A DNA stretch of 64,000 nt from Streptococcus cristatus (GTDB lineage Bacteria; Bacillota; Bacilli; Lactobacillales; Streptococcaceae). The position numbers were made by a program, and so were the translations under genes. Position 1 is the first letter of the stretch. Every line of letters begins with the position of its first letter. The notes under the pieces were generated by a model. The model was not told the origin of the DNA and did no database searches. It saw only the letters and a list, made by a program, of their open reading frames with translations. The stretch lies in contig NZ_KQ969062.1 in NCBI RefSeq assembly GCF_001578775.1, positions 1,163,510 through 1,227,509 of the forward strand, in the 5' to 3' direction. This document shows, in pieces, positions 1 through 64,000 of this stretch.

Positions 1-845
1 GCTGGAGGGGCCGAAACATGAGCCAAGCTCCTTATGTCCTTCAAAACCAACGTTGGGGCGCCCGTATGGGAGATTCTCAAGTAGTAGACACTATGCTCCG
101 CGATGGCTTGACAGATGCCTTTGAATCCTTCCATATGGGAATTACAGCTGAAAACGTTGCTGAACAATATGGTATTACACGTGAAGACCAAGATAACTTT
201 GCTGTGCAATCTCAAAAACGTGCAGTTGCAGCGATCGAAGCTGGTCGTTTCAAAGAAGAAATTGTTCCTGTTGAAATTCCACAACGTAAAGGCGATCCTA
301 TCGTATTTGATACAGATGAATTTCCAAGAAAAGATGCTTCTCTTGAAGGATTGGGAAAATTGCGTCCAGTGTTCAAGAAGGATGGTACCGTAACTGCTGG
401 TAATGCCTCAGGTATTAACGACGGTGCAGCAGCAGTTGTTGTTATGAGTGCTGATAAGGCTAAAGAATTGGGCGTTCCAGTTTTGGCAACGATCAAATCT
501 TACGCCAGCGCTGGATTAGATCCAAAAGTTATGGGTTGTGGTCCGATTTACGCATCTCGCAAAGCCCTTGAAAAAGGCGGATTTACAGTGGAAGATTTAG
601 ATTTGGTTGAATCCAATGAAGCATTTGCAGCGCAAGCATGTGCCGTTGGTAAAGAACTGAATCTTGATCCTGAAAAAGTCAATGTAAATGGTGGTGCGAT
701 TGCTCTTGGTCATCCAATCGGTGCTTCAGGCTGCCGTATTTTGGTAACTCTTCTGTACGAAATGAAAAAACGTGACGTTAAACGTGGCCTTGCTACCCTA
801 TGTATTGGTGGCGGAATGGGTACAGCGGTCATCGTAGAACGCTAA
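1..845 (+). CDS. Acetyl-CoA acetyltransferase (thiolase), C-terminal part, probable frameshift at its start
   Basis: Thiolase joins two acetyl-CoA to acetoacetyl-CoA or does the reverse. The 275 residues open from base 18 cover the thiolase C-terminal half: the GHPIGASG motif with catalytic His (residue 232 from base 18) and the CIGGGMG motif with the second catalytic Cys (residue 262). The nucleophilic Cys would lie before the window. Bases 1-15 read AGGAE in frame 1, as expected before the family motif NMSQAPY, but the next codons are aca tga. NMSQAPY continues only in the frame of base 18. One A seems to be missing from the A run at 14-16, so the gene is either broken or misread there. It probably belongs with the crotonase and CoA-transferase genes downstream, although a terminator follows it. 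Function is certain; the frameshift rests on a few codons. Confidence 0.8.
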
Positions 846-888
846 AACCTAGTTCATTTTTGAAGTTTTCCATTTGCTTCTACTATAT

Positions 889-950
889 AAACAAGTCCTA
901 TTGATGAGCTGTTTTTTGCAAACAAGCCTTGATAGGACTTGTTTTATTTT
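889..950 (+). terminator. Rho-independent terminator after thiolase
   Basis: Thirteen-base arms at 889-901 and 932-944 pair (AAACAAGTCCTAT and its complement) around a 30-base loop, followed by a T-rich run. It ends the thiolase transcript and separates it from the crotonase operon. Confidence 0.8.
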
Positions 951-1047
951 TCGAAAAATTAATTTGAATATCAAAACAATAAGCTTAGCTTATTGATGTA
1001 TAAATGATGATTAAGTAGACGAAGTGTGAGAAATGGTATATCATAAG

Positions 1048-1065
1048 AATGTAAGCTCTTACATT
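1048..1065. promoter_or_regulatory. Probable CcpA cre site upstream of the crotonase operon
   Basis: AATGTAAG-CT-CTTACATT has perfect 8-base arms. It differs at one central base from the ideal palindromic catabolite-responsive element TGTAAGCGCTTACA. It lies 17 bases upstream of a TTGACA box, so carbon catabolite control of the short-chain acyl-CoA genes is a reasonable inference. Confidence 0.6.
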
Positions 1066-1082
1066 TGTAGTTTAAGTATTTG

Positions 1083-1112
1083 TTGACACCATACTTAGTC
1101 ATTCAATTTTAT
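1083..1112 (+). promoter_or_regulatory. Promoter of the crotonase/CoA-transferase operon
   Basis: A consensus -35 box TTGACA is at 1083-1088. A weak AT-rich -10 (ATTTTA or TTTTAT, 1106-1112) follows at 17-18 bases. The Shine-Dalgarno AGGAGC and the crotonase ATG come next. Confidence 0.55.
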
Positions 1113-1128
1113 AAGTAGGAGCATAAAA

Positions 1129-1908
1129 ATGAGTAAAACTGTTTTATTAGAAGTTAAAAATGGGATTGGATATATCACTATCAACCGTCCTGAAGCTTTG
1201 AACGCCTTGAGTTCTCAAGTTTTGGCTGATTTGAATGAAGTTCTTGATCAAGTTGAGAAAAGCGAAGAAATTCGCGTTGTCATCGTAACTGGAGCAGGAG
1301 AAAAAGCATTTGTCGCCGGAGCAGACATCAAGGAAATGGATTTGATGTCACCTATTCAAGCCTTTGAATACATGACATTTGCAAATGATACATTTACTCG
1401 CCTTTCAGATTTACGCCAACCAACGATTGCAGTCCTCAATGGTTATGCACTCGGTGGTGGTATGGAGCTAGCACTTTCAACAGATATCCGTATTGGATTT
1501 GAAAAAACAGTGGTTGGCTTCCCAGAAGTTGGCTTGGGTATTATTCCAGGATTTGCCGGTACTCAGCGGATGTCTCGCTTGATTGGAACTAGCCGTGCCA
1601 AAGAGCTTATCTTCACTGCTCGTACAGTGAAAGGTCAAGAAGCCTATGACTTAGGCATTCTTAACAAACTGGTTCCTGCTGAAGAATTGATGTCTTCAGC
1701 TGAAGAATTAGCTGCAGCCATCATGAAGAATGCACCGTTAGCTGTTGAAAAAGCGAAACATGTCATTCAAGTTGGTGCGGAACTTCCTCTTAAAAATGCA
1801 ATCCGTCTGGAAACAGAAGCAGAAGCCCTGCTCTTCTCTACAGAAGACAAACTAGAAGGAATGCGTGCTTTTGTTGAAAAACGCAAAGCTGTTTTCAATC
1901 GTAAGTAA
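1129..1908 (+). CDS. Enoyl-CoA hydratase/crotonase family protein
   Basis: Crotonases hydrate short-chain 2-enoyl-CoA, such as crotonyl-CoA, to the 3-hydroxyacyl-CoA. The 259 residues are full length for the family. The oxyanion-hole segments are present (AGADIKEM near 63-70 and YALGGGMEL near 106-114), as are both glutamates used by true hydratases: Glu113 in GGGMEL and Glu133 in FPEVGLG. AGGAGC before the ATG is a good ribosome site. It is first in an operon with two CoA-transferase subunits, which suggests short-chain acyl-CoA or acetoacetate metabolism. No 3-hydroxyacyl-CoA dehydrogenase is in the window. Substrate chain length is inferred. Confidence 0.88.
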   Translation: MSKTVLLEVKNGIGYITINRPEALNALSSQVLADLNEVLDQVEKSEEIRVVIVTGAGEKAFVAGADIKEMDLMSPIQAFEYMTFANDTFTRLSDLRQPTIAVLNGYALGGGMELALSTDIRIGFEKTVVGFPEVGLGIIPGFAGTQRMSRLIGTSRAKELIFTARTVKGQEAYDLGILNKLVPAEELMSSAEELAAAIMKNAPLAVEKAKHVIQVGAELPLKNAIRLETEAEALLFSTEDKLEGMRAFVEKRKAVFNRK

Positions 1909-1924
1909 AAGAGGAGGTATCAGC

Positions 1925-2650
1925 ATGAAATCAGTTGTATCATTATCAGACGCTATTTCTAAGGTCAAATCGGGTGATATCGTTGGAATTTCTGGATTCC
2001 TCGGAGTCGGTGAACCTTTTGAATTGATTGAAGAATTAGTAAAACAAAACCAGCAAGACTTGACTTTGGTATCGGTGGTAACATCTCATCCTGGTAAAGA
2101 AGTTGGGGTTGGACGACTTTGTGAAAATCACCAAGTGAAAAAATATATTGCAGCCCACGTAGGAACATCTGCAGCAGCTCAACGTGAGTATTTTGAAAAG
2201 AAGATGGAAGTCGAATTTACACCGATGGGAACTGTTGTCGAGCGTCTCCATGCAGCTGGAGCTGGCTTAGGAGCTGTCTTGACTCCGACAGGAGTCGGAA
2301 CAATCTTAGAAAAAGATTATGAAAAAGTAGAGCGTAATGGCCGTGAATACTTGGTCTATGATCCACTTAAAATTGATGTTGCCTTAATCAAAGCGACTAA
2401 AGCTGACAAATACGGCAACTTGTATATCGATGGCACTACGAAAAACATTTCCTTGCAATTAGCTCTCGCAGCAGATACTGTTATCGTTGAAGCGAATGAA
2501 ATTGTTGAAGCTGGCGAAATTCATCCGAATGATATTTATATTCCGGGCATCCTTGTTGACTATGTCGTCCAAAGCTTGACTCCAGAAGAACACCATAAAA
2601 TGATGGGTGATCTTTGGACAGAGACTAAAAAATTGGCGGGGGTGAACTAA
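1925..2650 (+). CDS. CoA-transferase family I, alpha subunit (acetate/butyrate-acetoacetate type)
   Basis: This is the CoA-binding A subunit of a 3-oxoacid or acetate CoA-transferase, 241 residues. The glycine-rich SGDIVGISGFLGVGEP segment near residues 15-30 is the typical A-subunit CoA-binding region. The ATG at 1925 is chosen over an upstream in-frame start because GAGGAGGT precedes it at a good distance and it leaves no overlap with the crotonase gene. The B subunit follows one base after its stop, so the two should be made in equal amounts as a heteromer that moves CoA between acids such as acetate, butyrate and acetoacetate. The actual acid pair cannot be read from sequence. Confidence 0.88.
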   Translation: MKSVVSLSDAISKVKSGDIVGISGFLGVGEPFELIEELVKQNQQDLTLVSVVTSHPGKEVGVGRLCENHQVKKYIAAHVGTSAAAQREYFEKKMEVEFTPMGTVVERLHAAGAGLGAVLTPTGVGTILEKDYEKVERNGREYLVYDPLKIDVALIKATKADKYGNLYIDGTTKNISLQLALAADTVIVEANEIVEAGEIHPNDIYIPGILVDYVVQSLTPEEHHKMMGDLWTETKKLAGVN

Positions 2651-2651
2651 T

Positions 2652-3305
2652 ATGAAAGCAAAAGAAATTATTGCAAGACGTGTTGCACAAGAATTTAAAG
2701 ATGGAGATGTTGTCAATCTAGGATTTGGTATTCCAAACGCATCTGCTGACTATATTCCTGAGGGAGTAAATGTTATTCTTCAGGCTGAAAATGGAGCCCT
2801 TCGCTTTGGTGAAACACCAACGAAAGATACTTACAATCCAAACCTAGCAAACTCTGGTGGAGCGCCAATCACTCTCTTACCTGGAGCAGCATTATTTGAC
2901 TTACAGACTTCCTTCGCTATCATCCGTGGTGGACACGTTGATGCGACCGTGCTAGGAGCTTTGGAAGTCAGTCAAGATGGCAGTATTGCTAACTGGATTA
3001 TTCCAGGGAAGTTTGCCCCAGGAATGGGTGGAGCGATGGACTTGTTGGTTGGAGCGAAGCGTGTTATCGGTGCAATTCAGCATACTACTTCAGACGGTGA
3101 ATCTAAACTCTTGCCAGAGTGTACTTTGCCACTTTCTGCCAAAGGAGTTCTTGATTTAGTCATTACAGAGTTGGCTGTCTTTGGTTTCCAAGATGGTAAG
3201 TTCCTCTTGAAAGAGCTTGCTCCCGGCGTTACCCTAGAGGAAGTTCTTGAGAAGACAGCAGGAGAAGTAATTGTTTCAGAAGACTTGAAAACGATGTCAA
3301 TCTAA
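2652..3305 (+). CDS. CoA-transferase family I, beta subunit
   Basis: This is the catalytic B subunit, 217 residues. It has the N-terminal GFGIPN segment (residues 24-29) and the ENG motif with catalytic Glu46, which forms the glutamyl-CoA thioester in this family. It starts one base after the alpha-subunit stop, so translation is probably coupled. A terminator at 3402-3447 ends the operon. Confidence 0.88.
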   Translation: MKAKEIIARRVAQEFKDGDVVNLGFGIPNASADYIPEGVNVILQAENGALRFGETPTKDTYNPNLANSGGAPITLLPGAALFDLQTSFAIIRGGHVDATVLGALEVSQDGSIANWIIPGKFAPGMGGAMDLLVGAKRVIGAIQHTTSDGESKLLPECTLPLSAKGVLDLVITELAVFGFQDGKFLLKELAPGVTLEEVLEKTAGEVIVSEDLKTMSI

Positions 3306-3401
3306 TAAGGTTAGTAAGCAATTAATCTCCTCTTTCTATGAAAGTGTGTTACTATGTGTTTATAACAACTTGAGCGATGATTAGTTTTTAATCAGAATAC
3401 T

Positions 3402-3447
3402 AGCAACTGGTCATCATGGTTTCGAGGGCCAGTTGCTGTTTTATTTA
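3402..3447 (+). terminator. Terminator after the CoA-transferase operon
   Basis: AGCAACTGG (3402-3410) pairs with CCAGTTGCT (3429-3437), followed by a T-rich tail (GTTTTATTT). It separates this operon from the LysR gene. Confidence 0.8.
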
Positions 3448-3489
3448 TGGCAAATTACCTCGTGAAATTTGAAAGATGGGAGACGAAAA

Positions 3490-4404
3490 GTGGATATAAT
3501 TCAAATGACTTACTTTATCAATATCGTCGAATGTGGATGCAATCTTTCTATCGCAGCTAAGAAAATTCATATCAGCCAGTCAGCCTTGAGTCAGTTTGTC
3601 ACAAATTTTGAATCAACGGAAGGAGTCCAGCTCTTCAATCGCAGAAATGGAAGATTAGAGAGTCTGACGGAAGCTGGTGGTAAGATTTACCGCTTTGCCA
3701 CAGAGATTGTCAATCGGCATGAAGAGATGCAGTCAATGATTCATATGGAAGCTCTTAAACAAAAAGGTACCTTTAACTTGGGCATTCCGTCATTGATTTT
3801 ACGTGTATATTTTTCTAGTATTTTACCAAAATTTTTACAGGACAATCCGCAAGTCAACATTCAGGTTACTGAGGATGGAAGTAATGAATTACGTCAAAAG
3901 CTGGTTGCAGGGGATCTGAATTTTGCAGTATTAATCGAACCTACCAATCTGGATCCTAAAAAATATGAACAGTATATCATTCAAGTTGATGAATACGTGG
4001 CCTATATGGATAAGAATCATCCCTTGGCAAACAAAGAATTGTTGAAATGGAAAGATATCGCTCAGTACGGTTTAGCAACCTTTAATAAATCATTTACAAC
4101 CTACGATTTAATCACTGAAAAATTAAAGAGTAAAAAGATAAAAGCAAATTTTGCCTATTTATCATCGACATGGGATTTCTTGATAGAGTCAACTTATCAA
4201 AACGATATGATTGCACTGTTACCTCGTCCTTTAGAGTATTTTGTCGATAAGAATAAATTCAAGGTTGTGCGCTTTAAGGACCCAGTGCCTTTCAATATTT
4301 GGTTCTGCCGGCCTTATAAAGCAAGCTACAATGAGGTAGAAGCATACGTATATGAAGAGCTTTTAAAAGGTTATTATCAGCCTCTTTCTGAGCCACATTC
4401 ATAG
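3490..4404 (+). CDS. LysR-type transcriptional regulator
   Basis: A 304-residue regulator. It has an N-terminal winged helix-turn-helix with the family motif AAKKIHISQSALSQFV and a C-terminal periplasmic-binding-like effector domain. I take GTG at 3490 as the start: GGGAGA lies six bases upstream and the protein then begins MDIIQMTYFINIVE, the usual LysR opening. The upstream TTG in the same frame adds seven unusual residues. It sits between the CoA-transferase operon and the acyl-CoA dehydrogenase-like gene, nine bases or so from the latter, so it is probably cotranscribed with that gene and controls one or both flanking units. The inducer is unknown. Confidence 0.85.
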   Translation: MDIIQMTYFINIVECGCNLSIAAKKIHISQSALSQFVTNFESTEGVQLFNRRNGRLESLTEAGGKIYRFATEIVNRHEEMQSMIHMEALKQKGTFNLGIPSLILRVYFSSILPKFLQDNPQVNIQVTEDGSNELRQKLVAGDLNFAVLIEPTNLDPKKYEQYIIQVDEYVAYMDKNHPLANKELLKWKDIAQYGLATFNKSFTTYDLITEKLKSKKIKANFAYLSSTWDFLIESTYQNDMIALLPRPLEYFVDKNKFKVVRFKDPVPFNIWFCRPYKASYNEVEAYVYEELLKGYYQPLSEPHS

Positions 4405-4416
4405 GGGGGAGAATTG

Positions 4417-5529
4417 ATGATGAAGTCCAGTACCAAAACAGCAGCATTGAGTTCATATGTACATACAGCTATTAGAGACTACATGAAAAATCATGATGAG
4501 TCAGTCGAATTTCCTCAGGAGATCTGGGAAGTAATGACGACGGATTTGGATATTTTTTCACCGATTTTGTCAGAAGATGATCAGGCTTTGGCTTCTGATT
4601 TTATCAGCTCTATTCGAATGATTTCGAATGAGTTTCCAGCTCTTTCAACTATATTGCTGACCCAAGGTTGTTATGGTGTTTATCCGATTTTGAAGTTTGG
4701 TACGGGGCAACAGAAAGAGCGTTATCTGGACAAGTTGGTAAAAGGAACTTGTAAAGCCGGTCTTGGGTTTTCTGAGTCCAAACATCTAAATAGTTTAGCA
4801 GATTTGGAGACCTATGCGATCAAGACAGAGACAGGTTGGCAACTTTCGGGAGAAAAAGCCAAAGTGTCAAATAGCAGCATTGCGGACATTCTCTTGGTCT
4901 TAGCTAAAGTAAAGGAGGATGGAAAGCCTGATTCTTACGGCTTCTTCATTGTGGAGACGACTGCTTCGGGTGTGCTCATTGGTGAGCAGATAGAAAAGCA
5001 AGGTTTACTAGGACTTCCACTAAGTTCTGTTACCTTAGATAATGTACACCTGCCGGAAACTGCCTTATTAGGCGGAGTCTTGGCTGGAAATGAGCAATTT
5101 AATGATATCATAAAGAATATGCAACTTGGCTTGAGTGCGGTTGCTTTAGGAGTTGCCGAAGGTGCTTTTCATAAGGGTCTTGAGTTTGCACGTGTAAAAA
5201 GAGGATTCGGCAAGCGACTGATGGATGTTGAGTTGCATCAGTACAAGTTCGCAGATCTGTACAATAAAATTTGTGCTGCAGATGCTTATTTCTCATCCTA
5301 TCCTAATCAAATAGAAGAAGATTCCAAGTTTGTTGCACGGATAAAGCTATATATGACTAAGGTAGCGCTAGAGGTTACAGATGAAATTCTCCGTCTTATC
5401 GGGCCTCTACAAAAATTTGATCATGTGAATATCAAACGCTATTTTAAAGATGCTGAAATTATTGAGAATTATGGACGGTCAGGAAATTCGATCAGAAAAG
5501 AAATCGCAGAGAGATGGTTAAAGGAGTAA
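4417..5529 (+). CDS. Acyl-CoA dehydrogenase family protein, possibly without the usual catalytic Glu
   Basis: Acyl-CoA dehydrogenases are FAD flavoproteins that introduce the 2,3 double bond into acyl-CoA. The 370-residue protein has the family's middle segment (GLGFSE near 115-120, then the SGEKAKVSNSS stretch) and the C-terminal helical part (KRGFGKRLMDVELHQYKFADL). By eye, the C-terminal segment that normally carries the base Glu (IYEGTNEIQR in relatives) reads NYGRSGNSIR, so the Glu may be absent and the activity altered. Two tandem ATGs (4417, 4420) follow a GGGGGGA ribosome site. The metallo-hydrolase gene starts three bases after its stop. Confidence 0.8.
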   Translation: MMKSSTKTAALSSYVHTAIRDYMKNHDESVEFPQEIWEVMTTDLDIFSPILSEDDQALASDFISSIRMISNEFPALSTILLTQGCYGVYPILKFGTGQQKERYLDKLVKGTCKAGLGFSESKHLNSLADLETYAIKTETGWQLSGEKAKVSNSSIADILLVLAKVKEDGKPDSYGFFIVETTASGVLIGEQIEKQGLLGLPLSSVTLDNVHLPETALLGGVLAGNEQFNDIIKNMQLGLSAVALGVAEGAFHKGLEFARVKRGFGKRLMDVELHQYKFADLYNKICAADAYFSSYPNQIEEDSKFVARIKLYMTKVALEVTDEILRLIGPLQKFDHVNIKRYFKDAEIIENYGRSGNSIRKEIAERWLKE

Positions 5530-5532
5530 AAG

Positions 5533-6447
5533 ATGACAGAACTCAAATTACAAGAGTATCAGTTTGGGGAAATGAAGCTGACTTGGTTGCGTGGAGCGGA
5601 TAAGCTCACAGATGCAGGCACCTTGTTTGGCCCGGTACCAAAGGTTGTTTGGTCACGTTATTATCCAACAACAGAAGAAAATATGATGGCTGAACTGACA
5701 GATCCGATTTTGATTCAATACAAGGGGCAGAATTATTTAATTGATGCGAGTTTTGATACGGCTAAGCTGTCTGATAAACAACGCCGTAATCTCGGTATTC
5801 TTTCTGAGAGCCGCGTTGAAGAAAGCTTGGCACTTTTGGGATTAAAGCCAGAAGATATTTCCCATATTTTAATGACGCATATGCACCATGATCACTCTGG
5901 TGGTTTGACTAGACTAGATGAAAACAATCAGCTTGTTTCAAAATTCCCAAATGCAAAGATTTTTGTAAATGAGATGGAATGGTACGAAATGCGAAATCCC
6001 AACAGTCGGACAAAGGGAACTTATCTAAGGGAAAATTGGGAGCCAATCCAGGATCAGGTTGAAACTTTCACTGAATATCTAAACGTCATTCCAGAAATTC
6101 AAATGGTTCATACAGGCGGTCACAGTAATGGTCACAGCATCATCTTACTCAAACAGGGCGAGGAAACCATGATTCATATGGCTGATTTGGTGCTGACTCA
6201 TGCTCATCGGAAACCCCTATGGGTTGCTGCGGTAGATGATTATCCAATGCGTTCAATCGTAGCTAAGGACAAATGGCTTAACGAAGCTTTTGAAAACCAC
6301 TATAAGTTTTTCTTTTACCACGATCAATTTTTCGCAGTTGCTGAGTTTGACCAGACTGGCGAGGAGTTTGTTGATTATGTGACTAGGATTCGTGAACCGC
6401 GAGTTCCATTCACAGATAAGCAGGATCGTAAACCGTCATTTTTATAA
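5533..6447 (+). CDS. Metallo-beta-lactamase-fold hydrolase
   Basis: A 304-residue MBL-fold protein with the zinc motif HMHHDH at residues 116-121. Further ligand-like residues follow in GGHSNGHS, HMADLVLTHAH and a C-terminal FYHDQFF. The layout resembles lactonases and thioesterase-like members of the family. It is tightly coupled to the acyl-CoA dehydrogenase-like gene, so a (thio)ester or lactone linked to the acyl-CoA pathway is a plausible substrate, but this is inference. A terminator follows. Confidence 0.82.
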   Translation: MTELKLQEYQFGEMKLTWLRGADKLTDAGTLFGPVPKVVWSRYYPTTEENMMAELTDPILIQYKGQNYLIDASFDTAKLSDKQRRNLGILSESRVEESLALLGLKPEDISHILMTHMHHDHSGGLTRLDENNQLVSKFPNAKIFVNEMEWYEMRNPNSRTKGTYLRENWEPIQDQVETFTEYLNVIPEIQMVHTGGHSNGHSIILLKQGEETMIHMADLVLTHAHRKPLWVAAVDDYPMRSIVAKDKWLNEAFENHYKFFFYHDQFFAVAEFDQTGEEFVDYVTRIREPRVPFTDKQDRKPSFL

Positions 6448-6455
6448 GAATAGAG

Positions 6456-6488
6456 AATCGCTTCTGTCAGTTTGAGGGAGCGATTTTA
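6456..6488 (+). terminator. Terminator after the metallo-hydrolase gene
   Basis: AATCGCT (6456-6462) pairs with AGCGATT (6479-6485), followed by TTACTATTTTATT. The stem is short, so the confidence is moderate. Confidence 0.6.
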
Positions 6489-6512
6489 CTATTTTATTCT
6501 CTATTTTTTTGG

Positions 6513-6518
6513 TATAAT
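6513..6518 (+). promoter_or_regulatory. Extended -10 promoter of rbgA-rnhB
   Basis: TGGTATAAT is a perfect TATAAT with the TGn extension, 35 bases before the rbgA start. No convincing -35 box is seen, as is common for extended -10 promoters. Confidence 0.65.
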
Positions 6519-6552
6519 GAGATACTAGAAGATTGTAAGAAAGAGGTTTTTA

Positions 6553-7404
6553 ATGGCAACGATTCAATGGTTTCCGGGGCACATGTCCAAGGCTCGGAGA
6601 CAGGTTCAAGAAAGTATTAAATTTGTAGATTTTGTGACGATTTTGGTGGATGCGAGATTGCCCTTGTCCAGTCAAAATCCCATGTTGACCAAAATTGTTG
6701 GGGACAAGCCCAAGTTATTGATTTTAAACAAGGCCGACCTAGCGGATCCAAACTTAACCAAGGAATGGCAAGCCTATTTTGAAGCTCAGGGCATCAAAAC
6801 CTTGGCTATTAACTCTAAGGAGCAATCGGCAGTCAAAAAAGTGACCGAAGCAGCCAAGAAATTAATGGCTGCTAAACTAGCTCGCCAGCGGGAAAGAGGA
6901 ATTCAAATCGAAACCTTGCGGACCATGATTATCGGGATTCCCAATGCTGGAAAGTCAACGCTGATGAACCGGCTGGCTGGTAAGAAAATTGCGATAGTTG
7001 GCAATAAACCAGGGGTAACCAAAGGGCAGCAATGGCTCAAGTCCAATAAGGATTTGGAAATTCTAGACACACCGGGGATTCTTTGGCCAAAATTTGAAGA
7101 TGAAATGGTGGCTTTGAAGCTCGCTTTGACGGGTGCTATCAAGGACAATTTGCTGCCCATGGACGAAGTTACTATTTTTGGACTCAATTATTTCAAAGAG
7201 CATTATCCTAAGGCACTGCAGGAGCGCTTTAAGCAGCTGGATTTAGAGCTGGAAGCGCCAGACATGATTATGGATATGACGCAGAAACTGGGCTTTAGAG
7301 AGGACTATGATCGCTTTTACAGCCTCTTTGTCAAAGAAGTGCGTGATGGGCGCTTAGGTCGCTATACACTGGATACATTGGAGGAATTGGATGGCCACGA
7401 TTAA
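6553..7404 (+). CDS. rbgA: Ribosome biogenesis GTPase RbgA (YlqF)
   Basis: RbgA drives late assembly of the 50S subunit. The 283 residues show the circularly permuted GTPase order: the G4 motif NKAD (near 59-62) comes before G1 GIPNAGKST (near 126-134) and G3 DTPG (near 172-175). The N-terminal [13 protein letters not shown] is the family signature. It overlaps rnhB by 14 bases, the usual streptococcal pair. Confidence 0.97.
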
Positions 7405-8158
7405 GGAAATCCAAGAGCAACTGGCTCAAGTTTCTGACTTGCAGGATCCGCTTTTTCGAGAATTGAAGCAGGATGAGCGGAGCGGTGTTCAAAAACTCTT
7501 ACTCAAGCGCCAAAAAGAAATCCAAGCAGAGCTAGACGAAGATTTACGCCTAGAGTACATGCTGCGCTATGAAAAAGAACTTTACAGTCAAGGATTCCAA
7601 GCCCTTGCTGGCATTGATGAAGTCGGACGAGGCCCCTTAGCTGGGCCAGTAGTCGCGGCAGCAGTCATTCTGCCTCCTAACTGCAAAATCAAAGGGCTGA
7701 ATGACAGTAAAAAGATTCCCAAGAAAAAGCACGAGGAAATTTATCAAGCAGTGCTAGATCAGGCTTTATCCGTTGGCTTGGGCATTATGGACAATCAAAT
7801 GATTGACCGAATCAATATCTATGAAGCGACCAAGCTAGCTATGACAGAAGCGGTAGCTCAGCTCAAGATAAATCCGGATTACCTCTTAATCGATGCTATG
7901 AAGTTAGACTTGCCCTTGCCCCAGCAGTCCATTATTAAGGGCGATGCCAATTCTCTATCCATCGCTGCGGCTTCTATCGTAGCCAAGGTGACGAGGGACA
8001 AGATGATGGCAGATTTTGATCAGGTTTATCCAGGCTATGACTTTGCCCAAAATGCCGGCTATGGCACCAAGCTGCATCTGGAAGGCTTAGAAAAATACGG
8101 TGTCACACCGATTCACCGTAGAAGCTTTGAACCGATCAAATCCATGATAAATTTATAA
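7391..8158 (+). CDS. rnhB: Ribonuclease HII
   Basis: RNase HII cuts RNA in RNA-DNA hybrids and at single ribonucleotides in DNA. Its 255 residues carry the family motif [14 protein letters not shown] with acidic residues Asp76 and Glu77, and the later LLIDAMKL and [14 protein letters not shown] segments. The N-terminal extension of about 70 residues is normal for Firmicutes. It overlaps the end of rbgA, so translation is probably coupled. Confidence 0.97.
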
Positions 8159-8186
8159 GAAATCCTAATCTTTTGAGGAGACAAGT

Positions 8187-8750
8187 ATGACTAGTGAATA
8201 CCAAAAAATGATTGCAGGAGAGAACTACAGCTCTCAAGATCCTGAATTGAGAGCATTGGCTACTCGCTCGAGAGATTTTCAGTATCGTTTTAACCAAGAA
8301 CGAGATGTTGAAAAACGCAGCGCTATCGCCAAGGAGTGGTTCGGCAGTACAGGGGAGAATCTGTGGTTGCATCCAGATTTAGTCTGTGATTACGGAGTTA
8401 ACATTCACTTGGGGGAGAATTTTTATTCCAACTGGAATTTGACCATGCTGGATGTCTGTCCTATTACCATTGGAAAGAATGCCATGCTGGGTCCTAATTG
8501 CCAGTTTTTGACGCCGCTGCATCCGCTTGATCCAGTGGAAAGAAATTCCGGTATTGAATACGGGGCGCCGATTAAGATTGGCGACAATTTCTGGGCTGGT
8601 GGTGGTGTAACCATTCTGCCAGGCGTGACGCTAGGAAATAATGTCGTAGTTGGAGCTGGTGCAGTGGTGACCAAATCATTCGGCGATAATGTAGTCCTAG
8701 CCGGCAATCCTGCTAAGATTATTAAGGAAATTCCTGTTCATAAAGAATAG
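8187..8750 (+). CDS. Maltose O-acetyltransferase-type hexapeptide acetyltransferase
   Basis: A 187-residue left-handed beta-helix acetyltransferase of the NodL/LacA/Maa group. It has the N-terminal MTSEYQKMIAGENYSSQDPE cap, hexapeptide repeats through the middle, and the C-terminal GNPAKIIKEI typical of the group. Acceptors are sugars such as maltose or glucose, with acetyl-CoA as donor; the true sugar is unknown. GAGGAG before the ATG is a good ribosome site, and a terminator follows. Confidence 0.85.
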   Translation: MTSEYQKMIAGENYSSQDPELRALATRSRDFQYRFNQERDVEKRSAIAKEWFGSTGENLWLHPDLVCDYGVNIHLGENFYSNWNLTMLDVCPITIGKNAMLGPNCQFLTPLHPLDPVERNSGIEYGAPIKIGDNFWAGGGVTILPGVTLGNNVVVGAGAVVTKSFGDNVVLAGNPAKIIKEIPVHKE

Positions 8751-8795
8751 AAGAACTCAACCATTTTCTCAAGCATTAATCGAATAAGAAAGAAG

Positions 8796-8819
8796 GAACT
8801 GTATTGCAGTTCTTTTTTT
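8796..8819 (+). terminator. Terminator after the acetyltransferase gene
   Basis: GAACTG (8796-8801) and CAGTTC (8807-8812) form a stem with loop TATTG, followed by seven Ts. Confidence 0.8.
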
Positions 8820-8855
8820 GAACTTTTTTACGAATAAGAAAGTGAGGTGATAAAA

Positions 8856-9698
8856 ATGAATAATTTTGAAATTTATAAAATGAAAAAAGCTGGCTTAACC
8901 AATCAACAGGTCTTAAATATCTTGAGATATGCAGAAAATAAAGAGGGAGAGCTATCTTTGCGAGATAAGGCCGTCGTCTCTGAGTGCCGCAATCCCGCAC
9001 TCTTTATGGAAAAGTACAAGCGACTTAATTTACCAGCTTTGAAAGAAGAGTTTGAACGATTTCTGTCCTTTTCAATCTTGGATGATGTGTATCCTTGGGA
9101 CTTATGTGAAATTTACGATGCACCGACTTTGCTATTTTATCAAGGAAATTTAAATTTGCTAGAAATGCCTAAGATAGCGGTTGTTGGCAGTCGAGACAGC
9201 AGTAAGCAGGGCAATGCTGCTGTGCAGAAAATCATCAAGGAGTTGAATAATGAACTGGTTATCGTCAGCGGACTGGCACGCGGAATTGATACCGTGGCCC
9301 ACATGGCTGCCCTGCAAAATGGTGGCCAAACTATTGCTGTCATTGGGACGGGGTTAGATGTTTTCTATCCCAAGGCCAATCAAAAGCTGCAGGCTTATAT
9401 TGGCAAAAATCATTTATTGCTGACGGAGTATGGGCCAGGTGAGCAACCTTTGAAATTCCATTTTCCAGAGCGAAATCGCATCATCGCTGGTCTCTGTCGA
9501 GGAGTCATCGTGGCGGAAGCCAAGATGCGCTCAGGCAGCCTGATTACCTGTGAGCGGGCAATGGAAGAGGGGCGGGATGTCTTTGCTATTCCGGGGTCAA
9601 TTTTAGATGGAAAATCTGACGGTTGTCATCATTTGATTCAAGAGGGTGCAAAGTGCATCACATCAGGCTCTGACGTCTTATCTGAGTTCCAATTCTAA
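8856..9698 (+). CDS. dprA: DNA processing protein DprA
   Basis: DprA loads RecA onto incoming single-stranded DNA during natural transformation. The 280 residues hold the Rossmann-like core with VVGSRDSS, SGLARGID, GTGLDVFYPKAN and the GPGEQPLKFHFPERNRIIAGL segment. It ends soon after the core, as streptococcal DprA does, without the C-terminal winged helix of some relatives. I use the ATG at 8856, six bases after GTGAGGTG, not the GTG inside the ribosome site. I see no clear com-box in front of it in this sequence. Confidence 0.95.
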   Translation: MNNFEIYKMKKAGLTNQQVLNILRYAENKEGELSLRDKAVVSECRNPALFMEKYKRLNLPALKEEFERFLSFSILDDVYPWDLCEIYDAPTLLFYQGNLNLLEMPKIAVVGSRDSSKQGNAAVQKIIKELNNELVIVSGLARGIDTVAHMAALQNGGQTIAVIGTGLDVFYPKANQKLQAYIGKNHLLLTEYGPGEQPLKFHFPERNRIIAGLCRGVIVAEAKMRSGSLITCERAMEEGRDVFAIPGSILDGKSDGCHHLIQEGAKCITSGSDVLSEFQF

Positions 9699-9728
9699 AA
9701 CAAGTTTTCCTATAGAGAATGTTGTGAG

Positions 9729-9757
9729 TTGACATCTATCAAAAAATAGTTTACACT
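9729..9757 (+). promoter_or_regulatory. Promoter of topA
   Basis: TTGACA (9729-9734), 17 bases, then TACACT (9752-9757). It lies about 35 bases before the topA start. Confidence 0.65.
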
Positions 9758-9791
9758 CTATGAGATTTATTTCTTATAGAAGGTGTCTAAT

Positions 9792-11876
9792 TTGGTAACA
9801 AAAACAAAGAAAAAGTCTACGACCAAGAAAAATCTTGTCATCGTAGAGTCGCCTGCCAAGGCAAAAACAATAGAAAAATATCTGGGACGAAACTACAAGG
9901 TTCTAGCCAGTGTCGGGCATATTCGTGACCTGAAAAAGTCCACTATGTCCATCGATTTTGAGAACAACTACGAGCCACAATACATTAATATTCGTGGTAA
10001 AGGTCCTTTGATTAATGACTTAAAAAAGGAAGCGAAGAAAGCTAAGCAAGTCTTTCTGGCAAGTGACCCGGACCGCGAAGGAGAAGCTATTTCTTGGCAT
10101 TTGGCCCACATTCTCAATCTAGATGAGAAAGAGAAAAACCGTGTCGTCTTCAATGAAATCACCAAGGATGCGGTCAGGAATGCTTTTAAAGAGCCGCGTC
10201 AGATTGATATGGATTTGGTCAATGCGCAGCAGGCTCGCCGAGTTCTAGATCGCTTGGTTGGTTACTCTATTTCCCCTATTCTTTGGAAGAAAGTCAAAAA
10301 AGGCCTGTCAGCTGGTCGGGTGCAGTCCGTTGCTCTCAAGCTGATTATTGACCGTGAAAATGAAATCAATGCCTTTAAACCAGAAGAATACTGGACAATT
10401 GACGGAACCTTCAAGAAAGGGACTCGTCAGTTTCAAGCCAGCTTTTACGGCATGAACGGCAAGAAGATGAAGCTGACTAATAACGAAGATGTCAAAGAAG
10501 TTCTGTCTCATCTTAAGGGAGATGACTTTACAGTCGACAGTGTTGAAAAGAAAGAGCGTCGACGCAATGCTCCACTGCCCTACACGACTTCCTCTATGCA
10601 GCAGGATGCTGCTAATAAGATTAATTTCCGGACTCGTAAGACCATGATGGTAGCTCAGCAGCTCTATGAGGGTATTAATATCGGCTCTGGCGTGCAAGGT
10701 CTGATTACGTATATGCGTACCGACTCGACTCGGATCAGCCCAGTAGCTCAGAATGAAGCAGCTAGCTTTATTACAGATAAATTTGGTGCTAAATATTCTA
10801 AACATGGCAGTAAGGTGAAAAATGCTTCGGGTGCCCAAGATGCCCATGAGGCCATTCGCCCTTCCAGTGTCTTCAATACACCAGAAAGCATTGCAAAATA
10901 TCTGGATAAGGATCAGCTTAAGCTCTATACGCTAATCTGGAATCGCTTTGTAGCCAGCCAAATGACAGCAGCAGTCTTTGACACCATGAATGTCAAATTA
11001 GAGCAAAACGGTGTCCAATTTGCCGCCAATGGTAGTCAGGTCAAGTTTGATGGATATTTGGCTATCTATAATGACTCTGACAAGAATAAAATGCTGCCGG
11101 ATATGGAAAAGGGTGATACCGTCAAGCGTGTCAATACCAATCCAGAACAGCACTTTACCCAGCCGCCAGCTCGCTATTCTGAAGCAACGCTCATTAAGAC
11201 TTTGGAAGAAAATGGCGTTGGTCGTCCATCTACCTATGCACCGACCATTGAAACCATTCAGAAACGCTACTATGTTAAATTGGTTTCCAAGCGCTTTGAA
11301 CCGACAGAATTGGGTGAAATAGTCAATGCGCTGATTGTCGAATTCTTCCCAGGGATCGTAAATGTGAAATTTACAGCCGAAATGGAAGCAAAACTGGATG
11401 ATGTAGAAGTTGGAAAAGAACAGTGGCAGAAGATTATTGACGAATTTTACAAACCTTTTGAAAAGGAAGTAGCTAAAGCTGAGTCTGAAATGGAAAAAAT
11501 CCAAATCAAGGATGAGCCAGCCGGTTTTGATTGTGAGGTTTGTGGCAGTCCAATGGTCATCAAGTTGGGTCGATTTGGCAAGTTCTATGCCTGCAGCAAT
11601 TTCCCAGACTGTCGTCACACTCAGGCTATCGTCAAGGAAATCGGCGTGACCTGCCCACAGTGTCAGAAAGGTCAAGTTATCGAGCGTAAGACCAAGCGAA
11701 ATCGCATTTTCTATGGCTGTGATCGTTATCCAGACTGTGATTTCACATCTTGGGACAAGCCGGTCGGACGTAACTGTCCAAAATGCGACCACTATCTAGT
11801 TGAAAAGAAAGTTCGTGGTGGCGGCAAGCAAGTGATCTGCAGTAATGGAGACTATCAAGAGGAAAAAGTGAAATAA
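9792..11876 (+). CDS. topA: DNA topoisomerase I
   Basis: TopA relaxes negative supercoils behind RNA polymerase and replication forks. The 694 residues show the TOPRIM start [17 protein letters not shown], the acidic DPDREGEAI motif, the active tyrosine Tyr307 in [10 protein letters not shown], and three C-terminal four-cysteine zinc fingers ([15 protein letters not shown] and CPKCDHYL blocks). I prefer the TTG start at 9792: GAAGGTG lies six bases upstream and the resulting [16 protein letters not shown] matches the usual streptococcal N-terminus. A GTG at 9783 in the same frame would overlap that ribosome site. Confidence 0.95.
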
Positions 11877-11917
11877 GTTGTATTGTTCAATCTATTTAAA
11901 AAAATAAGGAACAGGCT

Positions 11918-12418
11918 ATGACAGATAAATTTGCAGAGTTTCTTAAAATCGCGTCTCAACTGAACAAGATGGGAATCGTTCCATTGCTAATGGGCTCTTT
12001 GGGGCTGGAACAGGTTACTGGTCAGGACTGGCAAGCGCGTGATATCGACATTCATGTTCATGGTGATGAGCGTGGCTGGGAAGCGCCAGATGAAGAGCGT
12101 ATTTACGATATGGATAAGATTGAACCCATGATGGGGTGTCTAGGTTATCGTTTAGTCGATCTGCACGAGCATGAATTTCAAAAGGAAGATTTGTCTATTG
12201 AATTTGGAGTCATGGAAACGCTAGAGGCATTTTCAGGTGTACCAATAGCTGAACTAACTCAAAAAGAGGTTGATGGTATTGAGTTTTTACTGCCGACTGC
12301 GGAGCAATTTTTAGCAATCTACCGTGCCTCTTCCCAAGATTCTTATCGAAATGAAAATAACAATCATAAGGATTTTGCTAAGATTGCTTATTTAGAGGAG
12401 ATGTTAAAAGCAAAGTGA
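11918..12418 (+). CDS. Nucleotidyltransferase-like protein of unknown function
   Basis: A 166-residue protein. MGSLGLEQ followed by RDIDIHVHGDE (about residues 25-50) looks like the GS...DxD core of the nucleotidyltransferase superfamily, but I see no further active-site motif and cannot name a substrate. The ATG follows AAGGAACAGG. Its stop overlaps the start of the next gene (GTGA), so the two are coupled. Confidence 0.6.
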   Translation: MTDKFAEFLKIASQLNKMGIVPLLMGSLGLEQVTGQDWQARDIDIHVHGDERGWEAPDEERIYDMDKIEPMMGCLGYRLVDLHEHEFQKEDLSIEFGVMETLEAFSGVPIAELTQKEVDGIEFLLPTAEQFLAIYRASSQDSYRNENNNHKDFAKIAYLEEMLKAK

Positions 12419-13359
12419 TTAAGAAAATAATTAGTGTGCTGTTTTCTATTCTCGCATTATTTATTTTGTCAGCATGCAACAACAGAGTAAATCGTGATTT
12501 AGCTAATACAGCAATATCCAATATTCGTTCCGTAGTAGAAGCTGCAGGGTTAGAAGCAGAAGGATACTCGACAGCTGATACCTTTGGTTATCAGGGATCT
12601 CCAATTTACATTAAAGGAACGAAACAATTTGTTGATGTCTATGTGGATTTTGAAAAAGATTATGTTGAGAGCACTCCAGTCCTTAAATACAATCCGAGGC
12701 TTAAAGAAGTTGAAAAGAAAAAATTCTTTGGTTTTTCCAAGAAAACAGTCTACCGTTTAGAAATGGAGTATGTTTCTGAAGATGACAATTATGATAGACT
12801 TGATGAAGCTTACAATAAGTTACTTCAAAGTGGTAGCTTGACTTCAACATATTTAAGCGATGATGCGATTAGGAAACTTTATATTAAAAACTCAGTTGAA
12901 TTGGACTACTTTAACTCGATTTATTCTTTGGTTCCGAAAGAAGAATATAGTGGCAATCCTAAAGCACGTCTTGAAGAGAGAGAAAAAAGAGAGACAATTT
13001 TGAAGACGGATGTAGAAGAACTAATTCCGTTAATCGAGGATTTAGACCCAAGTGGAGTCAATAATCTCGATGAAGAAACGTTTGTTCGAAATCAAGATAT
13101 ACTCTTAAAAAGAGTTGTTGATAATCGTTCGACCTTTAGTATCCACATACACACTGATATAGAACAGGTACGAAAACAAAATCTCCAAGTAACTAATGAA
13201 AATATTGACAATTGGACAGACTCTGATTTCCAATATTTACTTGCTCAAATAGTTGAAATTGAAAAACTACCTAGGAATACAGAAGTAGGATTTGGTATAA
13301 GTTACGAAGACAATAGTCATCTGTATGCTTATAAGACATTCAGTTTTAATAAAGAATAA
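12415..13359 (+). CDS. Putative lipoprotein, unknown function
   Basis: A 314-residue protein with a lipoprotein signal peptide: positive start MIKK, hydrophobic stretch, and lipobox LSAC with the lipid-bearing Cys21. The rest is charged and has no motif that I recognise. It should be anchored on the outer face of the membrane. It starts with GTG overlapping the stop of the upstream gene and depends on that gene for its transcript. Confidence 0.7.
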   Translation: MIKKIISVLFSILALFILSACNNRVNRDLANTAISNIRSVVEAAGLEAEGYSTADTFGYQGSPIYIKGTKQFVDVYVDFEKDYVESTPVLKYNPRLKEVEKKKFFGFSKKTVYRLEMEYVSEDDNYDRLDEAYNKLLQSGSLTSTYLSDDAIRKLYIKNSVELDYFNSIYSLVPKEEYSGNPKARLEEREKRETILKTDVEELIPLIEDLDPSGVNNLDEETFVRNQDILLKRVVDNRSTFSIHIHTDIEQVRKQNLQVTNENIDNWTDSDFQYLLAQIVEIEKLPRNTEVGFGISYEDNSHLYAYKTFSFNKE

Positions 13360-13363
13360 TTTT

Positions 13364-13419
13364 GGAAAGACTTTCAGGAATCCTCCTGTCTGTCTTTTTT
13401 ACTATCTTTTTGTTATAAT
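13364..13419 (+). promoter_or_regulatory. Terminator of the lipoprotein gene followed by the trmFO promoter
   Basis: An imperfect hairpin (AAAGACTTTCAGGA against TCCTCCTGTCTGTCTTTTT, 13364-13401) ends in Ts. Directly after it comes TGTTATAAT, an extended -10 box with TATAAT at 13414-13419. The trmFO start is 40 bases further on. Confidence 0.6.
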
Positions 13420-13459
13420 GGTCAGAGTGAAAATTTAGAAATATCCAAGGGAGAGTATC

Positions 13460-14794
13460 ATGTCATCATCCTATATCATTGTTATCGGTGCTGGTCTTGC
13501 TGGCAGCGAAGCGGCTTACCAGATCGCTAAGCGTGGAATTCCCGTCAAACTTTATGAAATGCGAGGTGTCAAGTCGACACCTCAACACAAAACTTCGAAC
13601 TTTGCAGAACTGGTCTGCTCTAACTCCCTGCGAGGAGATGCCTTGACCAATGCAGTCGGCCTACTCAAAGAAGAAATGCGGCGGCTGGACTCGATCATTT
13701 TAAGAGCTGCAGAAGCGACTCGGGTACCGGCTGGTGGCGCTCTAGCGGTTGATAGAGAAGGCTTCTCGCAGATGGTGACGGAGCAAGTGACCAATCATCC
13801 ATTGATTGAAGTTATTCGTGAGGAAATCACTGAAATTCCAGAGGATGCCATCACAGTCATTGCGACGGGACCCCTGACCAGCGATGCTTTGGCCGAAAAA
13901 ATCCACGCGCTCAATGGCGGCGACGGCTTTTATTTCTACGATGCAGCAGCGCCTATTATCGATGTCAATACCATCGATATGACTAAGGTCTATCTCAAAT
14001 CTCGTTATGACAAAGGCGAGGCTGCCTATCTCAACGCTCCCATGACCAAACAAGAATTTATGGATTTCCATGAGGCTTTGGTCAATGCCGAAGAAGCACC
14101 GCTCAATTCCTTTGAGAAGGAAAAATACTTTGAAGGCTGCATGCCTATTGAAGTTATGGCCAAACGTGGCATTAAAACCATGCTTTATGGACCGATGAAG
14201 CCGGTTGGCTTGGAATACCCAGATGACTACCAAGGCCCTCGCGACAGAGACTTTAAGATGCCATACGCTGTGGTGCAGCTTCGTCAGGACAATGCAGCGG
14301 GCAGTCTTTACAATATTGTCGGTTTCCAAACTCATCTCAAATGGGGCGAGCAAAAACGAGTCTTTCAGATGATTCCAGGTCTTGAGAATGCAGAATTTGT
14401 CCGCTATGGTGTCATGCACCGTAACTCCTATATGGACTCTCCAAATCTGCTGGAACAGACTTTCCGCTCTAAGAAACAGCCAAATCTTTTCTTTGCAGGT
14501 CAAATGACAGGCGTTGAAGGCTATGTTGAGTCAGCGGCTTCTGGTCTAGTTGCTGGTATCAATGCCGCTCGACTCTTCAATGGAGAAGAAGCACTTGTTT
14601 TTCCAGAAACAACGGCTATCGGCAGTCTGCCACATTATATCACTCACGCTGATAGCAAGCACTTCCAACCGATGAATGTCAATTTCGGTATTATCAAAGA
14701 GCTAGATGGCCCTCGGATTCGTGATAAGAAAGAGCGCTATGAGAAGATCGCTGAGCGTGCCTTGCAGGATTTACAGCCTTATTTGGATAAATAA
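13460..14794 (+). CDS. trmFO: Methylenetetrahydrofolate-tRNA-(uracil-5-)-methyltransferase TrmFO
   Basis: TrmFO makes m5U54 in the T loop of tRNA using methylene-THF and FAD. The 444 residues are full length. The N-terminus is the FAD-binding [17 protein letters not shown], followed by the family motifs [16 protein letters not shown] and, near the C-terminus, [19 protein letters not shown]. The ATG follows AAGGGAGAG. Confidence 0.97.
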
Positions 14795-14826
14795 TCTATT
14801 TTCTATCATTATCTAATAAAAATCAA

Positions 14827-14855
14827 TAAAAAGTTAGGAATTTCCTAACTTTTTT
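14827..14855 (+). terminator. Terminator after trmFO
   Basis: AAAAAGTTAGGA pairs with TCCTAACTTTTT around a two-to-three base loop and runs into Ts. A TATAAT at 14869-14874 just after it is the likely -10 box of the next gene. Confidence 0.85.
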
Positions 14856-14909
14856 GCTTAATTTGTGATATAATAAATAAAAATTTTGAAAATAGAAAGT
14901 TTTCTGAAA

Positions 14910-15734
14910 ATGAATAAATCCTATTTCTATCTTGATATGAAAACCCATGAGTTGGTGGTTCCTTACACCAAGCAAAAGCGGCGCGTTCGAGTGCTGCTTC
15001 CTAAAAACTATGAAGAAGATACTGAAAAGACCTATCCTGTCGTTTATTTTCACGATGGCCAAAATGTCCTTTACAGCAAGGAGTCTTTCAGTGGGCATTC
15101 TTGGAAAGTGATTCCAACAATCAAGCGCAATCCCGATATTGAAAAAATGGTAGTCGTGGCCATTGACAATGATGGGCCGCGTCGGATGAATGAATATTCA
15201 GCTTGGAAGTTCCAAGAATCCAATATTCCTGGCATGCAATTTGGTGGTAAGGGCACAGAGTACGCTGAGTTCGTCATGGATGTCGTCAAACCTTTCATCG
15301 ACGAAAACTATCGGACTAAAGCTGACCGCCAGCATACAGCTATGATTGGTTCTTCATTGGGTGGTAATATTACCCAGTTTATCGGGATTGAATATCAGGA
15401 TCAGGTCGGCTGTCTAGGTGTTTTTTCATCGGCCAACTGGCTCCACCAAGAAGCTTTTGACCGCTACATAGAGCGTCAGAAGTTACATCCAGACCAGCGA
15501 GTTTTCATCTATGTTGGCACGGAGGAAGCTGATGATACAGATAAGACCCTCATGGCAGGCAATATCAAACAAGCCTATATTGATTCTTCACTCAGTTATT
15601 ACCGTCAGCTGATTGCTGCTGGTGTGGGGCTGGACAATTTGCACATTAAAATCCAGTCAGGAGCGATTCACAATGAAGTGGATTGGGCGGAAAATCTACC
15701 TGACTGTTTCCGCTTTATCAGTGAAAAGTGGTAG
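14910..15734 (+). CDS. Esterase family alpha/beta hydrolase
   Basis: A 274-residue esterase D/enterochelin-esterase-like protein. It has YFHDGQNVL near residues 44-52, the nucleophile motif GSSLGG (IGSSLGGN) in mid-protein, and a late His in AIHNEVDW. I prefer ATG 14910 (MNKSYFYLDMK) to the upstream TTG, though its ribosome site is weak. A second esterase and an ATP-grasp enzyme follow at 26-28 bases, so this is one operon. The ester substrate is unknown. Confidence 0.75.
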   Translation: MNKSYFYLDMKTHELVVPYTKQKRRVRVLLPKNYEEDTEKTYPVVYFHDGQNVLYSKESFSGHSWKVIPTIKRNPDIEKMVVVAIDNDGPRRMNEYSAWKFQESNIPGMQFGGKGTEYAEFVMDVVKPFIDENYRTKADRQHTAMIGSSLGGNITQFIGIEYQDQVGCLGVFSSANWLHQEAFDRYIERQKLHPDQRVFIYVGTEEADDTDKTLMAGNIKQAYIDSSLSYYRQLIAAGVGLDNLHIKIQSGAIHNEVDWAENLPDCFRFISEKW

Positions 15735-15760
15735 GAAAAGAAGCTAAAAGGAGAAAACAA

Positions 15761-16501
15761 ATGCATGTAGAATTTTTAAGTCATTGGAGCGGTCATCTGA
15801 ACCGTGAAATGTATGTCAATCGTTACGGTCATGCTGGTATTCCAGTGGTAGTATTTGCCTCGTCAGGCGGTTCTCACAATGAATATGCTGATTTCGGCAT
15901 GATTGAATCCTGCTCTTGGTTCATCGAGACAGGGAAGGTGCAATTTTTTACCTTGAGTAGCGTCGATAGCGAAAGCTGGCTGGCAGACTGGAAACATCCC
16001 CATGACCGCGCTGAGATGCACCGTGCTTATGAGCGTTATGTTATTGAAGAGGCGATTCCTTTTATCAAACACAAGACGGGCTGGTTTGATCCAATGATGA
16101 CGACAGGTTGCTCTATGGGCGCTTATCATGCTGTCAATTTCTTCCTCCAACATCCAGATGTTTTCAATAAAGTAATCGCCCTCAGTGGTGTCTACGATGC
16201 ACGTTTCTTTGTCGGTAACAATTTGAACGACGAAGCCATTTATCAAAACTCACCAGCTGACTATATTTGGAACCAAAATGATGGTTGGTTTATTGACCGC
16301 TATCGGCAGGCTGATATTATTGTTTGTACCGGTTTGGGCGACTGGGAGCAGGATGGCCTTCCTTCATTTTACACACTGAAAGAAGCCTGCGAGCACAAAA
16401 ATATTCCAGCTTGGTTTGCTGAATGGGGTCACGATGTGTCTCATGATTGGATTTGGTGGCGCAAGCAGATGCCTTATTTCTTGAGCCAGTTAAATCTCTA
16501 A
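15761..16501 (+). CDS. Second esterase family protein
   Basis: A 246-residue esterase-like hydrolase with the nucleophile motif GCSMGAYHAVNF, GVYDARFF after it, and a C-terminal GHDVSHDWIWW with the probable catalytic His. The ATG at 15761 has AAAGGAG in front; an upstream GTG in the same frame would overlap the previous gene. Its pairing with another esterase and an ATP-grasp ligase suggests a conserved small-molecule pathway that I cannot identify. Confidence 0.75.
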   Translation: MHVEFLSHWSGHLNREMYVNRYGHAGIPVVVFASSGGSHNEYADFGMIESCSWFIETGKVQFFTLSSVDSESWLADWKHPHDRAEMHRAYERYVIEEAIPFIKHKTGWFDPMMTTGCSMGAYHAVNFFLQHPDVFNKVIALSGVYDARFFVGNNLNDEAIYQNSPADYIWNQNDGWFIDRYRQADIIVCTGLGDWEQDGLPSFYTLKEACEHKNIPAWFAEWGHDVSHDWIWWRKQMPYFLSQLNL

Positions 16502-16528
16502 AATGTTAAGTAGAAAGGAAGTTTTACT

Positions 16529-17695
16529 ATGAATTATATTGTTATTTCACCTTATTATCCAGAAAATTTCCAGCAGTTTACGATTGAGCTGGCTAACAAA
16601 GGTATTACGGTGCTTGGTATCGGACAGGAGCCTTATGAACAGTTAGGACCAGGTCTCCAGAACGCTTTGACAGAGTATTTCCGTGTTGACAATTTGGAAA
16701 ATCTGGATGAAGTTAAACGAGCGGTAGCATTCCTTTTCTACAAACATGGACCGATTGACCGCATTGAATCCCATAATGAATACTGGCTGGAGCAAGATGC
16801 CCAGTTACGGGAACAATTTAACGTTTTTGGAGCCAAGCCGGATGACCTGAAAAAGACCAAGTTCAAGTCTGAAATGAAGAAACTCTTCCAGAAAGCTGGT
16901 GTGCCAGTCGTTCCAGGTCAGGTTGTCAAAAAACTATCGGATGTGGAACAGGCAGTCAAAAAAATCGGCCTTCCTCTGATTGCTAAACCAGACAACGGGG
17001 TAGGAGCTGCAGCCACATTTAAGATTGAAACAGCTGCGGATGTTGAACATTTTAAGGCTGAGTGGGATCAGGAGACCGTCTATTTCTTTGAAAAATTTGT
17101 GACTTCTAGTGAGATCTGCACATTTGATGGACTGATTGATTCCGAGGGGAATATTGTCTTTTCAACAACTTTTGATTACGCCTACACACCGCTAGACCTC
17201 ATGCTTTATAAAATGGATAATTCTTACTATGTCCTCAAGGAGATGGATCCAAAACTTCGTGCTTATGGAGAAGCCATCGTCCAAGCATTTGGCATGAAAG
17301 AGCGCTTTTTCCATATCGAATTTTTCCGCAAAGACGATGATTACATAGCTATCGAATACAATAATCGTCCAGCAGGTGGTTTTACCATCGATGTTTATAA
17401 TTACGCTCATTCGATTGATCTCTATCGTGGATACGCGAATATTGTTGCGGGTGAGTCCTTCCCTGAGTCGGACATGGAGCCGTTATTCTGCTTGGCAACG
17501 TCTCGTCGCGCAAGCTCACATTATGCCTATTCAGAGGCAGAGTTGGTAGAGAAATATCGAGATAACTTTAAAGTCAAAAAAGACATGCCAGCGGCCTTTG
17601 CTGAGTTGCAAGGAGACTACCTCTACATGCTGACCACTCCAAGTCGGGAGCAGATGGAAGAGATGATTGCGGACTTTGGAAAGAAAGCAGAATAA
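16529..17695 (+). CDS. ATP-grasp domain protein
   Basis: A 388-residue ATP-grasp ligase-like protein. It has an N-terminal Rossmann-like preATP-grasp part, then LIAKPDNGVGAAATFKIE (near residues 149-166), a central nucleotide-binding segment, and IEYNNRPAGGFTIDVYNYA with metal-binding residues. Members join an acid to an amine or thiol using ATP. It is the last gene of the esterase operon; AGAAAGGAAG precedes the ATG. Confidence 0.75.
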   Translation: MNYIVISPYYPENFQQFTIELANKGITVLGIGQEPYEQLGPGLQNALTEYFRVDNLENLDEVKRAVAFLFYKHGPIDRIESHNEYWLEQDAQLREQFNVFGAKPDDLKKTKFKSEMKKLFQKAGVPVVPGQVVKKLSDVEQAVKKIGLPLIAKPDNGVGAAATFKIETAADVEHFKAEWDQETVYFFEKFVTSSEICTFDGLIDSEGNIVFSTTFDYAYTPLDLMLYKMDNSYYVLKEMDPKLRAYGEAIVQAFGMKERFFHIEFFRKDDDYIAIEYNNRPAGGFTIDVYNYAHSIDLYRGYANIVAGESFPESDMEPLFCLATSRRASSHYAYSEAELVEKYRDNFKVKKDMPAAFAELQGDYLYMLTTPSREQMEEMIADFGKKAE

Positions 17696-17851
17696 TTTTT
17701 TATAGCAAATAGTTCTCTTACAGCGGTGAACATCTAGTCAGCATATTTAATAGTGTTGCGGAAATAGAATGATAAGATAGTTTTGAATCTATTGAACCAT
17801 TCAAAAAATCTAAGAATGATAGTTTGTGAAATATTTATTTTTGATTTATCA

Positions 17852-17884
17852 ATCAGCGTATCCATGCGATATGCTGATTTTTCT
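17852..17884 (+). terminator. Terminator after the ATP-grasp gene
   Basis: ATCAGCGTAT (17852-17861) and ATATGCTGAT (17869-17878) form a hairpin with one G-U pair, followed by TTTTTC. The rest of 17696-17850 holds no gene that I can see. Confidence 0.75.
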
Positions 17885-17909
17885 TTGTGAAAAAATTTGA
17901 GCAAAAACT

Positions 17910-17938
17910 TTGACAGTGCTTTCAATATTCGCTAGAAT
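17910..17938 (+). promoter_or_regulatory. Promoter of the aco operon with overlapping cre-like site
   Basis: TTGACA (17910-17915), 17 bases, TAGAAT (17933-17938). The bases TTGACAGTGCTTTCAA starting at 17910 fit the CcpA cre consensus WTGNNARCGNWWWCAW with one mismatch, which would put the repressor over the -35 box. A transcript leader of about 140 bases follows; it contains short inverted repeats but no recognised riboswitch. Confidence 0.65.
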
Positions 17939-18086
17939 AGAAGAGAAATAAATAATGCTTATACCCTGTATCATTCGGAATGATAGGACAGTTAGAGCGC
18001 TTGGAATATTCATGTGTCCTAGTACAACTTAAACAGTTGCAGCTGCCTGTACACACGATTGAATGGGGTTTTAGAAAGGCACAGAA

Positions 18087-19055
18087 ATGGCAACTTTAGA
18101 TAAATCTCTCTTATTAGAGATGTTTCGTAAGATGGAAGAAATCCGTCGTATGGACTTAAAAATTGCACAACTTGTAAAAAAAGGGAAAGTTCCAGGCATG
18201 ACTCACTTTTCAGTGGGTGAGGAAGCGGCCAACGTTGGTGCAATGTTAGCTTTGAATCCGGATGATTTAATCACTTCTAATCACCGTGGACATGGTCAAG
18301 CCATTGCCAAAGGCATTGACCTAAATGGTATGATGGCCGAGATCCTTGGTAAGTACAATGGTACTTGTAAAGGGAAAGGCGGCTCTATGCATATTGCCGA
18401 TCTGGATGCTGGAAACCTTGGTGCTAATGGTATCGTAGGTGGCGGTATGGGAATCGCTGTTGGTGCGGCTCTTACTCAGCAAATGCAGAAGACAGGCAAG
18501 ATTGTTGTCTGCTTCTTTGGTGACGGTGCGACCAACGAAGGTGTTTTCCACGAAGCAGTGAACATGGCTTCTATCTGGAATCTGCCAGTTATTTTCTACT
18601 GCATCAATAATGGCTATGGAATCTCTGCGGATATCAAGAAAATGACCAATGTAAAACATATCCATCAACGTAGCGCTGCATATGGAATACCAGGCATGTT
18701 CATCGAAGATGGAAATAATGTTCTGGATGTCTATAAAGGCTTCCAAAAGGCTGTCGAGCATGTTCGCAGTGGTAAAGGACCAGTCTTGATCGAAAGTGTA
18801 ACCTATCGTTGGTTAGGACATTCATCTTCTGATCCGGGTAAATACCGTACTCGTGAAGAAGTGGAAGAATGGAAGAAGAAAGATCCAATCGAAAATCTTC
18901 GCAACCACTTGCTAGAAAATGACATTGCAAGCGCGGAGGAGCTAGAAGCTATTCAAACTAGTGTCAAAGAAGCGGTAGAAGCATCTGTCAAGTTTGCAGA
19001 AGAAAGCCCATTCCCACCGCTTGAATCTGCTTTTGAAGATATTTACGCAGACTAA
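18087..19055 (+). CDS. acoA: Thiamine-dependent dehydrogenase E1 alpha (acetoin/pyruvate type)
   Basis: E1 alpha of a 2-oxo acid or acetoin dehydrogenase complex, 322 residues. The thiamine diphosphate motif GDGATNEGVFHEAVNMA is near residue 150, with FYCINN closing it, and the phosphorylation-loop-like YRWLGHSSSDPGKYR is near 250-262. With E1 beta it decarboxylates acetoin or pyruvate and loads the two-carbon unit onto lipoyl. The order E1a-E1b-E2-E3-lplA matches other streptococci. Whether acetoin or pyruvate is the main substrate is not decidable from sequence. Confidence 0.9.
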   Translation: MATLDKSLLLEMFRKMEEIRRMDLKIAQLVKKGKVPGMTHFSVGEEAANVGAMLALNPDDLITSNHRGHGQAIAKGIDLNGMMAEILGKYNGTCKGKGGSMHIADLDAGNLGANGIVGGGMGIAVGAALTQQMQKTGKIVVCFFGDGATNEGVFHEAVNMASIWNLPVIFYCINNGYGISADIKKMTNVKHIHQRSAAYGIPGMFIEDGNNVLDVYKGFQKAVEHVRSGKGPVLIESVTYRWLGHSSSDPGKYRTREEVEEWKKKDPIENLRNHLLENDIASAEELEAIQTSVKEAVEASVKFAEESPFPPLESAFEDIYAD

Positions 19056-19074
19056 AGAGAGGAGAAAAAAGAAA

Positions 19075-20067
19075 ATGGAAACTAAAACAATGTCATTTCG
19101 TGACACCATTATCCTCGCTATGTCTGAGGAAATGCGTCGCGATAAAAATGTACTCTTGATGGGAGAGGATGTCGGAGTTTTCGGTGGAGATTTCGGAACA
19201 TCTGTTGGTATGCTGGAAGAATTTGGACCTGAGCGTGTACGCGACTGTCCGATTTCAGAAGCAGCGATTTCTGGAGCAGCAGCAGGGGCTGCCATGACAG
19301 GTCTTCGTCCCATTGTTGATATGACCTTCATGGACTTCGCTGTAATTGCTATGGATAATATCGTCAACCAAGCGGCTAAAACACGTTATATGTTTGGTGG
19401 TAAAGGGCAAGTTCCAATGACCATTCGTTGTGCAGCTGGTAATGGAGTAGGTTCTGCAGCGCAGCACTCACAATCTCTAGAGTCTTGGTTTACCCACATT
19501 CCAGGCCTCAAGGTAGTAGCACCAGGTACGCCTGCTGATATGAAAGGCCTCCTCAAGGCTTCTATCCGCGATAACAACCCTGTTATCATTCTTGAATACA
19601 AGTCAGAATTTAACCAAAAAGGGGAAGTGCCAGTCGATCCTGAGTATGTTATTCCGCTTGGCGTTGGTGAAATCAAAAAAGAAGGTACTGATGTAACAGT
19701 TGTTACTTACGGAAAAATGCTGCGCCGTGTCATGCAGGCGGCTGAAGAATTGGCAGAAGAAGGTATCTCTGTAGAAGTCGTTGACCCACGTACATTGGTG
19801 CCACTTGATAAAGAAATTATCATCAACTCTGTTAAAAAGACTGGTAAGGTTGTTCTCGTCAACGATGCCCACAAAACAAGTGGTTATATCGGAGAGATTT
19901 CAGCGATTATTTCTGAATCAGAAGCTTTTGATTATCTAGATGCACCAATACGCCGTTGTGCTGGAGAAGATGTACCAATGCCTTATGCACAAAACCTTGA
20001 AAATGCAATGATTCCGACTGTTGAAAGCATCAAAGACGCTATTCGGAAGACATATCATAAAGAATAA
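19075..20067 (+). CDS. acoB: Thiamine-dependent dehydrogenase E1 beta
   Basis: E1 beta partner, 330 residues, with the family core MGEDVGVFGGDFGTS, PISEAAISGAA and the transketolase C-terminal segment VEVVDPRTLVPLD. I use the ATG at 19075, just after AGAGAGGAGAAAAAAG; an in-frame upstream ATG lies inside acoA and has no ribosome site. A 335-base gap separates it from E2, filled by a hairpin and two copies of a structured repeat. Confidence 0.92.
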   Translation: METKTMSFRDTIILAMSEEMRRDKNVLLMGEDVGVFGGDFGTSVGMLEEFGPERVRDCPISEAAISGAAAGAAMTGLRPIVDMTFMDFAVIAMDNIVNQAAKTRYMFGGKGQVPMTIRCAAGNGVGSAAQHSQSLESWFTHIPGLKVVAPGTPADMKGLLKASIRDNNPVIILEYKSEFNQKGEVPVDPEYVIPLGVGEIKKEGTDVTVVTYGKMLRRVMQAAEELAEEGISVEVVDPRTLVPLDKEIIINSVKKTGKVVLVNDAHKTSGYIGEISAIISESEAFDYLDAPIRRCAGEDVPMPYAQNLENAMIPTVESIKDAIRKTYHKE

Positions 20068-20095
20068 GGTATAATAAAGAAAAGGCTTTCTCATG

Positions 20096-20131
20096 GATTA
20101 GATTACATAGATTATTTTATGTAATCTAATC
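20096..20131 (+). terminator. Strong hairpin between acoB and acoC
   Basis: GATTAGATTACATA (20096-20109) pairs perfectly with TATGTAATCTAATC (20118-20131) around an 8-base loop. It is not followed by a good T run, so it may be an attenuator or an mRNA end stabiliser rather than a terminator. Confidence 0.6.
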
Positions 20132-20185
20132 TTGTGTAGAGGTCCTAATAAGTACTTTTAATATTTATATTTAGTGTGGGCAAAA

Positions 20186-20381
20186 GCTCAGAAAAAGATA
20201 AATCTCTTTGGCCTCATTGAAGCCTAAATTGATTTCCTATTTTTCAATCGCTTTTAACGCCCTTTGTATCATGTGATTGAATTCGGACGGAGGTCTGCGA
20301 AAAAAAGATAGATTTCCTTGTGTTCATCGAACACATCGTCAATCTCCTATTTTTTCCTTGCCTTTTTCGTCCTTAATATCT
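20186..20381 (+). repeat. Two tandem copies of a structured intergenic repeat
   Basis: Bases 20186-20271 and 20295-20381 are diverged copies of one unit: AAAAAGATAAATCTC...TTGATTTCCTATTTTT and AAAAAGATAGATTTC...GTCAATCTCCTATTTTTT. Each can fold into a long hairpin, with A-rich and T-rich flanks pairing below a short upper stem. The upper stem differs in sequence but stays paired (GTGTTC-ATC-GAACAC in copy 2, GGCCTC-ATT-GAAGCC in copy 1). It looks like a dispersed hairpin repeat or an RNA leader of acoC; I cannot name the family. Confidence 0.6.
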
Positions 20382-20402
20382 TAGTATAGAATTGGAGAGG
20401 TC

Positions 20403-21446
20403 ATGGCTGATGATAAGCTAAGAGCGACTCCTGCGGCTAGAAAGTTAGCGGATGATTTAGGGATCAACCTCTACGACGTTTCTGGCTCAGGTGCAAACGG
20501 TCGTGTCCACAAAGAAGACGTGGAAACTTATAAAGACACAAACGTGGTTCGCATTTCGCCACTTGCAAAACGAATTGCCCTCGAACATAACATTGCTTGG
20601 CAGGAAATCCAAGGAACGGGTCATCGTGGTAAAATTATGAAGAAGGACGTTTTGGCCTTACTTCCTGAAAATATCGAAAACGACACCATTAAGTCTCCTG
20701 CTCAGATCGAAAAAGTGGAAGAAGTTCCAGACAATATCACTCCTTATGGTGAGATTGAGCGTATTCCAATGACACCAATGCGTAAGGTTATCGCCCAACG
20801 TATGGTTGAATCCTACTTAACTGCGCCGACCTTCACGCTCAACTACGATGTGGATATGTCAGAAATGCTGGCGCTTCGTAAGAAGGTTCTTGATCCAATC
20901 ATGGAAGCAACTGGTAAGAAAGTCACGGTTACAGACCTTCTTTCTCTCGCTGTTGTGAAGACCTTAATGAAACACCCATACATCAACGCTTCATTGACTG
21001 AAGATAGCAAGACCATTATCACTCACAACTATGTCAACCTTGCTATGGCTGTGGGAATGGATAATGGCTTGATGACACCTGTTGTTTACAATGCTGAAAA
21101 AATGAGCTTGTCAGAGTTGGTTGTAGCCTTTAAAGATGTGATTGGACGTACCTTGGATGGCAAATTGTCTCCAAGTGAACTACAAAACTCAACCTTCACA
21201 ATTAGTAACTTGGGAATGTTTGGCGTTCAGTCCTTTGGTCCTATTATTAACCAACCAAACTCAGCTATCCTCGGGGTTAGCTCAACAGTTGAGAAACCTG
21301 TAGTTGTCAATGGTGAGATTGTCATTCGCCCTATCATGAGCCTAGGATTAACCATTGACCACCGTGTCGTAGATGGTATGGCTGGTGCTAAGTTTATGAA
21401 AGACTTGAAAGCCTTAATTGAGAACCCAATCTCAATGTTGGTTTAA
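20403..21446 (+). CDS. acoC: Dihydrolipoamide acyltransferase E2 without lipoyl domain
   Basis: E2 core of the complex, 347 residues. It begins directly with two peripheral subunit-binding domains (RATPAARKLADDLGINLYDV and the block ISPLAKRIALEHNIAW), then the catalytic acyltransferase domain ending in the active-site motif DHRVVDGMAGAKF. There is no N-terminal lipoyl domain. The lipoyl domain is on E3 instead, as known in several streptococci. The ATG has TTGGAGAGG in front. Confidence 0.93.
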   Translation: MADDKLRATPAARKLADDLGINLYDVSGSGANGRVHKEDVETYKDTNVVRISPLAKRIALEHNIAWQEIQGTGHRGKIMKKDVLALLPENIENDTIKSPAQIEKVEEVPDNITPYGEIERIPMTPMRKVIAQRMVESYLTAPTFTLNYDVDMSEMLALRKKVLDPIMEATGKKVTVTDLLSLAVVKTLMKHPYINASLTEDSKTIITHNYVNLAMAVGMDNGLMTPVVYNAEKMSLSELVVAFKDVIGRTLDGKLSPSELQNSTFTISNLGMFGVQSFGPIINQPNSAILGVSSTVEKPVVVNGEIVIRPIMSLGLTIDHRVVDGMAGAKFMKDLKALIENPISMLV

Positions 21447-21492
21447 ATAATACAGTATTTATTTTTAGAGATATAGATAAAGGAAGTAAGAC

Positions 21493-23193
21493 ATGGCCTT
21501 AGAAGTAATTATGCCAAAAGCCGGCGTGGATATGACAGAAGGACAAATCGTCCAATGGAATAAAAAAGTCGGAGAATTTGTAAAAGAAGGAGAAATCCTT
21601 TTGGAAATCATGACTGACAAAGTCAGCATGGAATTGGAAGCCGAAGAAGATGGCTACTTGATTGCCATCCTCAAAGGAGATGGTGAAACTGTTCCTGTAA
21701 CGGAAGTCATCGGTTACCTTGGTGAAGAAGGGGAAAATATCCCAACGGCTGGAGCAGCACCAGAAGCTAGTCCAGCGCCTGCAGTTAGTGCCTCAAACGA
21801 CGACGGTAAGAGTGATGATGCCTTTGATATCGTTGTGATTGGTGGTGGTCCTGCTGGTTATGTGGCAGCCATTAAAGCAGCCCAACTCGGTGGTAAGGTT
21901 GCCCTTGTTGAAAAATCAGAACTCGGTGGAACCTGCTTGAACCGTGGCTGTATCCCAACTAAGACCTACCTTCACAACGCTGAAATCATCGAAAACATCG
22001 GTCATGCTGCTAACCGTGGTATCGTGATCGAAAATCCTAACTTCACTGTTGATATGGACAAACTTTTAGAAACTAAATCTAAAGTTGTCAATACCTTGGT
22101 AGGTGGTGTTGCAGGACTCCTTCGTAGCTACGGAGTTACTGTTCATAAGGGTGTTGGTACCATAACTAAAGACAAGAATGTCTTGGTAAATGGCTCAGAA
22201 TTGCTTGAAACCAAGAAAATCATCCTTGCTGGTGGTTCAAAAGTCAGCAAGATCAACGTTCCTGGTATGGAATCTCCACTTGTGATGACCAGCGATGATA
22301 TTCTGGAAATGAACGAAGTACCAGAAAGCCTTGTTATCATCGGTGGTGGGGTTGTCGGTATCGAACTTGGTCAAGCCTTCATGACATTTGGTTCAAAAGT
22401 AACCGTTATCGAAATGATGGACCGTATCGTTCCAGCTATGGATGCGGAAGTATCTAAGAATCTTCGCTTGATTTTGGAACGCAAAGGCATGACTATCTTG
22501 ACAGGTACAAAACTCCAAGAAATCATCGAGGAAAATGGTCAACTTCGTATCAAGGTTGAAGGAAAAGACGATATCATCGCAAGAAAAGCTCTTCTTTCAA
22601 TCGGTCGTGTCCCAGATCTTGAAGGAATTGGCGATGTTGAATTTGAATTGGATCGTGGACGTATCAAAGTCAATGAATACATGGAAACTTCTGTTCCAGG
22701 TATCTATGCACCAGGTGACATCAACGGTACTAAGATGTTAGCCCACGCAGCCTTCCGTATGGGTGAAGTTGCCGCTGAAAATGCCCTTAAAGGAAATCAT
22801 GCTGTTGCCAAACTGAACTTGACTCCTGCAGCTATCTACACTCTTCCTGAAGTAGCAGCAGTAGGTCTGACTGAGGAACAAGCACGTGAGAAATACGATG
22901 TAGCCATCGGTAAATTCAACTTTGCTGCTAACGGTCGTGCCATTGCATCTGATGCTGCTCAAGGTTTCGTAAAAGTTATCGCCGATAAGAAATACGGAGA
23001 AATCCTTGGTGTGCACATCATTGGTCCTGCAGCTGCAGAATTGATCAACGAAGCGTCAAGCATTATCGAAATGGAAATCACTGTTGAAGAAATGCTGAAG
23101 ACTATCCACGGTCATCCAACCTACTCTGAAGTGATGTACGAAGCATTTGCAGATGTACTAGGAATGGCCATCCATTCACCTAAGAAAAAATAA
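21493..23193 (+). CDS. acoL: Dihydrolipoamide dehydrogenase E3 with N-terminal lipoyl domain
   Basis: E3 flavoprotein, 566 residues. Residues 1-80 form a lipoyl domain with the modified Lys in MTDKVSMELEA. After an Ala/Pro linker, the FAD-binding GGGPAGYVAAIKAAQLG begins near residue 117. The redox disulfide is GGTCLNRGCIPTK. The NAD-binding GGGVVGIELG and the C-terminal GHPTYSEV with the catalytic His follow. It recycles dihydrolipoyl groups and supplies the only lipoyl arm seen in this operon. Confidence 0.95.
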   Translation: MALEVIMPKAGVDMTEGQIVQWNKKVGEFVKEGEILLEIMTDKVSMELEAEEDGYLIAILKGDGETVPVTEVIGYLGEEGENIPTAGAAPEASPAPAVSASNDDGKSDDAFDIVVIGGGPAGYVAAIKAAQLGGKVALVEKSELGGTCLNRGCIPTKTYLHNAEIIENIGHAANRGIVIENPNFTVDMDKLLETKSKVVNTLVGGVAGLLRSYGVTVHKGVGTITKDKNVLVNGSELLETKKIILAGGSKVSKINVPGMESPLVMTSDDILEMNEVPESLVIIGGGVVGIELGQAFMTFGSKVTVIEMMDRIVPAMDAEVSKNLRLILERKGMTILTGTKLQEIIEENGQLRIKVEGKDDIIARKALLSIGRVPDLEGIGDVEFELDRGRIKVNEYMETSVPGIYAPGDINGTKMLAHAAFRMGEVAAENALKGNHAVAKLNLTPAAIYTLPEVAAVGLTEEQAREKYDVAIGKFNFAANGRAIASDAAQGFVKVIADKKYGEILGVHIIGPAAAELINEASSIIEMEITVEEMLKTIHGHPTYSEVMYEAFADVLGMAIHSPKKK

Positions 23194-23208
23194 ATCGAAG
23201 ATAGTTCA

Positions 23209-23231
23209 GACTGGAAAGGTATTTTCCAGTC
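23209..23231 (+). other. Hairpin between acoL and lplA
   Basis: GACTGGAAA pairs with TTTCCAGTC around a five-base loop. There is no T run after it, so it may tune read-through into lplA. Confidence 0.5.
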
Positions 23232-23252
23232 TCTATCGTATAAAGGGATATC

Positions 23253-24242
23253 ATGAAATATATTATCAATCATTCAAACGACACTGCCTTTAATATCGCC
23301 TTGGAAGAATATGCCTTTAAACACCTTTTGGATGAGGATCAAATCTTCCTGCTTTGGATCAATAAACCATCTATCATTGTCGGGCGTCACCAGAATACTA
23401 TTGAAGAAATCAACCGTGATTATGTTCGAGAAAATGGGATTGAGGTTGTTCGCCGTATCAGTGGTGGGGGAGCTGTTTACCACGATCTTAACAACCTCAA
23501 CTACACAATTATCTCAAAAGAGGATGAGAACAAGGCCTTTGACTTCAAGAGCTTCTCAACTCCCGTTATCAATACCTTGGCTCAACTCGGTGTTAAAGCT
23601 GAGTTCACAGGCCGTAACGACCTTGAGATTGATGGCAAGAAATTCTGTGGAAATGCCCAAGCTTATATCAATGGCCGTATCATGCACCACGGTTGCTTGC
23701 TCTTTGACGTTGATTTGTCAGTCCTTGCTAACGCCCTCAAGGTTTCAAAAGACAAATTTGAATCAAAAGGTGTGAAATCCGTCCGTGCCCGTGTAACCAA
23801 TATTGTCAATGAATTACCAGAAAAAATTACAGTTGAAGAATTCCGTGATTTGCTATTGGAATACATGAAAAAAGAATATCCAGAGATGACTGAATACGTC
23901 TTCTCAGAGGAAGAATTGGCGGAAATTAACCGCATCAAGGATACCAAGTTTGGTACTTGGGACTGGAACTACGGTAAATCACCTGAATTTAACATCCGTC
24001 GAGGAACAAAATTCACTAGCGGTAAGGTTGAAGTTTTTGCCAACGTCATTGAATCAAAAATCCAAGATATCAAAATCTATGGTGACTTCTTTGGTATTGA
24101 GGACGTTGCAGCTGTAGAAGATGTCCTTCGTGGAGTAAAATATGAACGTGAAGATGTCCTCAAAGCACTGGAAACAATTGACATTACACGCTACTTTGCT
24201 GGCATTAGCCGTGAAGAAATCGCTGAAGCAGTAGTGGGATAA
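23253..24242 (+). CDS. lplA: Lipoate-protein ligase
   Basis: Lipoate ligase activates lipoate with ATP and attaches it to lipoyl-domain lysines, here most likely the one on acoL. The 329 residues carry the family motif RRISGGGAVYHDLNNLNYTI (near 70-89), the catalytic-lysine region GRNDLEIDGKKFCGNAQA, and the C-terminal accessory domain. It is the last gene of the aco cluster; a terminator follows. Confidence 0.93.
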   Translation: MKYIINHSNDTAFNIALEEYAFKHLLDEDQIFLLWINKPSIIVGRHQNTIEEINRDYVRENGIEVVRRISGGGAVYHDLNNLNYTIISKEDENKAFDFKSFSTPVINTLAQLGVKAEFTGRNDLEIDGKKFCGNAQAYINGRIMHHGCLLFDVDLSVLANALKVSKDKFESKGVKSVRARVTNIVNELPEKITVEEFRDLLLEYMKKEYPEMTEYVFSEEELAEINRIKDTKFGTWDWNYGKSPEFNIRRGTKFTSGKVEVFANVIESKIQDIKIYGDFFGIEDVAAVEDVLRGVKYEREDVLKALETIDITRYFAGISREEIAEAVVG

Positions 24243-24251
24243 AGACATGAG

Positions 24252-24279
24252 AGATTCGCTTTTGCGGATCTCTTTTTTG
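24252..24279 (+). terminator. Terminator after lplA
   Basis: GAGATTCGC and GCGGATCTC pair (one G-U) around TTTT and run into TTTTTT. Confidence 0.85.
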
Positions 24280-24401
24280 AACTCATTTTTACATATAAAT
24301 AGTTTCTAATATATTGCTTTTATGGTATTATATAGATGGATAAAGTCGTTTGAAAAACTTGAAGTATCTCTCTTCAATCTCTCTTTAGAAAGTGTGATCT
24401 T

Positions 24402-26411
24402 ATGAAACGAGTCTTTATTATCTTTTCTAATCTTTTTGTCACCAGCTTTCTTCTTTGGATTGCCTTTATCTCACCAAATACGCTCATCCACCGAAGCCTC
24501 CCTGTGGTAGGAGTTCTCAAACAAGAAAGGACTGTCACCCATGAGGAGCTTTCGTCCAACTTAGATCAGTTAGCAAGGGAAAGCAATAGTGTAATCGCTC
24601 GTCAGATTCAACAAACGGATGCTGAAGGTCAGGTCAAGTTCTCCTATGATCTATACGGAGAGGGAGATCTTCCAAAGGGCATCAAAAAAGCAGAGAAAGA
24701 ACTCGCTTCTAAGGAAAGCTTGCTTACTAATTACTATATCCTATCAGGGAAGTTACCACTTGAAAAGCTGGATCAAAAACTACACAAACTTGGTTTCTCA
24801 AATACTTTCATGAATAAGCCTAATTCCTTGCAGAATTTTATGGCATTTTTTGGATCCGGTTCCCAATCCTTGGCTTTAGTTATTTTTATGATCAGTTTTT
24901 GCTCATTGGCCATTATTCAGAAAACACTTGAATTGAGGAGTGCAGGGATTCGTTACATTGCAGGGATGAGACGGTACCAACTCTTTGGGCGTTCTCTCAT
25001 GGAAGATAGTAGAGAGCTACTTTTAGGATGTATTGGAGCCAGTGCTCTAGGAGCCATTCTGATTTATTGTTTACAATTAACCCCTTTTGCTCATTCCTTC
25101 ATCATTTCGAGTAGTATCATTTACAATACGCTCTTGCTCATCGTATCTGCTCTCCTGTCCTTTATATTTGCATTCAGCATCCAGACGGTGCACTTGGTTA
25201 GCCTTTTAAAAGGGAAAATTCCAGTAAAAAGGATTTTAGTTTTTCTCTTTACCTGTCAATTTCTCGCTGTTGCTCTCATTGGCCTTGCTATCCATCGGGT
25301 CAGTATCTATGGTTCTAGCTGGCAGACTTACCAAGAGGGGAAAGTAGCTTGGTCTAAAGAGACGAATTGGGTTCAAATTGGTGTCAATCGGGAGGATGTT
25401 TCACAGAATACAAACAAAGAGATGCAAATTGAAAACAGAGCAAAATGGTCTAAGCTCATCAAGTCTGGCATCAAAAAAGGGGGTCTCTTGGTCTATCATC
25501 AGCTCGCATCTTTTGATTCAAAAGGCTTCATGAACGATCCTAGAACAGGGAGAGATCTTTCGATCACCGATTACGATCCTCTTGCCAATACCCTGTATGT
25601 CACTCCAAATTACCTTGATATGCAAAGAATCTCAGTTTCCCCTGAGGAAAAAGAGCTCTTGAATCACTTGCAAGCTGGAGAATTTGGACTCTTGCTCCCT
25701 GAAAAGTTGAAGGGTCAAGAAGAGGAGTTGAAAAAACGCTATGAAGATTATCTGACTCCTAAAGATGAACAAGGAAAGAGCCAGTTACCCATGAAAGCAC
25801 GGGTGACCTATCTTCCTAACAACCAAAAACGCTTCATTTATAACAATACACCTATGAACTATCAGCAATTTTTGACCGATCCGATTTTGGTTGTTGTTCG
25901 ACCTAAAAGCTTTGGTGGCTACGACAATCCTTATTTCTCTCAACTCAATTCTTATCTGTATTTTGATGGACTTGAAAAAAGCAAGAAGCTAGTAGCTGAG
26001 AATGGGCTCGAAAAAAACGTGAGTCAATACGACTATGCAGCGGCTGTCTATCAGCAGATGATGCAATCCATTCAATTAGAGAACCTCATGGCCATTGCTG
26101 GCGGTGTTTTCGGAATGGCGACCTCCATTCTACTCTTTAATACCATGAATTTCCTCTATTTTGAAGAGTTTAGAAGACCGATATTCCTAAAGAAGATTGC
26201 GGGTATGGACTTTTTGAAAATTCACAAAAGTATACTCATATCAGAGATTGCTATGCTGCTATTAGGTAGTGTCCTGATTTTCTTTCTCACACAGGAATGG
26301 TGGATCGCTCTCGTCACGCTCTTATTATTTGCGACCAATGCATGGCTGATTCTCCTTTACCGCTCGCATAAAGAAGAGCATTTCTTGCCCATTATTCTGA
26401 AAGGAGCCTAA
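24402..26411 (+). CDS. Bacteriocin-associated integral membrane protein (DUF1430 type)
   Basis: A 669-residue membrane protein with one N-terminal transmembrane segment, a group of four near residues 150-300, a large extracellular region, and a final group near 560-660. This is the layout of permeases that pair with a lactococcin-972-type export ATPase. That ATPase gene follows after one base. Together they probably form an exporter or immunity transporter. No bacteriocin precursor gene is seen next to it. Confidence 0.8.
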   Translation: MKRVFIIFSNLFVTSFLLWIAFISPNTLIHRSLPVVGVLKQERTVTHEELSSNLDQLARESNSVIARQIQQTDAEGQVKFSYDLYGEGDLPKGIKKAEKELASKESLLTNYYILSGKLPLEKLDQKLHKLGFSNTFMNKPNSLQNFMAFFGSGSQSLALVIFMISFCSLAIIQKTLELRSAGIRYIAGMRRYQLFGRSLMEDSRELLLGCIGASALGAILIYCLQLTPFAHSFIISSSIIYNTLLLIVSALLSFIFAFSIQTVHLVSLLKGKIPVKRILVFLFTCQFLAVALIGLAIHRVSIYGSSWQTYQEGKVAWSKETNWVQIGVNREDVSQNTNKEMQIENRAKWSKLIKSGIKKGGLLVYHQLASFDSKGFMNDPRTGRDLSITDYDPLANTLYVTPNYLDMQRISVSPEEKELLNHLQAGEFGLLLPEKLKGQEEELKKRYEDYLTPKDEQGKSQLPMKARVTYLPNNQKRFIYNNTPMNYQQFLTDPILVVVRPKSFGGYDNPYFSQLNSYLYFDGLEKSKKLVAENGLEKNVSQYDYAAAVYQQMMQSIQLENLMAIAGGVFGMATSILLFNTMNFLYFEEFRRPIFLKKIAGMDFLKIHKSILISEIAMLLLGSVLIFFLTQEWWIALVTLLLFATNAWLILLYRSHKEEHFLPIILKGA

Positions 26412-26412
26412 T

Positions 26413-27045
26413 ATGATCAAAATAGAACACCTGGCAAAATCATTTGGAGAACGGACTGTCTTTCAGGATATCAATCTGCAATTTGCAGCAGGAAAGGCAT
26501 ATGCCCTAATCGGAAATAGCGGTTGTGGCAAGACAACCCTACTCAATATTCTGGCTAAGCTAGAGCCTTATGATAAGGGAAGCATCAGCTACCGAGGGCA
26601 AGAGCTTAATCAAATCAAATCTCATCACTTTTTCAAAAATGAATTAGGCTATCTCTTTCAAAACTTTGGTCTTCTTGAAAACGAGACTGTAGCTGCCAAT
26701 TTAGAACTTGGATTGATTGGTCAAAAATGTACTAAACAAGAGAAGAAGCAGCGAGAAGAAGAAGTCCTAGAAAAGGTGGGATTGGATTATCTCACACTCG
26801 ATCAAAAAATCTACGAATTATCAGGCGGAGAAGCGCAACGTGTCGCCTTGGCCAAAGTCATCCTCAAGGATCCTCCCTTGATTTTGGCAGATGAACTGAC
26901 TGCAGCACTCGATCCGGAAACTTCACAAGAAATTATGAACTTACTGTTATCATTGAAAAAGCCAGACCGTTTGATGATTATTGCAACACATAATCCAGCG
27001 ATTTGGGAAAAAGCCGATGAAGTGATTCGGTTAAATACTATTTAA
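26413..27045 (+). CDS. ABC transporter ATP-binding protein (bacteriocin export group)
   Basis: A 210-residue ATPase with Walker A GNSGCGKTT (residues 34-42), signature LSGGEAQRVALA, and Walker B LILADELT. It starts one base after the DUF1430 stop, so the two form one transporter. Small size and sequence style match the lactococcin-972 group. Confidence 0.88.
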   Translation: MIKIEHLAKSFGERTVFQDINLQFAAGKAYALIGNSGCGKTTLLNILAKLEPYDKGSISYRGQELNQIKSHHFFKNELGYLFQNFGLLENETVAANLELGLIGQKCTKQEKKQREEEVLEKVGLDYLTLDQKIYELSGGEAQRVALAKVILKDPPLILADELTAALDPETSQEIMNLLLSLKKPDRLMIIATHNPAIWEKADEVIRLNTI

Positions 27046-27054
27046 GTTAAGTAA

Positions 27055-27088
27055 AAATGCTCTATGATTTTTTGTTCATAGAGCATTT
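27055..27088. terminator. Bidirectional terminator between ABC gene and xerS
   Basis: AAATGCTCTATGA (27055-27067) pairs with TCATAGAGCATTT (27076-27088). It lies between two converging genes and can serve both. Confidence 0.8.
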
Positions 27089-27122
27089 ACTGTTGTATGT
27101 GTCATAATTTTAGTTCTGTAAA

Positions 27123-28193
27123 CTAGAGCTTGTCCAGAGCATTCTTTTGCTCATCATTGACAATGTGGGTATAGAGGTCCGTTACCTGAGTGCTAGCATG
27201 CCCTAGCTGGTGACTGACGAGAACTTGAGATTTTGTTGCATCATACAAACGTGTAGCAAGTGTATGGCGGAGTTTGTGAGGCGTCACCCGCACCTTGAAG
27301 TCCTCAGAATACTTAGCTACCATCTTTTCAACACTGGAAGCATCGATTCGATTAGGAGTGCCGCGGTATTCCGTCAAAAAGAAGGCTGTATCAGTCTTTT
27401 CGGCCTTGTATCGCTTGCTCCGAATGTTTAGATACTCTTCTAAATAGGGCTTGGCAAAAGCAGCAACATTGACAGAGTCCCTTTTCCCGCCTTTTCTTGT
27501 TACTTCAATGACCATCATTTTGAGATTGATGTCTTTTAGGTCCAGATTGACAGCTTCAGACAGACGAACACCAGAGGCTAGCAGCAAGGCAATGATGGCT
27601 AAATCACGTTCTTTGTTCTTGTTAAAAGAAGATAGGGCGCGATTAGAGAGTTTCTTAGGATACTCCGTATCGATATATTGGAGAAATCCCTCGGTTTCAT
27701 CTCCTAAAAATAGCTTCTGCTTAATATTCTCCGCACGAGCAGCCAGAGTTTCCTTTTTCTTCTTAGTAGCGACCTTCTTCATCACATTTCGATAGAAGTA
27801 GGGCTCCCCCTGCTCATTTTCCACTTCCTCAGTCAAATATTTGTAGAGGCTGGACAAAGCCGACAGAGTTCGGTTGATGGTTGTCTGGGAAACACCGTTT
27901 TGTATCGTGTTGGCATTGAGAAGTGGGCGCTCCCGTAAGTGTAGAATGAAAGCTTCCATATCTCTCTTGCTCATATTCTCCAAGACTGAGAGAGGAATCT
28001 CAGCAATTTCTGAAGCGTCAGATATACCAGAGTCTAAAACCCAGCGGAAAAATCGATCGTATTCTTTAAGATATTCGTATAAAGTTGTAAAACTATAAGG
28101 CACTGCCAGCTTAGACTGATAATATTCCAAAATGTACCAGGGCATAATCTGCTTCAGTTTATCAATTCGTTCCAATAAAATCTCGCGTTTCAT
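27123..28193 (-). CDS. xerS: Tyrosine recombinase XerS
   Basis: XerS is the single recombinase that resolves chromosome dimers at dif-SL in streptococci and lactococci. The 356 residues have an N-terminal SAM-like DNA-binding domain and the catalytic residues Arg in [14 protein letters not shown], and the nucleophilic Tyr in [15 protein letters not shown]. The dif site lies 55 bases upstream of its ATG, the standard arrangement, so it is chromosomal and not part of the adjacent mobile element. Confidence 0.96.
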
Positions 28194-28224
28194 TCCATCT
28201 TCCTCATAATTTTTCTATAAAAGA

Positions 28225-28253
28225 AGTATAGCATATCTAGCTATATTTTTCAA
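28225..28253 (-). promoter_or_regulatory. xerS promoter, -35 box inside the dif site
   Basis: On the minus strand: TTGAAA (28253-28248), 17 bases, TATACT (28230-28225). The -35 hexamer is the last six bases of the dif site, so XerS bound at dif would cover its own promoter. Confidence 0.7.
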
Positions 28254-28278
28254 GAAAATTATAGTTTTTCGGAAAGAT
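28248..28278 (-). other. Chromosome dimer resolution site dif-SL
   Basis: This 31-bp site reads ATCTTTCCGAAAAACTATAA plus TTTTCTTGAAA on the minus strand. It closely matches the streptococcal/lactococcal dif-SL site as I remember it and lies next to xerS. Gene direction switches across it, as expected at the terminus. Confidence 0.9.
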
Positions 28279-28405
28279 GTTAGAGAGGAGATAGCCCTCA
28301 TAACTAAAAAAATTTTTTCCGCCAAAAATTGAAAAAATGTACTTTATTTCACGGTAAACTGAATTTTTTTAAAACCAAAACTTCCACTAAAAATGAACAT
28401 TATTA

Positions 28406-28440
28406 AAGTGAAAACTAAATTTTTTTCATTTGTATATTTT
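28406..28440 (+). repeat. Left direct repeat (candidate attL) of the mobile element
   Basis: This 35-bp segment beginning AAGTGAAAACTAAA matches 29 of 35 bases at 49224-49258 in the same orientation. Both copies have a TGTACTTTATTT motif upstream (28339-28350 and 49212-49223). Such repeats are expected where a tyrosine-recombinase element has inserted, but the exact crossover is unknown. The wider gap 28279-28549 holds no gene, only AT-rich end-like repeats. Confidence 0.5.
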
Positions 28441-28549
28441 GTGAAAATAAATTCGATAAATCAAATAAATCTCGTGTGTGTACTTCCTTTAAAATTTTGT
28501 TATCACAATTCTCTGCATCATAAAATGCCAGTCATGATAGATAGGATTT

Positions 28550-29503
28550 TTACTTAAATGGAACAAAATGCTCTCGTTTACGTCTACGACCTTTACAAAT
28601 AATGCAAGGTTCCATGCTACGTTTTTCAAATAGAACTCTTTTCCTGATCATTTTTTTGTATCTATGATTAGGATTGTTTTGGCACTTCCACCAAACTCTA
28701 ATTTGACTTTTACCTGTTACTCTTTCCGGATTAGCAAGCAGTATATTGTTTAAATAATCCCATTCGCTCATTAGATGTAGATGCGTTTCTTTTAGATTAT
28801 TTTGAACTGCAGGAATTATCCGACCTGTGCAATTTGGACAAACATTATCTGTACTAGGTGGATTACTCTTCAGATATCGTTCTAAAACAACATTGAGTTT
28901 TTCTTTGAAATTACAATGACATGTATTACAATGCCAAAGATAGCGTTTATTAGATTTAGTATCTATTACTATTTCTTCCGTAGAAACATTATTCTCAACA
29001 TTCCACATACTATTCAAGTCAGGATAAAGATCTAGTAACGCGTTTAATCCCTTTAAGGGTTCTTTGTTACTACAATAAGGGCAACTATTTTTTACTTCCC
29101 GCCGTCTAGGAATCGAGCATAGGTATTCACCATGGCAGTTAGAGCAACACCACCAATATTTTTTAGTCTCAATGTCTGTTTGTGCAAGGAAAATAGGCAT
29201 TTTATTTTTCTCGCTCCACTCTTCAACCAAAATTGGTTCGTTGTGCAACGCATTGTTTTTGAAAATACTAGTTACCCACTCACAAAAGTTAGGGCAAGTT
29301 TGAAAATTTCGATTGCCTAGTTCAGTTCTTATAATCATTTCCTTAGGACTACAATCAAATTCGATACCACAACAAGGGCAGACCCAACTTACTAAATCAT
29401 TTGACTTGTGCCAGTAATCATCAAGGTTACGGGTGTTTTTAGCATTCCAGAAATCTTTTAGAAATCGGTGTGTTTTCTCTAGTGTATTGAATCCTCTTAG
29501 CAT
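28550..29503 (-). CDS. Zinc-ribbon protein, C-terminal part after an in-frame amber codon
   Basis: 317 residues with repeated pairs of cysteines of the DUF4379 style: WVCPCC, CPNFC, WWCCSNC, CPYC, WHCNTC, CPNC, WWKC and CIIC. Each unit has a W-C-x2-C knuckle followed by a CPxC knuckle, joined by segments like PLKGLNALLDLYPDLNSMW. The reading frame continues directly from the upstream ORF (29513-30403) with only a TAG between them, so this is probably the second half of one protein. If it is made at all, it needs suppression or restart at ATG 29503. The function of DUF4379 proteins is unknown; they are common on mobile elements. Confidence 0.7.
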   Translation of the reverse strand: MLRGFNTLEKTHRFLKDFWNAKNTRNLDDYWHKSNDLVSWVCPCCGIEFDCSPKEMIIRTELGNRNFQTCPNFCEWVTSIFKNNALHNEPILVEEWSEKNKMPIFLAQTDIETKKYWWCCSNCHGEYLCSIPRRREVKNSCPYCSNKEPLKGLNALLDLYPDLNSMWNVENNVSTEEIVIDTKSNKRYLWHCNTCHCNFKEKLNVVLERYLKSNPPSTDNVCPNCTGRIIPAVQNNLKETHLHLMSEWDYLNNILLANPERVTGKSQIRVWWKCQNNPNHRYKKMIRKRVLFEKRSMEPCIICKGRRRKREHFVPFK

Positions 29504-29512
29504 TTTCTGATC

Positions 29513-30403
29513 CTAGCAGTAAGGACAACTATGATTGTCCTTATCCAGAACCTTACAAGAATAAGTGCCTTCGCAGTTCGTACAATTCCACCTTACGTCT
29601 ATATTTGAAAGAGTATCGACCTGACATTCAGCTATTTCATTCTCAGCAGACCATTCATTCAAGTGCTGTGAGTGCAGAAATGAAAGAGGAGGGGTCATCA
29701 TCTGTTCTGTTATTGGCTTGTTGAATGAAGCATGACACTCTGTACAGTAGTATCCCGTCCTTTTTATTCGTGCAAACAACCTATCTATTGATAGTTCAAA
29801 TTCATGCTGACAAGTATCACACTTCCAATGGTGATGTAGGGTAACATTCTCGTTTAGTTTTAAATTCTTAAACTCTTTTTGATTGAGTTCGTCGTGGTAA
29901 ATTTTCGTAAGATTAGGATAAACTTCATGATAAAAATAGTGATAAGACCATTCATTACAATCAATATGAAAGAGCTCCCCTTCTTCTGAATGTAATAATT
30001 TGGGGTTCATTGCGGCGCCCCTCCAGATAACTTGGCACGTAGGGCATTTAAACTGAAAAACTCGTTTAGAGTTAAACTTTTCCTTGCTCAACTTTTCCTT
30101 AATCGTATCTATATCCTCGTGGTGGAAGTCAAGATAGCGTATTAAATCAGGGAACATCGCAAGAATGCTATTTTTATCCTTTTTAAAAACTTTCCCCATC
30201 TTGCAACAAGGGCAAAACTGTTTTCTTCTACGACAAGTTTTAAACACGTCATTAATTCGTGCCTCCCAACTATAAGAACAGTGTGAACAAAGCCAATGAG
30301 CATATTGAACACTCGTGGCTTTTGTTAATTCGATATCCAATTTATTTCGCTCAAAGTCCCAGTACATCAGCAACTCGGGAACTTCCTTAATTGATTGAAC
30401 CAT
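29513..30403 (-). CDS. Zinc-ribbon protein, N-terminal part ending at an amber codon
   Basis: 296 residues with knuckles WLCSHC, CPCC, FKCPTC, WKCDTC, YCTEC, WNCTNC and a final CPYC directly before TAG (29513-29515). In the internal repeat of the downstream half, the same CPYC is followed by S-N-K-E-P-L-K-G-L-N. After the stop here the frame reads D-Q-K-M-L-R-G-F-N, so the stop replaces one residue of a continuous unit. ATG 30403 has AGAAGGAAG upstream; an earlier in-frame ATG overlaps the previous gene. It is last in the recombinase operon. Confidence 0.72.
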   Translation of the reverse strand: MVQSIKEVPELLMYWDFERNKLDIELTKATSVQYAHWLCSHCSYSWEARINDVFKTCRRRKQFCPCCKMGKVFKKDKNSILAMFPDLIRYLDFHHEDIDTIKEKLSKEKFNSKRVFQFKCPTCQVIWRGAAMNPKLLHSEEGELFHIDCNEWSYHYFYHEVYPNLTKIYHDELNQKEFKNLKLNENVTLHHHWKCDTCQHEFELSIDRLFARIKRTGYYCTECHASFNKPITEQMMTPPLSFLHSQHLNEWSAENEIAECQVDTLSNIDVRWNCTNCEGTYSCKVLDKDNHSCPYC

Positions 30404-30419
30404 GGGTTTGTCTTCCTTC

Positions 30420-31121
30420 TTAGTACTTTGTGGCGTTATCCAACATATTTTTAATATTAACAACCTTACTTTGGCTTCCTGACTGACTTATCGTTTCTTT
30501 GCTGAAATCGATCTCCGTGTCAACTGTAATAATCTGACTTGCTAAAAACTCGTCTGTGATGACTTTGGTGTCAGATTTTAACAATCCTTCTTCCTTGAGC
30601 AGTTCTTTTGCAATTTCAGGATAGACAGATGTTTTCAGAATAGACCGTAGCTTCACTACTTCATCCTGGAGCTCTTTCCTCTCTTTTTCATCATTTTCTG
30701 CCTTTTCAGTCTTTAACTCTAGTTTCTTGTTTATTTCTCTTAGCTTGTCTGCCTCATCTTTAAATTGCAAAGCAACTTCTACAATTCGTTTGTAGTGGCG
30801 ATTTAATTCCATCAATGTTGCTTTTATGGCTCTTGGAGTACGGTTAGTCCTTATAAAGTTTTCGACATCTAAGGTTTTGTAGGTAATAATAGTTTGGAAA
30901 TCTTCATCATTACTCTTCGCTTTTAAATCCGCCAGCAGACCTCTGAATGCAACGTTCCGTCTGATGGTAGTATCTGCAACCTTCGAATACCCATTTGTTC
31001 TTAAGTGTTCACCGAACTGAGGTAGTTTAAAAAGATTGATGTTGCTGTTACACTTCTTCTCTAAATAATGATCAAACATCTCAATCAATTCTTCGTCAGA
31101 TATGAACTTCTTCCTTGCCAT
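30420..31121 (-). CDS. TnpC-like coiled-coil partner of the recombinases
   Basis: A 233-residue protein with an N-terminal helical, possibly DNA-binding segment (residues 5-65) and a long charged coiled coil near 100-165 (KLREINKKLELKTEKAENDE). Position and type match the small third protein (TnpC) of Tn554-family transposons, which helps orient integration. AGGAGG precedes ATG 31121, and the start overlaps the end of the upstream recombinase by 26 bases. Confidence 0.65.
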   Translation of the reverse strand: MARKKFISDEELIEMFDHYLEKKCNSNINLFKLPQFGEHLRTNGYSKVADTTIRRNVAFRGLLADLKAKSNDEDFQTIITYKTLDVENFIRTNRTPRAIKATLMELNRHYKRIVEVALQFKDEADKLREINKKLELKTEKAENDEKERKELQDEVVKLRSILKTSVYPEIAKELLKEEGLLKSDTKVITDEFLASQIITVDTEIDFSKETISQSGSQSKVVNIKNMLDNATKY

Positions 31122-32772
31122 ATTTTTCCTCCTCATTAGCTTGTTTTGCGGTTAAATATTCTTGATATGAGTGACTAACAGCACTCAGTTTTAATAGGGC
31201 TTCACCGATGTCCTCTATATGTCCTTTACCTTGTCGCACTCGCTTAATAGCTTGATCTACTAGTAAGGCTTCCTGATCGACAGATTTTTTAAAGGTCTTA
31301 TCCATCGTGAAGTAGTCTTTCCCAACTTTTCGATAAAAGGGACAACTAGTACAAGCTCCCAACTCTGCATGATTGCTGATGACCTTCAAACAGTCTGAGA
31401 AGTCTCCAATTGCGTAGAGAGGAGAATAACACCGTCCTTTGTTATCTAATTGTACATAGGCTTTTCCAACAGTATACTTGCGTTGAGCTTTGCTAATCTC
31501 GTAGGTGGTTTGTGAACTGGTGAGCTTACGATAGACTTGATAACTCCGACATTCGATGAATTGGCTAAGGTTAGAGAAATAGTGAGAGGAGGTTGTAACA
31601 TTATCATGTCCAGCAAGAAGCATAGCTGTCACTGGACTACTACCTTCAGCAATCAGGTTAATCATGGCAATATGTCGTGTATCACCAATGTGGATGAAAT
31701 TAATTTCATTGTCCTTCAATCGACTAGGCGGATTGAGGTAGTGAACGTGATGGCCATATTGCTCAGAGATAACCTCATTGAAAAAGTATTTGAGAATGGT
31801 ATTTAGATTGGTATAGGTCAAAAAACGGTTGTTTATCCCCGTTCTCCTCTCCCACCGTTTATAGTGGGTATCCGTCACAAAGAGGGTATCCAGTTTTGTT
31901 GAAGCTAAGTCTTTGGTTAAATCCAAATAGTGCTGGATGGTTAAAGCTAACTTTTCAGGAATTTCATAGGTGGTCAAGTAATAGTCTTCTGCTATCTTGT
32001 GAGAGACACCTTTTTCCTTCCCTTTGAGATTGTTACGCCTCAGGGTTAAATAATACTTCCCTTGCTCTTCAGACAAGCACTCTCTCTGAGTTAGTAAGAA
32101 CTCTCGAGGACGCAAAGGAACCACAGCTGTAATCTGCCACCAGAGGTACAAAGGGTAATAGAACAGTCGTTCTTCATCAGGTAGTTGTTGCTTCCAGTAA
32201 TCATTTAAAATGTCGTTGAAAGTGAAATAAGATTGAAACTGAGCTAACTGACGTTGTTTCCGTGGTTTCAGTTCGTACTGACTGGTAATCAAATTATCTA
32301 GCTGCTCCAGAAATTGGTTCATGATAAGTGTTTCATAACAAGGCAGGCTAGAGAAAAAGTCAATGCAGAGGGTTGGTGACGTTATTTTAATATCATAGAC
32401 ATCTTTTAGGATATTCTGCTTGGTCTCTTTGACCAATCGCTTTATATCACGTAAGAAAGCCTGCAGGGATACTAATACATGCTGATCCATTGATAGGATA
32501 ATGAAACTCTTTAAGTAATTCACAAAAATCTCGTAACCTAGACCAAATATGGGTTCATAAACTCTCTTGTAATGAAACAGATTGATGTTAAAAAGAAAGC
32601 TGATATTGGCATATTCATTGGTAGTCTGCCATTTATGGGCATCAAAGTCCGACGTTAGAATGATTCCCTTTTCTACATAATCAATAAAATACTCCTGTGC
32701 TTGATGTACTATAGTATCATCGAAATCTGAAATCGTTTTAACTGTTCGGAATAATTTAGCTTGATGGTTCAA
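31096..32772 (-). CDS. Tyrosine recombinase, third of the trio
   Basis: 558 residues. The catalytic half shows Arg221 in VVPLRPREF, the DTRH segment with Arg366, His389 in LLAGHDN, and Tyr398 in TTSSHYF. The usual first His of the HxxR box is not at its normal place (Gly363). A cysteine pair follows near the C-terminus (CTSCPFY), a likely zinc site. The start is TTG in a TTGA overlap with the upstream gene, so it depends on coupled translation. Confidence 0.82.
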   Translation of the reverse strand: MNHQAKLFRTVKTISDFDDTIVHQAQEYFIDYVEKGIILTSDFDAHKWQTTNEYANISFLFNINLFHYKRVYEPIFGLGYEIFVNYLKSFIILSMDQHVLVSLQAFLRDIKRLVKETKQNILKDVYDIKITSPTLCIDFFSSLPCYETLIMNQFLEQLDNLITSQYELKPRKQRQLAQFQSYFTFNDILNDYWKQQLPDEERLFYYPLYLWWQITAVVPLRPREFLLTQRECLSEEQGKYYLTLRRNNLKGKEKGVSHKIAEDYYLTTYEIPEKLALTIQHYLDLTKDLASTKLDTLFVTDTHYKRWERRTGINNRFLTYTNLNTILKYFFNEVISEQYGHHVHYLNPPSRLKDNEINFIHIGDTRHIAMINLIAEGSSPVTAMLLAGHDNVTTSSHYFSNLSQFIECRSYQVYRKLTSSQTTYEISKAQRKYTVGKAYVQLDNKGRCYSPLYAIGDFSDCLKVISNHAELGACTSCPFYRKVGKDYFTMDKTFKKSVDQEALLVDQAIKRVRQGKGHIEDIGEALLKLSAVSHSYQEYLTAKQANEEEKYGKEEVHI

Positions 32773-34622
32773 CTGACTAACTCCTTTATAATCTCTTCGT
32801 AGTCGCTCAATACTTCTTCGCCGTATTGGTCAGACAAGGCTTGTAACATTTCTGTTAAACAGGGCTTCAACTGGTTCTCTAAAATAGCGCGAATTTTCCC
32901 TTTCTCCAAGTCATTCTGTACCTTGCCATATTGTCTATTCAGCCGATTAAACTCGCCAATCAAGAGTAACAAGGTTGAGGTTGTCTGTAACTCATAGGTA
33001 CAGCCTACACAGTGCTGTCTATCATCATAAGGACAAAATCTTCCTAGAGCTGACAAGAGACACATACTCTCGGCTTGCTTAGAAAAAGCCTCACTATTTC
33101 CAATACGATGACAAACTGAGAGAAGTTGCTTGGGTTCCATTTGCTCCTCTACTACCACTTTCAGAGCCTTCTGAGACCTAGTATCTGCTCGCACACTAAG
33201 TTCCAGGGTCTTTTCAATCTCAGCGGGTGATAGGTTTAATGTCTTAATCATTTTGGTTTGCTGATTAGGACTCAACTCTTTGTATTTGCCTCTCGTTACA
33301 ATGGTTAAAAGCATAGACGGCACCATTGATAAAACCCCTCGTTCAAAAAGTTCCTTTGCTACCATTTCAGGTTGTAATTGACCTAATTGAGCATCTTTGA
33401 GGTAGGCTGTGGTAGTTTGAGCAAACTCATCGTAAGATCCCTTGTGGCTTCTAGCTAGGGCTGCTAAGAAGTAACCTTTGATATTAAGCTCGGATTTTTC
33501 ATTTAAGACATCATCAGCTAGCATAGCAACAGCTTGTAAATAGGACTTATTAGCTGATCGACTGCTAAAATCCCTCTCTAGGAAAAACTCCCCAATTTCC
33601 TCGCCCATATAACGGCTAATCCGCTCATAATCAGTAATTTTACGAATGAGTGGACCATCTATACCATTTTCTTCGAAAATATGATAGTGAGCCTCACATA
33701 CGGCTAAAAGAGTTCCTATTAACACCTGACAGCTTTCTGGTACATGAAACTTTAACTGACTGACATTAGAAGCTCTTTGTGTTTTGTTAGGTGTGATATT
33801 GAGATAGGTTAAACGGGTCGTAATGCTAAGAAGCGTTTTTCTTGCCTCGCTAGTATCCCAGGTCCCTTCTTTGACAGCAGCTAGCACTTCTTCAGGCTCT
33901 CTCGGTAATTGTGGATGTCCAATTCTTTCTAAGTCAGTTGTTCTAAGGGCACAAATGAAATGGAGGGCTAGGTACAGCCATGTGTCTGCATAGTCTTTAG
34001 AGGAAGCCGCTTGAGCTAACATCTCATTTTCTTGTATATAGTTGTCATTAAAGAGATAAAACATCAATTTTAGGTAATCATTCAGCTCATAAGCACCATT
34101 TTTATCTTCCAAGGTATATCGACTGGTCATCTCATAAGTATTGCGATAGCGAGTCACTCCTTTTTGCAAAAGCCAAGAGGCAAAAGCAATACAGTCGTCG
34201 CCATGGTTTTTGCTGAGAATTTCTGTAGCCTGCTCAATCAGTTTCTCCAACTCTTTATCATTGTACAAGAATAGATCCTTAGTTAGATAATAGGCTAGAA
34301 AGTCCTGTAGGTAAAACTGACTGGCTTCATCTAAGTTGTTAAGCTTAACGTACTCTTTGAAATACTTCTGTGTAGCCGAGTATCTTTGTTTCAAGATAGT
34401 TGAGATAGATTTTACTCCTAGTTGTGCAGATAGGTAGCCTTCTAGCTTATCTTTTAAAACTGCTGCATCTATTTCTGATATGGTGAAATTACTCCTATTG
34501 ATAGATAACCCAAACCAAGCATTATCTAAGAGAAACTGACTGACCATTTCTCTAACTTCCGGAGTGTCTTTGTCTAAGTCAATCAAAACTTTCTCCAGAA
34601 TATCTTTTATAAAAACGCTCAC
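32769..34622 (-). CDS. Tyrosine recombinase-like protein, second of the trio (TnpB-like)
   Basis: 617 residues, close in size to Tn554 TnpB. ALRTTDLERI near 220 is a good box I arginine, and AALARSHKGSYDEF...TAYL near 390-415 may hold the later His and Tyr. The HxxR box is not clear, so it may be a degenerate or accessory recombinase. A cysteine/histidine cluster (CPYDDRQHCVGC) lies near 545-557. GTG start overlaps the upstream stop (GTGA). Confidence 0.72.
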   Translation of the reverse strand: MSVFIKDILEKVLIDLDKDTPEVREMVSQFLLDNAWFGLSINRSNFTISEIDAAVLKDKLEGYLSAQLGVKSISTILKQRYSATQKYFKEYVKLNNLDEASQFYLQDFLAYYLTKDLFLYNDKELEKLIEQATEILSKNHGDDCIAFASWLLQKGVTRYRNTYEMTSRYTLEDKNGAYELNDYLKLMFYLFNDNYIQENEMLAQAASSKDYADTWLYLALHFICALRTTDLERIGHPQLPREPEEVLAAVKEGTWDTSEARKTLLSITTRLTYLNITPNKTQRASNVSQLKFHVPESCQVLIGTLLAVCEAHYHIFEENGIDGPLIRKITDYERISRYMGEEIGEFFLERDFSSRSANKSYLQAVAMLADDVLNEKSELNIKGYFLAALARSHKGSYDEFAQTTTAYLKDAQLGQLQPEMVAKELFERGVLSMVPSMLLTIVTRGKYKELSPNQQTKMIKTLNLSPAEIEKTLELSVRADTRSQKALKVVVEEQMEPKQLLSVCHRIGNSEAFSKQAESMCLLSALGRFCPYDDRQHCVGCTYELQTTSTLLLLIGEFNRLNRQYGKVQNDLEKGKIRAILENQLKPCLTEMLQALSDQYGEEVLSDYEEIIKELVS

Positions 34623-35887
34623 ACTTTACCTCCTTTGCTAAATAGATCATCTGCTCTCCATCTCATGTAAGCAAATACTCCATCATTGACCTGTTCATAT
34701 TGTTTAGCGATTTCACCTTTGTTCTGTAAATAAACCCAGGCACTATCTGGCGACTTGTCTCCTCTTGCTGACATTAATTCACTAATTTCTGACACGCCAG
34801 ATAGGACTAACTGGGTCGTGTACCAATGCCTGAAGATATGAGGAGAGATATTGTGTTCCTGCAAGAGCTGACCAAAAAATACCACTTCTGCATTATCTGA
34901 TCTCAAATAAATTGGTATCATCTCCTCTCGAATAATTCGACGAAAGCGTTGATAATAAACATCATAGGTGAGAGCTTTCCCTCGTTTGTTTAGATTCAGT
35001 GGTCCATAATCTTTCTCATATTTCTTACCCTCCAGATAGCTCATATAGTCGTTATATACTTCTAAAAATATTTCAAGAAAGATATAAGGCACTGCCTGCA
35101 TCCGTTCTTTCTTGATTCGTCCTGTGGGCCTTAAATCACTCCTCAAAGGCATTTCTTTTCGTAGATCGATCTCTACCTTGAAGGTCTCGCCTTCACTTTG
35201 GTGAAACAAAACACCTGCTCCTAGCGGGCTATCCTCTCGCCTAACATTACAAGCCTCAGATGGTCGTAAGCCTACAAAAGCTCCCAGTGCTACCACCATG
35301 AGTAAGTCTTTGTGATATTCTGCAATGTGGGCAAACAACATTTCAAAGGCAGCGTTTGGCATATCTCTAAAAATAGATTGTTCGGTCTGACTATCATCCA
35401 CATAAACATCAAATTTAGGTTCTTTTCGCTTAATCAATCTCCCTCGTCTATTAGTGAAGGTGGTTATTTCATAAAGATCACTAGGACATAAAATTGCCTT
35501 GTCTTTGCGTTCCTTAAGGTAAAGGGTTAGAAAATCAAGTACGGTATTGATACAAATTTTAACCGTAGATTTCTTTCGGTGTCTAGAGTTTCCTGGAAGA
35601 GTTCCTAAGCCATAATTCATCAGAAAATCTTTGACCATATCAAGAGTTAGATGATTTAAGCTAGTAATCCCCTTTTCACCAAAGACATAATTGAGAAATT
35701 TGATGACATAAGAAAATCGCTTATTTCCATCATCAGAAATTGATTTAATCTTCGAGGATGACTTTACATAGCGATGAAAATTTGTAAACTGCAAGCTACT
35801 GTCAGAGGATTTGATGACAATAAATTGCTTCGTCACAATGTGACTATCACCTAAAATTAAAGAATGTTTATAGCTGACAAATTTCAT
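34619..35887 (-). CDS. Tyrosine recombinase/integrase, first of the trio (TnpA-like)
   Basis: 422 residues with a full catalytic set: Arg208 in FVGLRPSEA, His350 and Arg353 in HIFRHW, and Tyr387 in DSAWVYLQ. The N-terminal part has the core-binding four-helix region. A strong AAAGGAGG site precedes the ATG. It is the first gene of an operon of at least five genes read away from the hdiR-like repressor. It is likely the main catalytic recombinase of the element. Confidence 0.88.
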   Translation of the reverse strand: MKFVSYKHSLILGDSHIVTKQFIVIKSSDSSLQFTNFHRYVKSSSKIKSISDDGNKRFSYVIKFLNYVFGEKGITSLNHLTLDMVKDFLMNYGLGTLPGNSRHRKKSTVKICINTVLDFLTLYLKERKDKAILCPSDLYEITTFTNRRGRLIKRKEPKFDVYVDDSQTEQSIFRDMPNAAFEMLFAHIAEYHKDLLMVVALGAFVGLRPSEACNVRREDSPLGAGVLFHQSEGETFKVEIDLRKEMPLRSDLRPTGRIKKERMQAVPYIFLEIFLEVYNDYMSYLEGKKYEKDYGPLNLNKRGKALTYDVYYQRFRRIIREEMIPIYLRSDNAEVVFFGQLLQEHNISPHIFRHWYTTQLVLSGVSEISELMSARGDKSPDSAWVYLQNKGEIAKQYEQVNDGVFAYMRWRADDLFSKGGKV

Positions 35888-35928
35888 AGTTCCTCCTTTG
35901 GGTTAATTATTTAGTTTATTTTTTGCGT

Positions 35929-36013
35929 ATATTATAACTTTTTGTTAAAATATTTGTAAAGAAAAAAGTTAACAAATTGTAGTATATCAAATAAAGTTAA
36001 TTAACAAAAGTTA
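35929..36013. promoter_or_regulatory. Shared divergent promoter/operator region of recombinases and hdiR-umuC
   Basis: The minus strand has TTTACA (35960-35955), 18 bases, TATAAT (35936-35931) for the recombinases. Three related motifs lie here: AACTTTTTGTTAA at 35936-35948, AAAAGTTAACAAATT at 35964-35978, and AAAGTTAATTAACAAAAGTTA at 35993-36013. The first touches the recombinase -10 box and the last lies just before the hdiR ribosome site. They are good candidate operators for the adjacent LexA-like repressor. Confidence 0.6.
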
Positions 36014-36030
36014 CAGAAGAGAGATTAATT

Positions 36031-36714
36031 ATGTTTTCAGGTCAACGTTTAAAAACACTTCGTAAAGAGAAAAAAATGAGCCAAGAAAAACTCGGCTCAC
36101 TTCTTAACATTTCTAAAGTAGCGGTATCTAATTGGGAAAATGGAAAGTCTTTCCCTACCCTTGATAATCTCAATGAATTGGCGAAGGTTCTAGAAGTGGA
36201 TACCGACTACTTCACTGAGCACGGAGAAATTATCCGTATCTACAGCCGTTTGAACAAGTCAAACCAGCACAAGGTTGTAAACTACTCATCCGAATTACTG
36301 GAACAACAAATTTCAGATGATGATAACATCGTTGACCTATATAGTTACAAAACTTACGAAGGTCTATCAGCTGGAACAGGCTACTCCTACTTCAATGATG
36401 GAGATTATACTCTTACCTACTCAACAGAAAATATCTCTCATGATTTTGCCTCCTGGGTTGTTGGAGACTCAATGGAGCCAGAACTGCCAAATGGAGATGT
36501 GGTCTTGATTAAGCAATCCACTAACCTAGATGATGGAGATATTTACGCTGTTGAGTTTAACGAACAAACCTATGTGAAGAAAGTGTACCGTCATAAAACC
36601 TATCTCCGTCTTGTTTCTATCAACGAGAACTACGATGATATATTTGCACCTTATGAAGAAAACCCTCGCATTATCGGAAAGATTGTGGGGCACTTCACAC
36701 CGATTGAACAGTAA
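36031..36714 (+). CDS. hdiR: LexA/HdiR-like self-cleaving repressor
   Basis: 227 residues: an N-terminal Xre-type helix-turn-helix (residues 1-60, QEKLGSLLNISKVAVSNWE) and a C-terminal S24 peptidase domain. The cleavage site looks like SAGTGY (Ala-Gly), the catalytic Ser is in GDSMEPELPNGD, and the Lys is in YVKKVYR. Such proteins cut themselves when RecA is activated by DNA damage. It heads the umuC operon and is divergent from the recombinase operon, so it probably represses both. Confidence 0.88.
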   Translation: MFSGQRLKTLRKEKKMSQEKLGSLLNISKVAVSNWENGKSFPTLDNLNELAKVLEVDTDYFTEHGEIIRIYSRLNKSNQHKVVNYSSELLEQQISDDDNIVDLYSYKTYEGLSAGTGYSYFNDGDYTLTYSTENISHDFASWVVGDSMEPELPNGDVVLIKQSTNLDDGDIYAVEFNEQTYVKKVYRHKTYLRLVSINENYDDIFAPYEENPRIIGKIVGHFTPIEQ

Positions 36715-36725
36715 AGGAAATTTTT

Positions 36726-38132
36726 ATGGGATACATTGACTATTCTAGGGAACCACAATCGGACATTACCTTTATAGACATGAAATCCTTTTATGCAAGT
36801 GTGGAGTGTGTCGCAAGGGGGTTGAATCCTCTTCGAACCTCTCTATGTGTTATGAGCCGAGCAGATAACAGTGCTGGGCTTATACTTGCAGCTTCTCCTG
36901 TGTTTAAGAAGGTTTTTGGAAAAAGTAATGTTGGACGCTCCTATGACCTCCCTTTTGATATCAAGACGAGAAAGTTCAATTACCAGAATGCCTGGAAACA
37001 AGGGATAGAGGTTACTCCCCAATACAAATCTTTTATCGAGAATTGGGCAAGAAGAACCCTCATTGTTCCACCAAGGATGGAGCTGTACATCGAGAAGAAT
37101 ATCGAAATCCAACATATCTTTCAAAACTTCGCATCACCGGCTGACATCCTCCCCTATTCTATAGATGAAGGTTTTATTGACTTGACCAACTCTTTGAACT
37201 ACTTTATACCTAATCATTCATTGTCTCGTAAGGATAAGTTGGATAATCTATCGGCCCTCATACAGCGTGAAATTTGGAGACAGACAGGCATTATTTCCAC
37301 TATAGGTATGAGTAATGCCAATCCCTTACTTGCAAAGCTAGCCCTTGACAACGAGGCTAAAAAGACCGTGACAATGCGAGCGAATTGGTCCTATGGAGAT
37401 ATTGAAACAAAAGTATGGTCTATTTCCAACCTCACTGACTTTTGGGGAATCGGAAGTCGGACGGAAAAGAGACTGAGAAAGCTAGGCATCACTTCTGTAA
37501 AAGAGCTTGCGAATAGCAATCCTGACCTGCTTAAAGAGGAATTTGGTAAGGTAGGTGTTCAGCTTTGGTTCCATGCAAACGGTGTGGATGAAAGTAATGT
37601 CCACACCCCCTATAAACCTAAATCTCATGGACTAGGTAATTCTCAGATACTGCCTCGTGACTATCACAATAGGCGAGAAATTGAAATCGCCCTTGCAGAA
37701 ATGGCGGAAAAAGTGGCTCTTCGCCTGAGGAATGCTCATAAAAAGGCAACAGTCGTTTCTATTCACATCTCCTACTCTAAGATGGAGATGAAAAGTTCCA
37801 TCAATGCACAAATGAAGATAGAGCCCGCTAGTCTCCCTAAAACGATGGTTGACCATGTTCTGAACCTCTTTAGGAGTAAATACACCTCAGGAGCTATTAG
37901 ACAGATTGGAGTATCTTATGGTGGCTTTGTGGACGAAAACTATACATTACTCTCTCTATTTGATGATGTAGAGGCATTAGAGAAAGAAGAGAAGCTACAA
38001 GTTGCTGTAGACGCTATACGAGAAAAATATGGCTTTTTAGCCATTCAAAAAGGAACCGTCCTGATGGAAGGTTCCCGTAATATTGAAAGGAGTAAACTTG
38101 TCGGTGGACACTCTGCCGACGGCGTAGATTAA
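36726..38132 (+). CDS. umuC: Y-family DNA polymerase, UmuC/ImpB type
   Basis: A 468-residue error-prone lesion-bypass polymerase. It has the N-terminal metal residues in FIDMKSFYASVE, the central SIDEGFIDLT acidic pair, the helix-hairpin-helix LTDFWGIGSRTEKRLRKLG, and the little-finger domain. It lies directly behind the hdiR-like repressor, so it should be DNA-damage inducible. This operon type is common on streptococcal integrative elements and plasmids. Confidence 0.93.
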   Translation: MGYIDYSREPQSDITFIDMKSFYASVECVARGLNPLRTSLCVMSRADNSAGLILAASPVFKKVFGKSNVGRSYDLPFDIKTRKFNYQNAWKQGIEVTPQYKSFIENWARRTLIVPPRMELYIEKNIEIQHIFQNFASPADILPYSIDEGFIDLTNSLNYFIPNHSLSRKDKLDNLSALIQREIWRQTGIISTIGMSNANPLLAKLALDNEAKKTVTMRANWSYGDIETKVWSISNLTDFWGIGSRTEKRLRKLGITSVKELANSNPDLLKEEFGKVGVQLWFHANGVDESNVHTPYKPKSHGLGNSQILPRDYHNRREIEIALAEMAEKVALRLRNAHKKATVVSIHISYSKMEMKSSINAQMKIEPASLPKTMVDHVLNLFRSKYTSGAIRQIGVSYGGFVDENYTLLSLFDDVEALEKEEKLQVAVDAIREKYGFLAIQKGTVLMEGSRNIERSKLVGGHSADGVD

Positions 38133-38136
38133 AACT

Positions 38137-38505
38137 ATGATTGATCGTTCCTATCTACCATTTCAGTCAGCTAGAGAGTATCAAGATACAGGGATGCAGA
38201 AATGGATGGGATTTTTCTTATTCGAACATACAACTGCTCTTGTAGATGATACCAACAGGATGACTTATCACACTCATCTATCACCTGAGCAAAAACTACT
38301 GCTACTTAGTCAGCTATACTCCAATCAGATAAATGCCCAGATTATAGCTCAGGAAAAGAATGAATTGAAGATTTATACTGGTACAATACCCACTATCACT
38401 CCTCAGTATATCTTGATAAAAACAACTGAAGGGCATAAACGCATTTTACTGGAAGATATTACTACTATTGAGCTACTGGAGGATATCTTGTATGAATCAG
38501 CTTGA
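38137..38505 (+). CDS. YolD-like protein of the umuC operon
   Basis: 122 residues beginning DRSYLPFQSAREYQDTGM, the family's usual opening. It is found behind UmuC-type genes in many Firmicutes, where a UmuD-like partner role has been suggested. It starts five bases after the umuC stop and overlaps the next gene by 14 bases. Confidence 0.75.
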   Translation: MIDRSYLPFQSAREYQDTGMQKWMGFFLFEHTTALVDDTNRMTYHTHLSPEQKLLLLSQLYSNQINAQIIAQEKNELKIYTGTIPTITPQYILIKTTEGHKRILLEDITTIELLEDILYESA

Positions 38506-38800
38506 ATTCCATCGTAATGAATTACAAATAGATTATTTTAGCGATAGCTACCGTCGCTTTGAGTCTGATTTCTACCACTACTCTGCCCTAGATACTCCTT
38601 TGACTTTCTTGATTGATGATATCCTTCTGTTTATGTTTAAATCAAAGAAGGACTATTTTAAATTAAACAAGGAGAACGCAAAGGATCATCAAGACCACTA
38701 TTTCATCTTTTCTATCGAAACGCTTGACGAACAGAAGTCAATAAGAAAGTTTGCTTATAAGAAAGTTGTTTGTAGCGTAAAATATAACAAAAAGGAGTAG
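38492..38800 (+). CDS. DUF5960-type small protein of the umuC operon
   Basis: 102 residues from ATG 38492, which has GGAGGA eight to nine bases upstream inside the previous gene; an earlier TTG in the same frame is less likely. It resembles the small protein that ends the umuC operon on other streptococcal elements. Function is unknown. Confidence 0.7.
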   Translation: MNQLEFHRNELQIDYFSDSYRRFESDFYHYSALDTPLTFLIDDILLFMFKSKKDYFKLNKENAKDHQDHYFIFSIETLDEQKSIRKFAYKKVVCSVKYNKKE

Positions 38801-38825
38801 TCCGCCCTAGGACTTACTCCTTTTC
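38789..38825 (+). terminator. Terminator of the hdiR-umuC operon
   Basis: AAAAGGAGTAGTCC pairs with GGACTTACTCCTTTT around a short loop, ending in Ts. It overlaps the last codons of the DUF5960 gene. Confidence 0.75.
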
Positions 38826-38961
38826 TCAAATTATCTTGAAAAAATCAAAAAATTTCAAAATACAAGGATTGTAGTTTTCGTAGAAGAGAATATAGAAGCG
38901 ATGCAGTCCAGTGGGGCTGTATCATAAGTTCTTGTCTATAAATGTAAGGGCGAATACCCTT

Positions 38962-39057
38962 ATGCAAGAGTATTCTTCCGCAAAATCCGATATGACCGAA
39001 CTGTATCAAATCAGAAAAAATTATGAGAAGTATATGGGTAAAGAGATGGAGAGGTAA
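38962..39057 (+). pseudogene. 31-codon ORF, probably the tail of a lost mobile-element gene
   Basis: A short ORF reads MQEYSSAKSDMTELYQIRKN and ends KEMER. Its composition looks like real protein, but it has no clear promoter and only a weak TAAGGG in front. It is probably the 3' remnant of an integrative-element gene joined here when the umuC operon and the methyltransferase module came together. It ends two bases before the end of the converging methyltransferase gene. Confidence 0.4.
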
Positions 39058-39058
39058 T

Positions 39059-40312
39059 TCATTCTCCTTTTTGTCCTCTCAAAAAATCTATAATGGCCAT
39101 TGCAATTTTTTTAGATAAAATTGGTGGAACGGCATTGCCGATCTGTTTAAATGCAGCTGTTCGTGAATGTTCAAAATAAAAATCATCTGGAAACCCTTGT
39201 ATTCTAGCGGCTTCTCTTACTGTAATTGAACGATTCTGTCTTAAATCTGGATGAATATAGTAATGTCCATCTTTCGCAATATGAGCAACAACTGTATGAC
39301 TAACAGAGCCATAATCCAAAGCTTTATATCTATCTAAAAAAGATGTTGTATTAGAATGAGTTTGCAGTTCTTCAGGAATATCGATATACCTTAAATTCTT
39401 ACCTTTTTTCTTAGCTTTTAGTACCAATTTATATATCTTCAAATCATTTTCATTATGAGGTCTTGCAGCATGTTGTGTTAAAATATCATCTTTTTTACGA
39501 ATATATTTTTCAACAAACTGACTTGAAACATCACAACGATACTTATGAGAACTTCCTCCAGACTTTATACTTGGCAAGTCCTCAAATAATTCTTTTATAG
39601 TTGGGGCAGCTTCAACATATTCAGCCAAGCAGTCAAAAAATGAGTTATCGAACACTAAATCTTTTCGATGTCCGACAAGTATTAAACGTTCTCTTTTTTG
39701 TACTACACCATAATTACTTGCATCTACTATTTGATAATCTACCTCATATCCGCACTTATCAAATTCGCAAATTATTTTTGGCAAGAGTAACTCTCCTGAT
39801 AAATCCTTAAAAGAAAGCAACCCTTTAACATTTTCAAAAACAAAGAACTTTGGTTTATATTTATCCAGAAAATCTAAATAATGTTTATACAGATAAATTC
39901 TTTTATCAATAGATTTTTTCGACTTGTTATTAGCTCTACCGATTGTCGAATATGCCTGACACGGTGGTCCACCAATAATACCATCTAACTCATTATTACC
40001 TAATCTTTGGTCAATAAATTCAAAAATCGAAGGTATGGTATCTTTACTGATTTCCTTATTCAATATATCTTTAGTTAGATCTCTTGGTATAATCGAGTAC
40101 AAATCATCTCTCGAGATTTTTCCTTGAATATATTCAAAATATGGAGATAGGTTATTTTCTTTTTTTAAATAGTAATATATGTTTCTTAATTCTAAAGAAG
40201 AGCAAGCATCTTTGTCCATTTCTATATGACAAATAAAATTATAATAGTCTTTATACCTAAATCCTTCGGTTAATCCACCCGCTCCTGAAAACACATCTAC
40301 TATATTTAGCAT
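39059..40312 (-). CDS. DNA cytosine-5 methyltransferase
   Basis: 417 residues with the C5-methyltransferase motifs in order: I VDVFSGAGGLTEGF, IV GGPPCQAYS with catalytic Cys118, VI FVFENVKGLL, VIII QKRERLILVG, and X near the C-terminus after REAARIQGFPDDF. It makes 5-methylcytosine at an unknown target. ATG 40312 follows AGGAGG; a GTG six bases earlier overlaps that site. No ordinary restriction endonuclease is adjacent. Instead it is the last gene after a GHKL ATPase, a receiver protein and an unknown protein, all on one strand. Confidence 0.93.
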   Translation of the reverse strand: MLNIVDVFSGAGGLTEGFRYKDYYNFICHIEMDKDACSSLELRNIYYYLKKENNLSPYFEYIQGKISRDDLYSIIPRDLTKDILNKEISKDTIPSIFEFIDQRLGNNELDGIIGGPPCQAYSTIGRANNKSKKSIDKRIYLYKHYLDFLDKYKPKFFVFENVKGLLSFKDLSGELLLPKIICEFDKCGYEVDYQIVDASNYGVVQKRERLILVGHRKDLVFDNSFFDCLAEYVEAAPTIKELFEDLPSIKSGGSSHKYRCDVSSQFVEKYIRKKDDILTQHAARPHNENDLKIYKLVLKAKKKGKNLRYIDIPEELQTHSNTTSFLDRYKALDYGSVSHTVVAHIAKDGHYYIHPDLRQNRSITVREAARIQGFPDDFYFEHSRTAAFKQIGNAVPPILSKKIAMAIIDFLRGQKGE

Positions 40313-40340
40313 AACCACACCTCCTTTCTAAAAATTCAAA

Positions 40341-40913
40341 TTATAAATATTTTTTTAATATACTATCAGCATTAAATGTCGGTTGTCCTTGTCTTTGATA
40401 ATATGAACTAAATCTTGCAATAATATCTCTCTTAAACGAATCTGTAATTGTTCCAATTTTAACTAAATTTCGTTCTGCAAATTCATTCTTTTCTCTATCA
40501 TATTTTAGGCATGTTAACAAACTAAAATCTATAAAACCTCCATCGAAAAACCCTACTTTAGGTAAAAAATGATATCTCATAGATTTTTCATGAGAATTTC
40601 TAGACCATGAAGCTATCTTATTTCTATTTCCATTTGAAATCTTTTCTTCCGTTTTTTGTTGCTCAGAACACTTTTGTATGGTTTTATTGAATTCGTCAAC
40701 ACTTTCATAACTTTGAATTTTAGCAAACAAGATATTTTCAGCTTTATCATTAGCTAAATCACAAGCCGGCGTTAATACTATAAATTTTTCATTACTATCA
40801 TCATCTTTGTAAATATCACAATTACATATCCTGTCAATTGGATTTGGGAACATATACATTTCGATAGGCTCAACATCCAAATAACCATCATTAAACATAT
40901 ATTTATTATTCAA
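40341..40913 (-). CDS. Unknown protein of the GHKL/receiver/methyltransferase module
   Basis: 190 residues, no family that I can name. Visible features: VLTPACDLANDKAENILFAKI near 46-66, SMRYHFLPKVGFFDGGFIDFS near 111-131, and a basic-aromatic end RFSSYYQRQGQPTF. The Cys/Asp/His/Arg-rich conserved-looking segments suggest a folded domain, possibly metal-binding, not a linker. It starts directly after the receiver gene stop, so the two are coupled. Confidence 0.6.
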   Translation of the reverse strand: MNNKYMFNDGYLDVEPIEMYMFPNPIDRICNCDIYKDDDSNEKFIVLTPACDLANDKAENILFAKIQSYESVDEFNKTIQKCSEQQKTEEKISNGNRNKIASWSRNSHEKSMRYHFLPKVGFFDGGFIDFSLLTCLKYDREKNEFAERNLVKIGTITDSFKRDIIARFSSYYQRQGQPTFNADSILKKYL

Positions 40914-41618
40914 CTAACTAGATACATAACGTATTATCACTTTTTCTTGAATTCCCTTATCTAAACCATTAATTTCCTCTTTCTTATTTATAAAACACTC
41001 TGGTAATATATTCCAGAAAAAATCTTTAATATGCTTATCTACTTTTCCTCTTGAACCAAATATGCTAAAAATAGAAGTATTGTAGTAATCTATTAACTCT
41101 TCAACAACTTCTTCTAATGTTGGTGTCTCTTTAGAACAAGATTTAATAATATTTCGATTTATCTCTTGAGTCATCTTATTAGGAAAACCCGTTCTAACAA
41201 TTATTGGTATAATTTCCTTACTAATAATGTTTTTCAATAAAACATTCCCAGAATAATTTTCATCTTCTTTATTATTATCATCAGTTTCTAATTTTAAATC
41301 TACAATCAAAGCATGAAAGTTCTCTTTATACAATAACAGCATTGCTTTCTCTGGTGTATCAGCAGCTTTATATATTACTGAAAAATTAAATATTTCATCA
41401 ATTTCGCTACTTAAGCTAAAATCCTCTTTTAACTTATTATAAACTGCTTCTTTATTATCTAGTATAGATAGCTTTGCAATCTGCTTCCCCTCAGTAATTC
41501 CAAGAATCTTGCTTGCTTTATTTATGAAATATTTTTTATTAAAGTTCTCAATCGCTTCTTTTAATTGTTGTTCTTGCTCTACATCATCGTCTATCAATAA
41601 AATTTTAAATTCACTCAT
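40914..41618 (-). CDS. Receiver-domain (response-regulator-like) protein
   Basis: 234 residues. The acidic triad Asp10-12 in ILLIDDD, the phosphoacceptor Asp107 in ALIVDLKL, Thr143 in PIIVRTG and Lys163 in CSKE make a complete receiver domain. About 50 extra residues lie between the first strand-helix and the second strand. The C-terminal 60 residues are not a recognised DNA-binding domain. It lies five bases after the end of the GHKL gene, whose C-terminal half is a histidine-kinase-type ATPase, so the two probably form a signal pair. Confidence 0.8.
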   Translation of the reverse strand: MSEFKILLIDDDVEQEQQLKEAIENFNKKYFINKASKILGITEGKQIAKLSILDNKEAVYNKLKEDFSLSSEIDEIFNFSVIYKAADTPEKAMLLLYKENFHALIVDLKLETDDNNKEDENYSGNVLLKNIISKEIIPIIVRTGFPNKMTQEINRNIIKSCSKETPTLEEVVEELIDYYNTSIFSIFGSRGKVDKHIKDFFWNILPECFINKKEEINGLDKGIQEKVIIRYVSS

Positions 41619-41622
41619 ACAG

Positions 41623-43060
41623 CTAACTCCTTAATAAAGTTATTCTAAAGCAAGCTCCTTTAATAGCCTCTATAGCTTCTAACTTTCCATTATTTCTTTG
41701 GATAGCTTCTCCTGCTATAGCTAAACCCAAGCCTGTACCATTATCATCTGACACTCTTTTTTTGCCAGAATATCCAGGAGTGAAAAGAATATCATCCTCC
41801 AAATCTTCTTTAGATATGCCTGGACCATTATCCAAAATTTCTATGTAGATTTTATCATCATCTCCATAAGACATTATCTCAATTGATTTTAATGGTTCAG
41901 AAGAAAATTCCACCCAAAACATTGCATTCTCAACAATATTAGTCAGCGCCATATACAAATCTTCTTCAATGATATTTGTATAAAGATCTTCTACACTGTT
42001 ATACTGTATTTCAACATCTTTATCTTTAGCAATTTCTTCAAACAATTCAATAACTCCGTTTATTTGTTTCTGAACACTTGTTTTTTTGCACTTACCCCTT
42101 TTATTAGAGGATAATGGATCCAAGCGTTTAAAAAAATTACTCATTCTCATAGCTTCATCACTCAGTTTTTTCATTTGATCTGACAATTTATTGTAACTAG
42201 ATGCTCCAAGTTCTTCACACTTATATAAATTATCTAAATATTCTTTAATTGTAGGAATTCTGTTAGTATACCAAGAAAGAGGTTTTCTTCCTTCATGTAA
42301 CACAACACTTATCACATTCCCAAGAGTTGTATGCTTCTGATAAATTGCAATAGTTTCTTTAACTTCTAAAAATTCTGTTTCCTTTTCTTTCTCTAAATTC
42401 TTTATTTCTTTAGTTAACTCTTTATTTAATAGCGTAATGTGTTCATCAGTCTTCTCAGGCGATTTCATTAAATTTTTATATGCTTTTTCAACCGCTTTTT
42501 CCATTTTTTGATTGATATGGCTAAAATCAAAAAGTTTATCTATTGCCTCTGGCTTCTTTTTTGTTGCTTTTTGTCTATACCTAAATCTTTCCTTTTCTAA
42601 TAAGCTAAGACTCAAATCAGCAATTCTCTGCAGTGTATAAAAATTAGAGTTTTCATACAATCCGTCTCTAGCACTTTTTCCTTTAGTCCAGACATTTCTT
42701 CAGATTCTATACCTATTTTTCCATTAATTTGTTCTGAACCTATTGACATACTAGGATTTTGTACACGCTTAGAGTCTAAATTTAACCAGTCAAACCCCTT
42801 ATCTCCATATGGTCTTATTCTAAAATCATTTCTAAAAATACTAATACCAGATTTGTCAATCAACATATTTTTTATTTCTGTTTTAGAAAGATTTGTATTT
42901 TGATTTCCATTAACAAAATTCATTATCACTTCTATTCCTGATGGATCTTTATCATAAACCCTATAATCAATACTAATTTCCCCACATGATACAGAACCTT
43001 TAGGTAATTCATCTATAAAGCTATCTTTAAATTTTTTTTCTTCTTTTGTATAAAAATTTA
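41623..43060 (-). pseudogene. GHKL ATPase gene, 3' part, with a -1 frameshift
   Basis: This is the downstream part of the ATPase gene begun at 48843. It continues in frame across the target duplication (…NFYTKEEKKFKD) and runs to SGLKEK near 42680. There the frame is lost: with one more A in the run at 42675-42679 it would read EKSARDGLYENSNFY and continue to the end. The last about 340 codons hold a long coiled coil, then a histidine-kinase ATPase: N box NIVENAMFWV, G1 DNGPGI, G2 GTGLGLAI. A start near 42660 could still make this part alone, but I see no ribosome site there. Confidence 0.8.
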
Positions 43061-43085
43061 GGGAACTATATACCAGTTTACACTA
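43053..43085. repeat. Left end of the IS1595-family transposon: target duplication and inverted repeat
   Basis: The 8-bp duplication AAAATTTA (43053-43060) precedes the 25-bp inverted repeat that begins GGGAACTATATACC (43061-43085). It matches the right end perfectly in inverse orientation; similarity continues imperfectly for about 55 more bases on each side. Confidence 0.95.
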
Positions 43086-43119
43086 GATACAATATATAGT
43101 ATTCAAGATTATCAAAAAA

Positions 43120-43144
43120 GGCGACTTCCAAACGGAAATCGTCT
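43120..43144 (-). terminator. Terminator of the IS transposase operon
   Basis: GACGATTTCC pairs with GGAAGTCGCC on the minus strand (8 of 10), followed by TTTTTT. A near copy in inverse orientation sits at the other end of the IS. Confidence 0.75.
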
Positions 43145-43145
43145 T

Positions 43146-43694
43146 TTAATAATGTCTAAACTCTTCAGAGTGTTCTCTCATATACTCTGCCAACCATTCC
43201 ATACCATAGGCAATTTCAAAGACTTCCAATATCAGTGAAATGTCTGGTTGAAAACCGTATTCTTTGAGCTTGTGAATAACATCTTTTATGGAACGGATTT
43301 TAACCAGCTTAATAATGTCCCCAGCATCCTGCCTGTCTCTATCTCGTCCGCTTTCTAGTTTCATTCCGAGAATGTAAGAAAGTGTCGGAACAAGGACAGT
43401 CAGGTTTGAATAGCTATATGCCTTCTCACAGATAGAGCGTGGCGGTATTCTATTCATATTGGCAACGTTATTGTTTAACCACAGTTCTTCAGGCTCGTTC
43501 ACTCCGAAATCATTACCAACTTTCTCAATAATGCTTCTGATTTTAGTATCTTCTTGATAAAAGGCATCGACATCTTGCGTTCCTCGGAGATTATAATACT
43601 CAAGGACGAAGCCACCAACGCAGATAATTTCAAGTTCAATGTTTTCCTTAGTTAATTCAGTATTGAGAGCTTCAAATAAGATTTTCTTATCCAT
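43146..43694 (-). CDS. Nucleotidyltransferase-fold passenger protein (DUF6036/AbiEii-like)
   Basis: 182 residues. VGGFVLEYYNLRGTQDVDAF (near 26-45) is the GG...R-x-T-x-D-x-D signature of the minimal nucleotidyltransferase fold, as in AbiEii-type toxins and DUF6036 proteins. A KLESGRDRDRQDAGDI segment near 112-127 matches the substrate-side helix of that group. It overlaps the upstream small ORF by eight bases and is cotranscribed with the transposase. It could be the toxin of an addiction or abortive-infection pair, or modify RNA; this is inference. Confidence 0.72.
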   Translation of the reverse strand: MDKKILFEALNTELTKENIELEIICVGGFVLEYYNLRGTQDVDAFYQEDTKIRSIIEKVGNDFGVNEPEELWLNNNVANMNRIPPRSICEKAYSYSNLTVLVPTLSYILGMKLESGRDRDRQDAGDIIKLVKIRSIKDVIHKLKEYGFQPDISLILEVFEIAYGMEWLAEYMREHSEEFRHY

Positions 43695-43974
43695 AATTCC
43701 CCTCTCTAAACAGCTTCAGAATATCTTTTGGTTGACTTTTACGATTTGCTTGTAAAACATGTTCTCTTGTATGTGTGCCGTCTGTCAAGGCATCTTGAAG
43801 AGTTGTCTTTTGGAAAGGTGTCAAGATAGGATTTTTCAACAACCTTTCCACGTCATCATTAGTCAATTTTGTATCGTCGTCTTGAATAACCTTATAAAGA
43901 TAGCGAAACCATAAATCGCCATCACTTCCAGCATGTTCGCTGGCTCTTACCATGTAATCATACCATGTTGTCAT
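43687..43974 (-). CDS. Small passenger protein, unknown
   Basis: 95 residues (MTTWYDYMVRASEHAGSDGD...), acidic and mostly helical, no motif recognised. It overlaps the nucleotidyltransferase gene by eight bases, an arrangement seen in two-gene toxin-antitoxin units, so an antitoxin role is possible but unproven. Confidence 0.55.
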   Translation of the reverse strand: MTTWYDYMVRASEHAGSDGDLWFRYLYKVIQDDDTKLTNDDVERLLKNPILTPFQKTTLQDALTDGTHTREHVLQANRKSQPKDILKLFREGNYG

Positions 43975-44432
43975 TATTCGTCTCCCTTATCTTCTCTAGG
44001 GTTATAGTGCATCGCTATCCAAAGTTTCTTATCAAAATCAGATAGTTCTTTTTTCTTTGGATAAACGCAGTCATTCAAATCAGGGAATTTGAGACTATAC
44101 TTTTTCTCAAAAAAGTTTTGAAACTCCTCTTTATTCTCTGCGACATCAATCAAGGCTTCTAGCTCTACCATGTGTTTAGCGATTGCTTTTCTATCTACTT
44201 TTTTGAGGCTTTCTTTCAACGCATCGTAGACACAAGTCTTTGTTAGTTGAGCGTAAAAAGAACGATGGTTAGTAACAAAATCAAAACTGTACTTCTTATT
44301 CCAGAATTTCGTATACTTGTCATAAAATCTATCAGAAAGACTAACCTGATACCCAATTAGTTTACTATCAACTCTTCGAGAAATAGACCTTTCCAATTCA
44401 AAATGTAAATCATTTAGTGTATTAGTAGCCAT
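43974..44432 (-). CDS. Passenger protein behind the transposase, unknown
   Basis: 152 residues, charged and helical; I recognise no family. It overlaps the end of the transposase gene by 11 bases and touches the next start, so it is translated as part of the same operon. A role in transposition or with the nucleotidyltransferase is possible. Confidence 0.55.
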   Translation of the reverse strand: MATNTLNDLHFELERSISRRVDSKLIGYQVSLSDRFYDKYTKFWNKKYSFDFVTNHRSFYAQLTKTCVYDALKESLKKVDRKAIAKHMVELEALIDVAENKEEFQNFFEKKYSLKFPDLNDCVYPKKKELSDFDKKLWIAMHYNPREDKGDE

Positions 44433-45339
44433 AAATCAGCTCCCTATATTTAGTACGGACACAGGCATTTGAAAGTAAGAGATTAAAACGCTGACTATCC
44501 GAATAATCACGAGTATTGTAACGGAAAACAAATTCATCTACATAGTCTTGAAGATATTTCTTAGACCATGAATGATAAATTCCTAAAACGCCACGTTTCA
44601 ATCCAGCCCAAAAGCCTTCAATCGTGTTAGTATAAACATCACCTTGTACATATTCACGAGCACCGTGATTTACAAAGTTATGTTGATACATCTTAGCCAC
44701 TTTATTATAACCCAGCCATTCGTCTGTGTAAAGTTGAGCAGTCTCTTTGACATATTTGACGATTTGCTCGGTCAATGTTTTTGTCTTTGTATCTGGCACA
44801 TGATGAGCATTGACTTTTCCTTGGCGTTGTACCATGCCTACTACAGCAGATTTATCTTTCAAAGAACGTCCTTGTGCGTTTTTGACTTTCTTAGAATTAT
44901 GGCGGTTCTTGTTTTTACCGCCAATATAGGTTTCATCAACTTCTACAACATCATCAAGACCATTGCCGTTTTCAGTACCAAAGCATTTGCGAATACGTTC
45001 CAACATAAACCAAGCTGTTTTTTGCGTAACACCTATGTCTTTTGATAGTTGCACAGACGAAACGCCTTTTTTATGGGAAGTTACAAGCCAAATTGCAATG
45101 AACCATTTACGCAGTTCAATCTTAGTATTATCAAAAAGAGTGCCAGTTTTGACATTGAAGTATTTTCCTGTATTCTTGCAACGATATTTATTACCTTTGC
45201 ATTTATATACTTTTGAAGTAGCATCAAAAGGGCTGACAATCACATCACCCCAAATCATATTTTCTAAATGGTCTATACATGACTGTTCGTCAGGAAAAGC
45301 AGATTGTAAATCGAATAATGACTTAAATTCAAACTTCAT
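44422..45339 (-). CDS. IS1595-family (ISXO2-like) transposase
   Basis: 305 residues. The N-terminal zinc ribbon shows CKGNKYRCKNTGKYFNVKTG (near 47-66), a helix-turn-helix follows, then the catalytic domain with Asp135 in EVDETYIGGK, Asp206 in YTDEWLGY and the TNTIEGFWAGLKRG block (Asn238, Glu241). This is the ISXO2/IS1595 pattern and fits the inverted repeats and the 8-bp duplication around it. It appears intact, so the element may be active. A consensus promoter drives it. Confidence 0.93.
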   Translation of the reverse strand: MKFEFKSLFDLQSAFPDEQSCIDHLENMIWGDVIVSPFDATSKVYKCKGNKYRCKNTGKYFNVKTGTLFDNTKIELRKWFIAIWLVTSHKKGVSSVQLSKDIGVTQKTAWFMLERIRKCFGTENGNGLDDVVEVDETYIGGKNKNRHNSKKVKNAQGRSLKDKSAVVGMVQRQGKVNAHHVPDTKTKTLTEQIVKYVKETAQLYTDEWLGYNKVAKMYQHNFVNHGAREYVQGDVYTNTIEGFWAGLKRGVLGIYHSWSKKYLQDYVDEFVFRYNTRDYSDSQRFNLLLSNACVRTKYRELIYGY

Positions 45340-45366
45340 AACTGTTACTCCTCACTTCTTAATTGT

Positions 45367-45395
45367 ATTATACCGAAACAAAGAGTATCTGTCAA
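45367..45395 (-). promoter_or_regulatory. Consensus promoter of the transposase operon
   Basis: Minus strand TTGACA (45395-45390), exactly 17 bases, TATAAT (45372-45367): a perfect sigma-70 promoter, unusual for a transposase gene. Confidence 0.8.
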
Positions 45396-45414
45396 CAAAA
45401 GTGTAAACTTCTAC

Positions 45415-45443
45415 TATACAAAATATAAAAATTTTGATATAAT
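45415..45443 (+). promoter_or_regulatory. Promoter of the repeat leader and R-M gene
   Basis: TATACA (45415-45420), 17 bases, TATAAT (45438-45443). The leader ATG is at 45477 after AAAGGAAATTGAG. Confidence 0.65.
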
Positions 45444-45476
45444 AGAAGTATCAAAACATAAAGGAAATTGAGTATT

Positions 45477-45635
45477 ATGAACGCAATCACAGCTCACAGC
45501 TCACAGCTCACAGCTCACAGCTCACAGCTCACAGCTCACAGCTCACAGCTCACAGCTCACAGCTCACAGCTCACAGCTCACAGCTCACAGCTCACAGCTC
45601 ACAGCTCACAGCTCACAGCTCACAGCTCACGCTGA
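45477..45635 (+). CDS. Repeat-containing leader ORF upstream of the R-M gene, currently out of frame
   Basis: It starts ATGAACGCAATC after AAAGGAAATTGAG and then reads through the heptamer tract, giving cycles of TAHSSQL, and stops at TGA 45633-45635 (52 codons). In the +1 frame the region after the tract is open: ADYVIGRVFCQPLKQAF, continuing to TAA at 45733-45735. That stop overlaps the ATG of the R-M gene (TAATG). With 19 or 22 repeats the leader would run into that overlap and couple translation to the R-M gene; with 20 it ends about 100 bases short. I infer a phase-variable control ORF. Confidence 0.65.
   Translation: MNAITAHSSQLTAHSSQLTAHSSQLTAHSSQLTAHSSQLTAHSSQLTAHSSR
45488..45630. 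repeat. Heptanucleotide tandem repeat CACAGCT, 20 full copies plus 3 bases
   Basis: A perfect 143-bp array of the 7-bp unit CACAGCT, without a single mismatch. Seven is not a multiple of three, so gain or loss of one unit shifts the reading frame. The repeat itself has no stop in any frame. Perfect arrays of this length just after a start codon are typical of slipped-strand phase-variation switches. Confidence 0.97.
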
Positions 45636-45734
45636 TTATGTAATCGGACGTGTTTTTTGTCAACCTCTAAAACAGGCTTTTTCACATTTTTGTGAGGAAG
45701 TTTTTTATATCCTTTCAATTAGTGAGGTGGCATA

Positions 45735-48005
45735 ATGGTCATCTCACTAATTGAAAATAAAGTCTCTGAAACGAAGACAGAAAATATCTTTAGAGAATTT
45801 TATGAACCAAATACTTTTTTAGAGAAAAGTGCTATTCCTGATGTATACGGATTTAAATCAAAACAAGGTACAGACTATAAGGGTTTTCCTGATTTTTTCT
45901 TAGATAAACAATCCTTTGCAATTATTGTTGAAGCAAAAGCCTTAAAACATTCCTCCGCCGAAGCTGAAGTAAAGTGGTATATGGAAAATAATCTATTGCA
46001 TAATGGGATAATCGGCATAGCAATATCAGGTCAAGAACTGAGCCAGATTAAAGTTACCTATTATTACAAGGAAACTCCTCAATCTGGTATTATTCCATTT
46101 CATATAAAAGATAAACTACTTAGCCTTAAAAACTTAGAAAAACTATTCATACAAAAATTTAAAGGAGAAATTGTAAGTGAATCGGAATTAACTAATATAC
46201 TCAAACAGTTAAATGAAATATTCCATGCTGGAGGAAAAGTTCGAGATACAGATAGAAGTTTATTTTTCTCAGGTATATTGATAGCTTTGCGGAACAACAA
46301 TTTCAGAAACCAATATAAGCATACTACTGCACCTGATGTTGAAGATACCGCTACTACAGATGCAACCATATTAGAAGCTCATAATTTAAACAAGTCTCTA
46401 TTAGATGCTATAGAAACAGAACTAAAACGAAAAGTCAATAATCTTTCAAAAGAGTTTAATTGGAGAGATAGATTTTCGTTTATTTCAAATATAGACTATC
46501 ATTTAGAAGACTATATAAATCTTATCTCTCTTATAGAAAATAAAATTTTCGTTCCATTTATTAACAATGAAAAATTAGATATTTTAGGAAAAGCCTATAA
46601 AATATTCTTATCACGTTCAGGTCAAGCTGAAAATAAGAATATTATTTTAACTCCAGACCATATAAAATCCTTGATGGTAAAATTAGCTCGTCTCAATGTC
46701 GATGATGTTGTCATAGATACTTGTATGGGGTCAGGAGGTTTCTTAATGGAAGCACTTGAAATTTTAAGTAGCTTAGCTCAAGATGACCTTGAGAAACAAG
46801 ATTATATTAGACAAAATCAGTTGATAGGTTTTGAAAACGATTCTGTATTATTCGCATTAGCGTGTTCAAATATGTTCTTGCATGGTGATGGTCGCTCTAA
46901 TTTGATGTTCCGGAGTAGTTTGCTATCAGACACCTCGCAAGCAATAGTGAATAATAGAGATGCAATTCTTCTCGAAAAAATCAGAGAAAAGAAACCAACA
47001 AAGTGTATAATCAATCCTCCCTACGAAAAAACGAGCCCTATAGATTTCACTAAACAGGCTATTGAATATCTTGAACCTAATGGTAAACTCATTATCATTA
47101 TGCCTACACCAACACTTAGAAAATATCAGGAGGTAGATGGAAAAACAGAGGAAATTTTACGAATGGCTAAATTGGATTTTGTAATCAAAATGCCATTTAA
47201 CCTATTTACTGAACAAGGTCGGTCGGTGAACACATCAATTTTTGGATTTACAAAGACAAAGCACAATGAAAATGACGAAGTATTATTCTACAACTTAGAA
47301 GAAGATGGCTTTGAATCTATTCAGCATAAAGGAAGAGTTGATGTTGCCAATCGGTGGAATGACATTGAAAATCAAATCATAGATGCTATTCAAAATAGCA
47401 GAGAAATCAAAGGCATATCAGAGAAACGAAAAATATATAAAAACTCTGTCTTAAATTGTTCAGGCTACATAGAACTGGAAGAAAACACATCAAAAACATT
47501 AGTGAAATTTAACGATATTTTTGAAATTTCTCCAAAAGGTAGTCTTGCCTCAACCAAAAATGACCCTAGCGGAAAATATGATTTTATTACCGCTTCAGAT
47601 GAGTGGAAAAAACATTCATCTTATGATTATGATACAGAAGCCCTTGTATATGCACTTTATGCAGCAGGTTCTTTAGGGAAATCTCAATATGTTAACGGAA
47701 AGTTTACACCAAGTAATTTATGTGTTGTTCTGACACAAAAAAATGAGAAATACCCTGTAAATTTGAAGTTTTATAACTGGTATCTTGAAGCCATTCGTAA
47801 ACAACTTGTATCTGATTTAGCAGACGGTACATCTAAATTAACTATTCCAAGAGATGACTTGCTACCTGATTACTACATAGAATATTTCCCCATCGAGGAG
47901 CAGGATAGATTTGTGGAAAAATATATAGTGCCTTATGAAAAACTACAACAAAAGCTGAAATTAGAAGAAGAAAAACTCAAAGATGAAATGTCTTCCCTAA
48001 TTTAA
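45735..48005 (+). CDS. Single-chain restriction-modification enzyme: nuclease, N6-adenine methylase, specificity domain (type IIG-like)
   Basis: 756 residues. The N-terminal domain has a PD-(D/E)xK nuclease-like pattern: KGFPDFFL, then FAIIVEAKA (near 51-67). The centre is an HsdM-type methylase: motif I DTCMGSGGF near 328, motif IV NPPYEKTSP near 425. The last 160 residues end in a coiled coil (EKLQQKLKLEEEKLKDE) and look like half of an HsdS specificity protein. One protein could thus cut, methylate and recognise DNA. GAGGTGG lies four bases before ATG 45735 and inside the leader's +1 frame, so expression probably follows the repeat count. Target sequence is unknown. Confidence 0.82.
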   Translation: MVISLIENKVSETKTENIFREFYEPNTFLEKSAIPDVYGFKSKQGTDYKGFPDFFLDKQSFAIIVEAKALKHSSAEAEVKWYMENNLLHNGIIGIAISGQELSQIKVTYYYKETPQSGIIPFHIKDKLLSLKNLEKLFIQKFKGEIVSESELTNILKQLNEIFHAGGKVRDTDRSLFFSGILIALRNNNFRNQYKHTTAPDVEDTATTDATILEAHNLNKSLLDAIETELKRKVNNLSKEFNWRDRFSFISNIDYHLEDYINLISLIENKIFVPFINNEKLDILGKAYKIFLSRSGQAENKNIILTPDHIKSLMVKLARLNVDDVVIDTCMGSGGFLMEALEILSSLAQDDLEKQDYIRQNQLIGFENDSVLFALACSNMFLHGDGRSNLMFRSSLLSDTSQAIVNNRDAILLEKIREKKPTKCIINPPYEKTSPIDFTKQAIEYLEPNGKLIIIMPTPTLRKYQEVDGKTEEILRMAKLDFVIKMPFNLFTEQGRSVNTSIFGFTKTKHNENDEVLFYNLEEDGFESIQHKGRVDVANRWNDIENQIIDAIQNSREIKGISEKRKIYKNSVLNCSGYIELEENTSKTLVKFNDIFEISPKGSLASTKNDPSGKYDFITASDEWKKHSSYDYDTEALVYALYAAGSLGKSQYVNGKFTPSNLCVVLTQKNEKYPVNLKFYNWYLEAIRKQLVSDLADGTSKLTIPRDDLLPDYYIEYFPIEEQDRFVEKYIVPYEKLQQKLKLEEEKLKDEMSSLI

Positions 48006-48022
48006 GTAACCTCAATGAAAAA

Positions 48023-48056
48023 GACGATTTCCATTCAAAAGAAAGTCGCCTTTTTT
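48023..48056 (+). terminator. Terminator of the R-M gene
   Basis: AGACGATTTC pairs with GAAAGTCGCC (one or two weak pairs) and runs into TTTTTT. It is an inverse near-copy of the terminator at 43120-43144. Confidence 0.75.
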
Positions 48057-48086
48057 GATATTATCGGAAATACTATATCTTGTGGT

Positions 48087-48119
48087 TAGTGTAAACTGGT
48101 ATATAGTTCCCAAAATTTA
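48087..48119. repeat. Right end of the IS1595-family transposon: inverted repeat and target duplication
   Basis: 25-bp inverted repeat (48087-48111) ending GGTATATAGTTCCC, the exact complement of the left end, followed by AAAATTTA (48112-48119), the same 8 bases as at 43053-43060. Confidence 0.95.
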
Positions 48120-48843
48120 AATATTCCAATTCATAACTAAAATCAGAATGTATTTTACCAGATAACTTATAATGCCACGCTTCACTGAATTCTAACTGTG
48201 AAATTTCTTTGCAAATATTCTTTTTAACATCGCTATAAAAATTTTCATAGCTAACGATTATTTTAAAATCTTTTACATTTGATAATAGCTTTGATAATTC
48301 CTTCTCAACTTTTTGTGAATCAATTTCACTTATTTCATCCGCTAACACATTACCATATTCGTTTGTAATGATAAGTTTAGTTCCAGAATCATCCGTGGTT
48401 TCAGATGTTGTAATAACAATTGGAATTTCACTCAACTTCTTCTCAGAATTAAATTCATCCCAATCAAAATGAGCCATGGTTTTAATACCATCTTTTATTG
48501 TAATTAATTCTAATTTGTTACCCAGTAAAGAAACAGCATACCTGCCGATTCCTTTTCTTCCTTGATAAACCCTTCCTTTTGGACTATTTTTCTTTTTCAG
48601 TTTATAGTCCGTTGATGGAACCATCCAAGCATTCAGAACTGTATCTTGACTCATTCCGTGTCCATCATCTTCAACAACAATTTTTAACTCATTCTCATTT
48701 TTTAGATATGTTATTTTTACATAGCTTGCATCTGCATCATATGAATTTTTTACAAGCTCCACTATGGCTGCTGAAAGGTCTTTAATTAAATCTTTACCAA
48801 TTGACATTATTAGTCTGCCAGTAGGCTCAAAATAACTTTTCAT
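48112..48843 (-). pseudogene. GHKL (MORC/HSP90-like) ATPase gene, 5' part, interrupted by the IS
   Basis: The first about 244 codons of the ATPase gene. N box AIVELVKNSYDADASYV, G1 VVEDDGHGMSQD, then RKGIGRYAVSLLG are typical of the MORC/DUF-type GHKL ATPases, not of histidine kinases. GGAGAGATG precedes the ATG. Joining across the 8-bp duplication gives YLNFYTKEEKKF in frame with 43060. The intact protein would be about 720 residues with two ATPase domains: MORC-like at the N-terminus and histidine-kinase-like at the C-terminus. The truncated ORF here runs 12 codons into the IS. Confidence 0.85.
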
Positions 48844-48886
48844 TCTACATCTCTCCTGACCATCTACAATCTATCGATATAATCCT

Positions 48887-48943
48887 ATTATACCAAAATT
48901 TACACTTTTACGAAATACCACATTTTTTGTAAAAGTGTAAATT
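48887..48943 (-). promoter_or_regulatory. Promoter of the GHKL module with a 15-bp inverted repeat operator
   Basis: Minus-strand TGGTATAAT gives an extended -10 (TATAAT 48892-48887). Two perfect 15-bp arms, AATTTACACTTTTAC (48897-48911) and its complement (48929-48943), flank the -35 position. This looks like the operator of an autoregulator, perhaps of the receiver protein, or a remnant of another element end. Confidence 0.55.
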
Positions 48944-48948
48944 CTATC

Positions 48949-49192
48949 AAAAATGTACTTTATTCCAACTCATTATAACCACTCCATAACCACCAAAATA
49001 TACAATTGAACCTGCTACCTAATCACCATAAATCACTACTCAAAATGTACTTTATTCAACCTTAAAATAAAGTACATTTCATTTATAAAGTACATTTTTT
49101 AGAGAGTGTACATTACGCCTTAAACTCAGACGAATTAAGTGTTTATCTACTATCTAGGGAAAAGTACAAAAATTTTCAGTTTTTTTTAAATG
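48949..49192. repeat. Subterminal TGTAC repeats at the right end of the element
   Basis: Gene-free AT-rich stretch with the motif AAAATGTACTTTATT near 48951 and 49043 and its inverse near 49064-49078 and 49083-49098, plus GTACAAAAATTTTCAGTTTT near 49166. Such clustered direct and inverted motifs are what recombinase arm-binding sites look like. Confidence 0.5.
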
Positions 49193-49223
49193 CTGATCTT
49201 ATACTGTAAAATGTACTTTATTT

Positions 49224-49258
49224 AAGTGAAAACTAAAAATTTTTCAATTGTACATTCA
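49224..49258 (+). repeat. Right direct repeat (candidate attR)
   Basis: AAGTGAAAACTAAAAATTTT and 15 further bases, 29 of 35 identical to 28406-28440 in the same direction. Confidence 0.5.
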
Positions 49259-49264
49259 TACAAA

Positions 49265-49292
49265 AACACGGCTCATGAATCATGGCCGTGTT
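49265..49292 (-). terminator. Terminator for the small membrane-protein genes
   Basis: AACACGGC (49265-49272) pairs with GCCGTGTT (49285-49292). On the minus strand it runs into TTTTTG, fitting the genes at 49335-49851. Confidence 0.75.
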
Positions 49293-49334
49293 ATATTTTA
49301 CTAAAGCTAGTTAGCTAGTTCTCTTAGTTAATAT

Positions 49335-49652
49335 TTACTTACCTTTTATTTGCTTTAAGTCCTTTATCTCTTTTAGAATACTAAAAATATAGAAGCTAAA
49401 TAGAACTACACATAAAAAAGATAAAACAAAGAAACCAAACGGAAGTTTTCTTCCCATACCAGCTAATACTCCAAGGGAAAAAATACCGATAGCCATTATA
49501 GAAATTATGAGGATAAACCACAAGTAAATCATATAAAACTTATAAAGATAGCAAAAGGACTTATTTTTTTGCTTATGCTTATCCTTCCAATTTAAATAAA
49601 ATAAATAAGGTATAGAAATAATTAAAATAAATAAAAATCTCATCTCTAGCAC
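49335..49652 (-). CDS. Small membrane protein, unknown
   Basis: Up to 105 residues with three hydrophobic segments (near 5-18, 41-65 and 72-93) and a Lys-rich tail. The start is GTG 49652 or ATG 49643; neither has a clear ribosome site. It lies between two sets of TGTAC-type repeats and may be cargo of a second small insertion, with the next ORF. Confidence 0.55.
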   Translation of the reverse strand: MLEMRFLFILIISIPYLFYLNWKDKHKQKNKSFCYLYKFYMIYLWFILIISIMAIGIFSLGVLAGMGRKLPFGFFVLSFLCVVLFSFYIFSILKEIKDLKQIKGK

Positions 49653-49665
49653 AACTTTTTACTTT

Positions 49666-49851
49666 CTATTTTGGATTTCCCACAAGATCTCCCAACTTCC
49701 AAATACCAAGCCAAAAAGAAATTGTTAGCATGATAAAGAATGTAAGGAACATATTATCGACTAGATTTTTACTCATCAAGCATAGTTCTCTAGCTATATA
49801 AGGAGACACGGGAAACAAAATGCACTGTACTATAGTAATTATTTTTTTCAT
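49666..49851 (-). CDS. Very small membrane protein, unknown
   Basis: 61 residues, hydrophobic near 4-18 and 34-53 (FLTFFIMLTISFWLGIW). It is 13 bases upstream of the 105-residue membrane ORF and in the same direction, probably one transcript. No homology is recognised; peptide-like immunity or toxin proteins are possible but unsupported. Confidence 0.45.
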   Translation of the reverse strand: MKKIITIVQCILFPVSPYIARELCLMSKNLVDNMFLTFFIMLTISFWLGIWKLGDLVGNPK

Positions 49852-50031
49852 GATTCATTAATAATACTGTCACATATGATACAGTATACTCCTTTCTAGG
49901 AAGATTTCTTTTTATCCCTATCTTTATTATAAGCCTACAGCAATTTAGATTCAATTTTTTATATATGAAAGTAGTTTCAGAATTCGAACTTTAATTTTTT
50001 TATTATACATTGATTATCATTGAAAAAATGT

Positions 50032-50216
50032 ACAAATCAATTTCTTAGATTTGATAATATGATGAACTATAAAATATACAAAATACTACTCCAGAATAAT
50101 GTACAAAACAAAAATAAAGTACACTTTTTAAAGAATGTACTTTATGCTTCTAATTCAGTTGTATCAATGGTTTAGCTCTAGTTTAGTCAATTGTACATAA
50201 ATTTTTAGTTTTACAG
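50032..50216. repeat. Second set of end-like TGTAC repeats
   Basis: The stretch 49852-50269 has no gene. Within it, 50136-50216 (AGTACACTTTTTAAAGAATG ... TTTTTAGTTTT) is a diverged copy of 49090-49190 (AGTACATTTTTTAGAGAGTG ... TTTTCAGTTTT) in the same orientation. The segment 49190-50140, with its two membrane-protein genes, may be a separate insertion next to the larger element. Confidence 0.5.
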
Positions 50217-50269
50217 AATTGAGAATTGAGAAATTCAAAAACTAAACTCTGTCTTGTTTTACCTAAAAC

Positions 50270-50713
50270 TTATTCCTTTAATTCAAATTTTTGAAAATAA
50301 TCCAGTTGCCATTTTTGTGTTGCCCGAGCTGCTTTATTTAAATTGCTGCACCAGGACGGATAAAACCGCATAGCCATTTTTCCTTTACAATCCTTTGTAG
50401 AAAGAATTTTTTTACTAATAGCCACCTCTTTGGGAATGATAAATAAACCGCAATGACAGCCGTCGCTCACGACAATAACCAGTTCATCACCCAAGTCTTT
50501 ATCAGTATAAGGAATATTCTTGTTGTCTTGGTCTTTTTTCCAAAAGACTGTAAAGTAGCCTTCTTTTTTGGGTGTTTTCTTTGCCAAACGGCATCTTTTA
50601 TATTCTTGATCATCCTTTGGCTTAATCAAAATGCTTTCATAGTCTTCATTCCATTTTTCATTTATCAGATCAAAGTCACCATAATACCTATGAAGAATGT
50701 TTGTCATTTTCAT
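50270..50713 (-). CDS. MepB-like protein
   Basis: 147 residues with the MepB pattern: CRLAKKTPKKEGYFTVFWKK in the middle, LFIIPKEVAISKKIL, then MRFYPSW and TQKWQLDYF at the end. MepB is encoded next to the MepA efflux pump in staphylococci; its function is unknown. It may be the first chromosomal gene to the right of the inserted region. Confidence 0.75.
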   Translation of the reverse strand: MKMTNILHRYYGDFDLINEKWNEDYESILIKPKDDQEYKRCRLAKKTPKKEGYFTVFWKKDQDNKNIPYTDKDLGDELVIVVSDGCHCGLFIIPKEVAISKKILSTKDCKGKMAMRFYPSWCSNLNKAARATQKWQLDYFQKFELKE

Positions 50714-50765
50714 TATTTCTTGTCTTTCTATTATTTTACCGAAATAAAATTATGTAATATAATTA

Positions 50766-51560
50766 TTAGAATAAAAACTCCCGAATTAAATCAATGACTT
50801 GATCATTTTGCGGCAGAGATGAATGATGTGCAGCCTTAGCCTTACCTGTGATGACGACCTCTCTGTGCGAAGCGATCTTTCCTTTATAAATCAAGCTCCC
50901 AGCTTCTACACTGCTTCTATGGACAATACCATCGCCATCTCGGAAAAATATTCCCAAAATTGACAAATGCTGCAGGTTCTTAGGAAGTTTTCCCTGGTTG
51001 GCTACAAAGTCATCTAGCATCGCAACTCGATGATTGAGATTTTTCTTGTTCAGATTATAAGGACTGCCAATAGTCAGGAGCTTTTCCATCCCCAACCCTG
51101 AATGGTTTGCTAGGTATTGCTGCAGGAATACTGTATAAACTAGTCCGCCATTAGAATGTCCCAGTCCTTTAAAGCTGTTAAAAGAGTACTTTTCTTGCAA
51201 AACAGTTATGGCAGCGTTGAACATAGCAGCCTGCTTCTTGATATTTTTGTAACCATCGCGATTATTCTGAAAACCAATCACAAAAATGGGACTTCTGTCC
51301 TTTCGCTTCAAATGCCCACGATAAGTCATGCGACCGTCATTCCAGACTTTGATACGAATCAGACTATGGTGTGGATGCTGGCCATGATTGAGTTTTTGGA
51401 CCATTTTGTTAAAACGATTCTCCGTTGCTGAACTCCCCGGAATCATGATGATGGGCTGAATATCAACTTTGCTCAAGGGCAGATGGCTGATGGGATGGGA
51501 AGTGAGTTTCGCTTGTATGTCGTTATAGAGCCGAATCAGGTACTTAATAGACTTTTTCAT
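50766..51560 (-). CDS. Alpha/beta hydrolase of the DUF915 family
   Basis: 264 residues with IIMIPGSSATENRFN (oxyanion region), the nucleophile motif GLGHSNGGLV and a late HH for the catalytic His. ATG 51560 follows AAAAAGGA; an upstream TTG in the same frame lies in the ffh terminator. No clear signal peptide. A second member of the family, with a membrane anchor, is at 57408. Confidence 0.8.
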   Translation of the reverse strand: MKKSIKYLIRLYNDIQAKLTSHPISHLPLSKVDIQPIIMIPGSSATENRFNKMVQKLNHGQHPHHSLIRIKVWNDGRMTYRGHLKRKDRSPIFVIGFQNNRDGYKNIKKQAAMFNAAITVLQEKYSFNSFKGLGHSNGGLVYTVFLQQYLANHSGLGMEKLLTIGSPYNLNKKNLNHRVAMLDDFVANQGKLPKNLQHLSILGIFFRDGDGIVHRSSVEAGSLIYKGKIASHREVVITGKAKAAHHSSLPQNDQVIDLIREFLF

Positions 51561-51582
51561 TTCCTTTTTCCTAAGTGTACAA

Positions 51583-51616
51583 AACAAGTTACATAAACCA
51601 AATTATGTAACTTGTT
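51583..51616 (-). terminator. Terminator after ffh
   Basis: AACAAGTTACATAA and its perfect complement (14-bp arms, six-base loop), with Ts on the minus-strand side. Confidence 0.8.
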
Positions 51617-51621
51617 TGCAA

Positions 51622-53190
51622 TTACTTCCGTTTTTTCTTGTTTTTCTTCATTTGTTTAGCCATTTTATTCATGCTGCGGCGCATGAGAAATTCTCCAGCT
51701 TTTCCTTTGAGACCGCCGCCAAAAAGTTGGCTCATATCTGGCATACCTGCTCCGCCTAATGCAGATAAATCCGGCATACCTCCTTGACCCATCATGCCTT
51801 CTAAAGCTGACATATCAGGCATGCCGCCCTGCATATTTTTAGGCAGATTGTTAGGATTGAGCCCCATCTGTTTCATCATTTTGTTCATATCTCCAGATAG
51901 GACGCCCTGCATCATCTGTTTGGCTTGGTTAAAGTCCTTGATAAACTTATTAACTTCGACAAAGCTATTACCAGAACCAGCTGCAATCCGACGGCGACGG
52001 CTTGGGTTGAGCAGGTCAGGATTTTCCCGCTCGGCTGGTGTCATAGAGGATACGATGGCACGTTTACGGGCAATTTCTTTTTCATCTACTTTGATATTTT
52101 TGAGAGCAGGATTATTGGCCATACCTGGCAGCATCTTGAGCAATTCTTCCATAGGCCCCATATTCTGAACTTGGTCCAGTTGGTCGATGAAATCATTGAA
52201 ATCAAAGGTATTTTCCCGCATTTTTTCAGCCATTTCAAGAGACTTTTTCTCATCGTACTCTTGAGCGGCCTTTTCAATCAGGGTCAGCATATCTCCCATA
52301 CCGAGGATACGGCCAGACATACGGTCCGGGTGGAAGGTTTCGATATCGGTAATCTTTTCACCAGTACCAGTAAACTTGATTGGTTTGCCAGTGATCTGAC
52401 GGACTGACAGAGCTGCACCACCACGAGTATCCCCATCAATCTTGGTCAGGATGACCCCGGTTACTTCGAGTTGATTGTTAAATTCACGGGCTACATTTGC
52501 TGCTTCCTGACCGATCATAGCATCGACAACCAGCAGAATTTCATTTGGCTGTGCCAAAGCCTTGACATCAGCCAGCTCTTGCATGAGTTTCTCGTCAATT
52601 TGTAGGCGACCAGCCGTATCAATCAGGACATAGTCGTTGTGATTAGCCTTGGCTTGCTCCAAACCTTGACGGACAATCTCTACTGCTGGAATTTCTGTCC
52701 CCAAGGAAAAGACTGGCACATCAATCTGTCGGCCCAGTGTTTTCAGCTGATTAATAGCCGCTGGACGGTAGATATCCGCCGCAATCATCAAAGGACGAGC
52801 ATTTTCTTCTTTCTTGAGTTTGTTGGCCAATTTACCTGCAAAGGTTGTTTTACCAGCCCCTTGCAAACCGACCATCATGATAATAGTCGGAATCTTTGGT
52901 GACTTGATAATCTCGGCAGTGTCAGAACCCAGAATTGCTGTTAGCTCTTCATCTACGATTTTGATGATTTGTTGAGCTGGATTGAGCGTGTTAATAACTT
53001 CGTGTCCAATAGCCCGCTCACGAATCTTTTTAATAAAATCTTTAACAACTGGCAGGGCAACGTCAGCCTCCAAGAGAGCAAGACGAATCTCCTTAGTCGC
53101 CTCCTGAATATCACTCTCAGAAATTTTTCCCTTTCTGCGTAGATTTTTAAAGACGTTCTGTAAGCGTTCAGTTAAATTTTCAAAAGCCAT
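51622..53190 (-). CDS. ffh: Signal recognition particle protein Ffh
   Basis: Ffh binds signal sequences and 4.5S/scRNA and targets nascent membrane proteins through FtsY. The 522 residues have the N domain, the GTPase G domain (GLQGAGKTTFAGKLA near 107-121, DTAGR, TKIDGDTRGGAALS) and a Met-rich M domain from about 300 with a Gly/Met-rich tail (GGMPDLSALGG). It is downstream of ylxM, as in the streptococcal sat operon. Confidence 0.98.
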   Translation of the reverse strand: MAFENLTERLQNVFKNLRRKGKISESDIQEATKEIRLALLEADVALPVVKDFIKKIRERAIGHEVINTLNPAQQIIKIVDEELTAILGSDTAEIIKSPKIPTIIMMVGLQGAGKTTFAGKLANKLKKEENARPLMIAADIYRPAAINQLKTLGRQIDVPVFSLGTEIPAVEIVRQGLEQAKANHNDYVLIDTAGRLQIDEKLMQELADVKALAQPNEILLVVDAMIGQEAANVAREFNNQLEVTGVILTKIDGDTRGGAALSVRQITGKPIKFTGTGEKITDIETFHPDRMSGRILGMGDMLTLIEKAAQEYDEKKSLEMAEKMRENTFDFNDFIDQLDQVQNMGPMEELLKMLPGMANNPALKNIKVDEKEIARKRAIVSSMTPAERENPDLLNPSRRRRIAAGSGNSFVEVNKFIKDFNQAKQMMQGVLSGDMNKMMKQMGLNPNNLPKNMQGGMPDMSALEGMMGQGGMPDLSALGGAGMPDMSQLFGGGLKGKAGEFLMRRSMNKMAKQMKKNKKKRK

Positions 53191-53246
53191 AAAATATATC
53201 TCCTCTTAATTATCAAATGATGGAAATGGACAGGTTTCTATCCGTC

Positions 53247-53579
53247 TTATTCTCGGTTATCAATACTGGACAAAACCGCAAGCTGCTCCTGCAAATAGGG
53301 ATCATCAGGGTATTTCTCCATAATCTGGTCGAAAATCTGACTTCTGACGATATAGTCAGAGTACATGTGCAGTTTCATTTCGTAGTCTTCCAGAATTTTC
53401 TCCGTCCGCTTGATATTGTCATAGACAGCTTGGCGGCTCACATTAAACTCCTCGGCAATCTCAGCAAGGCTGTAGTCATCCGCATAGTAGAGCTCAATAT
53501 AGTTCATCTGCTTGTCGGTCAGCAAAGCCGCATAAAACTCAAACAGAGCGTTCATTCGATTTGTTTTTTCAATTTCCAT
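53247..53579 (-). CDS. ylxM: Putative helix-turn-helix protein YlxM
   Basis: 110 residues with a sigma-4-like helix-turn-helix ([27 protein letters not shown]). YlxM assists SRP function in streptococci. It is first of the ylxM-ffh pair, separated by 56 bases. Confidence 0.93.
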
Positions 53580-53648
53580 AAAGAATATTATACCAAATAA
53601 TCCCTTTAAACTCCACTCTTTCGGTAGGTTTGAAAATGAAGAATTATA

Positions 53649-53674
53649 AAAAAACTGCCGATTGACAGTTTTTT
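53649..53674 (-). terminator. Terminator after the GntR gene
   Basis: AAAAAACTG (53649-53657) pairs with CAGTTTTTT (53666-53674); U-rich on the minus strand. Confidence 0.7.
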
Positions 53675-53699
53675 GGGCAACGTAATTTAAGTTATGTAA

Positions 53700-54398
53700 T
53701 CATGTGTTTTCTAAATAGAATTCAAAGCGTTCGCCGACATACTGGCTTTTTACATATTCAAAGGCCGTTCCATCATCAAAATAGGAAACTTGTGTTAGTC
53801 CTAAAATGGCGTGACCACGGGGAATTCCTAGGTATTTAGCGATCTTTTCCTTGGCCAAACGAGCATAAATAGTCTGTTGGGACTTGCCAATTTTATAGCC
53901 GTGCTCTTGTAGAGTTTGAAAGAAATGGCTGGTCACTTCTTCTTTTTTGAAATTCTTTATAAATTTCTCTGGAATCGAAGCAACCTCATAGACTACGGGG
54001 ATATCGTCAGCGTAGCGAACCCGTTCCATGCGGATGATGTTCTCTGTCTTATGGATGCCCAACTTCTCGACTTCTCGCTCGCTAGGCAGTGTCCGACGGT
54101 AGGAAATCAGCTGGCTGGACGGTATCTTCCCTTGAGACTTCATAATTTCTGTAAAACTAGTTGTTCCGCGCATTTTTTCCTGAACGCGTGTGCTTGCGAC
54201 ATAAGTTCCGCTACCGACTCGACGCTCTAGCACCCCTTCCTCCACCAGAAGCGTAATAGCTTGGCGCAGGGTCATTCTGCTGACCTCGAAAGTTTCAGCA
54301 AGATCACGTTCGCTTGGCAAACGCTCGCCAATCTCCCAAATACCCTCGTCAATATCTTTTTTTATTTGATCATGTATTTTCACATAAGCAGGTAACAT
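53700..54398 (-). CDS. GntR-family regulator with UTRA domain
   Basis: 232 residues: an N-terminal GntR winged helix (IWEIGERLPSERDLAETFEVSRMTLRQAI) and a C-terminal UTRA ligand domain typical of the HutC group, which binds small molecules such as sugar phosphates. It is divergent from guaA and has an inverted repeat over its own promoter, so it is probably self-regulated. Whether it also controls guaA is open. Confidence 0.88.
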   Translation of the reverse strand: MLPAYVKIHDQIKKDIDEGIWEIGERLPSERDLAETFEVSRMTLRQAITLLVEEGVLERRVGSGTYVASTRVQEKMRGTTSFTEIMKSQGKIPSSQLISYRRTLPSEREVEKLGIHKTENIIRMERVRYADDIPVVYEVASIPEKFIKNFKKEEVTSHFFQTLQEHGYKIGKSQQTIYARLAKEKIAKYLGIPRGHAILGLTQVSYFDDGTAFEYVKSQYVGERFEFYLENT

Positions 54399-54442
54399 CC
54401 ATGGTCCTCTTTTCTGATTTTAAGCAGCTTTTTTATACATTT

Positions 54443-54476
54443 ATTGTATTATCAATTAGTTTAAAAGTCAAACTAA
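54443..54476 (-). promoter_or_regulatory. Promoter and operator of the GntR gene
   Basis: Minus strand TTGACT (54471-54466), 17 bases, TACAAT (54448-54443). The inverted repeat TTAGTTT-N7-AAACTAA (54456-54476) covers the -35 box and part of the spacer. Confidence 0.65.
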
Positions 54477-54572
54477 ATATCAATCAATGTAGGGAAATCC
54501 TATTTGTTTATCATTTTTTAGAACAGATGTTTTAATTTCTCAGTTATTTTACTTGCAGCTAGTCCTATTACC

Positions 54573-54601
54573 TTGGAAAAATTCGATTTTTGTGATAGAA
54601 T
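54573..54601 (+). promoter_or_regulatory. guaA promoter
   Basis: TTGGAA (54573-54578), 17 bases, TAGAAT (54596-54601) with a TGTGA extension. The guaA ATG is 38 bases on. No guanine riboswitch is visible. Confidence 0.65.
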
Positions 54602-54638
54602 GAGGGAAAAAGATTACTTCTTTTAAGAAAGGGAAAAG

Positions 54639-56198
54639 ATGACAACTACAACTGAATTGCAAGATGTTGAAAAAATCATCGTGCTTGATTACGGTAGCCA
54701 GTATAATCAGCTGATTTCACGTCGTATCCGTGAAATTGGTGTATTTTCTGAGCTCAAGAGCCACAAGATCACAGCGGATGAAGTCCGTGCTATCCGTCCT
54801 GTTGGGATTATCCTTTCAGGTGGGCCTAACTCAGTTTATGAAGAAGGTTCATTTGATATTGACCCAGAGATCTTTGAGTTGGGAATTCCAATTTTGGGAA
54901 TTTGCTACGGTATGCAGCTTTTGACTCATAAATTAGGCGGGAAAGTATTGCCAGCAGGTGATGCCGGCAATCGTGAATATGGTCAATCCAAACTGACACG
55001 TGCTACTTCTCCTCTTTTTGAAGGCACACCAGATGAGCAGCTTGTCCTGATGAGCCACGGTGATGCGGTAACAGAGATTCCTGCAGATTTTGTCCGTACT
55101 GGTACATCTGCAGACTGTCCTTTTGCATCTATTGAAAATCCTGACAAGAAAATCTACGGAATCCAGTTCCACCCTGAGGTTCGTCATTCTGAGTACGGTT
55201 ACGATATTTTGCGCAATTTTGCTCTCAATATCTGTGGCGCTAAGGGCGACTGGTCTATGGATAATTTCATCGAGATGCAGATTCAAAAAATCCGTGAAAC
55301 AGTCGGTGACAAACGTGTCCTGCTCGGCCTATCAGGTGGTGTTGACTCTTCTGTTGTAGGTGTCCTCTTGCAGAAAGCTATCGGAGATCAATTGATCTGT
55401 ATCTTTGTAGATCACGGTCTTTTGCGTAAAGGCGAAGCTGATCAAGTTATGGAAATGCTAGGTGGCAAATTTGGTCTTAACATCATTAAAGCAGATGCAG
55501 CGAAGCGTTTCCTTGACAAACTTGCTGGTGTATCAGATCCAGAGCAAAAACGTAAGATCATCGGAAACGAGTTTGTCTATGTCTTTGACGATGAAGCCAG
55601 CAAACTGAAAGATGTGAAATTCTTGGCTCAAGGCACACTTTATACCGACGTTATCGAATCTGGTACTGACACTGCTCAAACGATCAAGTCTCACCATAAT
55701 GTTGGCGGCCTGCCAGAAGATATGCAGTTTGAGCTGATTGAACCCCTAAATACACTTTACAAGGATGAAGTGCGCGCTTTGGGTACAGAGCTTGGTATGC
55801 CTGATGAAATTGTCTGGCGTCAGCCATTCCCAGGTCCTGGGCTTGCTATTCGTGTCATGGGTGAAATCACTGAGGAAAAATTGGAAACCGTCCGCGAATC
55901 AGACGCTATTCTCCGAGAAGAAATCGCCAAGGCTGGTCTTGACCGTGACATATGGCAGTACTTTACTGTTAATACTGGCGTCCGATCTGTTGGTGTCATG
56001 GGCGACGGCCGAACTTACGACTACACAATTGCCATTCGCGCTATCACTTCTATCGATGGTATGACAGCTGACTTTGCCAAGATACCTTGGGATGTTCTGC
56101 AAAAAATCTCTGTCCGTATCGTCAATGAAGTTGACCACGTTAACCGTATCGTCTACGATATTACAAGCAAACCACCTGCAACTGTGGAGTGGGAATAA
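54639..56198 (+). CDS. guaA: GMP synthase (glutamine-hydrolysing)
   Basis: Converts XMP to GMP. The 519 residues have the class I amidotransferase domain (ILGICYGMQ with catalytic Cys near 88, FHPEV), the ATP-pyrophosphatase loop SGGVDSS near 235, and the C-terminal dimerisation domain ending KPPATVEWE. It is the only clear + gene to the right of dif in this window and so runs against the fork. Confidence 0.98.
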
Positions 56199-56207
56199 GA
56201 AATACGC

Positions 56208-56236
56208 AAAAACCAGCTAGAATCTAGCTGGTTTTT
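56208..56236. terminator. Terminator between guaA and the DUF1002 gene
   Basis: AAAAACCAGCTAGA and TCTAGCTGGTTTTT pair perfectly with a one-base loop; it can stop both converging transcripts. Confidence 0.88.
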
Positions 56237-56257
56237 AGTTGCATTTTTTAGATAGTC

Positions 56258-57238
56258 TTATTGACCTAGTAACCCCTTAAAGAAATTGATGATTGCATTC
56301 CAGATATTGCTGAAGAAATTACCGCCATCTTCAAGAAGTCCGTTTGCATCAAAGTTAAGGTTGATATTATTGAATGTGTCACCAGCCTTTGAAACAATAC
56401 TGTTTTTCAAGTCGGTGAGAGTTTTTGTGAAATCAGAATTTGTGATGACTCCGCTATTTGAAAGATTGACAGCAAAGTTAATAATCAGATTGATTTGGTC
56501 AGCTGTGACGGAACTGCTGAGACCGTAGTTTTTCAGTGTTTCTTCAACTATTTTACGGACATCAGCTTCTGTCAAGTTGCTGTTATTCTTTTTAGCATTG
56601 GCAACAGCTGTTTTAATATCTGTTAGAGCCACATTCAGCTTATCAGCATCGTAACCTTCCTTGCCCTGGTTCTCAGCGTTGATATTTGAAAGGGCTGCTA
56701 ATTCTTCCTGAGCCAAATCTTTATTTTCCTGAGGGACGCTTGCTCCATTTTCCTCCAGTGAGTAATAGATACCAGCCAGGGCGCTTTCTCCAGTTACAGG
56801 GATAGGTGCTGCTACTGTGATTTCTGCATGCTGTACGCCCAAGGTGACTGCCGCATTGCGATACATATCCTCTGTAACCTTGGTGATGTTTTGCGGCGTA
56901 ACAATCTTAACTTGAAGCGGCTTCTTGTTGCCCAACTTCTTAATCTTAACAGAAGAATATAGCTGCAAACTAGGATCATTTGCCACATTCATAATCTTTG
57001 AATAGACATCAGGTGTCATTGTTTTCAGAGGTTTAGAATCACTCGATGCATTGTAGCCTAAGAGCTGAAGCGTTTGCTCTTTTTGACTGTCATCCAAGGA
57101 ATAGCCCAAGACATACTCAGGCTGAACATAGGTTTCGTCAATGACTTTTTGAACGTTTGTGTCAGCAGTTGCTGTAGATACGGTAAAGAGCGTAGCTAGA
57201 AAAGCTCCTGCCGTTAGTAATGTTTTCTTAAATTTCAT
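56258..57238 (-). CDS. DUF1002 secreted protein
   Basis: 326 residues with a signal peptide (MKFKKTLLTAGAFLATLFTV, cut near STATA-D). It has the DUF1002 features: VLGYSLDDSQKEQTLQLLG near the start, then the PIPVTGESALAGIY region. It is expected outside the cell. ATG 57238 has GAGGAG upstream; the longer in-frame ORF lacks a ribosome site. Function unknown. Confidence 0.85.
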   Translation of the reverse strand: MKFKKTLLTAGAFLATLFTVSTATADTNVQKVIDETYVQPEYVLGYSLDDSQKEQTLQLLGYNASSDSKPLKTMTPDVYSKIMNVANDPSLQLYSSVKIKKLGNKKPLQVKIVTPQNITKVTEDMYRNAAVTLGVQHAEITVAAPIPVTGESALAGIYYSLEENGASVPQENKDLAQEELAALSNINAENQGKEGYDADKLNVALTDIKTAVANAKKNNSNLTEADVRKIVEETLKNYGLSSSVTADQINLIINFAVNLSNSGVITNSDFTKTLTDLKNSIVSKAGDTFNNINLNFDANGLLEDGGNFFSNIWNAIINFFKGLLGQ

Positions 57239-57407
57239 TTTACTCCTCAATCTATCTCTAAACAATAAGGTTTTAGAGAAGCTTCGATTATAATCAGCGG
57301 ATTGCGCTGTCACATTAAATTAGGAAAGGAAAACTTTCCATAGAACAAAATAGTATAAAATGCTTAAAGTTTTCTTATAGACAAAGAATAGCCTGCAATT
57401 CTTAAAA

Positions 57408-58259
57408 TCATTTGCCCCAAAGAAAATCAATCAATAACCTATCTACTTCTGGATTTTCATGCAGCTGGCTATGCTGAGCCAGAGGGCCAGTCACTCGTTT
57501 TTCCTGATAGGACTTGGCATTGTCAATTACAAGATACTTGAGACTGCGAGAAGAAACGTTTAAAACAGAACCATCCGATTGATTTTTAAAATCTCCATAG
57601 ATATTAAGCACATCCACTTGATCTTGCGGATAAATTTCGCGCAAGCCCAGAAGTTTTTGATAGCTATCACTCATGGCGCTAGGTTCCCCTGTTTTGGAAT
57701 CTAGAATGGTCAAATTAGCCGGCAAATCCATGCCCTCCAAACCATTGACATGATTGGCGATATTTACCTGCTTTTGTAGTTGTGGAAGTTCTTCATTTTG
57801 AGCGTGCTCCAATAGGTAAAATAAAATAGACATATTTCCCATAGAATGTGCAACAAAATTCATCTTTTTAAAGCCATATCTTGCTTGAAACTCTCTAACA
57901 ACTGCTGCCGCATACTCTCCATCCTGAGCATAGTTGGCATTTCGATTGTCCGCGAACTCAACCATGACAATTGGATTAACAGCATCTTTCGGAATATCTC
58001 CTTTAAGAGTTACTTGAGCGTGACTATCAACTGTAGCTGTGATGATGGTTTGAGTAACTCCAGCTTTTCTGGCCGCTTCTGCCATATGCTTTTCAGCATT
58101 AGCACTCGATCCATAACCGTGGAAAAACAAGGTAGGTGTGCTTGACTGAATATAGTCTCTACTATTTAATCCTTTGTTTTGCCGATTGTAGATTAGAAAT
58201 AAGCTAATAAGAGCAATGAACAGAAAAGATGATAGTGCTATGATAGACCGCTTTTTCAT
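57408..58259 (-). CDS. Membrane-anchored alpha/beta hydrolase (DUF915)
   Basis: 283 residues with one N-terminal transmembrane segment (near 6-23), TLFFHGYGSSANAEKHM for the oxyanion region, the nucleophile motif VAHSMGNMS, and a late SQLH with the likely catalytic His. AGGAGGTG precedes the ATG. Paralogue of the enzyme at 50766. Confidence 0.85.
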   Translation of the reverse strand: MKKRSIIALSSFLFIALISLFLIYNRQNKGLNSRDYIQSSTPTLFFHGYGSSANAEKHMAEAARKAGVTQTIITATVDSHAQVTLKGDIPKDAVNPIVMVEFADNRNANYAQDGEYAAAVVREFQARYGFKKMNFVAHSMGNMSILFYLLEHAQNEELPQLQKQVNIANHVNGLEGMDLPANLTILDSKTGEPSAMSDSYQKLLGLREIYPQDQVDVLNIYGDFKNQSDGSVLNVSSRSLKYLVIDNAKSYQEKRVTGPLAQHSQLHENPEVDRLLIDFLWGK

Positions 58260-58441
58260 TTGCCACCTCCTATCTTGTATACATTAGTATTATAACATTT
58301 CTAATAACCTTAAACAACTAAAGAAAACAGGCATTCTATTTAAAAAGAATTAATGAGAATTTTATATGTATTAAATCGTATCTATTTTGTTTTTATTCGT
58401 ATTAACTTGAATAGACTATCATCGCATCGAGAACCATCATG

Positions 58442-59023
58442 CTATTCAATTTTATCGTCATACCTTCTCTTATAAAGATTTTGGGCTTTTTGCGTGTACT
58501 GCCTGATGAAATCAGTTTTAGCTTCTGTATAGGCATCACGATTGTGCTCGTACTTTTTCCATAAGGTCAATTTTAGCTGCTCGTAGTCCTTAGCGACATC
58601 TGGATGAGCTTTCAGATAGTCTCGGAAATAGAGTTCATCATTGTCTCCGTAGTAGCGCAAATGCAAGTGAAAAACGCGTTCAGCAAAACCTTGCAGTGTG
58701 TAGCCCTTGTTAAAAGTCATTCGGCCTTCTGACTCTGACATAAGCAGGTAGCCATGCTCTAGCAATTCTCTCTTGATGCTCCCCATATCTTCACTTCGAG
58801 GAATTTCTAAAAGAAGGTCTATAATCGGCTTAGCCCATATCCCCTCAATAGATGTGGAACCAATATGATGCATCTTATACAATTGATTTTCTGGCAAAAA
58901 ATTTACTATTCTTCTGCTTTCCTCTACATACCAAGCTGCCCAATCCTTATTGTGCTCCTCTAAGAAAATCGGGAACAACTGCCATAATTCTTCTAAAGAC
59001 ATATCTTCTAGGGCCTTTGCCAT
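58442..59023 (-). CDS. GrpB/UPF0157 family protein
   Basis: 193 residues with the GrpB nucleotidyltransferase-fold signature HHIGSTSIEGIWAKPIIDLLL (near 51-71) and FHLHLRYYG. The family is of unknown function, sometimes fused to CoaE. GGAGAAG precedes the ATG. Confidence 0.88.
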   Translation of the reverse strand: MAKALEDMSLEELWQLFPIFLEEHNKDWAAWYVEESRRIVNFLPENQLYKMHHIGSTSIEGIWAKPIIDLLLEIPRSEDMGSIKRELLEHGYLLMSESEGRMTFNKGYTLQGFAERVFHLHLRYYGDNDELYFRDYLKAHPDVAKDYEQLKLTLWKKYEHNRDAYTEAKTDFIRQYTQKAQNLYKRRYDDKIE

Positions 59024-59097
59024 GTGACTTCTCCTTACCTTGTATCAAATGAGAATTAGAGTAAAGACCGGGAATCCTATCCCAGTCTCAGTTTTTA

Positions 59098-59301
59098 TTA
59101 CCAATAAAGCAAGCCATAAGTCAGTAAAACGCTGATCATACTAAAGAGTGAGCCAATCAAATAGTATTCTGCAAAGGACTGGCTTTCAGAAATTTTATTA
59201 TAGCGGGCAATAGACTTAGCCGTAAAGACTAGCCCAATCGCTGTAAATTGCCCGAAAATAAGGGAAAGTCCCATAATCAAGCGTTCCAAAATCCCAATCA
59301 T
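59098..59301 (-). CDS. Small membrane protein of the satD operon
   Basis: 67 residues from ATG 59301, which overlaps the upstream stop as ATGA. Two hydrophobic segments (near 9-28 and 46-65). It may be a permuted or split part of the DUF3307 protein and is always read with it here. Function unknown. Confidence 0.6.
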   Translation of the reverse strand: MIGILERLIMGLSLIFGQFTAIGLVFTAKSIARYNKISESQSFAEYYLIGSLFSMISVLLTYGLLYW

Positions 59302-59834
59302 GGCACCAGCCCCCACAATGTCTCCCCACTGTCTTCTCCTGCCTGATACTTGCTGAAGAAAAGTTTAAAGAGGATATTAACCGGATTACCGGTAAGGGCG
59401 AAGAAAAAGAGAGCCTGCAGCATGAGATAACGCTCAGACAGCCAATTAGGAGCTGGAATTTGCTGCTGCCCTAAGAGAAAATAAAGAGCAAAAATGCTCA
59501 TCAGATGCAAGACCTGATCCAGTATAAAGGCAAACTTTTGAGCATGATGCCGGACAATCGATGAATTCAGCTTATACTTCAAGAGGTCAATAAGCGCATG
59601 ACTGAACCAGACCAAGGCAAAATATAGCAGATAATTAGGTAAGATGAGCCCCAAGAGCAACAAAGGCAAGAGAACAATTCCCAAGTGGAGAATCAAAAAA
59701 TTTAACCGCCGGCTTTTGAGGTCGGCCATTTTCTGACTTTGAAGCTGAAAATCAGCTAGTACATGAGCCAGCAAAGTCAGTACAAGAATCGGATTCTGCA
59801 TGAAAAATTCTGAAAATCCCATAAAATTTGTCAT
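59298..59834 (-). CDS. DUF3307 membrane protein
   Basis: 178 residues with about four transmembrane segments and the DUF3307 start LTLLAHVLADFQLQSQKMADLKSR, with a later LVWFSHALIDLLKYK. It overlaps satD (ATGA). DUF3307 and SatD are usually neighbours; the joint role is not known. Confidence 0.82.
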   Translation of the reverse strand: MTNFMGFSEFFMQNPILVLTLLAHVLADFQLQSQKMADLKSRRLNFLILHLGIVLLPLLLLGLILPNYLLYFALVWFSHALIDLLKYKLNSSIVRHHAQKFAFILDQVLHLMSIFALYFLLGQQQIPAPNWLSERYLMLQALFFFALTGNPVNILFKLFFSKYQAGEDSGETLWGLVP

Positions 59835-60496
59835 TGTTCAGCCTCCTTTGCTGCCTGTAGAATCATTCTCATAGCTAAACGGCGATTTCTCAGATAAATC
59901 TTCAAACCAGACGACTTGAGCCGCTTACTAAGCGCACTGGGACTAATCTGCAGCAGCTCTGCTATTTCCCCATGAGAAAAATTCTCGTCATAGATATATT
60001 CCATAAGCATCCGCTCCAGAACCTCTCTCTGACTGGTATTCCACTTACTCTGGATAAATGAAGTAGCTGCCAGCACCGTATTGACCGCCTGACTGAGCTC
60101 TTCATCTCCCAAGGATACAGCTATACGGCTGCTACCATAGTCGTTCTTCTCATGAATAACATCAATGGCCGCGCGTGCCCTCCAGTAGGCCGGACCGTCC
60201 GCACCAATACTGTGCTCCCGATTAATATCCGTCACAATCTCCCCCAGACCAAGTCCAAAGCGAATCGGATGAGGAAAGCCCAAGGCAATCTGATCAAGGA
60301 GCTGCATAATCTCTGGATTAGGCCGTAGCAAAGCCTGAAACTCATCTCCAGTTGTTACTGTAAAAGGTGACACCAGATAATCCCGATAATCCTGATTTAG
60401 CACCGCCATCATGTCCTGCAGATCCTTCTGAGCCTGCTTACGATTTTTCAGCTGTTTGGATTCTATTAAATCTCCAATAAGAGCAATATAAAGCAT
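59831..60496 (-). CDS. satD: SatD family protein
   Basis: 221 residues. The N-terminal part IALIGDLIESKQLKNRKQAQKDL and GDEFQALL resemble a nucleotide-cyclase-like fold, and a helix-turn-helix near the end (GEIAELLQISPSALSKRLKSS) suggests DNA binding. SatD was named in the S. mutans secretion and acid tolerance operon behind ylxM-ffh; here it is separate but nearby. Confidence 0.85.
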   Translation of the reverse strand: MLYIALIGDLIESKQLKNRKQAQKDLQDMMAVLNQDYRDYLVSPFTVTTGDEFQALLRPNPEIMQLLDQIALGFPHPIRFGLGLGEIVTDINREHSIGADGPAYWRARAAIDVIHEKNDYGSSRIAVSLGDEELSQAVNTVLAATSFIQSKWNTSQREVLERMLMEYIYDENFSHGEIAELLQISPSALSKRLKSSGLKIYLRNRRLAMRMILQAAKEAEQ

Positions 60497-60560
60497 ACCA
60501 AACCTCCTTTAAGTCTATTATAACGGAAAATTTTAAAAAATATTCATTATAATAGCTCGA

Positions 60561-60878
60561 CTATTTTTTCTTTTTAGGTGCTGGTAAGGCAGGATAGGCA
60601 GCTTCAATTAGTTTGCAGAGAAAGGCAGCATCTTCTACTTCTTTTATATGAAGCATTGGTTTTGCACCTGGATAAGGGATTTCATAGACTGGATTTTCCA
60701 AAAGATCAAGAGCTGGCTGGACTGGCTTGAGCAGCAGGCGATTATCATAAATCCCGCCGAATAAGCTCCCCCGATAATAGAGCAAATATTCCCCCATCAT
60801 CTTGCGAAAGCTAATTTCTTGGCCTAAGCCCTGCAGCTGCTTCAGAATAAAATCCAAATATTCTTGACTAGATGCCAT
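60561..60878 (-). CDS. TfoX N-terminal domain protein
   Basis: 105 residues matching the TfoX/Sxy N domain (ISFRKMMGEYLLYYRGSLFGGIYDNRLLLKP), with a Lys-rich tail. Despite the name there is no evidence that it controls competence in streptococci. Confidence 0.85.
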   Translation of the reverse strand: MASSQEYLDFILKQLQGLGQEISFRKMMGEYLLYYRGSLFGGIYDNRLLLKPVQPALDLLENPVYEIPYPGAKPMLHIKEVEDAAFLCKLIEAAYPALPAPKKKK

Positions 60879-60990
60879 CGGAACACCTCCATGAATTGAT
60901 ACTTTATTATACCAAAAATGGGTGAAGATTTCCTGACCAAGAGATTAACTCATCTCCTTCAATCCGTATTCTGTCTATCCACAAGTAAGC

Positions 60991-61020
60991 AAAAAAGCTA
61001 GACATTACAAGTCTAACTTT
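60991..61020 (-). terminator. Terminator of the osmoprotectant ABC operon
   Basis: On the minus strand AAGTTAGAC pairs with GTCTAGCTT (one G-U), then TTTT. Confidence 0.8.
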
Positions 61021-61026
61021 TATTTC

Positions 61027-62547
61027 TTATTTTTTTAAAAGTCCTTCCTTGACTAGATAATCACGCGCGACGTCTTCTGCTTTTTTGCCTTCAATGCCAA
61101 CTTGATAATTCATCTTACTCATCTGACTTTCCGTAATTTTACCAGCCAGCTTATTGAGAACACCTTCCAATTCAGGGTGTTTTTCTAACAATTCAGCCTT
61201 AAGGAGAGGTGCCCCTTGATAAGGAGGGAAAAGATGCTTATCATCTTCTAAAATCTGAAGTTGATAACGCTCAATTTCAGGGTCAGTTGAGTAGACTTCC
61301 ATAATCTGGATATCACCAGATTTAATCGCATCATAGCGGAGGGCTGGCTCCATAGTTGATACATTGAGGTTGAGTCCATAGACAGACTGAAGTCCCTTGT
61401 TTCCATCTTCACGGTCGTTAAATTCCAAGGTAAACCCTGCCTTGAGCTTGTCTTGAACTGCTTTAAGATCAGAGATGGTTTTAAGATTGTATTTTTTGGC
61501 GACACTCTTGGGTACAGCAATCGCATAGGTATTTTGATAAGCCATGTGATTGAGCAAGACTAGATTGTCCTGTTTTTTGATTCCATCACGCGCTGCTTCA
61601 AAAACTTCTTCAGCATCATTGCTGACCTTTGGAGCAGGCTGCAAGAGAGTTCCAGTAATCGTACCGGTAAACTCAGGATAGATATCAATATCACCTTTTT
61701 TCAGTGCTTGATAAAGGAAGTCGGTTTTCCCAAAGTTTGGTTTGACCGTCACAGTCATATCCGTATTTTCCTCGATGAGAAGCTTGTACATATTCATAAG
61801 AATTTCTGGCTCTGGCCCCAATTTCCCAGCAATGACCAGATTATCCTTGCTTTGTTTAGGTAATAAACTTGGCGTGTAAGAAACGCCTAGTCCGAGGATT
61901 AGGACCGCAAAAGCTGCAAAAACCGTCCGAAGCTTGGCCTTTTCCATCCATTTAAGAAGACTATTGAAAAGAATAGCCAAAACTGCGGAGGAAATAGCTC
62001 CAATCAAGATCAGACTGGCATTGCGACGATCAATTCCTAGAAGGATAAAGGAACCTAGTCCACCAGCTCCGACAAGGGCTGCCAGAGTTGCTGTTCCGAT
62101 AATCATTACCGTTGCCGTCCGAACTCCTGACACGATGACGGGCATTGCTAGAGGCAGTTCAAACTTTTTGAGTCGCTCCCACTTGGTCATCCCAAAGGCG
62201 ACTCCAGCTTCCTCTAAACTAGGATCAATCCCATTCAAAGCCGTGACAGTATTTTCTAAAATCGGGAAAATAGCGTAAATCACCAGAGCAGTCAGTGCCG
62301 GCAGTGTGCCAATTCCCATAAGCGGGATAAAGAGTCCCAGCAAAGCCATTGAAGGAATGGTTTGAAAGATTCCTGCAATTTGCAGCACCCAATTGGCCGC
62401 TTTTTTGTGACTATTGAGATAGATGGCGAGCGGAATAGTCAGGAAGATGGCCACTAGTAAGGTCAGAAGAGACAGCTGGAGATGTTGCCCTAAGGCTGCC
62501 AACCATTCGCCAAAGCGCTCTTGAAAGGTAGAAATTAAATTAGTCAT
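61027..62547 (-). CDS. Osmoprotectant-type ABC transporter, fused permease and substrate-binding protein
   Basis: 506 residues. The first about 205 form a BPD-type permease with five or six transmembrane segments (EAA-like loop [24 protein letters not shown]). A further membrane anchor near 215-230 leads to an extracellular OpuAC-type binding domain ([13 protein letters not shown] onward). The fusion is known for glycine betaine/carnitine/choline carriers. ATG 62547 with GGAGGTG upstream overlaps the ATPase stop by eight bases. Confidence 0.9.
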
Positions 62548-63268
62548 GTTGAACACCTCCAAATAAATCTGCTACGAAGCTGGTTGCAGGTGCAGATAAG
62601 ATTTCCTCAGGTGTCGCCACTTGACGAATCTCCCCGTCCTGCAGAACGGCAATCCGATTCCCCAACTTTAAAGCCTCATCCGTATCGTGGGTCACAAAGA
62701 TTGTTGTCATCCCAAACTGCTCATGGATACTCTTGGTCAAGCTCTGCAATTGCTTACGCGAGATGGCATCAAGAGCAGAAAAAGGCTCGTCCATCAGCAG
62801 GATTTTGGGTTGAGCGATAATGGCACGGACAATGCCCACCCGTTGCTGCTCACCGCCAGACAGCTCACTCGGCATACGCTGAGCATAATCTTCAGCAGGC
62901 AAGCCTACAAGCTCTAGCAATTCATCGGTCTTCTGCTGAATATCTGCCTTGCTCCATCCTTTCATCTCAGGAATGAGAGCAATATTTTCAGCCACAGTTA
63001 GATTTGGAAAGAGGGCGATCGCCTGTAAGACATAGCCTGTAGAAAGGCGTAGTTCACGCTCATCATAGTCTTTGATGCGCTTGCCATCCATGTAAACATC
63101 GCCATCTGTAGGTTCCAAGAGGCGGTTGATCATCTTGATCATGGTCGTCTTACCAGATCCAGAAGGACCTACTAAAACCATGAACTCTCCATTCTCAATC
63201 CTTAAATTGACATCTCTCAAGACATCTTTTTCTGTATAGCGTAGCGCTACATTTTTATATTCAATCAT
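62540..63268 (-). CDS. Osmoprotectant-type ABC transporter ATPase
   Basis: 242 residues: Walker [10 protein letters not shown] (35-43), signature [15 protein letters not shown], Walker [13 protein letters not shown], then the switch His in FVTHDTDEA. It lacks C-terminal CBS domains. It overlaps the upstream oxidoreductase stop (ATGA) and the downstream permease start. Confidence 0.92.
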
Positions 63269-64000
63269 TGTTTGTCCTCAATTTTTACGATAACCTTGCC
63301 AAAAGATTGGCTACTTTCCAGATAAGCATGCGCGTCCTGGATTTGATCAATAGAAAATACTTTTTCAGGTCGTACATCTACCTGATAACGCTCCACAAAA
63401 TCCACCAAAGCTTGTAGCTTGTCCTGAGACACATTGCCAGAAGCAAAGGTAGTCAAGTAGAGATTGCGGTAAAGCATTTCAATAGGATCAAAGTCTGGAA
63501 TAGTCCACTGACCGCCCAGCAAGCCACAAGAACAGATAATACCACCTTCTGCCGTACGAGCAAATGTATCGAGAATAGCACTCGGACCGACAAGATCCAA
63601 GACCTTGTCAAACTGCTCTTCCGTCTGTAAGACGCCATCCTTGTCCAAAATCACCTGGTCAAATCCTGCCTCTTTTAGTTGCTCTTCCTTGCCCAGACTA
63701 CGGCTACTTCCCGCTAAATAGACATTTGGAAATTGCCCTTTGAGAAGTTTTGCAAAAGCAATCCCAACACCACTAGTCGCTGCTCGAACCAGAACTCGGT
63801 CTCCCTCCTCAATCTTGAGATTGAGATAAGAGCCAAATGCCGTGTAGTAGGTTTCAGGCAGTGCGATTAAACTTTCCAAAGCAAGCTCTGTCCTCACAGG
63901 ATAAACCTGTTCATCTGGTAGCAAAACATACTCAGCATAACCACCATCAAAAGCGCGCCCCATTTCTCCCATGATGGAGATGACTTGCTGCCCGACCTGC
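63265..64000 (-). CDS. Zinc-binding alcohol dehydrogenase/quinone oxidoreductase family, 5' end outside the window
   Basis: The frame is open to the window edge (QVGQQVISIMGEMGRAFDGGYAEYV), so the start is missing. The Rossmann part is visible: VLVRAATSGVGIAFAKLL and later VLDLVGPS. It is probably an NADPH-dependent quinone reductase. Its last bases overlap the ABC ATPase start, so the transporter is read in the same operon. Confidence 0.85.
   Translation of the reverse strand, partial: QVGQQVISIMGEMGRAFDGGYAEYVLLPDEQVYPVRTELALESLIALPETYYTAFGSYLNLKIEEGDRVLVRAATSGVGIAFAKLLKGQFPNVYLAGSSRSLGKEEQLKEAGFDQVILDKDGVLQTEEQFDKVLDLVGPSAILDTFARTAEGGIICSCGLLGGQWTIPDFDPIEMLYRNLYLTTFASGNVSQDKLQALVDFVERYQVDVRPEKVFSIDQIQDAHAYLESSQSFGKVIVKIEDKQ

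Follow-up and report, generated by a model that had tools for sequence, protein, structure and literature searches.

Organization of the locus

The window, that is, the whole 64,000-nucleotide stretch of Streptococcus cristatus DNA analyzed here, contains a 21,913-bp transposon (28300-50212) in which a recombinase operon (30420-35887, minus strand) and an hdiR-umuC SOS operon (36031-38800, plus strand) diverge from a 143-bp gap. This divergent layout, put forward in a preliminary description of the same DNA, was reproduced at identical coordinates, and the gap itself (35888-36030) holds no open reading frame of at least 60 amino acids. The element and its surroundings comprise the following features, in addition to the genes of the two operons.

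27123-28193, minus: xerS, chromosome dimer resolution recombinase (NCBIfam NF003462 XerS, 559 bits), flanking gene outside the element
28248-28278, minus: difSL, intact 31-bp XerS site, single occurrence in the window, 0 mismatches
28300-28318, plus: element left end, 5'-ATAACTAAAAAAATTTTTT, set by comparison of two S. ovis copies
28333-28426, plus: two 38-nt direct repeats, 56 nt apart and 79% alike (repeat search)
39059-49652: cargo, with a cytosine methyltransferase (best PADLOC match DrmMII), ATPase genes, a DUF6036 nucleotidyltransferase and small open reading frames
44422-45339, minus: IS1595-type transposase, within the cargo
45735-48005, plus: restriction-methylation protein, within the cargo
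50193-50212, plus: element right end, GTACATAAATTTTTAGTTTT-3', its 20 bases match both S. ovis copies exactly at their right ends

The element boundary lies 21 bp away from difSL, beside xerS, a gene matched in all 118 genus genomes searched; the half-sites of difSL are TTTCCGAAAA and TTTTCTTGAAA, as printed in the available portion of PMC5357621. The left-end type of the window element recurs beside difSL in other genomes, and element-free sites, with the order xerS-dif-o147-lip-ffh, are found in G101, G017 and G008. After the right end, the chromosome resumes at ACAGAATTGAG. The 38-nt direct repeats are possible recombinase-binding repeats. A search at the borders for imperfect direct repeats of 10-17 nt, as described for GInts, gave a best match of 11/13 in the window (equaled in 3 of 100 shuffles) and of 10/12 in the S. 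ovis copies (equaled in 13 and 12 of 100); all of these lie in the AT-rich element ends, and none spans the flanks. No relaxase or conjugation families were found among the cargo proteins scanned.

The recombinase operon

The preliminary description spoke of a recombinase trio; the operon does encode recombinases, yet it is a four-gene set, TnpA, TnpB, TnpC and TnpD238, which is followed downstream, in the same direction, by two zinc-finger genes.

34619-35887, minus: TnpA422, tyrosine recombinase (R208, H350xxR353 and Y386 by eye; PHROG integrase, E 1.6e-12)
32769-34622, minus: TnpB617, at the position of the inactive Tfp protein of SE elements
31096-32772, minus: TnpC558, large tyrosine-recombinase-like protein (R221, R366, H389 and Y398 by eye)
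30420-31136, minus: TnpD238, fourth operon gene, an open reading frame at the position of TnpC, Srap or GinD
29513-30409, minus: ZnB, DUF4379 treble-clef zinc-finger protein (Pfam PF14311)
28550-29503, minus: ZnA, DUF4379 treble-clef zinc-finger protein (Pfam PF14311), whose relatives adjoin xerS

TnpA422 also matched the NCBIfam XerA-like model at 6.8e-9, under that model's cut-off. A search for the HxxR motif in TnpB617 did not find it, and TnpC558, which had no Pfam match, shows by eye no His at the usual HxxR place. The fourth protein is 233-238 amino acids long, with relatives 46-56% identical to TnpD238, which itself was without a match in Pfam, NCBIfam or PHROG at E 0.001. Profile comparison among TnpA, TnpB and TnpC, with very shallow alignments, revealed no link; a PDB profile search with TnpA gave no match; and the AlphaFold models of TnpB617 (pLDDT 49) and TnpC558 (pLDDT 56) were too poor to use. 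The TnpB and TnpC alignments leave out locus L048 (G040) because of a stop. Wherever pairs were counted, identical rows had been merged, from 18 to 16. Plasmids yielded no match to the control region and none to TnpA, and the 49 pattern matches in viral contigs included no TnpA relative.

The HdiR repressor and the SOS operon

36031-36714, plus: hdiR-like repressor, helix-turn-helix and S24 peptidase (Ala114-Gly115, Ser147, Lys183)
36726-38132, plus: umuC, Y-family polymerase (Pfam IMS domains; DMKSFY at 18, SIDE at 145)
38137-38505, plus: small SOS-operon gene (PHROG 16307), with the place and length of the phi1207.3 YolD-like gene
38468-38800, plus: last small SOS-operon gene (PHROG 16386; Pfam DUF5960), in the same place in phi1207.3

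The window HdiR has the hallmarks of HdiR/LexA-like S24 repressors, namely, an XRE-type helix-turn-helix, an S24 peptidase, a cleavage dipeptide, a Ser and a Lys. The Ala-Gly cleavage site and Ser/Lys pair noted earlier are indeed kept, as Ala114-Gly115, Ser147 and Lys183, the last of which, in a VKK motif, we take to be the catalytic Lys by analogy with LexA Lys156. The best phage records have UmuC proteins that share 81-82% identity with that of the window. The polymerase operon is likely to be under SOS control.

The HdiRs linked to the recombinases form one group in the tree (100/99), with a long-branch warning for G270, whose repressor has neither the cleavage dipeptide nor the catalytic Lys and probably cannot cleave. 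Among the 44 HdiR places listed, at least 12 genomes in which the search found no tnpA have hdiR no more than 17 kb from xerS. The idea that the proximity of hdiR to xerS is just an ancestral condition was rejected, since the recombinase-linked HdiRs fall apart from the xerS-near HdiRs of these tnpA-free genomes. The genome of the window encodes further S24 repressors, which might act at the control region instead of HdiR.

The control region

35931-35960, minus: recombinase promoter, TTTACA-18-TATAAT (11/12), with its -10 at 35931-35936
35969-35997, plus: candidate hdiR promoter, TTAACA-17-TAAAGT (weak, 9/12)
35956-35973: candidate shared operator S, GTAAAGAAAAAAGTTAAC, of the form GTNA-N10-TNAC, covering the -35 boxes of the recombinase promoter and of the candidate hdiR promoter
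35902-35919: candidate operator T, GTTAATTATTTAGTTTAT, within the 5' UTR of the recombinase operon; all three hdiR-linked loci retain its left half
35967-35976, plus: motif M, AGTTAACAAA, equivalent to motif 2 below and overlapping S
35994-36014, plus: motif H, around motif 3 below, over the candidate hdiR -10 and start

The divergent promoters stand back to back, with -35 boxes 8 bp apart, the hdiR promoter being a weak candidate only; the scanned stretch has 3 promoter-like matches versus 1.4 +/- 1.2 in shuffles. Three GTTAACAAA-like motifs had been reported in the gap, and these were recovered, with at most one mismatch, at 35941-35949 (minus), 35968-35976 (plus) and 36000-36008 (plus), hereafter motifs 1 to 3. 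In 5000 dinucleotide shuffles of this sequence, at least three such matches occur only 18 times, and the gap is the sole place across the 64 kb with a triple within 68 bp; window-wide, the motif is not enriched (24 seen versus 27.0 +/- 5.6 expected). Their placement relative to the genes had to be amended. First, motif 1 does not cover the recombinase -10, as had been claimed, but sits in the spacer between the -35 and the -10. Second, motifs 2 and 3 are present before the repressor gene, on what is a weak candidate promoter. Moreover, motif 1 is absent from G039 and G270, both of which have hdiR, and G040, with no hdiR in the stretch examined, has TTTTAACAAAAA at the same promoter position. 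Judged by this distribution, motif 1 does not track HdiR.

Site S, the only GTNA-N10-TNAC match in the gap, is a better candidate for a shared operator than the GTTAACAAA motifs. It occupies the same place in the window, G039 and G270, the three loci where hdiR is intact and divergent, and in none of the 20 loci with a leader (see below). Of 28 hdiR genes without recombinase linkage, 21 have this form in their upstream sequence, versus 69 of 1500 shuffled upstreams. The window site is a poor palindrome (4/9 pairs), and its position is unlike the usual one, which is just before the repressor start. At motif M, TTAACAAA is identical in the three hdiR-linked loci, and at motif H, AAAGTTAATTAACAAAAG is identical over 18 bp in G039 but not in G270. 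The genome of the window has one exact match to motif H and one with 2 mismatches; a wider regulon was rejected, as 8 matches within 3 mismatches compare with 10 for a backwards control. Site T has a decayed right half in the window, and the operator form is present in G039 (GTTAATTATATAATTAAC) and G270 (GTTAATTATAGACTTAAC), from which recombinase control in the window is predicted to be leakier than in either of these genomes.

It could be argued that the GTTAACAAA motifs and S, T and H are meaningless AT-rich promoter background, a reading that would accommodate the lack of window-wide enrichment, the indifference of motif 1 to HdiR, and the rate at which shuffling the gap creates the S form (142 of 5000). 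We consider it improbable, given the local cluster of motifs, the recurrence of S and M in three of three loci and the 18 bp of H shared with G039.

Relatives across Streptococcus

Relatives of tnpA were found in 22 of 284 Streptococcus genomes, adjoining xerS and reading towards it in 19 of the 19 of these 22 that could be judged; tnpB was found in 12 of 295 genomes of the order and in 1 of 74 genera, the named matches being Streptococcus. In the sequence searches made, the transposon family is not seen outside this genus. Intact hdiR diverges from tnpA in G000, G039 and G270, and 18 of the 22 tnpA genomes have upstream of tnpA not an intact hdiR but a structured leader ending in a terminator. 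Repressor and leader modules are mutually exclusive in this sample, and because the leader replaces hdiR in these 18 genomes, the recombinases do not generally depend on HdiR. The leader alignment covers 18 of 20 leader loci, with one S. ovis copy and G227 left out; Rfam at gathering thresholds gave nothing for six loci.

These data bear on a second explanation, in which HdiR governs its own SOS operon only and the recombinase promoter, though back to back with it, works independently, the SOS operon being common cargo of the kind seen in Tn5252/Tn5253 and phi1207.3. The persistence of recombinase genes without intact hdiR upstream in those 18 genomes speaks for it, as do the decay of T and the lack of a tie between motif 1 and HdiR, and a similar operon is carried as cargo by phages in which the repressor is preceded by a gene other than a recombinase. 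Against it, hdiR without umuC adjoins tnpA in G270, on the same side and in the same orientation as in the window, S lies over the recombinase -35 in all three hdiR-linked loci, and G039 and G270 have the T form. We regard this explanation as a serious possibility, although it is not the one that we favor.

A third explanation, that the window copy is a decaying relic, with an operon open by chance, immobile and with a functionless control region, draws on the decay that is common among relatives: tnpA is broken in G039, the nearest relative, and in G011, G040 has stops in both tnpB and tnpC, and pieces of umuC and hdiR occur in many genomes. In the window, the genes of both operons are open, both element ends are present, and so are the residues of TnpA, UmuC and HdiR, making a relic unlikely.

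The S. ovis copies and the exchange of 6 bp

Two S. ovis copies, which are relatives of the window copy, have both element ends in common. Copy 2 is flanked by AACTTT and TCTACA, whereas an uninterrupted homologue in G106 has TCTACA alone; TCTACA is also the left flank of copy 1, the one next to difSL. As read from this one pair, the junctions are exchanged in the 6-bp manner of Tn554 and SE elements. An exchange running from copy 1 to copy 2 was rejected, since the uninterrupted G106 site reverses the direction. The S. ovis assembly is a draft in which repeat collapse may inflate the identity of the copies, though the four junctions differ. A putative dif-like site beside the second insertion has a best score of 34, a value equaled in 1 of 500 shuffles, in 12 of 2000 Markov sequences and in 5 of 1048 segments of S. 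ovis DNA, of which at least two are the same place.

Proposed mechanism and significance

On balance, we lean towards a single transposon in which HdiR at site S would gate hdiR-umuC and, with less certainty, the recombinases after DNA damage. TnpA and TnpC would act as recombinases, TnpB would be an inactive partner and TnpD would supply an accessory function, and the four proteins would move the element together with 6 bp of flank, inserting mostly beside difSL. HdiR dimers would bind S (35956-35973), over both -35 boxes; on the hdiR side, motif H would probably be bound too. Upon DNA damage, RecA filaments would promote self-cleavage of HdiR at Ala114-Gly115, relieving repression of hdiR-umuC and, to an uncertain extent, of the recombinases. 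The shared damage control proposed in the preliminary description is retained only in part: S covers both -35 boxes, but motif 1 is not linked to HdiR and T is decayed. SOS control of the recombinases is plausible, and it would be specific to this lineage.

More speculatively, the elements may be a difSL-homing family with one of two interchangeable control modules, either HdiR coupled to its polymerase and bound over both -35 boxes or a terminator-ending leader, and movement of the elements would be licensed by dimer-making damage that brings XerS to difSL; we hold this broader scenario to be rather doubtful.

Little is understood of elements that encode three tyrosine-recombinase-like proteins, and transposition of RITs (recombinases in trio, ritABC) and GInts had not been reproduced in the laboratory, to the knowledge of the authors of PMC10214605, in the portion available. 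Since the S. ovis copy pair has readable 6-bp junctions, the reaction can be tested in a named strain, S. ovis DSM 16829, and the repressor and leader modules offer a natural experiment on the silencing of such recombinases. If HdiR controls the window copy, mutation rate and mobility of the element would both rise in response to a single signal.

Comparison with known systems

The following comparisons refer to the available portions of the papers cited. The window does not have the layout of an IMEX, where a host Xer acts at dif: difSL is intact, the insertion lies 21 bp outside it, and the element has recombinase genes of its own. GInts (ginABCD, PMC5385486) likewise have three recombinase-like proteins and a small fourth one, variable cargo and fixed chromosomal sites; however, their cargo follows ginD and the less complete protein comes third, whereas in the window the cargo is upstream and the inactive-looking protein is second. 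Membership was rejected, as the cargo is on the tnpA side and the operon reads towards the nearer end. Tn554, according to PMC10214605, shares tyrosine recombinases with a small accessory protein, a 6-bp footprint and a Gram-positive host, but it has tnpABC only, without a counterpart of TnpB617, whereas the window has four genes with TnpB617 second and the usual place of these elements is beside difSL.

HdiR-UmuC SOS mutagenesis cassettes are described in Tn5252/Tn5253 and phi1207.3 and, according to PMC8565304, in S. uberis and L. lactis. As in Tn5252 and phi1207.3, the window operon has repressor, UmuC, YolD-like protein and small open reading frame in this order, on a mobile element; its HdiR and UmuC are 41% and 81% identical, respectively, to those of phi1207.3, which differs in having two extra small genes between repressor and umuC. 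Unlike the Tn5252/Tn5253 and phi1207.3 cassettes, the window SOS operon adjoins and diverges from a recombinase operon. ICESt1/ICESt3 and TnSmu1 (PMC3234194, PMC10233336) are also SOS-inducible, with mitomycin C raising their excision or circularization, but they use cI and ImmR-type regulators and conjugative machinery.

SE elements (strand-biased circularizing integrative elements, intA-tfp-intB-srap), placed in Gammaproteobacteria in PMC10214605, resemble the window element by description. The window differs from them in its Streptococcus host, the two treble-clef genes after the operon, an operon that reads towards the nearer end, and SOS or leader control. The SE gene order and motif pattern fit, save for TnpC558, which is without the usual first His. 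In common are an active recombinase, an inactive recombinase-like protein, a large recombinase and a small fourth protein, together with a 6-bp flank carried from donor to new site (here in S. ovis), a target preference and the lack of relaxase and conjugation families among the cargo proteins scanned.

Ends and insertion site of the element

In three of the compared genomes (G101, G017 and G008), the o147-lip-ffh genes follow directly after xerS and dif, the latter differing by one base in G101 and G008; in the window, 21.9 kb lie between dif and these genes. To place the ends, we used Streptococcus ovis DSM 16829, which carries two copies of the recombinase element that share stretches of 6,596 bp at one side and 12,912 bp at the opposite side, with a 199 bp overlap and thus 19,309 bp in total, an identity that may be inflated because the draft assembly is broken inside tnpA. 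These copies diverge at ATAACCAAAAAAATTTTT on the left and at GTACATAAATTTTTAGTTTT on the right, which marks the ends of the element, and all four copy junctions differ from one another. The corresponding features of the window are as follows.

27123-28193, xerS
28248-28278, difSL, intact
28300, left end of the element, ATAACTAAAAAAATTTTTT
50212, last base of the element, whose right end equals that of S. ovis, GTACATAAATTTTTAGTTTT

In the eight loci measured, left ends fall 21-50 bp from difSL, at no single fixed base. Right ends were also seen near xerS at L108:10011 and L109:1908, in two genomes (G070 and G071) where no tnpA was found, and these are possibly non-autonomous or excised copies. 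Within the window element, TGTACTTTATT repeats are clustered at 48950-50212, some in each orientation, and a sequence resembling the element ends lies internally near 49229; these features hint at a small element that is nested or was accreted there. The cargo at 39059-48843 includes methyltransferases, ATPases, a restriction-methylation protein and an IS1595-type transposase, its best PADLOC match being DrmMII.

Distribution

The tnpA gene was found in 22 of 284 genomes of the genus, and tnpB in 12 of 295 genomes of the order, all in one genus of 74. Scanning named genomes with TnpB, which detects close relatives only, gave 11 loci: three in S. parasanguinis, two each in S. ovis and S. pseudopneumoniae, and single ones in S. 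hillyeri, S. sanguinis, S. infantis and Streptococcus sp. F0442. Of the 22 tnpA genomes, 19 have xerS 3' of tnpA within the stretches examined, namely, 17 directly, S. ovis through its copy 1 (L117) and G209 via a second contig assigned by its length (L124); the stretches of G227 and G208 end within the operon, and those of G166 showed no xerS. Five further loci have hdiR 109-562 bp from xerS (L102, L103, L104, L112 and L113, from G018, G090, G043, G060 and G095, respectively), and no tnpA was found in these genomes.

Candidate operator sites between the two operons

The gap at 35888-36030 has the recombinase operon (minus strand) on one side and the repressor-polymerase operon (plus strand) on the other. 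With at most one mismatch, GTTAACAAA matches the window 24 times, compared with 27.0 +/- 5.6 expected, and is therefore not enriched. Three matches fall within the gap, a number equalled by 18 of 5000 dinucleotide shuffles of it, and no second triple within 68 bp occurs elsewhere in the window; this is a genuine, if modest, cluster. The preliminary description had put these motifs over the recombinase -10 box and before the repressor gene. The cluster is indeed present, but motif 1 sits in the promoter spacer, and with this correction the arrangement of motifs and operons is sound.

35960-35931, minus strand, recombinase promoter TTTACA-18-TATAAT, from a promoter scan
weak candidate hdiR promoter, TTAACA-17-TAAAGT, carrying motifs 2 and 3

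A second candidate form, GTNA-N10-TNAC, is present in the 160-nt upstream regions of 21 out of 28 hdiR genes that have no link to the recombinase trio, versus 69 of 1500 shuffled upstream regions; nine of the 21 are perfect palindromes, and most lie 28-37 nt before the start. For the phage phiD12 gene, the sequence is GTTAAGTTATAATTTAAC. In the window gap the form occurs once, as site S (35956-35973, GTAAAGAAAAAAGTTAAC), which spans the -35 boxes of both the recombinase promoter and the candidate hdiR promoter. Site S is found at the same place in G039 (GTAAAGTGAAAACTTAAC) and G270 (GTAAAGTAAAAAGTTAAC), and in the three genomes 13-15 of its 18 letters match GTAAAGTTATAACTTTAC, the operator of some other HdiRs. 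Two results count against S as an operator: first, only 4, 6 and 5 of nine pairs are palindromic in the window, G039 and G270, respectively; second, the form turns up in 142 of 5000 shuffled versions of the gap. Site T, of the same form and in the recombinase 5' UTR, is a perfect palindrome in G039, keeps 7 of 9 pairs in G270 and is decayed in the window.

Motif 1 reads TTTTAACAAA in the window, TTCTATCAAA in G039 and AGTATATCAAA in G270, the latter two also hdiR-linked, and TTTTAACAAAAA stands at its position in G040, a leader locus (see below) with no hdiR in the stretch examined. Given these changes, and since motif 2 is part of S, the middle motif is, judged from sequence, the strongest candidate of the three and motif 1 the weakest. 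Motif H has an identical copy in G039 only.

The repressor and its SOS operon

The repressor (227 aa) combines an HTH with an S24 peptidase domain. Of the Ala-Gly cleavage site and Ser/Lys pair described earlier, Ala114-Gly115 and Ser147 are present in the window copy, and Lys183 is presumably the catalytic Lys, by analogy with LexA. UmuC retains DMKSFY and SIDE; it is 81-82% identical in the top phage records, and of 129 matching phage records 20 fall at 80-90%. The layout, namely, repressor, UmuC, YolD-like protein and small ORF, is that of the phi1207.3 UV-resistance operon, which a passage of PMC4260502 compares with Tn5252/Tn5253. According to a section of PMC8565304, umuC genes in lactococci and streptococci are regulated by HdiR, which in L. 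lactis acts via RecA-triggered self-cleavage. Thus, of the earlier proposal that damage would switch on both mutagenic repair and element movement, the umuC half is established biology for relatives, while SOS control of the recombinases is plausible but unproven.

The HdiR of G270 (L159:11149-11835) lacks Ala-Gly at the cleavage position, carries Arg instead of the catalytic Lys and has no adjoining umuC; it sits on a very long branch, whose joins may be false according to a warning of the tree tool. This protein may be a repressor of the recombinases that cannot be induced. Of the tnpA loci examined, the window is the only one where both a cleavable repressor and the recombinase genes are intact. 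DNA-damage control of movement would therefore be, at best, peculiar to this lineage.

Two alternative control modules

Control modules were compared at 24 tnpA loci of 22 genomes. Four loci have no leader and hdiR adjoining tnpA: the window, G039 (HdiR 82%, tnpA broken), G270 (HdiR 47%, no umuC) and G011 (degenerate). At the other 20, a conserved leader of about 330 nt separates tnpA from a promoter of similar appearance. None of these 20 has GTNA-N10-TNAC at the promoter, five matching elsewhere in the 450 nt examined; the 450 nt of G011 hold no match. A DNA search found the leader in 19 of 279 genomes of the genus, namely, 18 tnpA genomes and a 75-bp partial match in G214. Since none of the 18 leader genomes has an intact hdiR in the upstream stretch (6 kb; 1.2 kb in G096 and 0.35 kb in G208), leader and adjacent hdiR are mutually exclusive in this sample. 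Most genomes carry HdiR-like genes at other places (matches at E 0.001 in 117 of 118), and these could act on recombinase operons from afar.

The fold of the leader comprises a long 5' domain and a terminator-like hairpin with a U run after it; the leader matches no Rfam family.

L174:1178-1540, minus strand, leader
L160:8140-8503, plus strand, leader
L163:7990-8347, plus strand, leader

In an alignment of 18 leaders, 16 of them distinct, both partners have changed in 12 of 72 pairs, compared with 1.8 for shuffled data and no more than 5 with partners slid, most double changes stemming from a few divergent leaders; further pair types show no excess (30 versus 30.3). At 12 of the 20 leader loci a piece of hdiR, each without the HTH, lies within 1 kb upstream of tnpA, and two more have a scrap 4.3 kb away. 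The ancestor of those lineages therefore probably had hdiR upstream of tnpA, and that the recombinases outlived it.

Movement and relation to known elements

Titles and abstract openings of the best-ranked literature on xerS/dif, recombinase trios and HdiR with integrases and mobile elements, a set with subscription journals mostly outside, gave no description of this element. PMC4701971 surveys streptococcal ICEs, with XerS removed by hand, and the part of it consulted names no site at difSL.

Junctions are given here in the orientation of the window. S. ovis copy 2, which adjoins mobilization, relaxase and ParA-like genes (Pfam), reads GAGTAAAGTTGTT AACTTT [element] TCTACA TTTTCCAT, and the homologous locus of G106 is uninterrupted, GAGTAAAGTTGAT TCTACA TTTTCCAT. 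Copy 1, beside difSL, reads GGACATTTT TCTACA [element] GTTAAG ATAACTGG. Together, these junctions indicate that the insertion comprises the element plus 6 bp, the target hexamer remaining on the right. The left hexamer of copy 1 equals the right flank of copy 2, and the simplest reading is that copy 1 derived from copy 2 with 6 bp of flank carried along. A further end-like sequence lies to the right of GTTAAG in copy 1. The difSL flanks of L096, L097, L164 and L175 show apparent tandem stubs of element ends, as if from repeated insertions.

This exchange, read from a single pair of copies, is similar to the 6-bp footprint described in a part of PMC10214605 for SEs (strand-biased circularizing integrative elements) and Tn554, and its polarity relative to the recombinase operon would agree with theirs because the operon here points to the left end. 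The larger finding is the element itself, which represents an SE/Tn554-like family of streptococcal transposons beside difSL with exchangeable control modules.
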